Program-made: the position numbers and the translations under genes | Shown: positions 1-41,847 of the stretch, in pieces | How positions within the stretch are numbered: the first letter of the stretch is position 1 | How the letters are laid out: the number at the start of each line of letters is the position of its first letter | IMG/VR virus record: IMGVR_UViG_3300023174_000312 | Location: 1-41,847 of that record | Length of the DNA stretch: 41,847 nt | Source of the DNA: a virus | Reading direction: 5' to 3' (one strand) | Notes under the pieces: model-generated | Databases searched by the model: none | The model's input: the letters and a program-made list of their open reading frames with translations, nothing else | What the model was told of the DNA's origin: nothing

Positions 1-2
1 CT

Positions 3-1040
3 TTGGTTGGCGAACCAGTTACAGGTGGTATCAGCACTGCTGATTTTGCAAAAACAGCCTCTGCTGCCATGCCCATAGCAGGACTCAGCGTAAATGATGT
101 GCGAGCCACTGTGGCCTCAGTTGGCACCGCAACTGGACAAGACTTCAGTCAGTTTACCAATGCAGCGGGTGTGGGCAAGTTTGGATTTGACGCCACACAA
201 CTAGAAACAGCAGGTTTGGTCAAACCAGGCACCGCAAGTAAATTCCTCAGTCAAGGAGCCAATGAACTCACTGATGTGTTAAAAAGTCCCGCGGTGTGGA
301 CTGGCAAAGGCGGGATCAACAGTCTTGACGGGCTGTTGAGTAATCCAGCAGCTCAAAATTTGACCCAACAAGATTTAATGAGCAAAGGCATGTCAGTGGC
401 CAGCCAGCTGGGCCTGCCGGTCAAAGAGTTGACTGCCAAAGATCAAGGCGGTCTGGCAGCAGTGTTCAGCAAAGATTCAGCAGCGGGCACAGACTGGATT
501 CGAGGGCAACTGCCCGCAGACAAACAAGCTGAATTTGATAAACAATTTGCCGATGCAAAATTTGCTGTGGGCAGTGCTGATGAAAAATTGAATGACGCAA
601 TGTTACAAGAAGCGCCTCCTGGCGAAGCCACAGACACAGTGAATCGAGAAACACTGACTGCGGCCCTGGGACGAGTTTTTGGTAACGGCAAAATACCACC
701 AATAGACTATAATGCCCCACCGCAGCCACCCGGACCGCTGTTTGCTGAAAACAAACGGTTGAAATCATTGGCCAAAGAACAACAAACTAAACTTGTTGAA
801 TTGGGAGGCAAAGAAGCCACCGCCAGCACTGCTGATGCGCTGATTGCACAATACGAATCTATTAGAAAATACCTGGAGAAATTGGCCAAAGATTATGCAT
901 CATTGCAAAAAGATGTAACTGGAAAACCCTATAAAGAATTCATTGCTGAAGTAGATGCCGGTGCGGCCTTGGTCCTAGCACTGATTGATGACATACGAAC
1001 ACTGTATTTGCCTAACCTGCGCAGAACCAGGGGTGGATAA
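3..1040 (+). CDS. Phage structural protein, 3' part (5' end outside window)
   Basis: The frame is open at the left edge, so this is the C-terminal ~345 residues of a longer protein; the TTG at position 3 is probably not the true start. The visible part is rich in Ala, Gly, Thr and Gln. Near residues 58-77 it has a GKFGFDATQLETAGLVKPGT segment, a type I associate with large virion proteins of marine T4-like phages. Residues ~250-315 are rich in Lys, Glu and Gln with heptad-like spacing and may form a coiled coil. It ends 15 bases before a gp25-like baseplate gene, so a baseplate or tail-tip role is likely from context. I do not recognise a specific T4 counterpart, and no catalytic motif is visible. 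Confidence 0.6.
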   Translation: MVGEPVTGGISTADFAKTASAAMPIAGLSVNDVRATVASVGTATGQDFSQFTNAAGVGKFGFDATQLETAGLVKPGTASKFLSQGANELTDVLKSPAVWTGKGGINSLDGLLSNPAAQNLTQQDLMSKGMSVASQLGLPVKELTAKDQGGLAAVFSKDSAAGTDWIRGQLPADKQAEFDKQFADAKFAVGSADEKLNDAMLQEAPPGEATDTVNRETLTAALGRVFGNGKIPPIDYNAPPQPPGPLFAENKRLKSLAKEQQTKLVELGGKEATASTADALIAQYESIRKYLEKLAKDYASLQKDVTGKPYKEFIAEVDAGAALVLALIDDIRTLYLPNLRRTRGG

Positions 1041-1042
1041 CC

Positions 1043-1050
1043 CATAAATA
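1043..1050 (+). promoter_or_regulatory. Late-promoter-like motif CATAAATA
   Basis: CATAAATA matches 7 of 8 bases of the T4 late promoter consensus TATAAATA and lies in the 15-base gap before the gp25-like gene. It ends only five bases before the ATG at 1056, so a transcript starting here would have almost no leader. It is one of several such motifs placed in the gaps between structural genes. Confidence 0.45.
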
Positions 1051-1055
1051 TTGTC

Positions 1056-1430
1056 ATGACCACATTTATCGGCTTCAACACCATCAATCAAAACAAAAAA
1101 TTCACTCTGACTGATTTTGCATTGATTCAACGCGACCTATTGAACGCATTCAACATTCGTCAAGGTGAGCTGCCTGGTCGCCCAGGATATGGCACAGTGA
1201 TTTGGGATTTTTTGTTTGAAAATCAACTGGAGCAACTGCAACAGGACATCAGAGCTGAAATACAACGTGTGTGCGGTGGCGATCCTAGAATACTGTTAAG
1301 TGACATACAGGTATTTCCCCAACTGAATGGCATGATGATACAAATTGCAATCACCATAGTCAACACCACCAATGCTGAAATACTCAGCATATTCTTTGAT
1401 CAACAACAACGCAATGCCAGCTATGTATAA
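1056..1430 (+). CDS. 25: Baseplate wedge protein, gp25-like
   Basis: This 124-residue protein fits the GPW/gp25 family in length and pattern. These proteins form part of the inner baseplate wedge of contractile tails, where gp25 joins the gp6/gp53 wedge core. The diagnostic region is residues 37-55, with GELPGRPGYGT followed by a hydrophobic stretch (VIWDFLFE). It is followed by an amphipathic helix (QLEQLQQDIRAEIQRV) and the family's C-terminal beta strands. It starts at the first ATG, 15 bases after the upstream gene, and precedes the gp6-like gene, the usual gp25-gp6 order in T4-like phages. No strong Shine-Dalgarno sequence lies at the normal distance. Confidence 0.88.
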   Translation: MTTFIGFNTINQNKKFTLTDFALIQRDLLNAFNIRQGELPGRPGYGTVIWDFLFENQLEQLQQDIRAEIQRVCGGDPRILLSDIQVFPQLNGMMIQIAITIVNTTNAEILSIFFDQQQRNASYV

Positions 1431-1449
1431 CTGCGCCGTTTTTATTATC

Positions 1450-1457
1450 AATAAATA
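1450..1457 (+). promoter_or_regulatory. Late-promoter-like motif AATAAATA
   Basis: AATAAATA lies in the 47-base gap between the gp25-like and gp6-like genes and ends 20 bases before the ATG at 1478. It matches the T4-type late motif at 7 of 8 positions, and the spacing leaves room for a short leader. Confidence 0.45.
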
Positions 1458-1477
1458 AAGCACGGACGAGAAAAACA

Positions 1478-4400
1478 ATGGCCACAACCACAAGACAAAC
1501 AGCGATATTTGGTGTAGAAGATTGGAAACAGATCTATCAAACCTATCGCGAAGCCGACTTTCAAAGTTATGACTTTGAAACACTGCGCAAAAGCTTCATT
1601 GATTACCTGCGTTTGTACTATCCTGAAACGTTCAATGACTACATTGAATCTTCAGAATTTATAGCCTTGCTGGATGTGATGGCGTTCATGGGTCAAGCAC
1701 TGGCCTTTCGTACAGACCTGAACACTCGTGAAAACTACATAGACACAGCTGAACGACGTGATTCAGTTGTGCGTCTTGCTAACCTTGTGAGCTACACAGC
1801 CAAGCGCAACACAGCCGCTGAAGGTTTCCTCAAAGTATTCAATGTGTCGACCACTGAAAATGTTGTGGATTACAACGGCGTAAACTTGAGCAATGTCACT
1901 GTGAACTGGGCTGACCCTACCAACAACGACTGGCAAGAACAGTTCACAGCCATCATCAATGCTTCATTGGTAGACAGTCAAAAAATAGGTCGTCCAGGCA
2001 ATCGTCAGACCATTCTGGGCGTGAGAACTGACGAATACGCAATCAATTTTGTACCTGGTTTCTTGCCAGTGATTCCTTATTCGGCCACAATAGACAATGT
2101 GAACATGCCATTTGAAGCCATGACTTCAACGTCTGTGGGACGTGATTATGTGTATGAACCTGCACCTTCCCCCAACACAGTGTTCAACATGCTGTTTAGA
2201 AATGATCAGCTGGGCTTTCAATCAGCCAACACAGGATATTTTTTCTTGTTCAAACAAGGTGTGTTGCAGAATCAAGATTTTAACTTGGCTGAACGTGTGG
2301 CCAATCGCACTGTGGACATCAACATAGAAGGTGTCAACAACGAAGATCGTTGGTTGTTCCAGTTGGACAATGTGGGCAATATCAACAGACAATGGCAATA
2401 TGTGGACAATGTGTACACAGCAGCCGCACAACGAGACAATGCATTACAACCAGTGTACTCGGTTACTTCAAGAGCCAATGATCAGATCACCATGGTGTTT
2501 GGCGACGGTGTGTTCTCTGAAATTCCTGTGGGCATATTCCGTGCTTATGTTCGTGCAAGCAACGGTTTGCAATACATCATCAACCCTGAAGAAATGCAAA
2601 ACGTTGTGTTGCCCATCAGCTATACCGATCGCAATGGCAATTTGCAAACTATCACATTTACTTGCGGCATCACTCGTCCTGTGAGCAACAGTCAGGCACG
2701 TGAACCCATTGCTGAAATCAAACAACGTGCTCCTGCTAGATACTACACACAGAACCGCATGGTCAACGGTGAAGATTACAACCTCTTTCCGTACACTGCT
2801 TACAATTCAATTATCAAAAGCAAAGCATTGAATCGTGCGTCAATTGGCACCAGTCGTTATCTTGACCTTGTGGACAACACCGGCAAGTATTCGAGCACCA
2901 ACACATTTTCAAGTGATGGCGGCCTATGGCGTCAAAACATTCTGCCTACCATATTGTTTTCTTGGACCAATCGCAACGACATTGCTGATGTTATTACCAA
3001 TCAAGTTCAACCAGCCTTGATTGGGCCCACAGTCAAACAGTTTTACTACGAAAACTTTCCAAGAATTACTTCCACCACTCAACCAACAGGAATCACCTGG
3101 TTAGCGGGATACACTTGGAATCAAAGTACCACAATGGCCAATGAAACCACTGGCTATTTTAGAAACACCACTACCAGTGCCACATGGCCCAATGGCACAC
3201 CCATTCCCATTGGTGTGACCACTACCACAATGTTTCAGTATGTGATACCTGGCAGCTTGATCAAGTTTGTGCCACCCACAGGTTACTACTTTGACCGCAA
3301 CAACAGACTGGTACAAGGCACCGCCATGCGAGCCGACGAACGCATGGAAATTTGGGCCAGCCCACAACAGATCATTGGTGATGGGTACAATGGCGGCAAA
3401 GGCAATTTGCCTTCGGGTGCAGGACCTGTCACAATCAACAACTTTGTGCCCTCAGGCGCCATTGTTGACACAATTATTCCGCTGTTTGTCACAGACCTGC
3501 CCAACGCAGTAGAACAAGCCGTAACTGAGCAACTGTTGTTGTATCGCAATTTTGGTCTGGGTTATGACAGCAATGGCAGCATCACTGGCACACCTTACAC
3601 CTGGTACATTATAACCAGCACCAATCTTGATGCGTATACCGGACCCAGTCATCCTGCTGCCTGGAGCCAACAGTACGCTGGCAATACCTCAGGTGCCAAT
3701 CTTGATGCGTCTTGGATGATACAATTTGTGGTGCAAAATCAAAACTACACTATCACGTTCCGTGGACTGAGTTACAATTTTGGATCAGTGTTACAAACAC
3801 GTTTTTTCTTCTACGAAGATCAACTGGTATATGACAGCCGCACAGGCACAATTATCAAAGATTTTATCAATGTGCTGGCGGTGAACACACAACCCAACAG
3901 CACACAATCACTACCTGGTGATATCTATACCACCATAATTGGACAGCCGGTTGAAAGCGATGGTTACGTTGATGACTTTCAAGTACTGGTAAGTTATCGA
4001 GACAGTGACAATGACGGAGTGCCTGACAATCCTGACTTCTTTGACGAGATCGTGGGACCAGCGTCAGCCTCAGGACCGTTTGTGTTCTTGCAACAAACTG
4101 TGGACTTTGACAATTTGCAACGCTACTTGTTGGTAGAACCGGGCATTGTGAATTATGATTATGCCACATTGGATGATATTGAACTGGCCAAAACTGAATG
4201 GACGCCAGGTCAAGTGTTTTATGCCTACACTGATCAAGCATTTTATCAACTCAGTATCTCAGTCACTGGTGTGAGAACTATTATCTCAGTGTCAGGATGG
4301 ATTGCCAGAACTGGACGTCAAGCATTGTATTTTCAATATCGTCACAACTCACCACTGACCAACAGAATTGATCCTGGTACAACCAATATCATTGACCTGT

Positions 4401-4957
4401 ATGTGGTAACTTTGAGCTACTACACTGCTTATCAAAATTGGTTGAGAGACACCACTGGCACTGTACCACAGCCAGACTTGCCCACAATTGATGAGCTGAC
4501 CACAGAATATCAAAACTTACAAGACTACAAAATGATCAGTGACAACATCATTGTGAATCCTGTGATTTTCAAACCACTGTTTGGGCCCAAGGCGGCACAA
4601 CAGTTGCGAGCCACAATCAAAGTTATTCGTGCGCAGAATTCAACAGCCAGCACCAGCGAAATCAAAAGTTCAGTGTTGGCAGAAATGAACGCATATTTCA
4701 GTATTGACAAATGGAATTTTGGTGATACTTTTTACTTCTCAGAGTTGGCAGCATACTTGCACAGACAACTAGGTACAATTATCAGTTCTGTGGTATTGGT
4801 ACCACTAGACCAACAAAAGAGCTTTGGTGACCTGTACGAAATTCGCAGCCAGCCCAATGAAATTTTTGCCAATGGTGCAACCATTGACAACATTGATGTG
4901 ATTGAAGCATTGACCAGTACCAATCTACGTACTGCCCCAGGCAGCGGAGTAATTTAA
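1478..4957 (+). CDS. 6: Baseplate wedge protein, gp6-like
   Basis: This is a 1,159-residue protein, well above the ~660 residues of T4 gp6. Residues ~35-110 carry the N-terminal signature typical of gp6-like wedge proteins: a YLRLYYPETFNDY segment, then ESSEFIALLDVMAFMGQAL and the ENYIDTAERRDSVVRLA helix region. In T4, gp6 forms the ring-like core of the wedge together with gp25 and gp53. The C-terminal part (~1000-1159) returns to a conserved pattern with KSFGDLYEIRSQPNE near its end. The long middle is rich in Asn, Thr and Tyr and beta-prone, and probably contains inserted domains. Its stop codon TAA shares one base with the ATG of the giant gene (TAATG), which suggests coupled translation. 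Confidence 0.85.
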   Translation: MATTTRQTAIFGVEDWKQIYQTYREADFQSYDFETLRKSFIDYLRLYYPETFNDYIESSEFIALLDVMAFMGQALAFRTDLNTRENYIDTAERRDSVVRLANLVSYTAKRNTAAEGFLKVFNVSTTENVVDYNGVNLSNVTVNWADPTNNDWQEQFTAIINASLVDSQKIGRPGNRQTILGVRTDEYAINFVPGFLPVIPYSATIDNVNMPFEAMTSTSVGRDYVYEPAPSPNTVFNMLFRNDQLGFQSANTGYFFLFKQGVLQNQDFNLAERVANRTVDINIEGVNNEDRWLFQLDNVGNINRQWQYVDNVYTAAAQRDNALQPVYSVTSRANDQITMVFGDGVFSEIPVGIFRAYVRASNGLQYIINPEEMQNVVLPISYTDRNGNLQTITFTCGITRPVSNSQAREPIAEIKQRAPARYYTQNRMVNGEDYNLFPYTAYNSIIKSKALNRASIGTSRYLDLVDNTGKYSSTNTFSSDGGLWRQNILPTILFSWTNRNDIADVITNQVQPALIGPTVKQFYYENFPRITSTTQPTGITWLAGYTWNQSTTMANETTGYFRNTTTSATWPNGTPIPIGVTTTTMFQYVIPGSLIKFVPPTGYYFDRNNRLVQGTAMRADERMEIWASPQQIIGDGYNGGKGNLPSGAGPVTINNFVPSGAIVDTIIPLFVTDLPNAVEQAVTEQLLLYRNFGLGYDSNGSITGTPYTWYIITSTNLDAYTGPSHPAAWSQQYAGNTSGANLDASWMIQFVVQNQNYTITFRGLSYNFGSVLQTRFFFYEDQLVYDSRTGTIIKDFINVLAVNTQPNSTQSLPGDIYTTIIGQPVESDGYVDDFQVLVSYRDSDNDGVPDNPDFFDEIVGPASASGPFVFLQQTVDFDNLQRYLLVEPGIVNYDYATLDDIELAKTEWTPGQVFYAYTDQAFYQLSISVTGVRTIISVSGWIARTGRQALYFQYRHNSPLTNRIDPGTTNIIDLYVVTLSYYTAYQNWLRDTTGTVPQPDLPTIDELTTEYQNLQDYKMISDNIIVNPVIFKPLFGPKAAQQLRATIKVIRAQNSTASTSEIKSSVLAEMNAYFSIDKWNFGDTFYFSELAAYLHRQLGTIISSVVLVPLDQQKSFGDLYEIRSQPNEIFANGATIDNIDVIEALTSTNLRTAPGSGVI

Positions 4958-7900
4958 TGGCACGTACAAGATCAGTTGATTTCTTACCACAAATTTTTCA
5001 AACTCCGGTCAACAAACAATTCTTGGCTGCCACTCTTGACCAAATGGTACAAGAGCCTAAATTTAAAAAGACTCAAGGCTTCATTGGGCGCACAGTGGGC
5101 CCTGGTGTCAACCCCAACGACAAGTATGTTGTAGAACCAGACAAAACTCGCCAGGACTATCAGCTGGAGCCAGGGGTCATCAGTCTTGAGCCAGATACCG
5201 ACAACATCAAAAACGTCATAACATATCCTGGCATAAATGATGCCATTGGATTTCAAGGTGGCGATCAGGCCAGACCTGATCAACTGTACAACAGCGAGTA
5301 TTACACTTGGGATCCTTTTGTAGATTATGATTCATTTGTAAACTTCAGCCAATATTTCTGGGTACCCACAGGTCCACAAACTGTGGAAATAAACACCGGC
5401 GGAATACCTGCCACTGACAATTTTGAAGTCACAAGAGAAAATGGTGTTTACACATTCTCTGGAATTACCGGCAACAATCCCACAATTGATCTTGTGCGCG
5501 GCGGCAACTACACTTTCCAAGTGGCACAAAATACCAAAGAAACTGTGAATTATCGGGTGACCAACAGTGGCACCAGTTCATATCTAATAGATCAACTGCC
5601 CAATCCAACACTGACGTTGGCACGTGGTAACACTTACGTGTTCAATCTCACTCTGAGTGCGCCATATCCTTTTTGGATCAAAACTGCCATAGTACAAGGC
5701 ACCGGCAGTGCGTACAATTCTGGAGTCACACGCAACGGCAGCGCCACTGGGTTGGTGACATTTACTGTGCCTCAAGATGCTCCTAACACTTTGTATTATG
5801 TGGCCGAAAATCAATCCAATTTGTATGGTACATTGAACATTGTTGATGGTACTCCAGGCACTGGTCCAGGATTTTGGATTCAAACCAATCCAGGTACGTC
5901 GGGAGTTTTGCCTTACACACCCAATATTAGTGATCGAGACGTTTTGGGCGTGGCCAACAACGGAGAAGATCTTGGTGTAGTCACTTTCAATGTGCCGCAA
6001 AGAACAGCGCAACAATTTTATTATGACCTAACAGATGTAGGTCCAATCGATTTGTTGACAACATTGGATTTTGATCAAATTAACAATCAACCCTTGAATG
6101 AGTTTATTGCAACTTACAATGGTATTGATGGCGTCACTTACCTTGATGCTCGCACTTTGGTATTTGTAAATGACACAGACAACGGATGGGTACAAACTAC
6201 ATTTTTTGATCCCTTGCCTAGATTAAACTCATTCAATGGAAAAGTTGGCAGCTACGATTCCATTGACTTTGATTTAGCAACCACGGTGCCATTGGCTGAT
6301 CGATATCAAGTGTGGCAAATAAACATTGTTGACCGCGAAGGTGTGGACTACATCAGTCTAGCAAAAATCAGCAATGTCAATCCCAATGAAAAGTTTACTG
6401 TGCTTTATGGCGCCACCTACAGTAGCACCAGCTGGTACAAACTTGCCACAGGATATTTCAAACAAATTCCATTGTTGACTGCCGTGCTGGACGAGTTGTA
6501 TTATCAAGACGGTACAGATCCAGAAATATTTGGCCGCATTAGATTACTAGAACAAACTGAATCCAATACAATTTTTATTGATCAGATTTTAGGTCAGACC
6601 AGTTACACATCTCCTAATGGTGTGGTGTTTACTAATGGATTAAAAGTCAAATTCACTGGAGACATTTTGCCTGCTAGTTACGGATCGGGCACATCGTCAG
6701 TCACCTGTACGGACACAGTTGGTGGGTCTAATTATATCACGTGCGAAACCACTGCTGGTTTGTACGAAGGTGAACAAATTATATTCAATGCCAGCACCTT
6801 TGGTATTGTTGCAGGTCAAACTTATTACATCAAGTCAATTAGTGCAAATGGCGTGCAATTTTCAATATCCACCGTGGAAGGTGGAGCAGCAGTAGCACTA
6901 GGTACTGGCGCCTACCAAGTGGCTGCTACAGCATTCAGTTTGAATGAATACTATGTGTCAGGAGTAGGCACAGCAATTGAATTGCTGCCGGTTAGAAATT
7001 TTGTCACGCCAGAAAGCTATGTAGAAGATGCCAATGACAGCACCATTGCAACTGAACCTGATCAACTGGATTACCTCACCATTGATCGAGCAAGTCAAGA
7101 TCTAAATCCTTGGACTCGTAGTAATCGCTGGTTCCACATAGACGTACTTCAAGCCACTGCCAGTTATAACAACACCGTGGCTGATCTCGACAACAACTAT
7201 CGAGCCAAACGTCCCATCATCAGTTTTAGGCCAGGTATCCGACTGTACAACATGGGCACCCAGGGCAAACAACCAGTTGACATAATTGACTTTGCTGAAA
7301 CTGATGCACTCAGCAACATTGAAGGCAGCACTGGATATAGCACAGATGGATACACACTGGTTGATGGCAGCAGAGTAATTTTTGCTGCTGATCTTGATGC
7401 CAATGTGCGTGACAAAATTTATATCGTGCAATTTATCACGCCAGACACTGTGCCGCCATTGATTGCACAACCCATAATTCATTTGGTGTTGGCCAGTGAT
7501 GGCGAAGTGCTGTTGGATCAATCCACAGTGTGTTTGTACGGCAACACCAATCCCGGCAAAACATTTTGGTATGATGGTATTGAATGGACGTTGGCACAAC
7601 AAAAGACCGCTGTCCAACAAGCACCACTGTTCAACGTTTATGATCTGAATGGCATCAGCTTTGGCGACAGAGCCACATATCCATCCAGCACATTTGTAGG
7701 CAGCAAGTTGTTCAGTTATGCAGTGGGCGACACCACTATATTAGATCCTGTGTTGCAATTTCCTTTGCAGTATCTCAACATCAACAACGTTGGTGATATT
7801 GTGTTTGAAAACAACCTGTACAAAGATACATTTTTGTATGTTGAAGACAATGTGTCAATCACCACAGACATCAGCTCAGGCGCTGCAAGAGAGTATGCTG

Positions 7901-10900
7901 ATAGAACAATTTATAAAAAATTGATTGGATGGCAAACAGCCGCGGCTACCAGTCAGCAGTACCAACAATTTAAATTTACCTACACTGGGCAAACACTCAA
8001 GCTGGACATTGCAGTGGGCACTGCCACAGTGATGCCACCTTTGAAAATTTATGTGGGTTCTAATTTTATAAAACCAGAAAAGTACAGTTACACTCTGGGA
8101 ACCAATAGTACAACCATTACTCTGGTAGACACATATCTACCAACTGATATCATTGAAGTGTTGGCGTTAAGTGATCAAACCAGTGCTACAGCATTTTACC
8201 AAGTTCCAATTAATTTAGAAAACAATCCGCTGAACGGCAACAGCCCAAGTTTTACACTAGGCACCATTCGTACTCAATATGAAAGTATTTGTGAAAATTT
8301 ATCAACCCTGATTGGTCCAATTACCGGTGCCAACAACACTAGAGACCTGGGCAACATAGTACCTTATGGCCTGACTATTTTGCAACAGAGTTCTCCGCTG
8401 ACCTTGGCTGGGTATTTTTTACGCAGTGAAAAATTCAACATATTTGCCAGCTTGCAGTACAACAGCAACGAATATTTGAAATTCAAAGGACAGATGTTGA
8501 ATGTTGTCACACAGCAGACCATACAAGAATCAGACACCACTAGTGAAGTGCTTGATACTGTAATGGCAGACATCACCTTGGGTCGCGTGGAAGCACAGCC
8601 GTTTTATTGGAGCGACATGCTGCCAGCTGGCATGGTGTATCAGACTACCACATACACAGTGTCAAACACCACGTCAGATACATTTGATACCATACAAGTT
8701 TACAACTACACATCAGCCAACTATCTTGGAATGAACGTGTATTTGAACAATGTGATTCTCACACGAGATCTTGATTATGTTGTGGCCACAGATGGTCCAC
8801 GCATTACAATTTTAACTGGTCTTGTCATGGGAGATGTGTTGTTGTTGCAAGAGTATTCTGCAACATATGGCACATTTGTTCCAAACACTCCAACCAAAAT
8901 GGGCTTGTACCCAGCGTTTCGTCCTGAAATTGTTGTGCAGAAAACCACCAATGGCACACAAACAGTTATTGTGGGGCATGATGGCAGCATTACAAAAACA
9001 TTTGGAGACATACGTGACCAAGTGTTGTTGGAATTCGAAACACGGATATTCAACAATTTAAAATTGGACGGAAATCCTGTTCCAATTGAATTGGCCGATG
9101 TCATACCTGGACAATTTAGAACCACTGGTTACAGCATAGACGATATCAACACCATTCTGGCCACAGACTTTTTGAGTTATGTGGCCTGGAACAAACTGGA
9201 TTACAAAACACAAAACTATCAAGTCAACAATGAGTTTTCTTGGAACTACAGCGGTAGCCAAAGTCGACTGGATAATGATTTTTTGCCTGGTGCCTGGCGC
9301 GGTATCTATCGCTACTACTATGACACACAACAACCTGAAGTGACTCCGTGGGAAATGTTGGGCTTGAGTATCAAACCACTTTGGTGGGACACCTTGTATG
9401 GTGTGGGCCCTTACACACAAGACAATTTGGTATTGTGGGATGACATAGCGGCAGGATACATTGCTGATCCTATCAATCCAAGATTTGTACCAGCATATGC
9501 TCGTCCAGCATCGTACACATCAACCGATCCCGCTGATCCAACATATGCTGGGCCACGCGAAGGTGACTGGACCACAAGTCCTTACAGACAAGGACCATAT
9601 CCTCAGTTGCAACCAGTGGTGCCCACCGGTGACGAAGGTGAGTTGTTGAGCCCATTCAATGCTGTGGTAGGAACATACAACGATCAAACATTCCGTAAGA
9701 GCTGGAGCATTGGCGACGGCGGCCCAGTAGAAGCGTCATGGTGGAATAGCAGTGCATATCCGTTTGCAGCCATGCGACTGTTGGCGTTGACTCGTCCTGC
9801 CAAATTTTTTGCATTGTTTGCTGATCGTGACTTGTACAAGTACAATAACGATTTTGACCAATATCTCTACAACAATCGTTACAGATTGAATGCTCGAGAC
9901 ATTGAAGTCTACGGCAACGGAGTCAGCAAAGCCAGTTATATCAATTGGATTGTGGATTACAATCGTCAAAGCGGATTGGACAGCACAAAAGAACTCACTG
10001 CGGATCTTGATTTCCTTGACGTAAGACTGTGTTACAGAATGGCCAGTTTCAGTGACAAACAGTACATTAAAATTTACACTGAAAAATCCAGTCCCAATTC
10101 GGTCAATACCACACTGTTGATTCCTGACGAAAGTTACGATCTTGTGCTGTATAAAAATCAGCCGTTTGATCGTGCCAGTTATTCTGCTGTGGTAATACAA
10201 AAAGTTGTGGGCGGATACGCTGTGTTTGGTTACAGTACCACACAACCATTCTTTAACGTGGAACAAAGCCAGTTCACGGGGCAATTACAAACCTACGATG
10301 TGGCCGGTATTACAATTCAAGTTCCTACTTTTTACACTGGCACGGTCACACAAGTTCCATATGGATACATCTTTGCAGATGAAACTGCGGTCAGTACTTT
10401 TTTACTAGGATACGGGCAGTATCTAGAACGTCAAGGTTTGATTTTTGATGACGTGACCAACAACTATATTCTAAGTTGGAGTCAGATGGTCACAGAATTC
10501 CTGTACTGGAGCCAACAAGGTTGGGATGACAATGCCTTGATCAACCTCAATCCACTGGCATTTAGATTACAGGTAACTCGCCCACAAGCAGTGGTTGACA
10601 GCGTGGTAGCACAAACCAGTGAAAACATTATCCTAGATCAAAATCGTCAAGAATTGGCCACTCGCAATCTTGTGATCACACGCATTGACAATACCTTCAT
10701 AGTAGAGCCTGCAACAGATCAAACACTCAGTCAAATTGATTTAAAATACACCTCTTATGAACACATGATAGTGTTGAACAACGCCAGTGCGTTTGGTGAC
10801 TTGATCTATCAACCCATAACTGGCGCACGTCAAAGCAGACTGACACTAATTGCTGCCACCACTACTGAGTGGAATGGTTCAGTTGACGCCCAAGGTTTTA

Positions 10901-13900
10901 TTCTCAATCAAGACAATGTGCAAGACTGGTCTCCATATCAAACGTATACCAAAGGCCAAATTGTAAAATACAAAGGTGCCTATTGGTCAGCAGCCTACAT
11001 TGTGCAACCCACAGAAATATTCAATGCCAACGACTGGTTGGCCAGCGACTATACACAAATTGAACTGGGATTGTTGCCCAACTTGGCCAACAAAGCCAAT
11101 CAACTGCAAAACAGTTACAACATCAACACAGCCAATCTGGACAGCGACAATGATTTGTTGAGTTACGGCCTGATTGGCTTTAGACCACGTCAGTACATGG
11201 CATCATTAAATCTTGACGATGTCACACAACTCAATGTATACAGACAGTTCTTGGGATCAAAAGGCACCATACTCAGTGCTGAATTATTTTCACAGGCCAA
11301 TCTTGGCAAGGAATCAGCAGACTACAACATTTATGAAAACTGGGCGGTACAACGTGCAGTATACGGCGCCAATGCCAACCGCAGTTTCTTCCAATTACGA
11401 TTGAATCGTGCATTGCTGGACTCTAATCCCAGTCTTGTTCAAGTGGTCTTGCCACAACAGACCAGCAAAGCAGATCAAGCTGTTTTGGTATCAGACATCT
11501 GGAGACAAAGCTACAATATAACATCTCCCGAAATATTACCAGTTACCACAACCCTGCCAACAGATTCTGCATTGCCCACAGCAGGATATGTGAATTTAGA
11601 TGATGTTGATATCACAGTATTTGATATCAATGATACTTTTAGTTTGGCTGCCAACCTTGATGCTATTGGTGTTGGTACCAATATTTGGGCAGCCAAAATT
11701 AATTCTTTCAATTGGGCCATTTATCGAGCACAATCAGTGCCAGGTATTATTGCTCACGTGTGTGACAACTTGGATGGCACCAGCTTGGTAATATTCTCTG
11801 AACAGCACGGACTCAAAGTCAATGACAAACTGATAATCAGATTCTTTGACGCCGAAGTAAACGGAGTTTACACTGTGTTGTCAAGACCCAGTCTTGACAA
11901 GGTCACTATTGCATTTAGTTTTACCGGTGACCGAACAGTGGTCAATGGAGTTGGTATTGGATTCACATTAGAAACACAACGTGTGTCACAGGCCAGTGAC
12001 GTGTTGAATTTGCCTTATGCCAATACTATTCGACCAGGAGCCAAAGTTTGGGTAGACAACAATGGTGCTGATCTGTGGACAGTGTTAGAAAAACAAGAAG
12101 TATTCTCCGGCATCTCTGAACTGGCACCTGTGGAAGTAGACGAAGGTGAACAATACGGTAGTAGTATTGCCCAGGCACAAAATCGTACTGCTGCCTTGGT
12201 TGGCAGTCCAAGATATCGATTCCCAATAGGGGCCACTCAGTGGAGTATTGCAAACACCTATGCCACAAATGACATTGTGTTTGTGCTGGATCCTGTACAA
12301 ACTGAATTTTTCCAAGCTGTACAACCAGTACCTACCAGTCCTCCTGTGCCAATCTCCAATACTGCATACTGGACTCCGTACTCATTGAGCAGTTTGCCGC
12401 GCAAGGGTGGAGTGTATGTGTATGTGAAGAGTGACAGCAATGTGTACTCACCAATTTCGCCTCTGGCACCGTTGGACGCTGTGCTGACTCTGGATCGATT
12501 GGATGTCAGCGGTGGTGCATTCAATGGACAAACGGCTGCTCGCGGGTATGGTACCAGTGTAGACTTTGGCAATCAGACCTGGGCAGCCGCTGGTGCACCA
12601 AACAGCCTGGGTTCCACTGGACTGGTGGACAATGGTTATGCCACAGTAATCTATCGAGATCCACAGTTGGCAAGACCTGGACAAATTCCCTATGGCCAAT
12701 GGCAGTTGTTGACCAGTCCCGGTTCTCTCACAGTCGCAGAAGAATTTGGCTACAGTGTATCAGTCAGCCTGGATGAACGTTGGATGTACATTGGTGCGCC
12801 CGGTGTTAACTCTGTGTACGCATACGGTCGAGTAGACTGGGAAAATCAAAGAGTGCAGGCACTGGGTGATGGTGTTACTACCACATACGCTATTAGCAGT
12901 GCGATTCAAATTGATGCCAGCACTCAATTGACTGTGAGCGTGGCCGGTGACGAACAGTTCCTTGGCACAGATTACACAGTGGTTGATTCATTGTCCGCAG
13001 TTAAATTTACCACAGCCCCTGCTGAAGGTGATGCTGTTGAAATTTTGAGAACCAGTCGCGAGTTACTGGATTATCAAACATATTTCAATGTGGCAGGCTC
13101 GGGGGGATCAGGCTCAGGAGTTCAATTTGACATCACTCGTGTTAGAGGTACAGTACAAGTTTTTCTGGCTGATGGCGGAACTGGATATACTGCTGGCGAT
13201 GACATAACTATTCTTGCAACCAGTTTTGGCGGCGGGACCAGTCCTGCTAATGACATTACACTAACTGATGTAACTATATCAACTGGCGGTGTGATTACAG
13301 CCTGGACTAGCCTCACATACACCCCACCTGCATTGGCCACGGTGTTTTCGTTGAATGAATATTTGTACACCGCCAACAACATCAACAGTTTTTCAGTGTT
13401 AGTCAACAATACATTACAACGTCCCAATATTGATTATACATTCAGTACCGTCACAAAAGATTTGACATTTGTCAACAGTCCAGCAGCTGGATCAACTATT
13501 CTTGTGAGAGCCGAAGGGTATTTTGTATATTCAGGCACCATAGTCAATCCAGCCAGCACAGCTGGCAATAGATTTGGGCACAGCGTCAGCACCAGTACCG
13601 ATGGACGTCAGGTACTGATCTCTGCTCCGTATACCACTGTTGATACCAATGCTGAGGCAGGCACAGTGTATGTGTACGATCGTGACGTACAACGATTCAT
13701 ATACGGAACAGATGGATCTACTGTGACATTTACTGTGTTGGGTACAGTGTCAGCACCAGTCAGCGTGTTGGTCAACAATGTGTTTTTGACCAATGAATTG
13801 GATGCAGCGCCAGGCGCGACCAACACATTCTCTGTAAGTGGTAACATTGTCACAATCAACGGTGATTTACAAATTGGTGACATAATTGAAATTGAAACCA

Positions 13901-16900
13901 ATGCGTTCAGCTTGGTACAAACAATAAATCAAAACACAGTTGAAAAGTTTTCAAACTACGGATACGCCACTGACCTGTGTCAATATAATTGTAGCCTGTA
14001 TGTGGGTGCGCCCAACAGCAGTGTGCAAAATTTCAAAGGTGGTGTGGTAGAACGCCAAGTAAATCAAAGTCGTGCATACGGTATTATCACCGCTCTCAAT
14101 GCCAATCCCGCCCTGACCAGCGGCAATACCATACGTGTGAACAATCAAGATGTTGTTGTGCCATCTGCATGGAATAGCGCATCGACCTACTCCACAAACA
14201 CCATTGTTTACAATTACAGTTCTGCCACAACAGTGACAACAATTTACGTGAGTTTACAAAGTGTACCAGCTGGCACTGCACTGACCAACACATCTTATTG
14301 GAACACTGTCACAACAACCATGATCACTGCCAGTGGACAGATTCGTGCGTTAGCAGCACAAATCAATGCGGATGTGCCCAATGTCAATGCCACAGTTGAC
14401 GTCACCGGGTATTTGACTTTGGCAGTAAAAAATTCATCGGCAGCGCCAGTGGGAGACAAACTACAAGTGGCGCCTGGGTCAATTGGAACCACATTTGATG
14501 ACATTGGTTTTGACACATTTGTGTTTACACAAACTATTTTGAGTCCATATCCTGTGGACTTTGCTGGTTTTGGCACCAGCTTGAACATTGATGACACAGC
14601 CGTGAACCTGGTGGTAGGTTCACCACGGGGCACGTTGTATTTGATCACATTATTTGATGTCATTACCAACACTGACGGCAACACAGTAGAAACTGATTTT
14701 GACGAAGGAGCTACTGATTTCTTTGATCAGACCATACAAAGTGGTGCAGTGTACACTTATGATTTGCTGTCAAGTTCAAGTTCTTCTGTGGCCAATCCTG
14801 ACAAATTTGTGTTTGGACAACAAATCAGCAGTACAAACATAGCATCATATGATCGATATGGAACTGCTGTGAACTACACTGACGGCGTGCTGTTTACTGG
14901 TGCGCCAGGCAACGAATTTGGTGACAGCACACTCAGTGCCAACTATGGTAGAGTGTTTGTTAGTGTGAATCCTAACAGGGTGCCTGCATGGACTGCACTA
15001 AGAGTTCAGCAGCCTGTGGTTGATATTAGACTGTTAAATTCTGTATACAGCTATGATCGTGTGACTTCAGCGGTGACCCAGTACTATGATTTCTTCAACC
15101 CATTACAAGGCAAGATACTAGGAGCCGCACGTCAAAACTTAGACTATATTGGTGCAATTGATCCAGCCAGCTACAACATAGGTCCTGTAAATATTCGTGG
15201 AACGACCTGGGGCGCAGGATATGTGGGCGAAACATGGTGGGATACCAGTACAGTGAGATTTATTGACCCTGGCCAAGATGATATTGTGTATGCAAGTCGT
15301 CGTTGGGGGCAAGTGTTTCCAGGCAGCACAGTGGATGTGTATCAATGGGTAGCAAGCCCAAACCCACCATCCGCCTATGTTGGCGAAGGCATACCATTTA
15401 GTTCAGTCAGCTATGTAGTGAACACTGTGTTGAGTCAAGCTGGCATTTTCAACACTGAATACTATTTCTGGGTACGAGGAATAACCGCAACTGCCACACA
15501 AAAAGGCAAAACCTTGCCCATCAGCACTGTGGCCAACTACATTGAAAATCCCCGAGCAAGTGGTATAACATACATTGCTCCTATCAATGCCAGTACCATT
15601 GCACTGTACAATGCAACCGATTACATAGAAGCTGAAGATACCATCATCAGCATTGAGTTTGACAAAGAATTCAACAATGATAACGTTCACGTTGAATATG
15701 AATTGATTGCTCAAGACAAAGCAGACGGCTGGCTCAGCAACAATTTGTATCGAAAACTGCAAGACAGTTTTTGCGGTGTAGACACTGCTGGTAATCTTGT
15801 GCCAGACGTGAATCTTGGCCCAGCTGAGCGATATGGAGTGCAATTCCGTCCAAGACAAAGCATGTTTACGGATAGATTTGCAGCACTAAAAAATTACCTA
15901 GTCCGTGCTAACACAGTGCTGGCTCAGTATACCATATCAGAAAATCGCACATTCGTGCTGTTGAACAGCCGCGAATTTGAACCCAGTGCCACAACAACTG
16001 TGAATGGTGTGACCACTGTTAATTGGAACACCCGTGTGGCCAACTTGGAAATTTTAGGATTCCAAAAGATCGAAGATGTACCGCTGGGATACAAGTATTT
16101 GGTAGCAACAGACTCTAGAAATCGCGGGTTGTGGACAATTTATCAAGTGATAGAGACCACCCAGGTCAGTGGCACTGTTAGAGAACTGCAACTGAATCGT
16201 GTGCAAAATTATGACACACGCCAGTACTGGAGTTATATCAATTGGTATCGACCTGGTTACAACAGCAGTGCTAAGATCATTGCTGAAGTTGCTAATTTTG
16301 CCGCATTGTCCACATTGAACGTGGCAGTAGGCAGCAGTGTAAAAGTCACAGCCAATGGTCAAGGAAAATTTGAAATTTATATACGCACTGTGACTGGCTA
16401 TGAGCGTGTGGGCCTACAAGATGGCACCATAGAATTCTCAGCTGAATTGTGGGACTATGCACTGGGACGATTTGGATTTGATGTTGAAGTATTTGATGCT
16501 CAATATTTTGACCAAGAGCCTGTGATTGAAACACGAAAAATTATTCAGGCCATCAATGAAGAATTGTTTATTGATGACTTGTTGATTGAACGTAATCGTG
16601 CATTGACACTGATGTTTAATTTTGTGCTGAGTGAATTTGGTGCTCCTGAATGGCTGGTAAAAACTTCATTGATTGATGTCGAACACAGAATTCGTGCGCT
16701 GTTGCCATTCCAAAATTACAGTCGAGACAATCAAGAGTTTGTGCTGGACTACATTCAAGAAGTCAAGCCTTACCATGTGTCCATTCGCGAATTCAATCTG
16801 CGTTACAACGGTGCTGATGAGTTCTTTGGAGATATGACTGACTTTGATCTACCAGCCTACTACAACACCGCGCTGGACATGCCACAATTTACCAGTCCCA

Positions 16901-19900
16901 TACTGTTGCCGTATAACCATGGCACAGCATTCAACTCAGAAACCAATAATCTTAGTGATTTGTCGTCAAGTTCCACAGTGTGGGCTGACTGGCCTTACAG
17001 CCAATGGTATAACAATTATTTGTTGGCTGTGGGTTCTGTAGTCATAGTTAACACAGGGTCGGGGTATAGTTCTCCTCCAACAGTGATCATCACTGCCAAC
17101 CCTAATGACCCAGCACCAACAGAAGCCGCTGCTGCCACAGCGGTACTAAATGGTGCTGGGCAAGTTGTTGCTATTAATGTTACAAATTCAGGTTCAGGAT
17201 ATAGATCAACTCCGACTATAACATTCGACGGAGGATTACCAGGAACAGGCGTTACTGCATACCCCCGAATGACCAATGATGTTGTGCGACAATTCCGTAC
17301 AGTAATCAGATACGACCGATTCCAATATCAAACAGCAGTACAAACTTGGAGTTCTGATGGTACCTACGAAAATGGTACCCTGGTACGCTATGACAATCGT
17401 GTGTGGTCCGCTGCCAATGCTGACGGCAGTTCGGCTGTGGTAGGACCCACATTTGACCTAGAAAATTGGCAGGAAGTCAACGCTGCAACTTACGTTTATC
17501 CTGGTAGTAATCAACCCACTGGATTGACCGGCGTTGACCGTACCATGGGTTTGTACGTGCCAGGAGTAAATTCCCCAGGACTAGAGTTGCCATTGTTGGT
17601 AGACGGAGTTGATTACCCTGGCGTACAAGTCTGGGGAGAATATTTTGCAGAAACACGCCGTCTGGACGCTGACTATCAAAGTGAATTTGCTGACATTTAT
17701 CTTGGCACACGTTTCAGTGATATCAACGTAGATGGTGGAGAATTTGTTGGACCTTACGAAGGTCACGCACCCGAAGAGTTGGTCAATGGAGCTGAATACG
17801 ACACCATGGACATGCGCATTTACACACGTCCGGGGTCAGATTGGACCTTTGACGGACATGGATTCCAGGTCAGCACTGTTCGTTATACATATACCCCAGC
17901 AATTACTGATACCTACAGCTGGGCCAACGTAGTTCAAAATGCTTATCAAATTGTTGTGACCAATTTAACCACTGGGAATACATTAAGTGAAGATATCAAT
18001 TACACTGTTAACTGGGCCAATCAAACTATCACTGTTATTTCCAACGTTGCTGACGGAGCATTGATCAACATTGATGTGTATGAAATCGGCGGCGGCAGTC
18101 AACTGTATAGAGGCAATTTTGTTGGCGAGGATGTCATAGCAGATGACAATACATTGTTGGTACCAGTGAGTTATGCACAAATGGTCCAAACATACGTGTT
18201 TATAAATGGACACTTGGCATCAAAGCCTATCTTGGCACCGTACACTGATAGCATACTCTGGAATCTAAACAACACATATCAAAGTCTTGACATTGTGTTC
18301 AATGACAATGTGCTCACCGTGACCGGTACTGATGGAGTGTACAATACAGTGACCTGTAACAATACATCAGCACTGACAGTGGGACAACCTATTGTGTTTT
18401 CTGGCACTGGGTTTGGTGGTATTGTGGTCAATCAAGAATATTATGTGCAGGCCATTGCCAATGGCACACAGTTCTTTATCAGCACTGAAGCAGGAGCCAC
18501 AACACCAACAACCTTGACCACTGCGTCAGGTGCCATGACTGGCAATCCTCAAGGCACATATTATCGTGCTATTCAAACAGTGATTCCAGGAATCCAGTTG
18601 ACCAATACTGATTATTGGTTGCCGTTTATTCCAACACAGCGCACCAAGGTAACAATTTCTGAAATATTGACTGCTACAGACGGCATTGCAGTTTTGGTGC
18701 TGGGCGACGCCGCCAGTATTGCAGTCAACGAAACAGTTGAGTCGGGTAATGTTGTAGTGTTGGCCGGCTCAGTCTCATCATTGGCTGTGGGGCAAACAGT
18801 TACTTTTTCGGGGTACAGTCTGGGAGGTTTACAAACTAAAACTGATTATCAGATTTTGACCATTAATGCCACAGCCAACTCAATTAGCATAACTGAAGAT
18901 GGCTCTACTCCAGTTGCATTGATTGATGATCAGGCTGTGTGGACCGGAGAACTTGTTGCAAAATTTGTTCCTGTTGATTATAGATCTTGGAGTACTCCAG
19001 TATCAGAAACATTCATAGTTGACACAACCATTAGAACCAATGGATTTGTCACATTAGAAAACGTGCCCACAGGCACTAATCCCGCCAACATGATTGTTAA
19101 CGTCAATGGCTTAAGAATAGTCGGACCGACAGACATACCGTGGATTGGCGATGGTACCACAGCCAGCTTTGGATTACCACAACGTCTGGGCACTAGCTTT
19201 TTGCAGTCTACTATCGATGCACCCAACGAAATACAAGTTTGGGTCAACAACGTGCTACAGAAACAATCATTTGGTTCTCAAATTGGAACTTACAGCGTGA
19301 CCAACTGGGACGGCAGCAACACTCCCGGCCGTCAAGTAGTATTTGATACTCCACCAGAATCTGGTGATCAAATATTGATTGCAGTTTCTACACTGGCCTG
19401 GACAAGTTTTGCATATGACCCATCATCACCAGCCTTTACCAATGAATTGCAAATTGTACCTTTGTTGAATTTGGGTGACGTAATTGAAGTGATCACCTGG
19501 AACAACACCGGCCAACAAAACATTGCCACATTAACGTTCCAAGGTCCTGTGACAATTTCGGGCTCGGCCATTGTTCAAGCATACGATACCACAGACTATG
19601 ACAGCCCTACATTGAATAATCCATTCCAGACACTGCCTGGTGAATTTGACTTCCAGGCAGGAACCGCAATAAACAGCAATGAGTTTGATTTGTTAAGAAA
19701 CAATGTGATAGGCAGTCGTTTATGGGTCAATTTGGATGGTGTCAGATTGGTTGATGGGCGAGACTTTACTGTATCTGGACAATATTTGATCCTGGCGTCG
19801 GGCACAATAAACAACAGCCAACAGTTGGTGGTAACTGAATTTACCAACAGCGTGGTGCCTGATGCAGTAGAATTTAGAATATTCCAAGACATGCGAGGAG

Positions 19901-20595
19901 TACAAGCCACATACAGAATGACCCCAGCAACTACCACATCATTGGTGCAAGATCTCTCAGCCACAGCTGACATCATCTACGTTGAAAATGCTGCCGCACT
20001 GAGTGAACCCGACCTGCCCAGCGGTGTGTTTGGCCTGATTACCATTGGTGGAGAACGTATCATGTACAGAGCACGGGACACTGTGGCCAACACAGTTTCT
20101 GGACTCATGCGCGGTACAGCCGGAACTGCGGCTAACAGTCACTACGCGAATGAAGCAGTGTATGACATTGGACGTGGTAACTTGCTGAGTTCAACTTACC
20201 AAGACTATGTTGTGAGTGACAGTACCATGGCTGATGGATCAACCACAGTGTATTACGCACCCAATATCAATATTTCAGACTTTGGTGACAGCAGTTCAAT
20301 ATATACCGAAAGCATTGAAGTGTATGTGGGCGGTCAACGCCAATACAACTACAGTCAAACTCAAGCCACATCGCAATACCGCTATATTGTGACAGATTTT
20401 GGGCCATTGGCAATAGAATTCATTGTTGACAATGATCCAGTGAGTCCGCTGTTGCCACCAGCCGCAGGCAGCGAAGTCACTATCCTGCAACGGCGTGCAT
20501 TGAGCTGGTATGAGCCTGGCGCAACCACTGCCAGTGACGGTGTTGCATTGCAAGAAACTGACACAGAGGCCGCAAGGTTTTTGTGCAACAGATAA
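4957..20595 (+). CDS. Giant modular virion protein (5,212 aa), probable baseplate or tail-fibre component
   Basis: One uninterrupted 15.6-kb frame encodes a 5,212-residue protein, about 37% of the window. The N-terminus (ARTRSVDFLPQIFQTPVNKQ) and C-terminus (VALQETDTEAARFL) match the style of very large virion proteins encoded after gp6 in marine T4-like phages. Visible modules, in order: two interleaved cupredoxin-like domains (~170-350); a GQ-F-G-type beta module (~581-662); a CBM5/12-like motif (~1990); seven FG-GAP-like blade motifs between ~2400 and ~3320, with other domains inserted; further CBM5/12-like motifs (~2427, ~3070, ~4130, ~4433); a conserved helical segment (~3870-3950) with a VKPYHV motif; GSGY repeats (~4034, ~4079); and many modules of the pattern 'V-x-V-N-x, dYtv, aP-x-GD-x-I'. 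An RGTAGT element lies near the C-terminus. Its place after gp6 suggests a gp7-like or fibre role, but I cannot assign a T4 homologue. It probably acts outside the virion in host contact. Confidence 0.85.
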   Translation: MARTRSVDFLPQIFQTPVNKQFLAATLDQMVQEPKFKKTQGFIGRTVGPGVNPNDKYVVEPDKTRQDYQLEPGVISLEPDTDNIKNVITYPGINDAIGFQGGDQARPDQLYNSEYYTWDPFVDYDSFVNFSQYFWVPTGPQTVEINTGGIPATDNFEVTRENGVYTFSGITGNNPTIDLVRGGNYTFQVAQNTKETVNYRVTNSGTSSYLIDQLPNPTLTLARGNTYVFNLTLSAPYPFWIKTAIVQGTGSAYNSGVTRNGSATGLVTFTVPQDAPNTLYYVAENQSNLYGTLNIVDGTPGTGPGFWIQTNPGTSGVLPYTPNISDRDVLGVANNGEDLGVVTFNVPQRTAQQFYYDLTDVGPIDLLTTLDFDQINNQPLNEFIATYNGIDGVTYLDARTLVFVNDTDNGWVQTTFFDPLPRLNSFNGKVGSYDSIDFDLATTVPLADRYQVWQINIVDREGVDYISLAKISNVNPNEKFTVLYGATYSSTSWYKLATGYFKQIPLLTAVLDELYYQDGTDPEIFGRIRLLEQTESNTIFIDQILGQTSYTSPNGVVFTNGLKVKFTGDILPASYGSGTSSVTCTDTVGGSNYITCETTAGLYEGEQIIFNASTFGIVAGQTYYIKSISANGVQFSISTVEGGAAVALGTGAYQVAATAFSLNEYYVSGVGTAIELLPVRNFVTPESYVEDANDSTIATEPDQLDYLTIDRASQDLNPWTRSNRWFHIDVLQATASYNNTVADLDNNYRAKRPIISFRPGIRLYNMGTQGKQPVDIIDFAETDALSNIEGSTGYSTDGYTLVDGSRVIFAADLDANVRDKIYIVQFITPDTVPPLIAQPIIHLVLASDGEVLLDQSTVCLYGNTNPGKTFWYDGIEWTLAQQKTAVQQAPLFNVYDLNGISFGDRATYPSSTFVGSKLFSYAVGDTTILDPVLQFPLQYLNINNVGDIVFENNLYKDTFLYVEDNVSITTDISSGAAREYADRTIYKKLIGWQTAAATSQQYQQFKFTYTGQTLKLDIAVGTATVMPPLKIYVGSNFIKPEKYSYTLGTNSTTITLVDTYLPTDIIEVLALSDQTSATAFYQVPINLENNPLNGNSPSFTLGTIRTQYESICENLSTLIGPITGANNTRDLGNIVPYGLTILQQSSPLTLAGYFLRSEKFNIFASLQYNSNEYLKFKGQMLNVVTQQTIQESDTTSEVLDTVMADITLGRVEAQPFYWSDMLPAGMVYQTTTYTVSNTTSDTFDTIQVYNYTSANYLGMNVYLNNVILTRDLDYVVATDGPRITILTGLVMGDVLLLQEYSATYGTFVPNTPTKMGLYPAFRPEIVVQKTTNGTQTVIVGHDGSITKTFGDIRDQVLLEFETRIFNNLKLDGNPVPIELADVIPGQFRTTGYSIDDINTILATDFLSYVAWNKLDYKTQNYQVNNEFSWNYSGSQSRLDNDFLPGAWRGIYRYYYDTQQPEVTPWEMLGLSIKPLWWDTLYGVGPYTQDNLVLWDDIAAGYIADPINPRFVPAYARPASYTSTDPADPTYAGPREGDWTTSPYRQGPYPQLQPVVPTGDEGELLSPFNAVVGTYNDQTFRKSWSIGDGGPVEASWWNSSAYPFAAMRLLALTRPAKFFALFADRDLYKYNNDFDQYLYNNRYRLNARDIEVYGNGVSKASYINWIVDYNRQSGLDSTKELTADLDFLDVRLCYRMASFSDKQYIKIYTEKSSPNSVNTTLLIPDESYDLVLYKNQPFDRASYSAVVIQKVVGGYAVFGYSTTQPFFNVEQSQFTGQLQTYDVAGITIQVPTFYTGTVTQVPYGYIFADETAVSTFLLGYGQYLERQGLIFDDVTNNYILSWSQMVTEFLYWSQQGWDDNALINLNPLAFRLQVTRPQAVVDSVVAQTSENIILDQNRQELATRNLVITRIDNTFIVEPATDQTLSQIDLKYTSYEHMIVLNNASAFGDLIYQPITGARQSRLTLIAATTTEWNGSVDAQGFILNQDNVQDWSPYQTYTKGQIVKYKGAYWSAAYIVQPTEIFNANDWLASDYTQIELGLLPNLANKANQLQNSYNINTANLDSDNDLLSYGLIGFRPRQYMASLNLDDVTQLNVYRQFLGSKGTILSAELFSQANLGKESADYNIYENWAVQRAVYGANANRSFFQLRLNRALLDSNPSLVQVVLPQQTSKADQAVLVSDIWRQSYNITSPEILPVTTTLPTDSALPTAGYVNLDDVDITVFDINDTFSLAANLDAIGVGTNIWAAKINSFNWAIYRAQSVPGIIAHVCDNLDGTSLVIFSEQHGLKVNDKLIIRFFDAEVNGVYTVLSRPSLDKVTIAFSFTGDRTVVNGVGIGFTLETQRVSQASDVLNLPYANTIRPGAKVWVDNNGADLWTVLEKQEVFSGISELAPVEVDEGEQYGSSIAQAQNRTAALVGSPRYRFPIGATQWSIANTYATNDIVFVLDPVQTEFFQAVQPVPTSPPVPISNTAYWTPYSLSSLPRKGGVYVYVKSDSNVYSPISPLAPLDAVLTLDRLDVSGGAFNGQTAARGYGTSVDFGNQTWAAAGAPNSLGSTGLVDNGYATVIYRDPQLARPGQIPYGQWQLLTSPGSLTVAEEFGYSVSVSLDERWMYIGAPGVNSVYAYGRVDWENQRVQALGDGVTTTYAISSAIQIDASTQLTVSVAGDEQFLGTDYTVVDSLSAVKFTTAPAEGDAVEILRTSRELLDYQTYFNVAGSGGSGSGVQFDITRVRGTVQVFLADGGTGYTAGDDITILATSFGGGTSPANDITLTDVTISTGGVITAWTSLTYTPPALATVFSLNEYLYTANNINSFSVLVNNTLQRPNIDYTFSTVTKDLTFVNSPAAGSTILVRAEGYFVYSGTIVNPASTAGNRFGHSVSTSTDGRQVLISAPYTTVDTNAEAGTVYVYDRDVQRFIYGTDGSTVTFTVLGTVSAPVSVLVNNVFLTNELDAAPGATNTFSVSGNIVTINGDLQIGDIIEIETNAFSLVQTINQNTVEKFSNYGYATDLCQYNCSLYVGAPNSSVQNFKGGVVERQVNQSRAYGIITALNANPALTSGNTIRVNNQDVVVPSAWNSASTYSTNTIVYNYSSATTVTTIYVSLQSVPAGTALTNTSYWNTVTTTMITASGQIRALAAQINADVPNVNATVDVTGYLTLAVKNSSAAPVGDKLQVAPGSIGTTFDDIGFDTFVFTQTILSPYPVDFAGFGTSLNIDDTAVNLVVGSPRGTLYLITLFDVITNTDGNTVETDFDEGATDFFDQTIQSGAVYTYDLLSSSSSSVANPDKFVFGQQISSTNIASYDRYGTAVNYTDGVLFTGAPGNEFGDSTLSANYGRVFVSVNPNRVPAWTALRVQQPVVDIRLLNSVYSYDRVTSAVTQYYDFFNPLQGKILGAARQNLDYIGAIDPASYNIGPVNIRGTTWGAGYVGETWWDTSTVRFIDPGQDDIVYASRRWGQVFPGSTVDVYQWVASPNPPSAYVGEGIPFSSVSYVVNTVLSQAGIFNTEYYFWVRGITATATQKGKTLPISTVANYIENPRASGITYIAPINASTIALYNATDYIEAEDTIISIEFDKEFNNDNVHVEYELIAQDKADGWLSNNLYRKLQDSFCGVDTAGNLVPDVNLGPAERYGVQFRPRQSMFTDRFAALKNYLVRANTVLAQYTISENRTFVLLNSREFEPSATTTVNGVTTVNWNTRVANLEILGFQKIEDVPLGYKYLVATDSRNRGLWTIYQVIETTQVSGTVRELQLNRVQNYDTRQYWSYINWYRPGYNSSAKIIAEVANFAALSTLNVAVGSSVKVTANGQGKFEIYIRTVTGYERVGLQDGTIEFSAELWDYALGRFGFDVEVFDAQYFDQEPVIETRKIIQAINEELFIDDLLIERNRALTLMFNFVLSEFGAPEWLVKTSLIDVEHRIRALLPFQNYSRDNQEFVLDYIQEVKPYHVSIREFNLRYNGADEFFGDMTDFDLPAYYNTALDMPQFTSPILLPYNHGTAFNSETNNLSDLSSSSTVWADWPYSQWYNNYLLAVGSVVIVNTGSGYSSPPTVIITANPNDPAPTEAAAATAVLNGAGQVVAINVTNSGSGYRSTPTITFDGGLPGTGVTAYPRMTNDVVRQFRTVIRYDRFQYQTAVQTWSSDGTYENGTLVRYDNRVWSAANADGSSAVVGPTFDLENWQEVNAATYVYPGSNQPTGLTGVDRTMGLYVPGVNSPGLELPLLVDGVDYPGVQVWGEYFAETRRLDADYQSEFADIYLGTRFSDINVDGGEFVGPYEGHAPEELVNGAEYDTMDMRIYTRPGSDWTFDGHGFQVSTVRYTYTPAITDTYSWANVVQNAYQIVVTNLTTGNTLSEDINYTVNWANQTITVISNVADGALINIDVYEIGGGSQLYRGNFVGEDVIADDNTLLVPVSYAQMVQTYVFINGHLASKPILAPYTDSILWNLNNTYQSLDIVFNDNVLTVTGTDGVYNTVTCNNTSALTVGQPIVFSGTGFGGIVVNQEYYVQAIANGTQFFISTEAGATTPTTLTTASGAMTGNPQGTYYRAIQTVIPGIQLTNTDYWLPFIPTQRTKVTISEILTATDGIAVLVLGDAASIAVNETVESGNVVVLAGSVSSLAVGQTVTFSGYSLGGLQTKTDYQILTINATANSISITEDGSTPVALIDDQAVWTGELVAKFVPVDYRSWSTPVSETFIVDTTIRTNGFVTLENVPTGTNPANMIVNVNGLRIVGPTDIPWIGDGTTASFGLPQRLGTSFLQSTIDAPNEIQVWVNNVLQKQSFGSQIGTYSVTNWDGSNTPGRQVVFDTPPESGDQILIAVSTLAWTSFAYDPSSPAFTNELQIVPLLNLGDVIEVITWNNTGQQNIATLTFQGPVTISGSAIVQAYDTTDYDSPTLNNPFQTLPGEFDFQAGTAINSNEFDLLRNNVIGSRLWVNLDGVRLVDGRDFTVSGQYLILASGTINNSQQLVVTEFTNSVVPDAVEFRIFQDMRGVQATYRMTPATTTSLVQDLSATADIIYVENAAALSEPDLPSGVFGLITIGGERIMYRARDTVANTVSGLMRGTAGTAANSHYANEAVYDIGRGNLLSSTYQDYVVSDSTMADGSTTVYYAPNINISDFGDSSSIYTESIEVYVGGQRQYNYSQTQATSQYRYIVTDFGPLAIEFIVDNDPVSPLLPPAAGSEVTILQRRALSWYEPGATTASDGVALQETDTEAARFLCNR
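5461..6021 (+). other. Interleaved pair of cupredoxin-like domains in the giant protein
   Basis: A complete module spans residues ~213-297: it opens with NPTLTLARGNTYVFN, continues with PFWIKT and TFTVPQDAPNTLYY, and ends with YGTLNI. A second copy is split around it. Its first half is NPTIDLVRGGNYTFQV (~174-189); its second half is FWIQTNPGTSG (from 306) and VTFNVPQRTAQQFYY. This module type resembles plastocyanin-like domains of phage and bacterial surface proteins. The Cys, His and Met copper ligands are absent, so a purely structural role is likely. Confidence 0.55.
10924..11040 (+). other. CBM5/12-like carbohydrate-binding motif in the giant protein
   Basis: Residues ~1990-2028 read W-SPYQTYTKGQIVKYKGAYW, then a final DWL. 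This is the W...Y..G..V.Y.G..Y....W pattern of chitin- or cellulose-binding modules of the CBM5/12 type. It is the clearest of five such motifs; the others start near 12235, 14164, 17344 and 18253. Confidence 0.5.
12148..14910 (+). other. Seven FG-GAP-like propeller blades with inserted domains in the giant protein
   Basis: Seven repeats fit the pattern 'YG-x-S-V ... hydrophobic ... G-A/S-P', starting near 12154, 12546, 12742, 13572, 13954, 14562 and 14851. Examples are YGTSVDFGNQTWAAAGAP and FGHSVSTSTDGRQVLISAP. Seven is the blade number of integrin-type FG-GAP propellers. Spacing is uneven because CBM-like and beta-hairpin modules lie between blades. The fold is inferred from pattern only. 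Confidence 0.55.
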
Positions 20596-20599
20596 CACG

Positions 20600-20607
20600 G
20601 ATAAATA
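20600..20607 (+). promoter_or_regulatory. Late-promoter-like motif GATAAATA
   Basis: GATAAATA begins four bases after the giant gene's stop codon and ends seven bases before the ATG at 20615. It matches 7 of 8 bases of the T4 late consensus. As at 1043, the predicted transcript would have almost no leader, and no Shine-Dalgarno sequence is visible. Confidence 0.45.
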
Positions 20608-20614
20608 AAAGACC

Positions 20615-20767
20615 ATGTCAAACTCAGCACCAAAACAGTCAACAGACACACAGCAAAAAGCAACGCAGCCGCGCCGCCCCAATGAAACTGGATCTATCAG
20701 CGTTCAGGCACACATGCGAATTTTTGACCCAAAAACACAAAAAACTTATGTAGAGGGACGAGCATGA
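20615..20767 (+). CDS. Small 50-residue protein with a HMRIFDP motif
   Basis: ATG at 20615 opens a 50-codon frame that ends in a TGA overlapping the next gene's ATG (ATGA at 20764-20767). The first ~25 residues are polar and low in complexity (rich in Gln, Thr, Pro, Lys). The rest, starting SISVQAHMRIFDPKTQ and followed by a TYVEGRA ending, resembles residues ~8-29 of the next protein (IEGFVKIHDPVTGEVLVDKK). The two may therefore share a beta-hairpin motif, and this protein may be a small virion component assembled with its neighbour. Its position in the fibre block, the preceding late-promoter-like motif and the overlapping stop/start support it as a real gene. Its function is unknown. Confidence 0.7.
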   Translation: MSNSAPKQSTDTQQKATQPRRPNETGSISVQAHMRIFDPKTQKTYVEGRA

Positions 20768-21369
20768 TTCAGCCCGGACTGTGCAAAATTGAAGGGTTTG
20801 TTAAAATACATGACCCCGTTACAGGTGAAGTTCTGGTAGACAAAAAGAACGCCATTCATTACGAAAATATCAGTTTGGCCATGGCCCAGACCTTGAGCGA
20901 TCGCAACACTGGTTATATCTACCAAATGGCATTCGGCAACGGTGGCAGCAGTGTAGATCCCACAGGTGTTATCACATATTTGCCCCCAAATACCACGGGT
21001 CAAAATGCTGACTTGTACAATGAAACCTATGCCAAAGTTGTGGACGACAATTCTGCAGCTGACACAGACCCTGAAAACAACAAAATGACCCCGTTGCACA
21101 CCAGTGGCAATGTGTACAGCGACATTCTTGTGACCTGTTTGTTGGATTATGGCGAGCCGCCCGAACAGCAGGCATTTGATAATTCAACCAATTTCAATGG
21201 TGAGTATGTGTTTGACGAGCTTGGGCTGAAAACTTGGAATGGATCGGCTGATAATTTGCGCCTGATTACACATGTGATTTTTCACCCGGTACAAAAGAGT
21301 TTGAATCGTCAGATTCAAATTGACTACACCCTGCGTATACAGACGCTGAGCAACATAAATGCTGTATAA
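20764..21369 (+). CDS. Virion structural protein (201 aa) of marine T4-like phages
   Basis: The N-terminal part contains FVKIHDPVTGEVLVDKKNA followed by IHYENISLAMAQTL. The middle has AFGNGGSSVDPTG and DLYNETYAKVVDD, and the end has THVIFHPVQKSLNRQIQID and YTLRI. I recognise this combination as a conserved structural protein found beside tail-fibre genes of marine T4-like phages; it has no named T4 counterpart that I can give. No signal peptide, membrane segment or catalytic motif is visible. A GAGGGAC stretch (the AGAGGGACGAGC region) upstream of the ATG could serve as ribosome binding site. The start overlaps the stop of the 50-residue gene, so the two are probably translated together. Confidence 0.75.
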   Translation: MIQPGLCKIEGFVKIHDPVTGEVLVDKKNAIHYENISLAMAQTLSDRNTGYIYQMAFGNGGSSVDPTGVITYLPPNTTGQNADLYNETYAKVVDDNSAADTDPENNKMTPLHTSGNVYSDILVTCLLDYGEPPEQQAFDNSTNFNGEYVFDELGLKTWNGSADNLRLITHVIFHPVQKSLNRQIQIDYTLRIQTLSNINAV

Positions 21370-21372
21370 ATA
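21365..21372 (+). promoter_or_regulatory. Late-promoter motif TATAAATA
   Basis: This is a perfect 8/8 match to the T4 late promoter consensus. It overlaps the stop codon of the upstream gene (TAA at 21367-21369) and ends 24 bases before the tail-fibre ATG at 21397. An AGGAAC/AGGTAA ribosome-binding stretch lies in between, giving a normal short leader. Confidence 0.65.
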
Positions 21373-21396
21373 TAAGACTAGGAACAGGTAACTGAC

Positions 21397-23187
21397 ATGG
21401 CATATACAATCAATCTAACCGACGGAACAGTTTTTGCAACTATTTCGGACGGTACAATTAATACATCAAGTTCGATGATCTTGGTGGGTAAAAACTACGC
21501 TGGTTACGGCGAATTTTTGGATGAGAACTTTATACACTTGTTGGAAAATGGGTCAAATACCACTGCACCCGCTGCCCCACTCACAGGGCAACTGTGGTGG
21601 GATAAAACCAATAACCTACTGAAAGTTTACAACGGTTCTATTTTTAAAACAATCTCAGCTGCCACTGCTTCCGCTACTCAGCCGGCCAGTAATGTCACTG
21701 GCGATTTGTGGTATGATACCACAAATCAACAATTGAAAGTTTGGACTGGTGCTGCCTTCCTGGTAGTTGGCCCAGGCTATACCAGCGCCCAAGGACAGTC
21801 TGGCGCAATTCCTGAAACAATTTTAAACAACGTTGGTGCCACACGTTATATCACCAGCCTGTATGTAAACAATGTGCGAGTGGCCATTGTATATGACGGC
21901 GCAAGTTTTACTCCTGAGGCTGCACTGCTGGCAGCCTTTCCTACAATTTATCCTGGTGTGACACTGAGCTCTTCAGTGTCAGGCGCTGTGTTTGCAGGCT
22001 CGGCCACCAATGCACAGTTGTTGGACAGTTTGGACAGTACATCTTTCATGCGGGCCGACGCCAACACAGCAACTACTGGTCGTTTGCAGGTGAACAATGC
22101 CAATGGTATCTATATTGGTACTTCCAATGTGGTCAACATCAGTCAAAGCTCAAATGATGGTATACTTGCCACTCCTGTGAGCACTGGTAACCTGATAATT
22201 CGCACCAATGTTAGTGGCACCACATACACAGTGGCCACTGCATTGGGCGCCAACGGTGCTTTTGCCATTGCTAATGCTGCTACAGTGGGTACCACACTCA
22301 GTGTAACTGGCAATACCACAGGCGGTAATTTACTCACTGGTGGTCAAGTTTCGGCCACTGGCAATATAACTGGCGCTAACTTTATTGGCAATGTGATTCC
22401 CCCTGCAGGAGGTGCTGTGAGCACAACTGGTAATGTCAGTGGCGGCAACATCTTTGCAACCGGGCTAATCAGTGCTGGTGGTAATATCACATCAGCTGCC
22501 AACGTTGCAGGTACTTACTTCATTGGTAACGGTTCACAGTTGACAGGGCTCAGCGCCGCAGTAGCAGTTACCAAATTTGTCAATGGCACATCAGAAGGCA
22601 ACGCTGGTTCATCGGGCGGCAACATTACATTCACAGTGGGCGGAACTAGTAATGTATTGGTATTATCTTCTACCACAGCATATTTTGGCAGTGATGTTAG
22701 TGTGAGTGCCATTCAGAAAACTGGCAGCAATGCTGTGGGCAATATTGGATCCAGTGCCAACTACTTTAACCGTGTGTTTGCCACAGCCACCACAGCCTTG
22801 TACGCTGACGTTGCAGAACGTTTTGCCGCAGATGAGTTTTTGGAACCAGGCACAGTGGTAGAATTGGGCGGTTCGAAAGAGATCACTCGATCTCAGCAAG
22901 ATTTAAGTGAAAATGTGTTTGGCGTGATAAGTACAAGACCAGCCTACACCATGAATGGTGGAGCCGGCGAAGACGACACGCACCCCCCAGTTGCAATGAC
23001 TGGCCGTGTTCCGGTCAAAGCTGTTGGTATCATACGAAGAGGTGATAGGCTTGTGAGTGCTGGTTCAGGTGTTGCCAGAGCAGCCCAGCCCGGAGAAGCC
23101 ACAGCATTCAATGTGATTGGTCGATCTCTTGAAGACAAACATTTGGAAGAATTAGGAACAATTGAAGCAATTGTTACAATCAAATAA
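21397..23187 (+). CDS. Tail fibre protein with peptidase-G2-like C-terminal domain
   Basis: This 596-residue protein has a fibre architecture. Two near repeats sit at the N-terminus (GQLWWDKTNNLLKVYNG at ~64-80 and GDLWYDTTNQQLKVWTG at ~102-118), a module common in T4-like fibre proteins. A shaft follows, with repeated TGN-(I/V)-x-G-x-N units (~300-385) ending in FIGNGSQLTG. From ~469 comes a C-terminal domain starting YADVAERFAADEFLEPGTV and containing FGVISTRPAYTMN. It resembles the peptidase-G2-type domain that acts as a self-cleaving chaperone at the end of phage appendages; whether cleavage occurs here is not shown. A role in receptor recognition is likely. It starts at the first ATG after a perfect late-promoter motif. 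Confidence 0.8.
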   Translation: MAYTINLTDGTVFATISDGTINTSSSMILVGKNYAGYGEFLDENFIHLLENGSNTTAPAAPLTGQLWWDKTNNLLKVYNGSIFKTISAATASATQPASNVTGDLWYDTTNQQLKVWTGAAFLVVGPGYTSAQGQSGAIPETILNNVGATRYITSLYVNNVRVAIVYDGASFTPEAALLAAFPTIYPGVTLSSSVSGAVFAGSATNAQLLDSLDSTSFMRADANTATTGRLQVNNANGIYIGTSNVVNISQSSNDGILATPVSTGNLIIRTNVSGTTYTVATALGANGAFAIANAATVGTTLSVTGNTTGGNLLTGGQVSATGNITGANFIGNVIPPAGGAVSTTGNVSGGNIFATGLISAGGNITSAANVAGTYFIGNGSQLTGLSAAVAVTKFVNGTSEGNAGSSGGNITFTVGGTSNVLVLSSTTAYFGSDVSVSAIQKTGSNAVGNIGSSANYFNRVFATATTALYADVAERFAADEFLEPGTVVELGGSKEITRSQQDLSENVFGVISTRPAYTMNGGAGEDDTHPPVAMTGRVPVKAVGIIRRGDRLVSAGSGVARAAQPGEATAFNVIGRSLEDKHLEELGTIEAIVTIK

Positions 23188-23206
23188 TTAAAGTTAGGAA
23201 CAAAAA

Positions 23207-24157
23207 ATGACATATTCAGCAGGAGGCTTAATCCAGGCCACAGACTACAATGGTTTTGTAAGCACCACAGCAGGGGCCAATATCAACGCAACTTGGAATA
23301 CTGGTTATGGACAAACCGCTATATCAACAGTGGCAGCAGCAGGAACTGTCACAGCCACACAATGGGCCAGCCTGGTCAACACTCTTGCCAGTTTGGGCAC
23401 ACACACCAACACCGCAATCACTTCAAGATCAGCTCCCACAGCAGGACAAACTATCAGTATTTTGAGTGCAGTCAACACCGACATCACCAATGTTTATACC
23501 AACCGTTACAATGCTTACGCTGTAGGTTCACAATACACTGCATGGACTGGTACCAACAGTAAAACCGCAGCCACATCAGGCGCAAACTGGACTATTACAT
23601 TTACCAACACAGTGACCTGGGCCAGTTCTGCCGCAGCCAGTTACTTTTTCAATGCCGGCGGAATTATCAAAATTGATGTCAGCAAAACATCAACTGGAAA
23701 CACAGGTGATCCAGAATGGAATGACCTGGCCAACAATCTGTGCGGCGACATTTATATTTCTGGGCTGGCTACAGCACATACCATAGCCGGCACTTCATAC
23801 ACAGGAACAACCAAAATTGGTGGCACAGGCTCACCAAACACCTTGAGCACAGGCACTGGCTGGGACGCCTTGTCAGCCGGCGCTGCCGCTACCATTGTGT
23901 ACAAACAATTTGCTGATACAGCACCATACACCAGTAATTTTATTCAACATAGCATTGCCAAAAATGCAGGATCAACAGCATTGACCATTACCACATTATG
24001 GTCAAACGCCGACAGTGATCCGATCACAGGTGGTACAGCCGCATCGGGTGCCACACCCGGTACAGCACCTTGTACCATTGTTACATATTTCCCACCTGAA
24101 ACAACCACTCTAACCAACACCTGGGGTACACCCACTGTGGCTGCCACAACAAGTTAA
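23207..24157 (+). CDS. Tail-fibre-like structural protein (316 aa)
   Basis: The protein is rich in Thr, Ala, Ser and Gly and low in charge, typical of beta-structured fibre or adhesin proteins. The N-terminus (MTYSAGGLIQATDYNGF), then INATWNTGYGQTA and the VTATQWASLVNTL helix, match the style of small virion proteins next to fibre genes in aquatic T4-like phages. The middle has ASYFFNAGGIIKIDVS, a pattern seen in such proteins. An AGGAAC stretch 8-13 bases upstream is shared with the preceding fibre gene and may be the ribosome binding site. It is the last gene before the terminator, so it closes the structural block. The exact role is unknown; fibre tip or adhesin are the likely options. Confidence 0.72.
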   Translation: MTYSAGGLIQATDYNGFVSTTAGANINATWNTGYGQTAISTVAAAGTVTATQWASLVNTLASLGTHTNTAITSRSAPTAGQTISILSAVNTDITNVYTNRYNAYAVGSQYTAWTGTNSKTAATSGANWTITFTNTVTWASSAAASYFFNAGGIIKIDVSKTSTGNTGDPEWNDLANNLCGDIYISGLATAHTIAGTSYTGTTKIGGTGSPNTLSTGTGWDALSAGAAATIVYKQFADTAPYTSNFIQHSIAKNAGSTALTITTLWSNADSDPITGGTAASGATPGTAPCTIVTYFPPETTTLTNTWGTPTVAATTS

Positions 24158-24160
24158 CCA

Positions 24161-24180
24161 AAAGGGGCCGCAGCCCCTTT
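24161..24180 (+). terminator. Rho-independent terminator after the structural block
   Basis: AAAGGGGC pairs perfectly with GCCCCTTT across a four-base CGCA loop, an 8-bp stem. It is followed by ACTTTTATCT, a T-rich tail broken by one A and one C. It starts three bases after the stop codon of the last fibre gene and separates the two gene blocks. Confidence 0.85.
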
Positions 24181-24206
24181 ACTTTTATCTATTTCCCCTG
24201 TATAAT
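24178..24206 (+). promoter_or_regulatory. Sigma70-like promoter for the second gene block
   Basis: A perfect TATAAT (-10) lies at 24201-24206, with TTTACT at 24178-24183 as a 4/6 -35 element and a 17-base spacer. The -35 overlaps the terminator's right arm. Transcription would begin near 24212-24213, at the ATG of the next gene, so the message may be leaderless. Its type differs from the TATAAATA motifs of the structural genes and suggests host-polymerase (early or middle) expression. Confidence 0.6.
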
Positions 24207-24211
24207 ACACT

Positions 24212-24520
24212 ATGGATACTAATGCCTTAGTTGCTCATGCACGAGCAAGATTTGATCATGCAGCCGCACGTCGGGTGCTAAAAGAAAAATACGAAGCACG
24301 GATGGTGTTTGCCCATGGGGGCGGTATGTGGCGTGCTGGGCCCGACTTGTTGACTGTACTACTAGCCTGCGCACAAGACAAGAATGTTGTGATCTTGGAC
24401 TTGTATGAAACTCCAGTACAGATCACTGTGACAGACTTGTTTGCTTTGGCACACGAACGCTGGCAAGAACAAATGAATGCATGGAAAGTGGAATGGGACG
24501 AACTGAGCCAAAAGCGTTGA
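24212..24520 (+). CDS. Conserved small phage protein of unknown function (102 aa)
   Basis: A soluble, mainly helical protein with FAHGGGMWRAGPDLLTVL in the middle and VVILDLYETPVQI before a C-terminal helix (MNAWKVEWDEL). I recognise this pattern (KYEA-x-FAH-x-GG, YETPV, MNAW) as a conserved hypothetical protein of T4-like cyanophages and relatives, with no assigned function. There are no membrane segments and no catalytic motif. ATG at 24212 is chosen because the N-terminal helix matches the expected length and the next Met is 30 residues in. It is the first gene of the right-hand block, starts only five bases after a TATAAT element and has no visible Shine-Dalgarno sequence. Confidence 0.75.
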   Translation: MDTNALVAHARARFDHAAARRVLKEKYEARMVFAHGGGMWRAGPDLLTVLLACAQDKNVVILDLYETPVQITVTDLFALAHERWQEQMNAWKVEWDELSQKR

Positions 24521-25311
24521 CCCAAGGTGCGCTGATCTTTGCATTCAATAATGAATCTACGGATTACATTGCTATGGCAGCATGGAGTGCAAAGAACATT
24601 CGCAGGCATTTGAACTTGCCCGTGGCCTTGGTCACCGATGATCCTGCGGCTGCCGCACAGTACAAATTTGAACACATCATTGCTACTGTAGCAGACACTG
24701 GCGGCTCAAGACACTTTGCAGATTACAATACCACAGTGACCTGGCACAATGCCGGACGCATCAATGCCTACGAACTGTCACCGTTTGATCAAACCTTGGT
24801 ACTGGATGCTGACTATGTGATAGCCAGTAATAGGCTATTAGAAGTACTAACAATACCACAGCAATTTGCAGCCTTCAAGGATGGGTTTGATCCCAGCAGT
24901 ATGACCAACCTTGAAACATTTGGTGCGTACGATATGCCCATGTGGTGGGCCACTGTGATGATGTTCCGTCGTGGCAACATTAGCCAATACATATTTGATT
25001 CAATGCAAATGATACGCAACAACTGGCAACACTATCGAGACTTGTATGGCATCCACCAAAGCAACTATCGCAATGACTATGCCCTGAGCATTGCCTTGGG
25101 GCTGGTAGCAGGTGCTGAACAATCAGTGCATGAGATATTCTTCCCCTTGCTCAACGTCATGCCAGAACACGGATTGACTTGTGTGGAACAGGATCATTAT
25201 GAAATTACATACACCAACACCGAAGGTCATATCAAAACTCTGAGTTGGGCTGGATTAGATTTTCACGCCATGTGTAAACAGCATTTGGAGGTGATAGTTG
25301 CAGCCCATTGA
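24493..25311 (+). CDS. Putative GT-A-like glycosyltransferase with DAD motif
   Basis: The protein opens with ALIFAFNNESTDYIAMA and a PVALVTDDP strand, then NAYELSPFDQTLVLDADYV. DAD, about 105 residues in, fits the metal- and nucleotide-sugar-binding DxD motif of GT-A folds (GT8-like layout). A later segment (MPMWWATVMMFRR) may be part of the acceptor site. It probably transfers a sugar in the cytoplasm, but donor and acceptor cannot be read. The start is uncertain: ATG at 24481 or 24493, or TTG at 24517, all inside the previous gene; 24493 is used here because a GGAAAG stretch lies just upstream. The next protein is a paralogue in the same fold layout. Confidence 0.62.
   Translation: MGRTEPKALTQGALIFAFNNESTDYIAMAAWSAKNIRRHLNLPVALVTDDPAAAAQYKFEHIIATVADTGGSRHFADYNTTVTWHNAGRINAYELSPFDQTLVLDADYVIASNRLLEVLTIPQQFAAFKDGFDPSSMTNLETFGAYDMPMWWATVMMFRRGNISQYIFDSMQMIRNNWQHYRDLYGIHQSNYRNDYALSIALGLVAGAEQSVHEIFFPLLNVMPEHGLTCVEQDHYEITYTNTEGHIKTLSWAGLDFHAMCKQHLEVIVAAH
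25287..25294 (+). promoter_or_regulatory. Strong ribosome binding site GGAGGTGA that fixes a TTG start
   Basis: GGAGGTGA is a full match to the 16S anti-Shine-Dalgarno sequence. GGAGG ends six bases before the TTG at 25298, and no in-frame ATG is near, which supports TTG initiation for the second glycosyltransferase-like gene. Confidence 0.75.
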
Positions 25312-26065
25312 TGAACAAGGTTACTTAATTGTTGCTGTCAACAGCGACACAGTTGATTATCAGGATTGTGCTAGAACCTTGGCCAAGACCATACGCTACT
25401 GGGATCCGTCTGCACGGATCTGCCTGGTCACAGACAGCTCTTACACTGATCCCTTGTACGATCACCACAGACAACTTGTGCCACAAGCCAATCCTTATGC
25501 CAACGATGCACAACTGTTCCGACTCACACCATTTCGTGAAACTATCAAACTGGAAGCAGATATGTGGATAGTGAGTCCCATTGTACACTGGTGGGATCAG
25601 TTTAGACATCGTGATGTTGTGATATCAACTGGCTGTAGAGATTGGCAGGACAACGTCAGCACAGCAAGAAACTATCGCAGGGTGTTTGACGCTAACAACT
25701 TGCCGGACGTGTACAACGCCGTGACCTATTGGCGGCGCAGTGAAACAGCTCGGGAATTCTTTGGCTGGGTGCGAGACATATTTGCCAACTGGGCAGAGTT
25801 TCGAAAACTCATAAAGTTTCCCGACGAAATACCATCAACTGATCTTGTGTATGCCATGGCCGCAGAGATCATGGGCAGAGATCGAGTCACAATGCCATTT
25901 AGCACATACCCAAAGATAGTGCATATGAAACGACACATAGCAGGAACGCAAACTGAACACTGGTTGGATGAACTGGTGTGGGAATATCAAGACATGCGAC
26001 TGCGCATACAAACTGTGCCACAAACAGGTGCATTTCATTACCGTGTTAAAGATTGGCAAGCATGA
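25298..26065 (+). CDS. Putative GT-A-like glycosyltransferase, paralogue with EAD in place of DxD
   Basis: This is a tandem paralogue of the previous gene. YLIVAVNSDTVDYQDCART aligns with ALIFAFNNESTDYIAMAAW, and ICLVTDS with VALVTDD. At the position of the DxD motif it has ETIKLEADM, so the first Asp is Glu (residues 86-88, EAD). Later segments are DVVISTGCRDWQDN, VYNAVTYWRR and FFGWVRDIF. EAD could still bind metal, but substrate use may differ, or the copy may have lost activity. The TTG start is supported by a perfect GGAGGTGA six bases away, inside the end of the previous gene. Proteins of this type occur beside fibre genes in marine T4-like phages, but I know of no tested substrate. Confidence 0.6.
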   Translation: MQPIDEQGYLIVAVNSDTVDYQDCARTLAKTIRYWDPSARICLVTDSSYTDPLYDHHRQLVPQANPYANDAQLFRLTPFRETIKLEADMWIVSPIVHWWDQFRHRDVVISTGCRDWQDNVSTARNYRRVFDANNLPDVYNAVTYWRRSETAREFFGWVRDIFANWAEFRKLIKFPDEIPSTDLVYAMAAEIMGRDRVTMPFSTYPKIVHMKRHIAGTQTEHWLDELVWEYQDMRLRIQTVPQTGAFHYRVKDWQA

Positions 26066-26397
26066 CCCCTGAAGAGTTTTGGTCTATACTGCACAACATG
26101 CCAGAACCCAGCCCGGTGTTTTATCGTTTGTATCACGATGATCAAGGGCATCCGCTATTCTACAGCATGGCAGATGAACCTGGTACATACATTGAGATTG
26201 ATCAGGAAACTTTTGCTCGCAGTGCCACCAACGTGCGTGTGCGCGACGGCCAGTTGGTAGAAGTAACATGGTCGACCACAACAAAATTGATTCCTGGCAA
26301 CTGTGGCACACCTTGTCATCCCGACAATGTTGCTGTCGTCGTTGCCGAGGATCAACCTCATACCCGCTGGAGTAAACGAACATATGAATCAAATTGA
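26062..26397 (+). CDS. Conserved phage protein of unknown function (111 aa)
   Basis: The N-terminal MTPEEFWSIL is followed by FYRLYHDDQGHPLFYSM and then PGTYIEIDQETFARSATNV. The C-terminus has GTPCHPDNVAVVV and PHTRWSKRTYE. I recognise this arrangement as a conserved hypothetical protein of T4-like cyanophages and relatives, usually near fibre or glycosyltransferase genes. No function is known to me and no catalytic motif is obvious. The ATG at 26062 overlaps the previous stop (ATGA). An in-frame TTG nine bases upstream is less likely. The last 14 bases overlap the next gene. Confidence 0.75.
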   Translation: MTPEEFWSILHNMPEPSPVFYRLYHDDQGHPLFYSMADEPGTYIEIDQETFARSATNVRVRDGQLVEVTWSTTTKLIPGNCGTPCHPDNVAVVVAEDQPHTRWSKRTYESN

Positions 26398-27310
26398 TAT
26401 TGCAGACTTGGACTGTGTATACCTAAGTTACGACGAACCTGAAAAGGAAGAGTTTTGGGTCCGGATCAAAAACATGGTGCCGTGGGCTACCAGAATAGAT
26501 GGCGTCAAAGGGTCTGACGCTGCACACAAGGCCGCAGCCGCAGCCAGCACAACCGAACGTTTTATCTTGATTGATGGTGACAATATTCCTGATGCTGTGT
26601 TCTTTAATCAAACACTGACGTTTGTGACACCGGAGTGGGAACAGGCAGTGTTTCGCTGGCGAGCAAAAAATCACATCAACGGACTCATGTACGGCAATGG
26701 CGGAGTAAGCTCATGGACACGTGAGTTTGTGTTCAACATGCGCACACACGAAGCCACTGATGGTCGTACAGAAACAGAAGTAGAGTTTTGTTTTGATCCG
26801 CTATACTGGCCCATGTACGACTGCTACTCGACCACATATCCCAATGGGTCAGCATTTCAGGCCTGGCGTGCCGGCTTCCGTGAAGGTGTAAAAATGTGCC
26901 TGAACAAAGGCGCACGACCCACAGTAGAACAATTCCAACAACAAGTACACCAACGCAACTTGGATCATTTGACCATTTGGCACAACATTGGTGCTGATGT
27001 CAACAACGGTCAGTGGGCCATGGCCGGCGCAAGGCAAGGTACCTATATGACCATGCTCACAAACTGGGATCACAGACTGGTGCAAGATTTTGATGCCTTG
27101 GCTGAAATTTGGGACAGCGTAAAAGATTCAGATCCAAGACTGTTGGGAGGACGTGTGGCAGATGACCTGTACTCACAGTTGGACTTGCCCATGGCCATAT
27201 TCGAAGGCGAACAAAGTCGATTCTTCAAACATCACTATCGTTCAAACTGGCACAACCGTGGTGTTATGGTCAGAGAGATTGATGTCATTAGACAGCAAGA
27301 AGGCTGGTAA
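26384..27310 (+). CDS. Putative glycosyltransferase-like protein with DGD motif
   Basis: The N-terminal half contains CVYLSYDEPEKEEFW, WATRIDGVKGSDAAHKAA and FILIDGDNIPD. The strand ending in DGD (residues 64-66) has the look of a GT-A DxD site, and the SDAAHKA helix before it is typical of a family widespread in marine T4-like phages. The C-terminal half has FDPLYWPMYDCYSTTYPNG and a GAR-QGTYMTML helix region. It is probably a cytoplasmic sugar transferase; the substrate is unknown. ATG at 26384 is chosen over a possible TTG at 26303, because the 27 extra residues would lie wholly inside the previous gene and read as shadow; GGAG lies 11 bases upstream. The stop shares one base with the first radical SAM gene (TAATG). 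Confidence 0.62.
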   Translation: MNQIDIADLDCVYLSYDEPEKEEFWVRIKNMVPWATRIDGVKGSDAAHKAAAAASTTERFILIDGDNIPDAVFFNQTLTFVTPEWEQAVFRWRAKNHINGLMYGNGGVSSWTREFVFNMRTHEATDGRTETEVEFCFDPLYWPMYDCYSTTYPNGSAFQAWRAGFREGVKMCLNKGARPTVEQFQQQVHQRNLDHLTIWHNIGADVNNGQWAMAGARQGTYMTMLTNWDHRLVQDFDALAEIWDSVKDSDPRLLGGRVADDLYSQLDLPMAIFEGEQSRFFKHHYRSNWHNRGVMVREIDVIRQQEGW

Positions 27311-28707
27311 TGAACAAAGGCGACGAATCTGTAGGTAACAAAAGTAAATTTCTTTTGTCTGCTGAACAGATGAAAGACCAACTGGGCCCTGCACTTTGTC
27401 TAGCCAAATGGAAGCAGGTCAGTTTTCACTTGCCCACTGGACTCAACAACTCATGTTATCATCCACCACTGCATGCTATAGATCCCAAGGCCATTGCGGT
27501 TAACCCCAGTGCGCTACACAATACCGATCACAAAAAGGTCCAACGTCAAATGATGTTGGCAGGAGAGAAGCCTAGTGAATGTCAGTATTGCTGGAACATG
27601 GAAAACGAAGGTAAGTTGAGTGACAGACACTATCGTTCTGGTGAGCCATGGGCCGCAGTGGATTTTGAATCAATAAAGAACAGCACAGGAGCGGAAGATG
27701 TTATCCCCAGTTATGTTGAAGTTAATTTTAATCACGCTTGCAATCTCAAGTGTAGTTATTGTAGCCCTCAGTTCTCAAGTTCATGGCAAGATGAAATTTC
27801 GCGCCTGGGTGCTTACCCTACTAGTCGTCCACACAATGCTCCTGAGCATTTTATGGGACAACGTAGACCAATTCCAGTTCGAGAGTCCAATCCTTATATT
27901 GACGCCTTCTGGTCCTGGTGGCCAGATCTGTATCCACACCTAGAACACTTTCGCATGACTGGCGGTGAGCCACTCATGGACAAGAACACATATCGCGTGT
28001 TTGATTATGTGTTGGCAAATCCCAGTCCCCGACTGCATTTGAATGTGACCAGCAACTTCTCAGTAGACGAGAAGTCGTGGCAAAAGTACCTAGCATACGT
28101 AAAACAAATTTGCGATGGCCGTATCGAACACTTCATGCAGTATGTGAGTTTGGATGGCTGGGGTACTCAAGCAGAATACATGCGGCACGGCTTAGACTTT
28201 GAACTGCTGTGGGACCGAGTAAATCAATTCTTAACAGAAGTACCCAACTATTCAAGTCTTACATTTATCATCACAATGAACAACCTCAGTGTGACTAGTC
28301 TAGACAAGTTATTTGCTGGCATACTGGGACTGCGCAAGGTATACAGCAACACATATCAACGTGTGTGGTTTGACACGCCTGTGTTGCGTGAGCCTGCCTG
28401 GCAGAGTCTACAGATATTGCCCGAAAGTTATGCTGAAAAACTGGAATGGTTGTGGGCCTGGATGGTGCGACAGATTGAAACTGAAGAGGCACCGTTTAAA
28501 GGATTCAAGGACTATGAACTGCATAGACTGGATCGTGACATTGCCTGGATGCGATCAGCACAGTTGACAGATCACTCTAGAGCAAAAGCAGACTTCTATC
28601 GTTTTTTCAGTGAGCATGATCGTCGCCGTGACACAGACTTCTTGAAGACGTTCCCTGAGATGCGGTCATGGTGGGAGGAGTGTGCGTATCATGCTAGGCA
28701 ATCGTAA
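27310..28707 (+). CDS. Radical SAM protein 1, N-terminal twitch-like cluster domain
   Basis: The radical SAM motif CNLKCSYC (Cys144, 148, 151) binds the SAM-coordinating 4Fe-4S cluster, and GGEP follows at 218-221. Upstream of the core lie Cys30, Cys49 (NNSCYHPP) and Cys91/Cys94 (CQYCW), which fit a second cluster in a twitch-like domain placed N-terminal to the core. A conserved LHNTD and an MMLAGEKP helix lie between these cysteines. The C-terminus carries DRRRDTDFLKTFPEM, a motif shared with radical SAM proteins 2 and 5. The 465-residue length suits a core plus one extra domain. The substrate is unknown; this subgroup (1, 2 and 5) shares a KW...SC-H N-terminal pattern. It starts at ATG overlapping the previous stop. 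Confidence 0.85.
   Translation: MNKGDESVGNKSKFLLSAEQMKDQLGPALCLAKWKQVSFHLPTGLNNSCYHPPLHAIDPKAIAVNPSALHNTDHKKVQRQMMLAGEKPSECQYCWNMENEGKLSDRHYRSGEPWAAVDFESIKNSTGAEDVIPSYVEVNFNHACNLKCSYCSPQFSSSWQDEISRLGAYPTSRPHNAPEHFMGQRRPIPVRESNPYIDAFWSWWPDLYPHLEHFRMTGGEPLMDKNTYRVFDYVLANPSPRLHLNVTSNFSVDEKSWQKYLAYVKQICDGRIEHFMQYVSLDGWGTQAEYMRHGLDFELLWDRVNQFLTEVPNYSSLTFIITMNNLSVTSLDKLFAGILGLRKVYSNTYQRVWFDTPVLREPAWQSLQILPESYAEKLEWLWAWMVRQIETEEAPFKGFKDYELHRLDRDIAWMRSAQLTDHSRAKADFYRFFSEHDRRRDTDFLKTFPEMRSWWEECAYHARQS
28673..28680 (+). promoter_or_regulatory. Ribosome binding site GGGAGGAG near two candidate starts
   Basis: GGGAGGAG is a strong Shine-Dalgarno sequence. Its 3' GGAG ends 10 bases before ATG 28691, and its first GGAGG ends three bases before GTG 28682. 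ATG is preferred, since the GTG spacing is too short. Confidence 0.55.
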
Positions 28708-29794
28708 AATCATTGTGGATGAGTGGGCTGAAGTATGGGATCTTTTGAAGCCCTATGCTGATGGTAACTTTTGGCAATGGCCTACAGAACTAGATCCCGA
28801 AGCAGTATACATTGTGGGCAGGGTTGTGTTGAAAGAAAACTGGCAGGCCATAACTGATTGGGCCACACAACATCCTGGGCATATTGTATTTTCCAATCCT
28901 GCTGAAGGCAGTGAAACTATATTGTTACAACTGCGTAGACTAGTAATTGCAAATCATGTACGCGATGGACGTATTGGATTACTAACATCTGGTGACCTAG
29001 AACCAGGATGGAACTACTGCCGAACAGACGGCTACTTTTCCAACATTGTAGAGTATTTGGAAAATCTTGATGCTGCTGCCCACAATGTGCAAACGCAACA
29101 CAAACCCTATGACTTCCTATTTTTAAATGGCCGGCTACGTCCACACCGCAAGTATTTGATAGATGCATTTAGAGAACATAACTTGTTGGATCGTGCGCTA
29201 TGGACCAATCTTGGTGATCGTGTAGAGATGACCTGGAGTAGTGCATTACATACTCAACTTGATGAACCCGTTAGATTGTTGCCTGCACAGTACGAAATTG
29301 CTCGTGCAGTGCCCAACATGGACACGGTTCCTACAGGATTTGTCAAACATCATTTGTTTGGTAACACCTGGGGCGATGCTATCGTAAACCCATTGGCCTA
29401 TGTGGACACCTGTTTTAGTGTAGTGACAGAAACCATATTTGATTATCCTTACACGTTTCGTACAGAAAAGATTTGGAAGCCCATGATCATGTGTCATCCA
29501 TTTGTGACAGCCGCCAATCCAGGATACTATAGAGATTTACACGCAGCAGGATTCCGCACATTTGGTCATTTGATTGATGAATCATTTGATTCAATGGATG
29601 ACCCCGCAGATCGCGCCAATAGAATAGTTGACGTTGTGGCAGATATATGTTACAATGGTGCTGCCAGTTTCTTAGAGTCAGCCAAAGACATTTGTAAATA
29701 CAATTACCAACATCTTCGTGAGCACAATGCTCGCGAACGTGCAGAACTTCCTGACCGATTGACCCAATACATCAATGAACGATTTAGAATTTAA
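28691..29794 (+). CDS. TEKIW-motif protein, possible glycosyltransferase (GT10-like C-terminus)
   Basis: About 367 residues. The C-terminal half has CFSVVTETIFDYPYTF, then TEKIWKPMIMCHPF near residue 258 and a GYYRDLHAAGFRTF segment. A related motif, TEKTWKAVAMQHPF, occurs in the protein at 35866, so the two are paralogues. The 'S/T-EK...HPFV..G.P' pattern recalls the donor-binding region of GT10-type fucosyltransferases, but this is a weak, pattern-level match. An earlier conserved segment is YDFLFLNGRLRPHRKYLID. The sequence shows no membrane segment. It lies between radical SAM 1 and an SGNH-like gene, which supports a role in glycan or glycoconjugate assembly. ATG at 28691 is used; GTG at 28682 is possible. 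Confidence 0.6.
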   Translation: MLGNRKIIVDEWAEVWDLLKPYADGNFWQWPTELDPEAVYIVGRVVLKENWQAITDWATQHPGHIVFSNPAEGSETILLQLRRLVIANHVRDGRIGLLTSGDLEPGWNYCRTDGYFSNIVEYLENLDAAAHNVQTQHKPYDFLFLNGRLRPHRKYLIDAFREHNLLDRALWTNLGDRVEMTWSSALHTQLDEPVRLLPAQYEIARAVPNMDTVPTGFVKHHLFGNTWGDAIVNPLAYVDTCFSVVTETIFDYPYTFRTEKIWKPMIMCHPFVTAANPGYYRDLHAAGFRTFGHLIDESFDSMDDPADRANRIVDVVADICYNGAASFLESAKDICKYNYQHLREHNARERAELPDRLTQYINERFRI

Positions 29795-30494
29795 AAGAGT
29801 ATTAACTAACGGGTGTAGTTTTACTGCTAGATCAAAATATAAAAACTGGCCCGAGCATCTTCCTAATAATTGGAATGTAACAAATATAGCCAGTCATGCT
29901 GCTGGAAATCAGTGGATATGTGATTCGACTATTGTAAAAAGTATAAAAAATGACTATGATTTGGTATTGGTAATGTGGAGCGGATTAACCAGAATTGATG
30001 CACTAGTCAATGAAGTAACTTGGAACCAATTTTGGCAATTTAAAAATCGTAACGACTTAGAGGTACATTACGGGCACTGTGCCATCGGGGACAGCCCAAA
30101 TTTTCCAATGTTAGACATAGCCAAACCAATTATAAAGTTTGGTGGAGTAAGAGAGCTAGTATTTGAATCATTAATGAATATATTGAAGTTACAATCATGG
30201 TTGGAATCAAAAAAAATTGATTATAGATTTATGAGTTTTATGAATTATTGGAATGACAGTTATGTTGAGAATAGGCAAGAATATCCAAGTGTTAAAAATT
30301 TAGGATTAGATACACTAATAAGTGAAATTGATTTCACTAAGTGGATATTCTCTGATGATAAAAAAAACGGACTTTTTGAATTAGCCAAAGATCAAAATTT
30401 TTTATGTGACAAGGATCATATACATCCTAATACACAAGCAGGAAAACTATGGGCCGATATTATTATTAAGAAGATAGAAAATGCCGCAATTTAG
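29775..30494 (+). CDS. SGNH/GDSL-hydrolase-like protein in an AT-rich stretch
   Basis: The N-terminal block is TNGCSFTARS, with Ser15 in the GCSFT position of an SGNH nucleophile. The C-terminal block is DKDHIHPNTQAGKLWAD, with Asp214 and His217 as the DxxH pair. This gives the Ser-Asp-His set of SGNH hydrolases, esterases and acyltransferases acting on acylated sugars or lipids. The middle blocks are less clear, so activity is probable rather than shown. Base use differs sharply from the flanks: positions 30181-30240 have 13 G+C of 60, against 31 of 60 at 27601-27660, and TTA, ATA and AAA codons dominate. This suggests separate acquisition. It overlaps its neighbours by 20 and 14 bases. Confidence 0.68.
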   Translation: MNDLEFKRVLTNGCSFTARSKYKNWPEHLPNNWNVTNIASHAAGNQWICDSTIVKSIKNDYDLVLVMWSGLTRIDALVNEVTWNQFWQFKNRNDLEVHYGHCAIGDSPNFPMLDIAKPIIKFGGVRELVFESLMNILKLQSWLESKKIDYRFMSFMNYWNDSYVENRQEYPSVKNLGLDTLISEIDFTKWIFSDDKKNGLFELAKDQNFLCDKDHIHPNTQAGKLWADIIIKKIENAAI

Positions 30495-31842
30495 TAACAA
30501 AACAGATTTAGAATTTAAACAACAAGTGTTGGACCCTGTGTCCTCAAGTTTTTGTGCGGCAAAATGGTACAATGCTACCATTTGGTTAGGAAGTGGGCAG
30601 ACCACAAGTTGCCATCACCCGCCAGCCCATTTGATTGACATTGATAAAGTCAATAACAACTCTAGGCTGCTGCACAATACTGATGAGAAAAAAGAAGACC
30701 GGCGTAAAATGCTGGCAGGTGAACGTCCTGCAGGTTGCGAATACTGCTGGAAGATAGAAGACATGCATACTGACGCTGTGAGTGACCGTGTGTACAAAAG
30801 TAAAATTTATCCCATAGAGGCCCTAAATGAAGCTGTTAAAACTCCCATCGAACATGATGTCAATCTTAGAACTCTCGAAATTAGTTTCGATCGCACTTGT
30901 CAATTTGCTTGTTCTTATTGCAATCCTGCTTTTAGTTCCACTTGGATCAATGATATCCGGAAACATGGCGCCTATGTCGGATTGGTTAGCGATGGCAGGA
31001 ACCATTTTACTCACACTCATGATAGTAGTCAACTTTATAAATTCGGTGAGACTAATCCGTACGTGGAAGCCTTCTTCGACTGGTGGGAACGAGACCTACA
31101 TCGAACCCTCCAAGAACTTCGAATAACTGGTGGTGAACCCTTGATGTCAGGCTATACCTGGAAACTGATTGAATGGTTCAAGACCAATCAAGGACGTAGC
31201 AATACCAAATTGGCTATCAATTCAAACTTGGGTATTGACATGGACAAGATGAAAGAATTTGCTGTGGCCGTTGCCACACTGCCCAAGGTGGATCTATATA
31301 CCTCAATGGAAGCCACATTTGCACAAGCAGAATACATTCGTGATGGCTTGGACTATGACCAATGGCTCAACAATGTGTTGTTTTTGTTGGAAGGCCAGTT
31401 TGTCAGTGCTGTGCATGTGATGTGTACCATCAATGCCTTGTGCTTGGACAGTATTGTGGATCACCTCAACTTGATGCTAAGTTTGAAACAACGTTATGGC
31501 CGTGACCAAATCAACTTTACCTTGAACATTTTGCGTTTTCCCAGTTTCCAGAGTGCTCTGGTATTGCCTGACCACATACGTAATAATTATAGATTGCAGT
31601 TAGAATCTTGGTTGTTTCGTAATCGTGAAAATCCTTGCCTGCATGAACACGAAATCAATCATGTACAACGCCTGATTGATTATTTGGATGTGGTAAAAAC
31701 TCCGCACTCGGAGGCATTTGACATGCCCAAGTTGTTGAATGACTTTGGGCAGTTTTACACACAGTATGATCAACGCAGAGACAAAGATTTTGCCGGATCA
31801 TTTCCTAACCTAGCAGAATGGTATGACTCAATACAAATATAA
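30481..31842 (+). CDS. Radical SAM protein 2, N-terminal twitch-like cluster domain
   Basis: The core motif is CQFACSYC (Cys140, 144, 147), with ITGGEPLMS placing GGEP at 217-220. The N-terminal four-cysteine set is Cys25, Cys44 (TTSCHHPP), Cys86 and Cys89 (CEYCW), with HNTD and KMLAGERPAG between. This is a close relative of radical SAM 1: KW, SC-HPP, LHNTD, YCW and the C-terminal DQRRDKDFAGSFPNL are shared. The 453 residues show no truncation. The first 14 bases overlap the end of the AT-rich SGNH gene. As with the other copies, a substrate is not evident, but the shared N-terminal domain suggests related substrates or a shared partner. Confidence 0.85.
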   Translation: MPQFSNKTDLEFKQQVLDPVSSSFCAAKWYNATIWLGSGQTTSCHHPPAHLIDIDKVNNNSRLLHNTDEKKEDRRKMLAGERPAGCEYCWKIEDMHTDAVSDRVYKSKIYPIEALNEAVKTPIEHDVNLRTLEISFDRTCQFACSYCNPAFSSTWINDIRKHGAYVGLVSDGRNHFTHTHDSSQLYKFGETNPYVEAFFDWWERDLHRTLQELRITGGEPLMSGYTWKLIEWFKTNQGRSNTKLAINSNLGIDMDKMKEFAVAVATLPKVDLYTSMEATFAQAEYIRDGLDYDQWLNNVLFLLEGQFVSAVHVMCTINALCLDSIVDHLNLMLSLKQRYGRDQINFTLNILRFPSFQSALVLPDHIRNNYRLQLESWLFRNRENPCLHEHEINHVQRLIDYLDVVKTPHSEAFDMPKLLNDFGQFYTQYDQRRDKDFAGSFPNLAEWYDSIQI

Positions 31843-33085
31843 CAGCACTGATTTGGTACGGTCAACAGAACTTACCGAACGTGAGCATTTCTTGCTGACA
31901 GAGTCGAAAACATTTTGCATATATCCCTGGATACACTTGCATGCTTACCCCACAGGTGAAGCATATCCCTGCTGCCATGCTGAAATGAAACCAGGCATTG
32001 TGGGCAACTGTAGAACAAACACTTTAGAGGAAATATGGCATGGCCAGCCCATGCAACAACTACGTGCGGACATGCTGAGTGAAACACCACACGCGGCTTG
32101 CACACGTTGTTATGAACAAGAAGAATCAGGATTTTTCTCAGGACGCAGATCAGCTAACAAACATCATGGACATCACATAAAGAAACTGGATAAGAATCCT
32201 TTTGAAATGACCTATTGGGACATTCGCTTTAGTAACTTGTGTAATTTAAAATGTCGTAGCTGTGGACATATTTTTAGCTCACAGTGGTATCAAGATCAAG
32301 CCAAATTAGCAGGTGATGATTGGAAAGATCGTAACACCGTGCTGAACTATGCAGGTCGAACCGAAACTGACATGTGGGAACAGCTGGAACCACACCTGGA
32401 CTATGTAGAGCAAATATACTTTGCTGGTGGCGAACCCTTGCTGATGGAAGAACACTACCGCATCTTGGAGGAGTTGGTCCGAAGAAAACGTTTTGATGTG
32501 CGATTGATTTACAACACAAATTTTACACACACTGAACTCAAGGGCCGAAGTGTATTTGAATATTGGAAACAGTTCAAAAGTGTAGCAGTGGGCGCCAGTT
32601 TAGATGGCATGGGATTGGTAGCCGAATACATACGCAAAGGTACTCGCTGGGCAGACGTAGTTCAAAATCGTCTTGAAATGATTCGTGTCTGTCCCGAAGT
32701 GGATTTTTACATTTCGCCTACATTGAGTATTATGAATGCTTGGCACCTGCCAGATTTTCATAAAGAGTGGGTGGCGCATGGGTTGATTCAAGCACAAGAC
32801 TTAAATGTGAATATTTTACAAGATCCTGCACACTACAGAATAGACATTGCACCTGCTGAATACAAGCAACGGCTAGAAGAAAAGTATCTAAGACATCTGG
32901 ATTGGATGAGCAACAGAGATCCATTGGGACGAGCCACGCAAGGATTTCAATCAGCTATTCAATTTATGAATGCCTCAGACAACACACATTTGATTGATCA
33001 ATTTTGGAGAAAAACTCATGAGCTAGACGGCATCAGAAATGAAAACATCATGGAAGTTGTTCCAGAATTGGCAGCATTAAAATGA
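31823..33085 (+). CDS. Radical SAM protein 3, N-terminal SPASM-like cluster domain
   Basis: The core motif CNLKCRSC (Cys140, 144, 147) and FAGGEPLL (GGEP at 202-205) identify a radical SAM enzyme. Ahead of it, residues 32-96 read like a SPASM/twitch module: FCIYPWIHLHAYPTGEAY, then CC (50-51), GNCRTNTLEEIWHG, LRADML and CTRC (93-96). In most SPASM enzymes this block follows the core; here it precedes it. The middle has FKSVAVGASLDGM, and the C-terminus ends in ELDGIRNENIMEVVPELAAL, a variant of the C-terminal motif in the other copies. With proteins 4 and 6 it forms the 'PW...CC' subgroup. It overlaps radical SAM 2 by 20 bases and radical SAM 4 by four. Confidence 0.85.
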   Translation: MTQYKYNSTDLVRSTELTEREHFLLTESKTFCIYPWIHLHAYPTGEAYPCCHAEMKPGIVGNCRTNTLEEIWHGQPMQQLRADMLSETPHAACTRCYEQEESGFFSGRRSANKHHGHHIKKLDKNPFEMTYWDIRFSNLCNLKCRSCGHIFSSQWYQDQAKLAGDDWKDRNTVLNYAGRTETDMWEQLEPHLDYVEQIYFAGGEPLLMEEHYRILEELVRRKRFDVRLIYNTNFTHTELKGRSVFEYWKQFKSVAVGASLDGMGLVAEYIRKGTRWADVVQNRLEMIRVCPEVDFYISPTLSIMNAWHLPDFHKEWVAHGLIQAQDLNVNILQDPAHYRIDIAPAEYKQRLEEKYLRHLDWMSNRDPLGRATQGFQSAIQFMNASDNTHLIDQFWRKTHELDGIRNENIMEVVPELAALK

Positions 33086-34293
33086 ATATACCACACGATA
33101 AATTTTGTGTACTACCTTGGGTCAGCATTGAAGCTTCACCAATTGGTACCGTCCGACCTTGTTGTCTTGCTGATGATGAAATCTTAGATGATGCAGGCAA
33201 CAAGTTTGAGTTGAGCACAGCCAACTTTGCAGATATACAAAACAGCAATCACATGCGGCGGCTGCGAGAACAATTTCTTGCAGGTGAACGTCCACAAACA
33301 TGTCGCAAGTGCTGGAACGAAGAGCGCGGTGGCCGCACCAGCAAACGCATGCACACCCTGGATAGACTCAAGCATGCAATTGCGGACACAGAATGGGCTG
33401 CGGATGCCAAGCCCTTGATGTTCTTGGATTTAAAACTGGGCAACATCTGCAACTTGAAATGTCGCATCTGTGGCTCATGGAGTTCGAGTCAATTTGCTAC
33501 AGAAGAAATCAATCAGTTACCACGAGAACAACAAAAGTCAAGCCATGCATACCAAATGTTACGTGCCGGTGCCTGGCCCAGAGAGAATCAGCAGTTCTGG
33601 CAACAGATTGACAGTGTGTTAACAGATATTCGATATATTGAATTCACTGGTGGCGAACCATTCATGATTGACGAACACTTTGATATGTTGCAAGGCATTG
33701 TTGACCGCGGCATTGCCGATCAAGTTGAAATACACTACAACACCAATGGCACACAATGGCCTGAACGTGGCGAAGCAATTTGGCAGCATTTTAAAACTGT
33801 GGAAATTGCATTCAGTATTGATGACATCGGCGACCGCTTTGAGTATCAACGTAGCAATGCCAATTGGCTGGAAGTCTGTGCAAATTTAGATCGTTTCAGA
33901 GATCTCAAAGAATGCCACAAAAACATAGTGTTACAAATCTGTACCACAGTAAACGTATTTAATGTACGTTATCTAGATCAAGTGGCTCGGTGGATTGATC
34001 AAAATAAAGAAAGTTTTAATTTTGTGTATTGGAACATGATGCACGATGCTTGGTATTTTAGTATTGCCACTCTGCCAGATACAACCAAGGCAGCAATCAC
34101 AGAACATTTACGCACAGCAGATGTTCCACCGCAATATCGTGAGGAGTTTGATCGCATTATGGACTTTATGAACACAGGTGCATCAACAGATGGATTTATG
34201 TTGCGCATGAAAATTGCAGACTTGGATCGCAAACGCAATCAAAACTTACGTGACATCGAGCCCGAACTTGCTGATTTAATTGCATATGAATAA
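33082..34293 (+). CDS. Radical SAM protein 4, N-terminal SPASM-like cluster domain
   Basis: The core motif is CNLKCRIC (Cys123, 127, 130), and FTGGEPFM puts GGEP at 190-193. The N-terminal cluster set is Cys9 in FCVLPWVSIEASP, CC at 27-28, and Cys74/Cys77 (CRKCW) after an EQFLAGERPQT helix, the same layout as radical SAM 3. A VEIAFSIDDIGDRFEYQR segment corresponds to the substrate-side strand region of the barrel. The C-terminus (DLDRKRNQNLRDIEPELADL) keeps the shared Arg- and Asp-rich motif followed by PEL. At 403 residues it is the shortest of the six. ATG overlaps the previous stop (ATGA). Confidence 0.85.
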   Translation: MNIPHDKFCVLPWVSIEASPIGTVRPCCLADDEILDDAGNKFELSTANFADIQNSNHMRRLREQFLAGERPQTCRKCWNEERGGRTSKRMHTLDRLKHAIADTEWAADAKPLMFLDLKLGNICNLKCRICGSWSSSQFATEEINQLPREQQKSSHAYQMLRAGAWPRENQQFWQQIDSVLTDIRYIEFTGGEPFMIDEHFDMLQGIVDRGIADQVEIHYNTNGTQWPERGEAIWQHFKTVEIAFSIDDIGDRFEYQRSNANWLEVCANLDRFRDLKECHKNIVLQICTTVNVFNVRYLDQVARWIDQNKESFNFVYWNMMHDAWYFSIATLPDTTKAAITEHLRTADVPPQYREEFDRIMDFMNTGASTDGFMLRMKIADLDRKRNQNLRDIEPELADLIAYE

Positions 34294-35869
34294 TGAATTG
34301 CATATTACCGACACTGACTATGCAAACTTGGCAGGTCCAGAGTGGCCTCTCTATAATGATTTTCTTTCAGGAAACTACAAAGTCAGCAGCACGATAAAAA
34401 AAGAAATAGAACAAGCATTAGAACATGCAAGATCAATTGTTGTTGTTGACGAATGGTATCAAGATATTCCAATTGACAAATTAAGTTTATACGTAACAGC
34501 TGATGATTATATGCTAGGGGCAGGAAACAGTTGGCCCAGTTATGACGATTATATTGCTGGGACGAAGACAACAAATTTGTTGTTACAAAAAGAAATTGAC
34601 AATTTTACAAATAGACATTTAATACAAGGAATCAAATTTCCAATTGACACTGCAACGGCCTGTCAGAGCAAATGGACCTGGAGTACAATTTATTTAAATC
34701 AACTTTCAACGGCCAGTTGCCACAGAGTAAATCCCATTCCTTTTGAATTAAAAGATTTTGATAATTTTCATAACATACCAAAAAAACTCCAAGACCGTAA
34801 ACTGATGTTGCAAGGGCAATGGCCCAAGGGCGGCTGTGAATACTGTCAAGTAATAGAACATGCTGGCGGGCACAGCGATCGTCAACACAATTTAGAAATA
34901 CGGGGATTGACTCCTCCAGAATTAGAAACTGATTCTACTGCCACACATGTAAGTCCGCGCATAGTAGAGATATTTGCACAAAATACCTGCAACTTATCAT
35001 GTATATACTGCAATGGAAATCTAAGCAGTCAAATTGAGCAAGAAAATATCAAACACGGAGAGTTTAATGCCAATGGAGTTAAAATTCCAATAATCACAAC
35101 TCCTACTCAGGCCGCAAAAGAATACTTTGATCGATTTATTTCTTGGCTGGAACGCAATGTAAACACTTTGAGTAGATTGCACTTGCTGGGCGGAGAAACA
35201 TTTATTCAGCACGAATTGATGACCTCCGTGTTGGACATACTAGAAAAAAAACCCAATCCCAACTTGCAGTTTTGCATTTTTAGTAATTTGAATGTGCCAG
35301 ACAGTGCGTGGAATCGTTATGTTCCTCGCATATTAGATTTGCAAAAACAAGGGTATATAAAATATTTTGATTTGACTGCCAGCATTGATTGTTGGGGACC
35401 TGAACAAGAATATGTTCGTTCAGGATTGAATTTAGAAAAGTTTGAAAAACGTTTTGCATGGGCAGCTGATCAAGACCCAACTCGGTTGAGGTTGAATGTA
35501 AATCAAACTGTAACTGGGATGACTGTGAAAACCATGCCAGGTCTGATTGAAAAAATCAAACAATACAGCAAGAACAGACACATTGGGCATTATTTTCAAT
35601 TCTATACTGGAACACACATGTTCCAGCACCCCAACGTATTTGCCTACAGCATGTGGGAAAAAGACTTTGAAACCATACTTGCAACCATGCCAACTGATAC
35701 TCTAGAACAACAAGAAGCTATACCTCGTATGGTTGGGTTACAACGCTATCTTCAACAGACTGTTACGCACAACTCTACGGAGATTAAAAAATTACATGTG
35801 TATCTTGACGAACTAGATCGTCGACGCGGAACAGATTGGCACAAGTTGTTTGGGTATCTAAAAGTATGA
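34286..35869 (+). CDS. Radical SAM protein 5, with N-terminal tandem repeat and GGET variant
   Basis: The 527-residue protein begins with two related ~41-residue repeats (7-47 and 70-110) not seen in the other five. The twitch-like cysteines follow: Cys126, Cys145 (STASCHR), Cys184 and Cys187 (CEYC). The core motif is CNLSCIYC (Cys235, 239, 242). GGEP is replaced by GGET (302-305, LLGGETFI). The C-terminus has ELDRRRGTDWHKLFGYL, the shared motif. It belongs to the subgroup of proteins 1 and 2. The first ~350 bases are more AT-rich than the neighbours, which suggests the repeat domain was added later. ATG at 34286 is chosen; an in-frame TTG six bases earlier adds two residues. Confidence 0.83.
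   Translation: MNNELHITDTDYANLAGPEWPLYNDFLSGNYKVSSTIKKEIEQALEHARSIVVVDEWYQDIPIDKLSLYVTADDYMLGAGNSWPSYDDYIAGTKTTNLLLQKEIDNFTNRHLIQGIKFPIDTATACQSKWTWSTIYLNQLSTASCHRVNPIPFELKDFDNFHNIPKKLQDRKLMLQGQWPKGGCEYCQVIEHAGGHSDRQHNLEIRGLTPPELETDSTATHVSPRIVEIFAQNTCNLSCIYCNGNLSSQIEQENIKHGEFNANGVKIPIITTPTQAAKEYFDRFISWLERNVNTLSRLHLLGGETFIQHELMTSVLDILEKKPNPNLQFCIFSNLNVPDSAWNRYVPRILDLQKQGYIKYFDLTASIDCWGPEQEYVRSGLNLEKFEKRFAWAADQDPTRLRLNVNQTVTGMTVKTMPGLIEKIKQYSKNRHIGHYFQFYTGTHMFQHPNVFAYSMWEKDFETILATMPTDTLEQQEAIPRMVGLQRYLQQTVTHNSTEIKKLHVYLDELDRRRGTDWHKLFGYLKV
34304..34615 (+). repeat. Tandem ~41-residue repeat at the N-terminus of radical SAM 5
   Basis: Repeat 1 (ITDTDYANLAGPEWPLYNDF..., residues 7-47) and repeat 2 (VTADDYMLGAGNSWPSYDDY..., residues 70-110) align without gaps. 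Shared positions include T, D-Y, AG, WP, Y, D, G and KEI. The 22 residues between contain a DEWYQDIPIDKLS linker. The repeat occurs only in this one of the six radical SAM proteins. Confidence 0.6.
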
Positions 35870-36849
35870 GTATGACTACACAAAAAATTAAGTTATTACA
35901 TCACAACACTGAGTACACCCCTCTAACTTCACCAACAAGTCCTGTAGCCAAAATAGTAAATCAATATTTTGATACAGAATACTATGAACCAGGTGTGCAT
36001 TATAATCCGGCAGATACTGTGTTGGTAGTGCCTTTATTCAACACCAATCCGTGGTGGCAATCATTTGTGAACGAAGGATTCAAAATGATCATTGACAATT
36101 TAACAGAGGTACCAGAACTAGTTCGTCATTTTTGGATTTTCACAGACGATCCTCGCGCATTGACATCTAAACCTGTGCCTACGTCTGCAATGGTGTTGCA
36201 AAGTCCTAACTTTTTCCGTTATGAAGACGCATTGAATTGGTTGTCAGCAGGATATGATCAATATAGACCACAACGTAAGTCATTGTACAAAGCATTGTTG
36301 TTGATGAATCGTAGGAAAAAACATCGTACTCAGTTGATTAAAAAATTAGGAACACAACTCGATCAGTGTGTTTGGAGCTATATTGAACAAGGTAAACAAC
36401 TAAATCATGCAGATGTAGTAGATATAAATTGGCAGAGGTATCTCAATCCTGACTGGTTTGATCAGTGTTGTATTAGTATAGTGGCAGAAACATTGACGGA
36501 ACCACCAGTTGATAGAGTACCATTTGTCACTGAAAAAACTTGGAAAGCTGTGGCCATGCAACATCCTTTTGTAGTGCTAGGAGAACCAGGCACATTACAG
36601 TATTTGCACTCTTTGGGATTTGAAACTTTTGAAAATTTATGGTCAGAAGACTATGACACAACACAGTCAACCAAGCGGCGAATTGGCCAAGTTGTAGAGA
36701 ATGTTGTACAATACGACATGGCACCATTGGATAAACTAACATTGAAAAAGATCAAGCACAATCGCAATCATTTTTTTAATCGTGAAATAATTCATCAATT
36801 TGTCATGGACGAAATCGTTAATCCAATTCTTGAATATGCTTCAAAATAA
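35866..36849 (+). CDS. TEKTW-motif protein, paralogue of the gene at 28691
   Basis: This 327-residue protein carries CCISIVAETLTEPPVDR, then TEKTWKAVAMQHPFVVLGE near residue 222 and GTLQYLHSLGFETFENLW. These match the layout of the protein at 28691-29794 (TEKIW, HPFV, LHAAGFRTF), so the two are paralogues. The N-terminal half has TVLVVPLFNTNPWWQSF and a KALLLMNRRKKHRTQLIKKL segment. A sugar-transferase function is possible by analogy with GT10-type C-termini but not proven. ATG at 35866 overlaps the previous stop (ATGA); an upstream TTG at 35836 would add ten residues inside the previous gene and is unlikely. It sits between radical SAM 5 and 6. Confidence 0.58.
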   Translation: MSMTTQKIKLLHHNTEYTPLTSPTSPVAKIVNQYFDTEYYEPGVHYNPADTVLVVPLFNTNPWWQSFVNEGFKMIIDNLTEVPELVRHFWIFTDDPRALTSKPVPTSAMVLQSPNFFRYEDALNWLSAGYDQYRPQRKSLYKALLLMNRRKKHRTQLIKKLGTQLDQCVWSYIEQGKQLNHADVVDINWQRYLNPDWFDQCCISIVAETLTEPPVDRVPFVTEKTWKAVAMQHPFVVLGEPGTLQYLHSLGFETFENLWSEDYDTTQSTKRRIGQVVENVVQYDMAPLDKLTLKKIKHNRNHFFNREIIHQFVMDEIVNPILEYASK

Positions 36850-38131
36850 ATCAAACACACTGTGCATGGCACCATGGGTGCATACTTATTTGAGCCCGTT
36901 GACCGAACGGCGCATGTGCTGTGCGTCAAGAGAACCTGCACAAAACTTTCGTCAGTACATAGACACTGAGTCTGGTAGTAACCGGTATATTCCCATCACA
37001 CTGGATGAACACTGGAACTCACCACACATGATGAGTGTTCGCAGCCGCATGATGGCTGGTGAAACACTGCCCGAGTGCGAAGTGTGCAATGACAAACTGT
37101 TGAACATTGATGTTTACCGCACATATTTTTGGCAATTGTTCAAGCATAAGTACCCTGACATTTGGGAGACCACTGACACAGCAGGACGCACCACAATGCA
37201 GCCTGTGAGTTGGGATTATAGATTTTCAAACCTGTGCAACTTTAAATGTAGAACCTGCGGTGACATGCTGAGTAGCAGTTGGGAAACAGAACAACGACAA
37301 CACAACATGATTGAATGGTCGGACCCCAACAACAATTGGATGCGCCCTGAAGTGAGATCGACTATCACTGCATTTCAAGACAGCCAGATCGAAGCGGAGT
37401 TTGCCGAGGCAGTAGAACAGCATCGTGTTGAAGAAGTATACTGGGTAGGCGGCGAACCCTTGATGTACGAACAACATTGGCGTTACATGAAACGCATAGT
37501 TGAATTAGGGGACGGACCAAAGGTATATGCTAGATACAATACAAATTTATCCAGAGTGGATTATCGAGGTGTTAACTTATATCGCGATATTCTCAGCGGG
37601 CTGCGCGATTGGCAGATATGTGCAAGTCTCGACGGCACAGGCACAATTGGCGAATACATTAGAACAGGCCTTGACTACCATCGCTGGCTTGACAATTTTG
37701 GTGCGGCAGTTGCGATCCAACGTAACCGACGTCAAGTACGAATTGACTTTACGCTCACTCTGCCCGGAATGTTCGAAGTTACACGCATTAAACAACTTGC
37801 CCAAGAATATGGAGTCGAAGTCCTGGCTAAAGTAATGTTTTCATTCTCGCCTAACATTGTGATGAGTCCATTGGCCTTGCCTAGACATTTATTAGAACCT
37901 TGGATAGATGAACTTGTGCCTCAAGTGGATGGTGCGTTACGTGACATGCTGACACAGTTAAAAACCCGTCAGACTTTTGAAGAACAATGGCCAGATTCTT
38001 ACCGTCGAGGCCTTGCAAGTGGCCGAGATCGTGTGTTACAATTAGAAAGCATACGCACACAGAAGATCACAATGAGTGAAATACTTGCTGATCGTCCTGC
38101 GGTGCTAGAATGGTGGAACAACATTGCTTGA
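36836..38131 (+). CDS. Radical SAM protein 6, N-terminal SPASM-like cluster domain
   Basis: The core motif is CNFKCRTC (Cys134, 138, 141), and WVGGEPLMYEQHW puts GGEP at 205-208. The N-terminal set is Cys10 in LCMAPWVHTYLSP, CC at 28-29 (RRMCCASRE) and Cys81/Cys84 (CEVC) after a SRMMAGETLPE helix, the pattern of radical SAM 3 and 4. Further motifs are ICASLDGTGTIGEYIR and VLAKVMFSFSPNIVMSP. The C-terminus ends differently from the others (SEILADRPAVLEWWNNIA). ATG at 36836 overlaps the previous gene by 14 bases; a TTG at 36800 would add 12 shadow residues. The stop overlaps the next gene's TTG start region by eight bases. Confidence 0.85.
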   Translation: MLQNKSNTLCMAPWVHTYLSPLTERRMCCASREPAQNFRQYIDTESGSNRYIPITLDEHWNSPHMMSVRSRMMAGETLPECEVCNDKLLNIDVYRTYFWQLFKHKYPDIWETTDTAGRTTMQPVSWDYRFSNLCNFKCRTCGDMLSSSWETEQRQHNMIEWSDPNNNWMRPEVRSTITAFQDSQIEAEFAEAVEQHRVEEVYWVGGEPLMYEQHWRYMKRIVELGDGPKVYARYNTNLSRVDYRGVNLYRDILSGLRDWQICASLDGTGTIGEYIRTGLDYHRWLDNFGAAVAIQRNRRQVRIDFTLTLPGMFEVTRIKQLAQEYGVEVLAKVMFSFSPNIVMSPLALPRHLLEPWIDELVPQVDGALRDMLTQLKTRQTFEEQWPDSYRRGLASGRDRVLQLESIRTQKITMSEILADRPAVLEWWNNIA

Positions 38132-39149
38132 TAGAATTGAAATAGACCTACGTGGCGCACACACGCTCACACTGTACATTGATGTCTCAGACAACAGTCT
38201 CAGTCGTAAATGGCTGACAGCATTGAACAACATCATACGTGATGATCTGCATTTGGAAAAGAATTATTGTTGGATGGGCTGGACCGAGAGTCCTCGCAAC
38301 GCCGAATACATCATCAATCAAATCAACGCCAGTATTGCGGTCATCAACACAGCCAATCTGGGTTATACCATCGATGATCATTTCACAGTAGAAGGCACCA
38401 TACAAGACAATCTAGACGTTAACCATGAACGTATGAATTGGTTGCATCGATACTTTGAAGATTTACAAGGGCACTCGGGCCATATGAGTGCTTACTGGAA
38501 AAACGCCAACGCCGTCACACGCTGGCACATACGTCAACTGAACTTGCTGTGTCACGAGTACGAAAGCCTTGTGCTCAGCATGCGCAAAGTCATACAAGCA
38601 CCTGAGTGGCGTAGACCCAGCCAGCTGATGTGTTGGCTTAACGCACCACGTTTTGCATTGGATGTTGAAGATTATGAATTGTTTGGAATTGAAACAATAA
38701 ATCGCAAAATGGGCGGAGTATATGTTGGAGTCAACAAAGCAGTGAGTAAAACACACTGGGAAGTGTTCAATGACGAAGGCACTGGAATAGATCAACTGAT
38801 AACAACCAGTATGCGCAATCAAATTGAAGCCGCTGGAGATTTTGATATTGAATGGGCTAGAGATCCCGGTGCATATGAATGGCAAATTAAAAAATTAGTT
38901 GAGTTTAGACAATGGCTAACAGTAAATGGATTTGATCCTGAAGACCGATCATTGACCATTGGTCATCCTAAGGTGGCCCAAGTCAATCTTGCCAAAACAT
39001 TTGGCACCCTGGATTACAATCAAATCTGGCAGCAGCTGGGCACACATTTGGATGTGTATAAAATACGCACCAGCGACGCCGAAACTACATATAAATATTG
39101 CTGGAGCGATGCAGACTACGCTGAACAGCAAATAAGGAGATTGAAATGA
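38124..39149 (+). CDS. Conserved phage protein of unknown function (341 aa), probable TTG start
   Basis: I recognise the style of this protein from T4-like cyanophages and relatives. The N-terminal segment SDNSLSRKWLTALNNII is followed by LEKNYCWMGWTESPRNAEYI, and the C-terminus has LTIGHPKVAQVNLAKTFG and a final CWSDADYAEQQI. It is probably soluble and helical; no catalytic motif or membrane segment is visible, and no function is known to me. No ATG lies in the first 90 residues, so TTG at 38124, with GGTGGA six bases upstream, is the best start. A TATAAATA motif lies at 39090-39097 within its 3' end. It overlaps radical SAM 6 by eight bases and the small gene downstream by four. Confidence 0.7.
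   Translation: MLDRIEIDLRGAHTLTLYIDVSDNSLSRKWLTALNNIIRDDLHLEKNYCWMGWTESPRNAEYIINQINASIAVINTANLGYTIDDHFTVEGTIQDNLDVNHERMNWLHRYFEDLQGHSGHMSAYWKNANAVTRWHIRQLNLLCHEYESLVLSMRKVIQAPEWRRPSQLMCWLNAPRFALDVEDYELFGIETINRKMGGVYVGVNKAVSKTHWEVFNDEGTGIDQLITTSMRNQIEAAGDFDIEWARDPGAYEWQIKKLVEFRQWLTVNGFDPEDRSLTIGHPKVAQVNLAKTFGTLDYNQIWQQLGTHLDVYKIRTSDAETTYKYCWSDADYAEQQIRRLK
39090..39097 (+). promoter_or_regulatory. Internal late-promoter motif TATAAATA
   Basis: A perfect 8/8 match to the T4 late consensus lies inside the 3' end of the gene at 38124-39149, 48 bases before the 33-residue gene. It could restart late transcription of the small gene, the second SGNH-like gene, the carbamoyltransferase and the FkbM gene. 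A chance match in coding DNA remains possible. Confidence 0.45.
39134..39139 (+). promoter_or_regulatory. Ribosome binding site AAGGAG for the 33-residue gene
   Basis: AAGGAG ends six bases before ATG 39146, optimal spacing. It is one of the clearest Shine-Dalgarno sites in the right-hand block and supports the short gene being translated. Confidence 0.7.
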
Positions 39150-39247
39150 ACTGGATACGCAGGATTTGGGACAGAATCACATTGGAAATACGTTATCGTA
39201 AAAAATTAAAAGAACTTCGCAAACGTGATCCGTTTATCTACAAATGA
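39146..39247 (+). CDS. Very small basic protein (33 aa) with DPFIYK C-terminus
   Basis: ATG at 39146 opens a 33-residue frame starting MNWIRRIWDRITLEIRYRKK and ending RKRDPFIYK. It is strongly basic, with an amphipathic helix pattern (Trp, Ile and Leu on one side, Arg and Lys on the other), and could bind nucleic acid, membrane or a protein partner. I recall similar short proteins with a KKL...KRDPFIY ending in marine T4-like phages. Support for a real gene is strong: an ideal AAGGAG site, ATGA overlaps at both ends (previous stop and next start) and a late-promoter motif just upstream. Function unknown; a peptide substrate for the radical SAM enzymes is an untested idea. Confidence 0.75.
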   Translation: MNWIRRIWDRITLEIRYRKKLKELRKRDPFIYK

Positions 39248-40125
39248 GTTACTTAATAAAGTCTGATTATTTCCCAGCATCGAGCGAACATATGTTTACG
39301 CCGTTTGATTCTGAACAACAGTATGCTAAAAATCAATCTAAATTAGGTCATGCCTGGCGCTGGTACAATTCTAATTTCACTTATCGAATAAACGATTATG
39401 GCTACCGCATGAACAAAGACTTACATGAAGTTGACCTAAGCAACTACATGGCTTTTTTTGGTTGCAGTTACACAGTGGGCGCTGGCCTCCCACTGGAAGA
39501 GACATTTGCACACAAAATTGCTTATCTCGCAAACATGGACTATGTCAATGCCGCAGTATGTGGATCCTCGGCAGATTTTGTATTTTATAATTTTACCAAA
39601 TTGGTATCAACTGTGTCGACTTTACCAAAAATAGTAGTAATAAATTGGCCGGAGCCTATACGTACATTGTACTGGTATAAAAACAGCATAGTAGATTTTT
39701 TGCCACATTTCGCCCCCGTCTTAGACCATCCAAAGCTGCCAGAAGGAATAAAGTATTGGCACGACTCTTACAAATCTCACATATTTGAGGAAAGTAATTA
39801 TACAAATCGTTTTGAATATATTAGACAAAACATAATTACACTTTGCAAACTAGCCGGAATACAATTATTTGAATTTACAGTTGATGATATTCAAAATTCA
39901 AACATCTTGCACATACCTCCAATGCCGCATTGGCACCAAGATAAATTACAAGGGCGGGCTTTGGTACTTTTTGCCAATGAGTATTTTGCCCGGGACATCA
40001 TGCCTAGAAAGCACAGGATTCATGATTATTTCAAATCAAACCCGGGCCTGACTGGATGGGCACACCCGGGCGTTCCATATCAAGATCGTGTGGTTAAAGA
40101 ATTTTTTTCAAAAATTACCATATGA
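39244..40125 (+). CDS. SGNH/GDSL-hydrolase-like protein 2
   Basis: The nucleophile block is FFGCSYTVGAGLPLEETF, with Ser75 in GCSYT. The C-terminal block GWAHPGVPYQD (from ~271) supplies His274 near the position of the catalytic His of SGNH enzymes, although the usual DxxH spacing is not obvious. INDYGYRMN before the Ser block is also common in this group. The protein may deacylate or acylate a sugar. It differs from the SGNH-like protein at 29775 in length (293 against 239) and in most sequence, so they are distant relatives at best. Codon use is AT-richer than in the adjacent carbamoyltransferase. Its start overlaps the 33-residue gene and its stop overlaps the carbamoyltransferase start (ATGA). 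Confidence 0.65.
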   Translation: MSYLIKSDYFPASSEHMFTPFDSEQQYAKNQSKLGHAWRWYNSNFTYRINDYGYRMNKDLHEVDLSNYMAFFGCSYTVGAGLPLEETFAHKIAYLANMDYVNAAVCGSSADFVFYNFTKLVSTVSTLPKIVVINWPEPIRTLYWYKNSIVDFLPHFAPVLDHPKLPEGIKYWHDSYKSHIFEESNYTNRFEYIRQNIITLCKLAGIQLFEFTVDDIQNSNILHIPPMPHWHQDKLQGRALVLFANEYFARDIMPRKHRIHDYFKSNPGLTGWAHPGVPYQDRVVKEFFSKITI

Positions 40126-41606
40126 ACATATTAGGTATTTCGGCCGGCTATCATGATGCCGCAGCCACAGTGATCAGCTCACGAGGTGACATTGTATTTG
40201 CTGCACATGCAGAACGCTACAGCAAGAAGAAGAATGATGCTGATATCAACCTTGGCCTAATTCGGGACGCATGTGACCAAAATTTTGACGTTGATCATAT
40301 AGCCTACTATGAAACACCATGGAAAAAACAACTTCGCCAGTGGTACAGTGGTCAAGGCATAGAGTGGAACAAGTTGACCACTCAACAAGTTTTAAAACAA
40401 CAACTGCGAGGATGGTTTTCGTACACGCCCTACAGTTGTCACAGTCACCATCTCTCACATGCAGCAGGTGGATTTCAAACGTCACCATACGACCGTGCTA
40501 CTGTGGTGGTAATTGACGCCATAGGCGAGTGGGATACCATATCAATCTGGGGAGCAGAATATGACAAACGAGGACAAGCAAGATATCGACGACTGTGGTC
40601 GCAACGATACCCTCACAGCCTGGGTCTCTTTTATAGTGCAATTACTCAGCGTGTGGGCCTACACCCACTAGACGAAGAATACATCACCATGGGCATGAGT
40701 GCTTATGGCGATGATCATTACAATCATGTGATGGAATCAGTGTTGATTCGCGACCCTTATGAAATAGAATTTGGGCAAAACTTACACACCGGAGTCACGG
40801 ATGATTTTATGGGCGGTCTCAGCAATGAAGACATTGCTGCCAGTGCTCAACGATTGTTAGAACGCCTGATAGGCAATGTCATGCGTAGAGCTAGAGATTT
40901 TGGTTGGAGCACCAATCTTGTGTATCAAGGTGGTGTTGCACTCAACTGTTTGGCCAATAGAACTCTAGGAGAATATTTTGACAACATCTGGATCATGCCC
41001 TGCCCGGGAGACGCTGGGTCAAGTCTTGGTGCGGCTGCCCTTGCGTATGGTAAACGTCTGCATTGGCACAATGCGTACCTTGGTCACAATATTTCTGGCC
41101 CTTATCCTGTTGGTGATCTTGTCCGCAGTTTACTTGACACTGGCATTGTTGGAGTGGCCTCTGGCAAAGCTGAATTTGGTCCCAGAGCACTGGGTAACCG
41201 GAGCCTACTGGCTGACCCCCGAGGCAAAGAAATCAAAGACCGAGTAAATGAAATCAAACGCAGACAAAAATTCCGACCTTTTGCCCCTGTTGTTTTGGCT
41301 GAACTGGCTGGCAATTATTTTGATATGCCTAGCGGCTGGCATACTCACGACTACATGCAGTCAATAGCTCGTTGCCGGTCACCTGATCTCTATCCTGCCA
41401 TATGCCATGTTGATGGCACCAGCCGAGTACAAACAGTGGCCAAAGACGGTTCGGGCATAAGACAGTTGTTGGAAGCATGGTATGCCAAAACAGGTTGTCC
41501 CATGTTGCTCAACACCAGTTTGAACATACGTGGCGAGCCCATGGTCAACGATCGTGCGGATGCTGATCGTTTTGAAACAAGATACAATGTAAAGGTATAT
41601 TCATGA
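40122..41606 (+). CDS. NodU/CmcH-family carbamoyltransferase
   Basis: The protein has the family's two-part layout. The N-terminal domain starts MNILGISAGYHDAAATV, with HHLSHAAGGF at ~109-118 and VVVIDAIGEWDTISIWG. The C-terminal domain has GGVALNCLANR, CPGDAGSSLGAAALAYG, FGPRALGNRSLLADPR (from ~352) and MLLNTSLNIRGEPMV. The family moves a carbamoyl group from carbamoyl phosphate to a hydroxyl, usually on a sugar or antibiotic, through a carbamoyl-adenylate. The conserved His, Asp and Arg blocks are present, so activity is likely. The 494 residues are on the short side for the family. The next gene encodes an FkbM-type methyltransferase, a common pairing in sugar-decoration clusters. Confidence 0.9.
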   Translation: MNILGISAGYHDAAATVISSRGDIVFAAHAERYSKKKNDADINLGLIRDACDQNFDVDHIAYYETPWKKQLRQWYSGQGIEWNKLTTQQVLKQQLRGWFSYTPYSCHSHHLSHAAGGFQTSPYDRATVVVIDAIGEWDTISIWGAEYDKRGQARYRRLWSQRYPHSLGLFYSAITQRVGLHPLDEEYITMGMSAYGDDHYNHVMESVLIRDPYEIEFGQNLHTGVTDDFMGGLSNEDIAASAQRLLERLIGNVMRRARDFGWSTNLVYQGGVALNCLANRTLGEYFDNIWIMPCPGDAGSSLGAAALAYGKRLHWHNAYLGHNISGPYPVGDLVRSLLDTGIVGVASGKAEFGPRALGNRSLLADPRGKEIKDRVNEIKRRQKFRPFAPVVLAELAGNYFDMPSGWHTHDYMQSIARCRSPDLYPAICHVDGTSRVQTVAKDGSGIRQLLEAWYAKTGCPMLLNTSLNIRGEPMVNDRADADRFETRYNVKVYS

Positions 41607-41847
41607 TTAAATCTACAAAAACTAGATACAGTGACAATTTCAGCTACTACACCACCGATGAAATGATTGGGCGCAGTTTAGATCTCTACGGAGAGTACAG
41701 TCAATTTGAACTGGAATTTTTGTTGGCCATGCTGAACGAAAATTCCGTGGTCTACGATATAGGAGCCAACATAGGTTACCACACCACAGCATTTGCCAGT
41801 GTGGTCAAGAAAGTTTATGCGTTTGAACCGCATCCTAAAAATTATGC
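41603..41847 (+). CDS. FkbM-type methyltransferase, 5' part (runs off the right edge)
   Basis: The visible ~81 residues start MIKSTKTRYSDNFSYYTTDE. They contain VVYDIGANIGYHTTAFA, the SAM-binding glycine motif, and VYAFEPHPKNY, the acidic second motif. Both are typical of FkbM-family O-methyltransferases, which methylate sugar hydroxyls. The 3' end and most of the catalytic domain are outside the window. ATG overlaps the carbamoyltransferase stop (ATGA). Confidence 0.82.
   Translation, partial: MIKSTKTRYSDNFSYYTTDEMIGRSLDLYGEYSQFELEFLLAMLNENSVVYDIGANIGYHTTAFASVVKKVYAFEPHPKNY

Follow-up and report, generated by a model that had tools for sequence, protein, structure and literature searches.

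The alpha chains of integrins carry a propeller of seven FG-GAP blades arranged in one ring, which is closed by its first strand, and some integrins have a further domain inserted in the propeller, the alpha-I domain, which lies at the junction of blades 2 and 3. In jumbo phages, giant virion proteins of the phrog_10938 type, including those of RaK2 (ORF070w), Cassandra (PA5oct type), Atu_ph07 and CBB (gp236), are homologs of the protein described here and have the same flanking scaffold, but lack the propeller; for CBB gp236, 21 peptides were obtained by mass spectrometry of virions (PMC5259590). FG-GAP_2 repeats do occur elsewhere in this broad group of jumbo phages, in Sinorhizobium phage Phosso and in the Atu_ph07 'hemagglutinin', but these are encoded by separate genes, with dozens of repeats in the Phosso frames (3,702 and 3,182 aa) and a frame of 409 aa in Atu_ph07. 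In Phosso (PV764938.1), 64 FG-GAP_2 matches fall in 48386-94508, mostly in the 3,702- and 3,182-aa frames, a number that would need several tandem propellers, and the genes lie apart from the baseplate giant of that phage. The related jumbo phage CBB also has propeller domains in its Kelch-type proteins (CBB_550, CBB_552 and CBB_554), of which CBB_552 is present in the virion (PMC5259590), but these belong to the Kelch rather than the FG-GAP family and are separate genes, not an insertion in a baseplate giant. No description of a phage baseplate with an FG-GAP propeller was found in the open-access literature searched, which is not proof of novelty.

The window analysed here is a virus record of 41,847 bases, dominated by an open reading frame of 5,212 residues at 4957-20595 (+ strand, as are all features below) that encodes a giant virion structural protein, the carrier of the propeller. 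The phrog_10938 profile matched this protein on three stretches (E 2e-141, 2e-107 and 4e-64), representing the N-terminal scaffold and the scaffold following the propeller. The first base of the giant gene is the last base of a gp6-like baseplate wedge gene located directly upstream (1478-4957; PHROG 10646 'baseplate wedge subunit', E 3e-274; phrog_219, 6e-25), homologs of which were found in 68 phage records. The gene order in T4 is 6-7-8, and the slot of the giant after the gp6-like gene is the position of gp7. The label 'gp7' for the giant denotes gene position only; comparison of T4 gp7 with three scaffold-family profiles by hhalign showed no similarity, and T4 gp10 gave no match to the N-terminal profile of the family. 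Giant homologs of the phrog_10938 type also sit after gp6 in the phages checked, with the exception of Salicola phage SCTP-2. We consider it very likely that the giant is a baseplate protein; its propeller would be exposed on the outside of the baseplate. In SCTP-2 (MF360958.1), unlike the other phages checked, the gp6 homolog (231230-234970) is not adjacent to the homolog of the giant (127770-139193).

A search of the 5,212-aa frame with the pattern [YF]G.[SA]...[GS][AS]P returned exactly seven matches, at residues 2400, 2531, 2597, 2873, 3001, 3205 and 3301, with motif-to-motif spacings of 131, 66, 276, 128, 204 and 96 residues. Composition-preserving shuffles of the motif region contained a mean of 0.03 motifs (maximum 2), and whole-protein shuffles a mean of 0.11. 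The sequence-only reading, which had claimed exactly seven 'YG-S-V ... G-A/S-P' motifs, all in this region, is borne out by these counts. The Pfam FG-GAP_2 model (PF14312) scored 31.5 bits in the window protein (cut-off 23) and matched 46/46 aligned members, the window included (E <= 0.01; best E 2.6e-19); the older FG-GAP model PF01839 gave no match to the window. Judged from these profile matches, the window repeats are genuine members of the FG-GAP_2 family. Profile-profile comparison indicated that most of the blades are mutually homologous, with uneven strength and blade 2 as the weak one, and a generic blade HMM picked up all seven, blade 2 included.

After alignment of 46 homologous propeller regions, an AlphaFold2 model of window residues 2335-3360 reached a mean pLDDT of 88.3 and a pTM of 0.88. 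Integrin alpha chains predominated among the PDB matches of this model in Foldseek, which also listed the tail structure of cyanophage A4 (E 1.3e-6). Alignment of the model with integrin propellers (VIA-align 2) covered 356-391 residues at 2.6-3.3 Å with Z scores of 35-39 and an identity of ~15-19%, and the match extended over the full length of the propeller, from model residue 47 (equivalent to integrin residue 1) to ~1015. When distant relatives were included in the profile, integrin alpha-4 was matched by sequence alone (E 5e-9). It is thus highly probable, on the strength of the model, that residues ~2381-3348 fold as one closed seven-bladed integrin-type (FG-GAP_2) beta-propeller. The single integrin-type propeller claimed in the sequence-only reading, for which structure prediction of residues ~2390-3340 had been proposed as a check of ring closure, was recovered as one predicted ring, and a model with separate units was not obtained. 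As model residue 47 aligns to integrin residue 1, in the integrin closing strand, the same closure is expected in the phage ring. The closing strand would be formed by residues ~2381-2389 (12097-12123; strand 50-55 of the model), which correspond to the first integrin strand in the alignment, and the ring-closing contact itself is predicted from this equivalence. The propeller had previously been placed at 12148-14910; the location was correct, and the extent was slightly short, since the strand that precedes motif 1 and the two final strands of blade 7 are also required for the ring, which therefore runs from ~12097 to ~14991.

Strands were assigned to blades by our own reading of the strands in the model, and each blade is supported by its motif, the blade HMM and the model strands. 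Blade 1 (12136-12501; motif residue 2400) is broken between strands 2 and 3 by a chitin-binding-like (CBM5/12-like) module at 12226-12399, whereas blade 2 (12532-12726; motif residue 2531) is without insert. Blade 3 (12727-13554; motif residue 2597) is broken between strands 3 and 4 by an insert of three modules (12847-13512). Blade 4 (13555-13938; motif residue 2873), which contains the best FG-GAP_2 stretch of the window, is broken at the same place by a module akin to those of blade 3 (13702-13872). Blade 5 (13939-14550; motif residue 3001), marked by a conserved CxxxC, is likewise broken between strands 3 and 4, by a flagellin-IN-like module (14080-14508) within which a CBM5/12-like module is nested at 14164-14331. 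In blade 6 (14551-14835; motif residue 3205), strands 2 and 3 are separated by a short insert, and blade 7 (14836-14991; motif residue 3301) completes the ring. The domains that the sequence-only reading had described as inserted between the blades are thus present as inserted modules, but lie mostly inside the blades, in hairpins. In this respect the phage ring differs from integrins, as its inserts are within blades and its blade 2-3 junction is short. DxDxDG calcium loops, which integrins possess and for which a search had been suggested, were absent from the phage blades of the near set, where none of the 67 sequences had one in any of the seven blades; in a distant set, a DxDxDG-like loop was found in 3/311 blade hits. 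A beta-chain partner, as in integrins, is not known for the phage propeller. The cysteines of the CxxxC pair (residues 3008 and 3012), located in the first blade 5 hairpin, are kept in 67/67 and 66/67 near relatives, respectively, and the sequence pattern makes it possible that they form a disulfide or a metal site replacing the missing calcium loop.

The first module of the blade 3 insert matched the T7 tail-fibre N-terminal family PF03906 right at its cut-off of 25.2 bits (E 1.5e-5); this match is partial and borderline, covering positions 9-72 of 157, and was seen in 7/46 homologs. The third module of this insert is a homolog of the first (hhalign 97%), and the blade 4 insert is more weakly related to the first blade 3 module (hhalign 85% in one direction and 42% in the other). 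The blade 1 insert and the module nested in blade 5 are homologous to each other (hhalign 97%, E 1e-10). These two modules weakly resemble the carbohydrate-binding module family 5/12 in sequence: the window's own modules alone gave no match to CBM5/12 (PF02839), and one of 46 homologs matched it at 0.0014. The outer blade 5 insert is named for a match to flagellin-IN (PF07196; E 3.6e-4) that is under the cut-off. Among 67 near relatives, the CBM5/12-like module was present in blade 1 in 14 and nested in blade 5 in 30, as counted within the fetched sample. Pairwise identity among relatives is 60-75% for the blades and 44-65% for the inserts, so the inserts diverge moderately more than the blades and are not hypervariable.

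The relatives were collected in similarity searches with the window propeller and with the Cassandra scaffold (up to 80 each, of >570 IMG/VR relatives). The generic blade model detected never more than seven blades, and often exactly seven, in 80 more distant homologs, as counted within a sample in which blades of partial or divergent contigs can escape detection. Blade spacings among relatives range from ~45-100 residues in largely bare rings (contigs L146, L147 and L151) to ~450 (L163); one subgroup of the propeller clade is largely bare, and the subgroup of the window is decorated. In L143, an apparently bare FG-GAP ring of ~400-450 residues lies at ORF residues ~1950-2290, in which the blade model detects three blades only. 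When 50,697 phage records were searched with the propeller by tblastn, nothing was returned at E 0.01, so that no phage in this collection has a recognisable close copy of the propeller, and no relative turned up in one scan of bacterial genomes.

Comparison with propeller-less relatives suggests how the ring arose. The scaffold segment ahead of the propeller (KVWVD...LWTVL, residues 2361-2378; 12037-12090) is contiguous in Cassandra and L156 with the segment that follows it, with KVWVD...W-V running directly into IR-Q..LVD, and the propeller therefore looks like a clean insertion. The conserved post-propeller scaffold (residues 3346-3610; 14992-15786), identified by alignment and tblastn, is common to RaK2, Cassandra and Atu_ph07, the giant-gene homologs of which contained no FG-GAP blades, and a gap of ~94-127 residues marks the insertion site in Cassandra and RaK2. 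A single change (SH-aLRT 99) accounts for the presence and absence of the propeller in a tree built from 78 post-propeller regions; this tree does not separate gain from loss. A single gain is the likelier reading, since the flanks are contiguous in relatives and several deep branches lack the propeller. Most likely, the whole propeller would have been inserted once at one fixed point of a jumbo-phage structural scaffold, and small modules would later have been added in hairpins of blades 1, 3, 4, 5 and 6. As the two ends of a closed propeller adjoin, a loop of the scaffold could accommodate such a ring while the scaffold itself stays undisturbed. A baseplate-wedge protein could acquire a full ring at one point and undergo stepwise decoration afterwards, with bare and decorated forms both extant, and the integrin-type head on the tail would be a marker of a large clade of uncultivated phages. 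An alignment of Atu_ph07 reaching into blades 1-2 was rejected, being of low quality and without an FG-GAP motif there. In the Atu_ph07 giant (L080), the corresponding stretch (residues ~1690-3180) is occupied by ~1,500 residues of different, GxGY-type repeats together with a CBM-like module close to the insertion point, which suggests that this point is an insertion hotspot. A model of the scaffold of the propeller-less relative L117 was poor (pLDDT 52), and fold searches with it gave nothing usable. Near the N-terminus of the window giant, residues 193-297 (5533-5847) matched the end of phrog_677, a baseplate wedge-tail fibre connector (E 2e-17); this domain shares 47.5% identity with a predicted cyanophage P-SSM2 protein and is common to many cyanophages. 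Recognisable domains can be hidden in giant proteins labelled merely 'virion structural protein'.

The reading we favour, with modest confidence, is that the ring was inserted once in a baseplate-wedge giant and serves on the baseplate exterior as an accessory platform for interactions. It is about an even call whether the propeller has an accessory role in adsorption or docking, in which the rigid ring would display its tail-fibre-like and carbohydrate-binding-like inserts, either to attach the phage to the host surface or to hold fibres that adsorb. This role is suggested by a ring that related phages lack, and which tolerates large inserts and bears modules of the tail-fibre type and perhaps of a sugar-binding type. 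The uneven spacings in the window (66 to 276 residues) and the weak relation of blade 2 to the other blades would suit seven separate beads, or parts of at least two different units, but such an arrangement is very improbable in view of the confident single-ring model and the full-length integrin propeller match; some relatives have uniform spacings of ~45-100, more than seven blades were never detected in relatives, and an upper limit of seven would be unexpected for independent beads. It is also improbable that the propeller has enzymatic or lectin (sugar-binding) activity of its own, located on the ring rather than on the inserts. Glycosidases and lectins do occur among beta-propellers, and nearby inserts resemble a carbohydrate-binding module, but the listed structural matches were overwhelmingly integrins, and the propeller region had no match to an enzyme family of Pfam.

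A purely structural ring, docking neighbouring wedge proteins or the attachment ends of fibres with no host contact, is a possibility we rate as rather unlikely. Conservation is high in the blades and in several inserts, the ring is retained across a diverse clade, and one insert module matches the N-terminal domain of the T7 tail fibre, the part that anchors that fibre to the tail; against this, relatives build their baseplates without a propeller, and the chitin-binding-like modules vary among near relatives, which would be odd for a fixed docking surface. The identity of inserts relative to blades fits an outer surface, yet the difference is smaller than a receptor-binding tip would lead one to expect, and this mild divergence keeps pure fibre docking a serious rival. 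By analogy with integrins, one acquired FG-GAP ring might serve as a modular host-binding head, with its hairpin inserts, likened to the alpha-I domain, gained and lost to change binding; we regard this version as doubtful. The 'host-recognition hub' proposed in the sequence-only reading would likewise be an extrapolation from the features of the ring to its function. For the accessory platform that we favour, residues ~2381-3348 provide a defined domain suited to expression and testing.

Downstream of the tail genes, the window (24481-41606) encodes several radical SAM proteins, two of them with SPASM domains, and a carbamoyltransferase, as identified by Pfam. This region forms a modification cluster unusual for a phage, and these genes adjoin open reading frames that by eye resemble glycosyltransferases.

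Follow-up and report, generated by a model that had tools for sequence, protein, structure and literature searches.

A conserved operon of N_Twi radical SAM enzymes in freshwater jumbo phages, possibly part of a glycan pathway

Phages encoding many radical SAM enzymes (rSAMs) are already known. The T4-like marine virus TARA_ERS488813_N000010 is described with 12 rSAM genes (PMC5332604), Aeromonas phage 332-Vera with eight in its structural cluster (PMC12390700), and rSAM cassettes are mentioned in the hypervariable regions of pelagimyophages (PMC7029224). The first two accounts, by the gene numbers they give, precede the array reported here, and the idea that tandem rSAMs are unprecedented in phages is not supported. 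The rSAM genes of phages are usually regarded as auxiliary and scattered, and their annotation, for instance as AhbD, is sometimes doubtful (PMC9301287). No description of the operon presented below was found in the literature.

The window analysed here, a stretch of 41,847 nucleotides, harbors six separate, full-length rSAM ORFs between positions 27310 and 38131, all on the plus strand: R1 (27310..28707), R2 (30481..31842), R3 (31823..33085), R4 (33082..34293), R5 (34280..35869), and R6 (36800..38131). From R1 to R6, they score 319, 291, 397, 342, 191, and 267 bits over their full length (E-values from 3e-56 to 7e-119) against the NCBIfam model NF033640 (N_Twi_rSAM, twitch domain-containing radical SAM protein), whose curated cut-off is 170 bits. 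A genome-wide search with this model returned exactly these six genes in the whole record; with all six scores above the cut-off and no further matches, the array is not due to chance. The best score of these proteins against the prokaryotic viperin (pVip) model NF038283 is 34.9 bits, for a cut-off of 180. All six possess the CxxxCxxC core, the GGEP/GGET motif, and four N-terminal cysteines, and the seven core and auxiliary cysteines as well as the GGE are invariant across the 15-81 orthologs available per gene. The initial identification of six rSAMs by motif is thus upheld, and all keep viable cluster motifs. Each is predicted from its sequence to be a distinct enzyme with a four-cysteine auxiliary [4Fe-4S] site. 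The two subgroups proposed from the N-terminal patterns, KW...SCxH (R1, R2, and R5) and PW...CC (R3, R4, and R6), also split on the tree, with SH-aLRT values of up to 100. In R5, the N-terminal WPxY module is duplicated. Pfam places the SPASM/twitch match at the N-terminus of R3 (residues 32-97) and R4 (residues 9-78), not at the C-terminus as in SPASM RiPP maturases. Besides an anSME core match, the R3 profile weakly resembles residues 184-256 of BtrN (E-value of 3.9e-4), a match that covers the auxiliary domain only, which lies at opposite ends of the two proteins.

The same operon is found directly behind the tail genes in 80 related freshwater jumbo-phage loci. It is composed of three glycosyltransferase-like genes, R1, TEK1, R2, R3, R4, a variable slot, R6, the orphan 38124, and an O-carbamoyltransferase gene, in this order. 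Dispersed and unlinked rSAM genes, which would have contradicted the array as first described, were not seen: five of the six (R1-R4 and R6) are in fixed order with common neighbours in nearly all complete relatives. The accessory genes, whose presence varies, are R5 (found in few loci), TEK2, and the two SGNH genes. The core genes usually overlap, which indicates a single operon. Each core rSAM forms a single clade (SH-aLRT 99-100; 100 for R1 and R6, 99 for R2), and dN/dS values of 0.05-0.16 (0.06-0.08 for R1, 0.09-0.13 for R2, 0.05-0.08 for R3, and 0.11-0.16 for R6) reveal strong purifying selection, with synonymous sites near saturation; R4 retains 71-94% identity in the 80 loci. The five core rSAMs are ancient paralogs, and their single clades, low dN/dS, and invariant cluster cysteines indicate distinct retained functions rather than recent copies. 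Among 50,697 named phages searched by tblastn, R1, TEK1, and 38124 have no match, and R4 has only three weak records. The two patterns used to scan 84,980 bacterial and archaeal genomes retrieved no R4 relatives, and hence no clue to the host.

The phage origin of the window is borne out by its T4-like baseplate genes. A baseplate wedge subunit (1478..4957; phrog_10646, E-value of 3e-274) shares 33% identity with the wedge protein of the jumbo myophage Atu_ph07 of Agrobacterium, and is followed by a giant virion structural protein of 5212 residues (4957..20595; phrog_10938, virion structural protein, E-values of 3e-230 and 1e-62). A second virion structural protein (21397..23187; phrog_14394, E-value of 4e-11) and a probable tail protein (23207..24157) recur upstream of the operon in relatives. 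The operon then starts with three conserved glycosyltransferase-like genes: GTa (24481..25311), with an invariant DxD (DAD); GTb (25298..26065), matching phrog_1903 of unknown function (E-value of 5e-11); and GTc (26303..27310, with a likely start at about 26378), with an invariant DGD. TEK1 (28682..29794) is a near-core protein, missing in divergent loci, whereas TEK2 (35836..36849) occupies the variable slot. The glycosyltransferase label of these five proteins is a putative one taken from DxD or TEK motifs, as none has a match in Pfam, GT10, or the PDB. Membership of the TEK proteins in the GT10 fucosyltransferases was rejected, since PF00852 gave no match at the TEK genes in 15 records even at an E-value of 10, and the search for PDB-matched enzymes among the TEK proteins, GTa, and GTc was equally fruitless. 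TEK1 is possibly a GT-B glycosyltransferase.

The interleaved genes of the preliminary description, an SGNH-like gene and the two TEK genes, are all present. SGNH1 (29775..30494) is SGNH/DUF6071-like, with a PF19547 match (E-value of 1.6e-4) below the cut-off, and is absent from most relatives; SGNH2 (39244..40125) is a reading of motifs that has no Pfam match. Of the sugar-related neighbours then listed, the carbamoyltransferase stands firmly, the glycosyltransferases stand by motifs only, and the methyltransferase, an FkbM-like start cut by the end of the window (41603..41847), has a PF05050 match (E-value of 0.005) below the cut-off. The O-carbamoyltransferase (40122..41606), a core gene of the NodU/TobZ/NovN type with PF02543 and PF16861 domains, is closest to the sugar and antibiotic O-carbamoyltransferases NovN, GdmN, and TobZ (E-values of 1e-55 for the NovN type and 2e-33 for TobZ). 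All these genes are on the plus strand, as is the orphan 38124 (38124..39149), which adjoins R6 in 68 of 69 loci and overlaps it in all loci measured. The predicted model of 38124 (pLDDT of 87) has no fold match in the PDB and matches phage-only models, one of them from Atu_ph07. A KNxYCW motif drew attention to a gp55-like protein, encoded close to one of the scattered rSAMs, as a candidate 38124 relative, which was rejected upon full-sequence and profile comparison.

In complete relatives, further sugar genes lie beyond the limits of the window. Convergent to the operon, about 7-17 kb from R6, are a DegT sugar aminotransferase (PF01041) and an NDP-sugar dehydratase/epimerase (PF01370). Both are present in 15/15 jumbo-phage records (148-349 kb), which are mutually related, so that this figure measures conservation and not 15 independent events. 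In all of them DegT is on the opposite strand, 6.8-16.8 kb from R6, with the epimerase beside it, and gene order is kept in all ten records inspected. The best PDB match of DegT is glutamine-scyllo-inositol transaminase (1.5e-46). Among these genes, an amidinotransferase of the AGAT/StrB1 type (gene d11) occurs in 9/10 records, and in 13/13 of the closest relatives at 84-87% identity. It matches AGAT (1.6e-14) and StrB1 (3.7e-11), and the Asp, His, and Cys residues aligned with the catalytic triad of AGAT are retained. GalE, a methyltransferase, and a fragment resembling DegT occur in the vicinity of additional N_Twi rSAMs of these phages.

These observations are consistent with a conserved jumbo-phage locus for the synthesis and attachment of a glycan of unusual chemistry, the region studied being its upstream half. 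We give this reading an even chance. The linked DegT, dehydratase/epimerase, and amidinotransferase genes bring it independent support. An NDP-sugar would be oxidised and then transaminated to an amino sugar, the amine of which would be converted to a guanidine by the amidinotransferase; the glycosyltransferase-like proteins would place the sugars, and the carbamoyltransferase would cap a hydroxyl. The rSAMs would abstract hydrogen atoms from the sugar or the assembled glycan, leading to epimerisation, dehydrogenation, or deoxygenation, while the accessory slots (R5, TEK2, SGNH, and methyltransferase) may vary the product between phages. This product would be a carbamoylated glycan, probably with a guanidino-amino part. 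The position of the operon makes the virion tail or baseplate the most likely acceptor, the host surface being the second choice. BtrN is an aminocyclitol dehydrogenase, and the resemblance of the R3 N-terminal domain to its twitch domain, weak as it is, is in line with this reading. Against it, twitch/SPASM rSAMs are as often peptide-modifying, some rSAM copies of the same phages reside in replication or packaging modules devoid of sugar genes, and the sugar genes are on the opposite strand, in a separate transcription unit, and outside the window itself. The multi-step pathway on a glycan, glycoprotein, or peptide first suggested for the six genes gains support on its glycan side, but R5 and TEK2 are accessory to it and not core. 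It is possible, if doubtful, that a five-step rSAM line with 38124 as obligate partner of one of its enzymes yields a new guanidinylated and carbamoylated tail glycan, or a protein-bound hybrid, in this freshwater jumbo lineage. If true, this would be a virus-encoded radical-enzyme glycan pathway bearing on host recognition or virion shielding by jumbo phages, and would supply new C-H chemistry on carbohydrates. Five ancient paralogs in a conserved operon linked to amino-sugar genes turn "many rSAMs in phages" into a pathway that can be tested against a definite list of components, and also predict the class of several uncharacterised proteins (TEK, GTa-c, and 38124).

The main rival, unlikely in our view, is that the rSAMs are post-translational maturases of a virion tail protein, introducing RiPP-like crosslinks, epimers, or desaturations, with 38124 as adaptor and the sugar genes as a separate neighbouring pathway. 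It owes this rank to unrelated jumbo phages in which arrays of SPASM-rSAMs near virion genes accompany a CHxSCHxSCH-tailed protein. The operon lies directly behind tail genes, and Atu_ph07 and Phosso have at least three rSAMs at the same place, behind the baseplate wedge and the giant virion protein. One of these rSAMs, gp171, matches the peptide maturases DynA, PapB, and DarE (6e-12), and the protein encoded after it ends in CHxSCHASCHxSRSRR; FLC6 and DT01 have the trio as well. The predicted R3 model (pLDDT of 79) likewise matches rSAM folds that include peptide maturases. Furthermore, a 300-residue model from Atu_ph07, equal in length to gp166, is similar to 38124; UniProt A0A2L0UZJ4 is provisionally equated with gp166 by this equal length and a weak collinear alignment, but the profile match between gp166 and 38124 is weak (E-value of 0.19). 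The rSAMs of Atu_ph07 and the chimallinviruses are, however, C-terminal-SPASM enzymes of another subfamily, and Pfam detects no RRE or PqqD domain in the six rSAMs, although divergent RREs may escape it. Across more than 160 freshwater loci, no CHxSCH or similar Cys-rich tail and no convincing precursor of these types was retrieved, and the usual overlap of the core genes leaves no space between them for a precursor gene. A literature search for the CHxSCH motif yielded nothing beyond names without any relation to it. The candidate protein substrate would be the tail protein 23207..24157; its C-terminus was rejected as a core peptide, being only slightly more conserved (0.77) than the rest (about 0.68).

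It is improbable that the locus is a moron hotspot, at which unrelated rSAM genes accumulate as cargo, selfish or of loose use, without sharing a pathway. These phages do carry 5-19 N_Twi rSAMs each, many of them scattered (next to a GIY-YIG-like gene, between gp46 and gp47, or near terminase genes), and R5, TEK2, and SGNH come and go. The order, overlap, and orthology of the five core rSAMs, kept under strong purifying selection across relatives whose synonymous sites are near saturation, already largely contradict this explanation. Radical SAM genes can also occur in phage hypermodification clusters. Carbamoylation and glycosylation of a hydroxymethyl-pyrimidine in the phage DNA, with the rSAMs in the pathway, is nevertheless disfavoured and highly improbable. 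In some phages, 5hmC is indeed modified by carbamoyltransferases of the PF02543/PF16861 kind (PMC8670742), and ThyX is encoded near the dehydratase/epimerase. But PF00303, the family that makes hydroxymethyl pyrimidines and that accompanies the carbamoyltransferase in modified contigs (PMC8670742), has no member in any of the 15 records (148-349 kb), ThyX is an ordinary Thy1-family protein, and carbamoyltransferases sit beside glycosyltransferases in unmodified contigs (PMC8670742), as apparently here too.

Compared with known systems, all six proteins are members of the N_Twi_rSAM family by curated score; this family has no assigned reaction, and five fixed paralogs per operon are the special arrangement here. 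The multi-rSAM phages, as far as the passages describing them go, share many rSAM genes per tailed phage, partly among structural genes, and are set apart in that these passages describe no conserved N_Twi operon, paralog structure, or amino-sugar/amidino/carbamoyl link. Several rSAMs beside virion genes are also found in Atu_ph07, Sinorhizobium phage Phosso, Burkholderia phage FLC6, and Pseudomonas phage pPa_SNUABM_DT01, the first two having the baseplate locus, and perhaps a 38124-like protein, in common with the window phage. Their SPASM-rSAM clusters, however, belong to the other rSAM subfamily and comprise a cupin and a CHxSCH-tailed protein, with no carbamoyltransferase or TEK genes annotated in the regions viewed. 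The glycan pathway proposed above has a counterpart in aminoglycoside and guanidino-sugar pathways (BtrN or DesII-type rSAM, StsC/DegT, StrB1, and TobZ), which bring together the same enzyme classes, namely a twitch rSAM, a DegT aminotransferase, an amidinotransferase, and a sugar O-carbamoyltransferase. The homology is low-level only, the genes here are phage-encoded, and the twitch auxiliary domain is N-terminal in the phage rSAMs, in contrast to its C-terminal position in those of the aminoglycoside pathways.

The window comes from a T4-like jumbo myophage. This 41.8-kb IMG/VR virus record contains baseplate wedge genes, and its wedge protein has 33% identity to the counterparts in Atu_ph07, Phosso, and PBECO4-like jumbo phages. 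It also encodes a 5212-aa virion structural protein, Thr-rich and almost without Cys and His, in one open frame (4957-20595). Downstream of the tail genes lie six complete radical SAM (rSAM) genes, R1 to R6 (27310-38131, + strand), the ends of which mostly overlap. All exceed the curated cut-off of NF033640, the N-terminal-twitch (N_Twi) family, which bears out the six CxxxCxxC and GGE cores recognized in the preliminary description. Identity to R1 is only 20-34%, yet 22 columns are invariant throughout, among them those of the four N-terminal Cys, CxxxCxxC, GGE, and EYxR. The N-terminal module of R5 (D-Y-...-G-P-x-W-P-x-Y-...-G-...-E-I) is duplicated (34280-34660, residues ~15-125). Other R5 orthologs have just one copy at their head, and so does an unrelated rSAM of the same region in a related locus (L076:8661-10001); single or duplicated, it suggests a docking module.

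Scanning IMG/VR with R4 yielded 80 loci (71-94% identity) in mutually related, mostly incomplete records, onto which the window genes were then mapped. Their order is fixed: GTa-GTb-GTc-R1-TEK1-R2-R3-R4-[slot]-R6-38124-CARB, with glycosyltransferase-like genes (GTa to GTc, motif-based labels), a TEK-motif protein (TEK1), an orphan protein (38124-39149), and an O-carbamoyltransferase (CARB, 40122-41606). R5 and the second TEK-motif protein, TEK2, occupy variable slots, and the SGNH-like genes SGNH1 and SGNH2 are mostly missing. The recurrence of such arrays, raised in the preliminary description, is confirmed by this shared order. A second scan, with the orphan as query, recovered an overlapping contig set and agrees with this picture: R6 lies directly upstream of the orphan in 68/69 loci, with 4-8 rSAMs per locus. 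Both genes overlap in 72/72 loci measured (median 8 nt), and the remaining core junctions mostly overlap. TEK1 is lost from more divergent loci (L131, L147, L149, L152, L155-L158), which retain R1, R2, R3, R6, the orphan, and, except L131, CARB. The orphan product gives a confident model (pLDDT 87) with no fold match in the PDB. Its ten good matches are all phage proteins, one of 768 aa including the domain as a part, and a moderate structure match may link it to Atu_ph07 gp166.

In a tree of 140 rSAMs, R1, R2, R3, R4, and R6 each form one clade (SH-aLRT 99-100) and are, by sequence, five different enzymes. The subgroups proposed from N-terminal patterns, KW (R1, R2, R5) and PW (R3, R4, R6), separate with support up to 100. 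The dN/dS values against three relatives are 0.05-0.16, and seven Cys and GGE are invariant within each rSAM group (15-81 orthologs each). The records of these phages carry 5-19 N_Twi rSAMs each, besides other rSAM families; some are located between gp46 and gp47, others near terminase, gp32, and UvsX. In four records (L170, L179, L182, L184), N_Twi and other-family rSAMs lie between or beside gp47 (Mre11-like) and gp46 (Rad50-like), adjoining a GIY-YIG-like gene. At a second sugar-like site (L172, L176, L178), N_Twi rSAMs lie near a GalE epimerase, a half-length DegT-like protein, and, in L176, a methyltransferase. One 819-aa open frame of the operon (G014:C1:63352-65715) contains a tandem of two complete N_Twi rSAM units, a predicted natural fusion of two rSAMs.

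The window ends just past CARB, which is closest to NovN, GdmN, and TobZ; the DegT, epimerase, and amidinotransferase genes were read in relatives, outside its own record. There, the next conserved genes point towards the operon. In 10/10 relatives inspected, two TEK-type genes come first, followed by the gene for a large GTc-related protein, then those for a DegT aminotransferase and an NDP-sugar dehydratase/epimerase, and last ThyX; in nine of the ten, an amidinotransferase gene stands ahead of the TEK genes. DegT and the epimerase/dehydratase occur in 15/15 records of relatives, DegT lying 6.8-16.8 kb from R6 (computed from coordinates) on the opposite strand. Among the 13 closest relatives, all carry the amidinotransferase (84-87% identity) and nine DegT, several of the other four records being short. 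The amidinotransferase can be aligned to both AGAT and StrB1, and the Asp, His, and Cys of the triad are retained in it.

Gene content, order, conservation, and motifs, with enzymatic steps assigned by family, point to a pathway in which the dehydratase would yield a keto sugar, DegT an amino sugar, and the amidinotransferase a guanidino sugar. The GT-like proteins would form a glycan, to which CARB would add a carbamate and an FkbM-like gene product an O-methyl group, before radical steps by the rSAMs. From position, the acceptor would be the virion or host surface. R3 has an N-terminal domain similar to the BtrN twitch domain and a core similar to anSME; since the folds that match its model are generic rSAM ones, BlsE and SPASM enzymes among them, the reaction is not readable from structure.

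Protein modification, namely tail-protein maturation, has to be taken seriously as an alternative for phage rSAM arrays as a whole, since Atu_ph07 and Phosso carry rSAMs at the same locus, one of them similar to peptide maturases and followed by a CHxSCHASCHxSR protein, and the cupin-rSAM-CHxSCH trio is found again in FLC6 and DT01. These enzymes are, however, C-terminal SPASM types, unlike the N_Twi rSAMs of the operon, and a CHxSCH-type substrate is missing from the freshwater loci, so labeled from the matching IMG/VR contigs as a group. The trio, conserved among the jumbo phages Atu_ph07, Phosso, FLC6, and pPa_SNUABM_DT01 (L088:25315-28647, L167:26415-29015, L199:11498-13620, L200:11480-13561), comprises a cupin (unnamed in Phosso), a SPASM rSAM, and a protein ending CHxSCHxSCHxxRxRR, and looks like RiPP-type maturation of the C-terminus of a virion-like protein; the 46-aa DT01 tail also matches FLC8 and SURPRISE13. 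DNA modification is disfavored, as modified phages have PF00303 together with a carbamoyltransferase (PMC8670742) and PF00303 is missing in 15/15 records. A pure hotspot of rSAM genes is contradicted by the conserved order and the selection on the rSAMs.

Phages with many rSAM genes have been described before: a T4-like marine virus with 12 rSAM genes (PMC5332604), rSAM cassettes in pelagimyophages (PMC7029224), and eight rSAM genes, termed highly unusual, in Aeromonas phage 332-Vera (PMC12390700). For a newly defined lineage of aquatic jumbo phages, a survey from 2025 documents four core glycosyltransferases and leaves rSAMs unmentioned (PMC12619734), and a literature search joining rSAM, carbamoyltransferase, and jumbo phage found no paper. 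In the literature searched, the conserved operon thus looks undescribed, as does its link with an amidino/amino-sugar pathway, within a kind that is already known, that of phage rSAM clusters and of virion or surface glycans.
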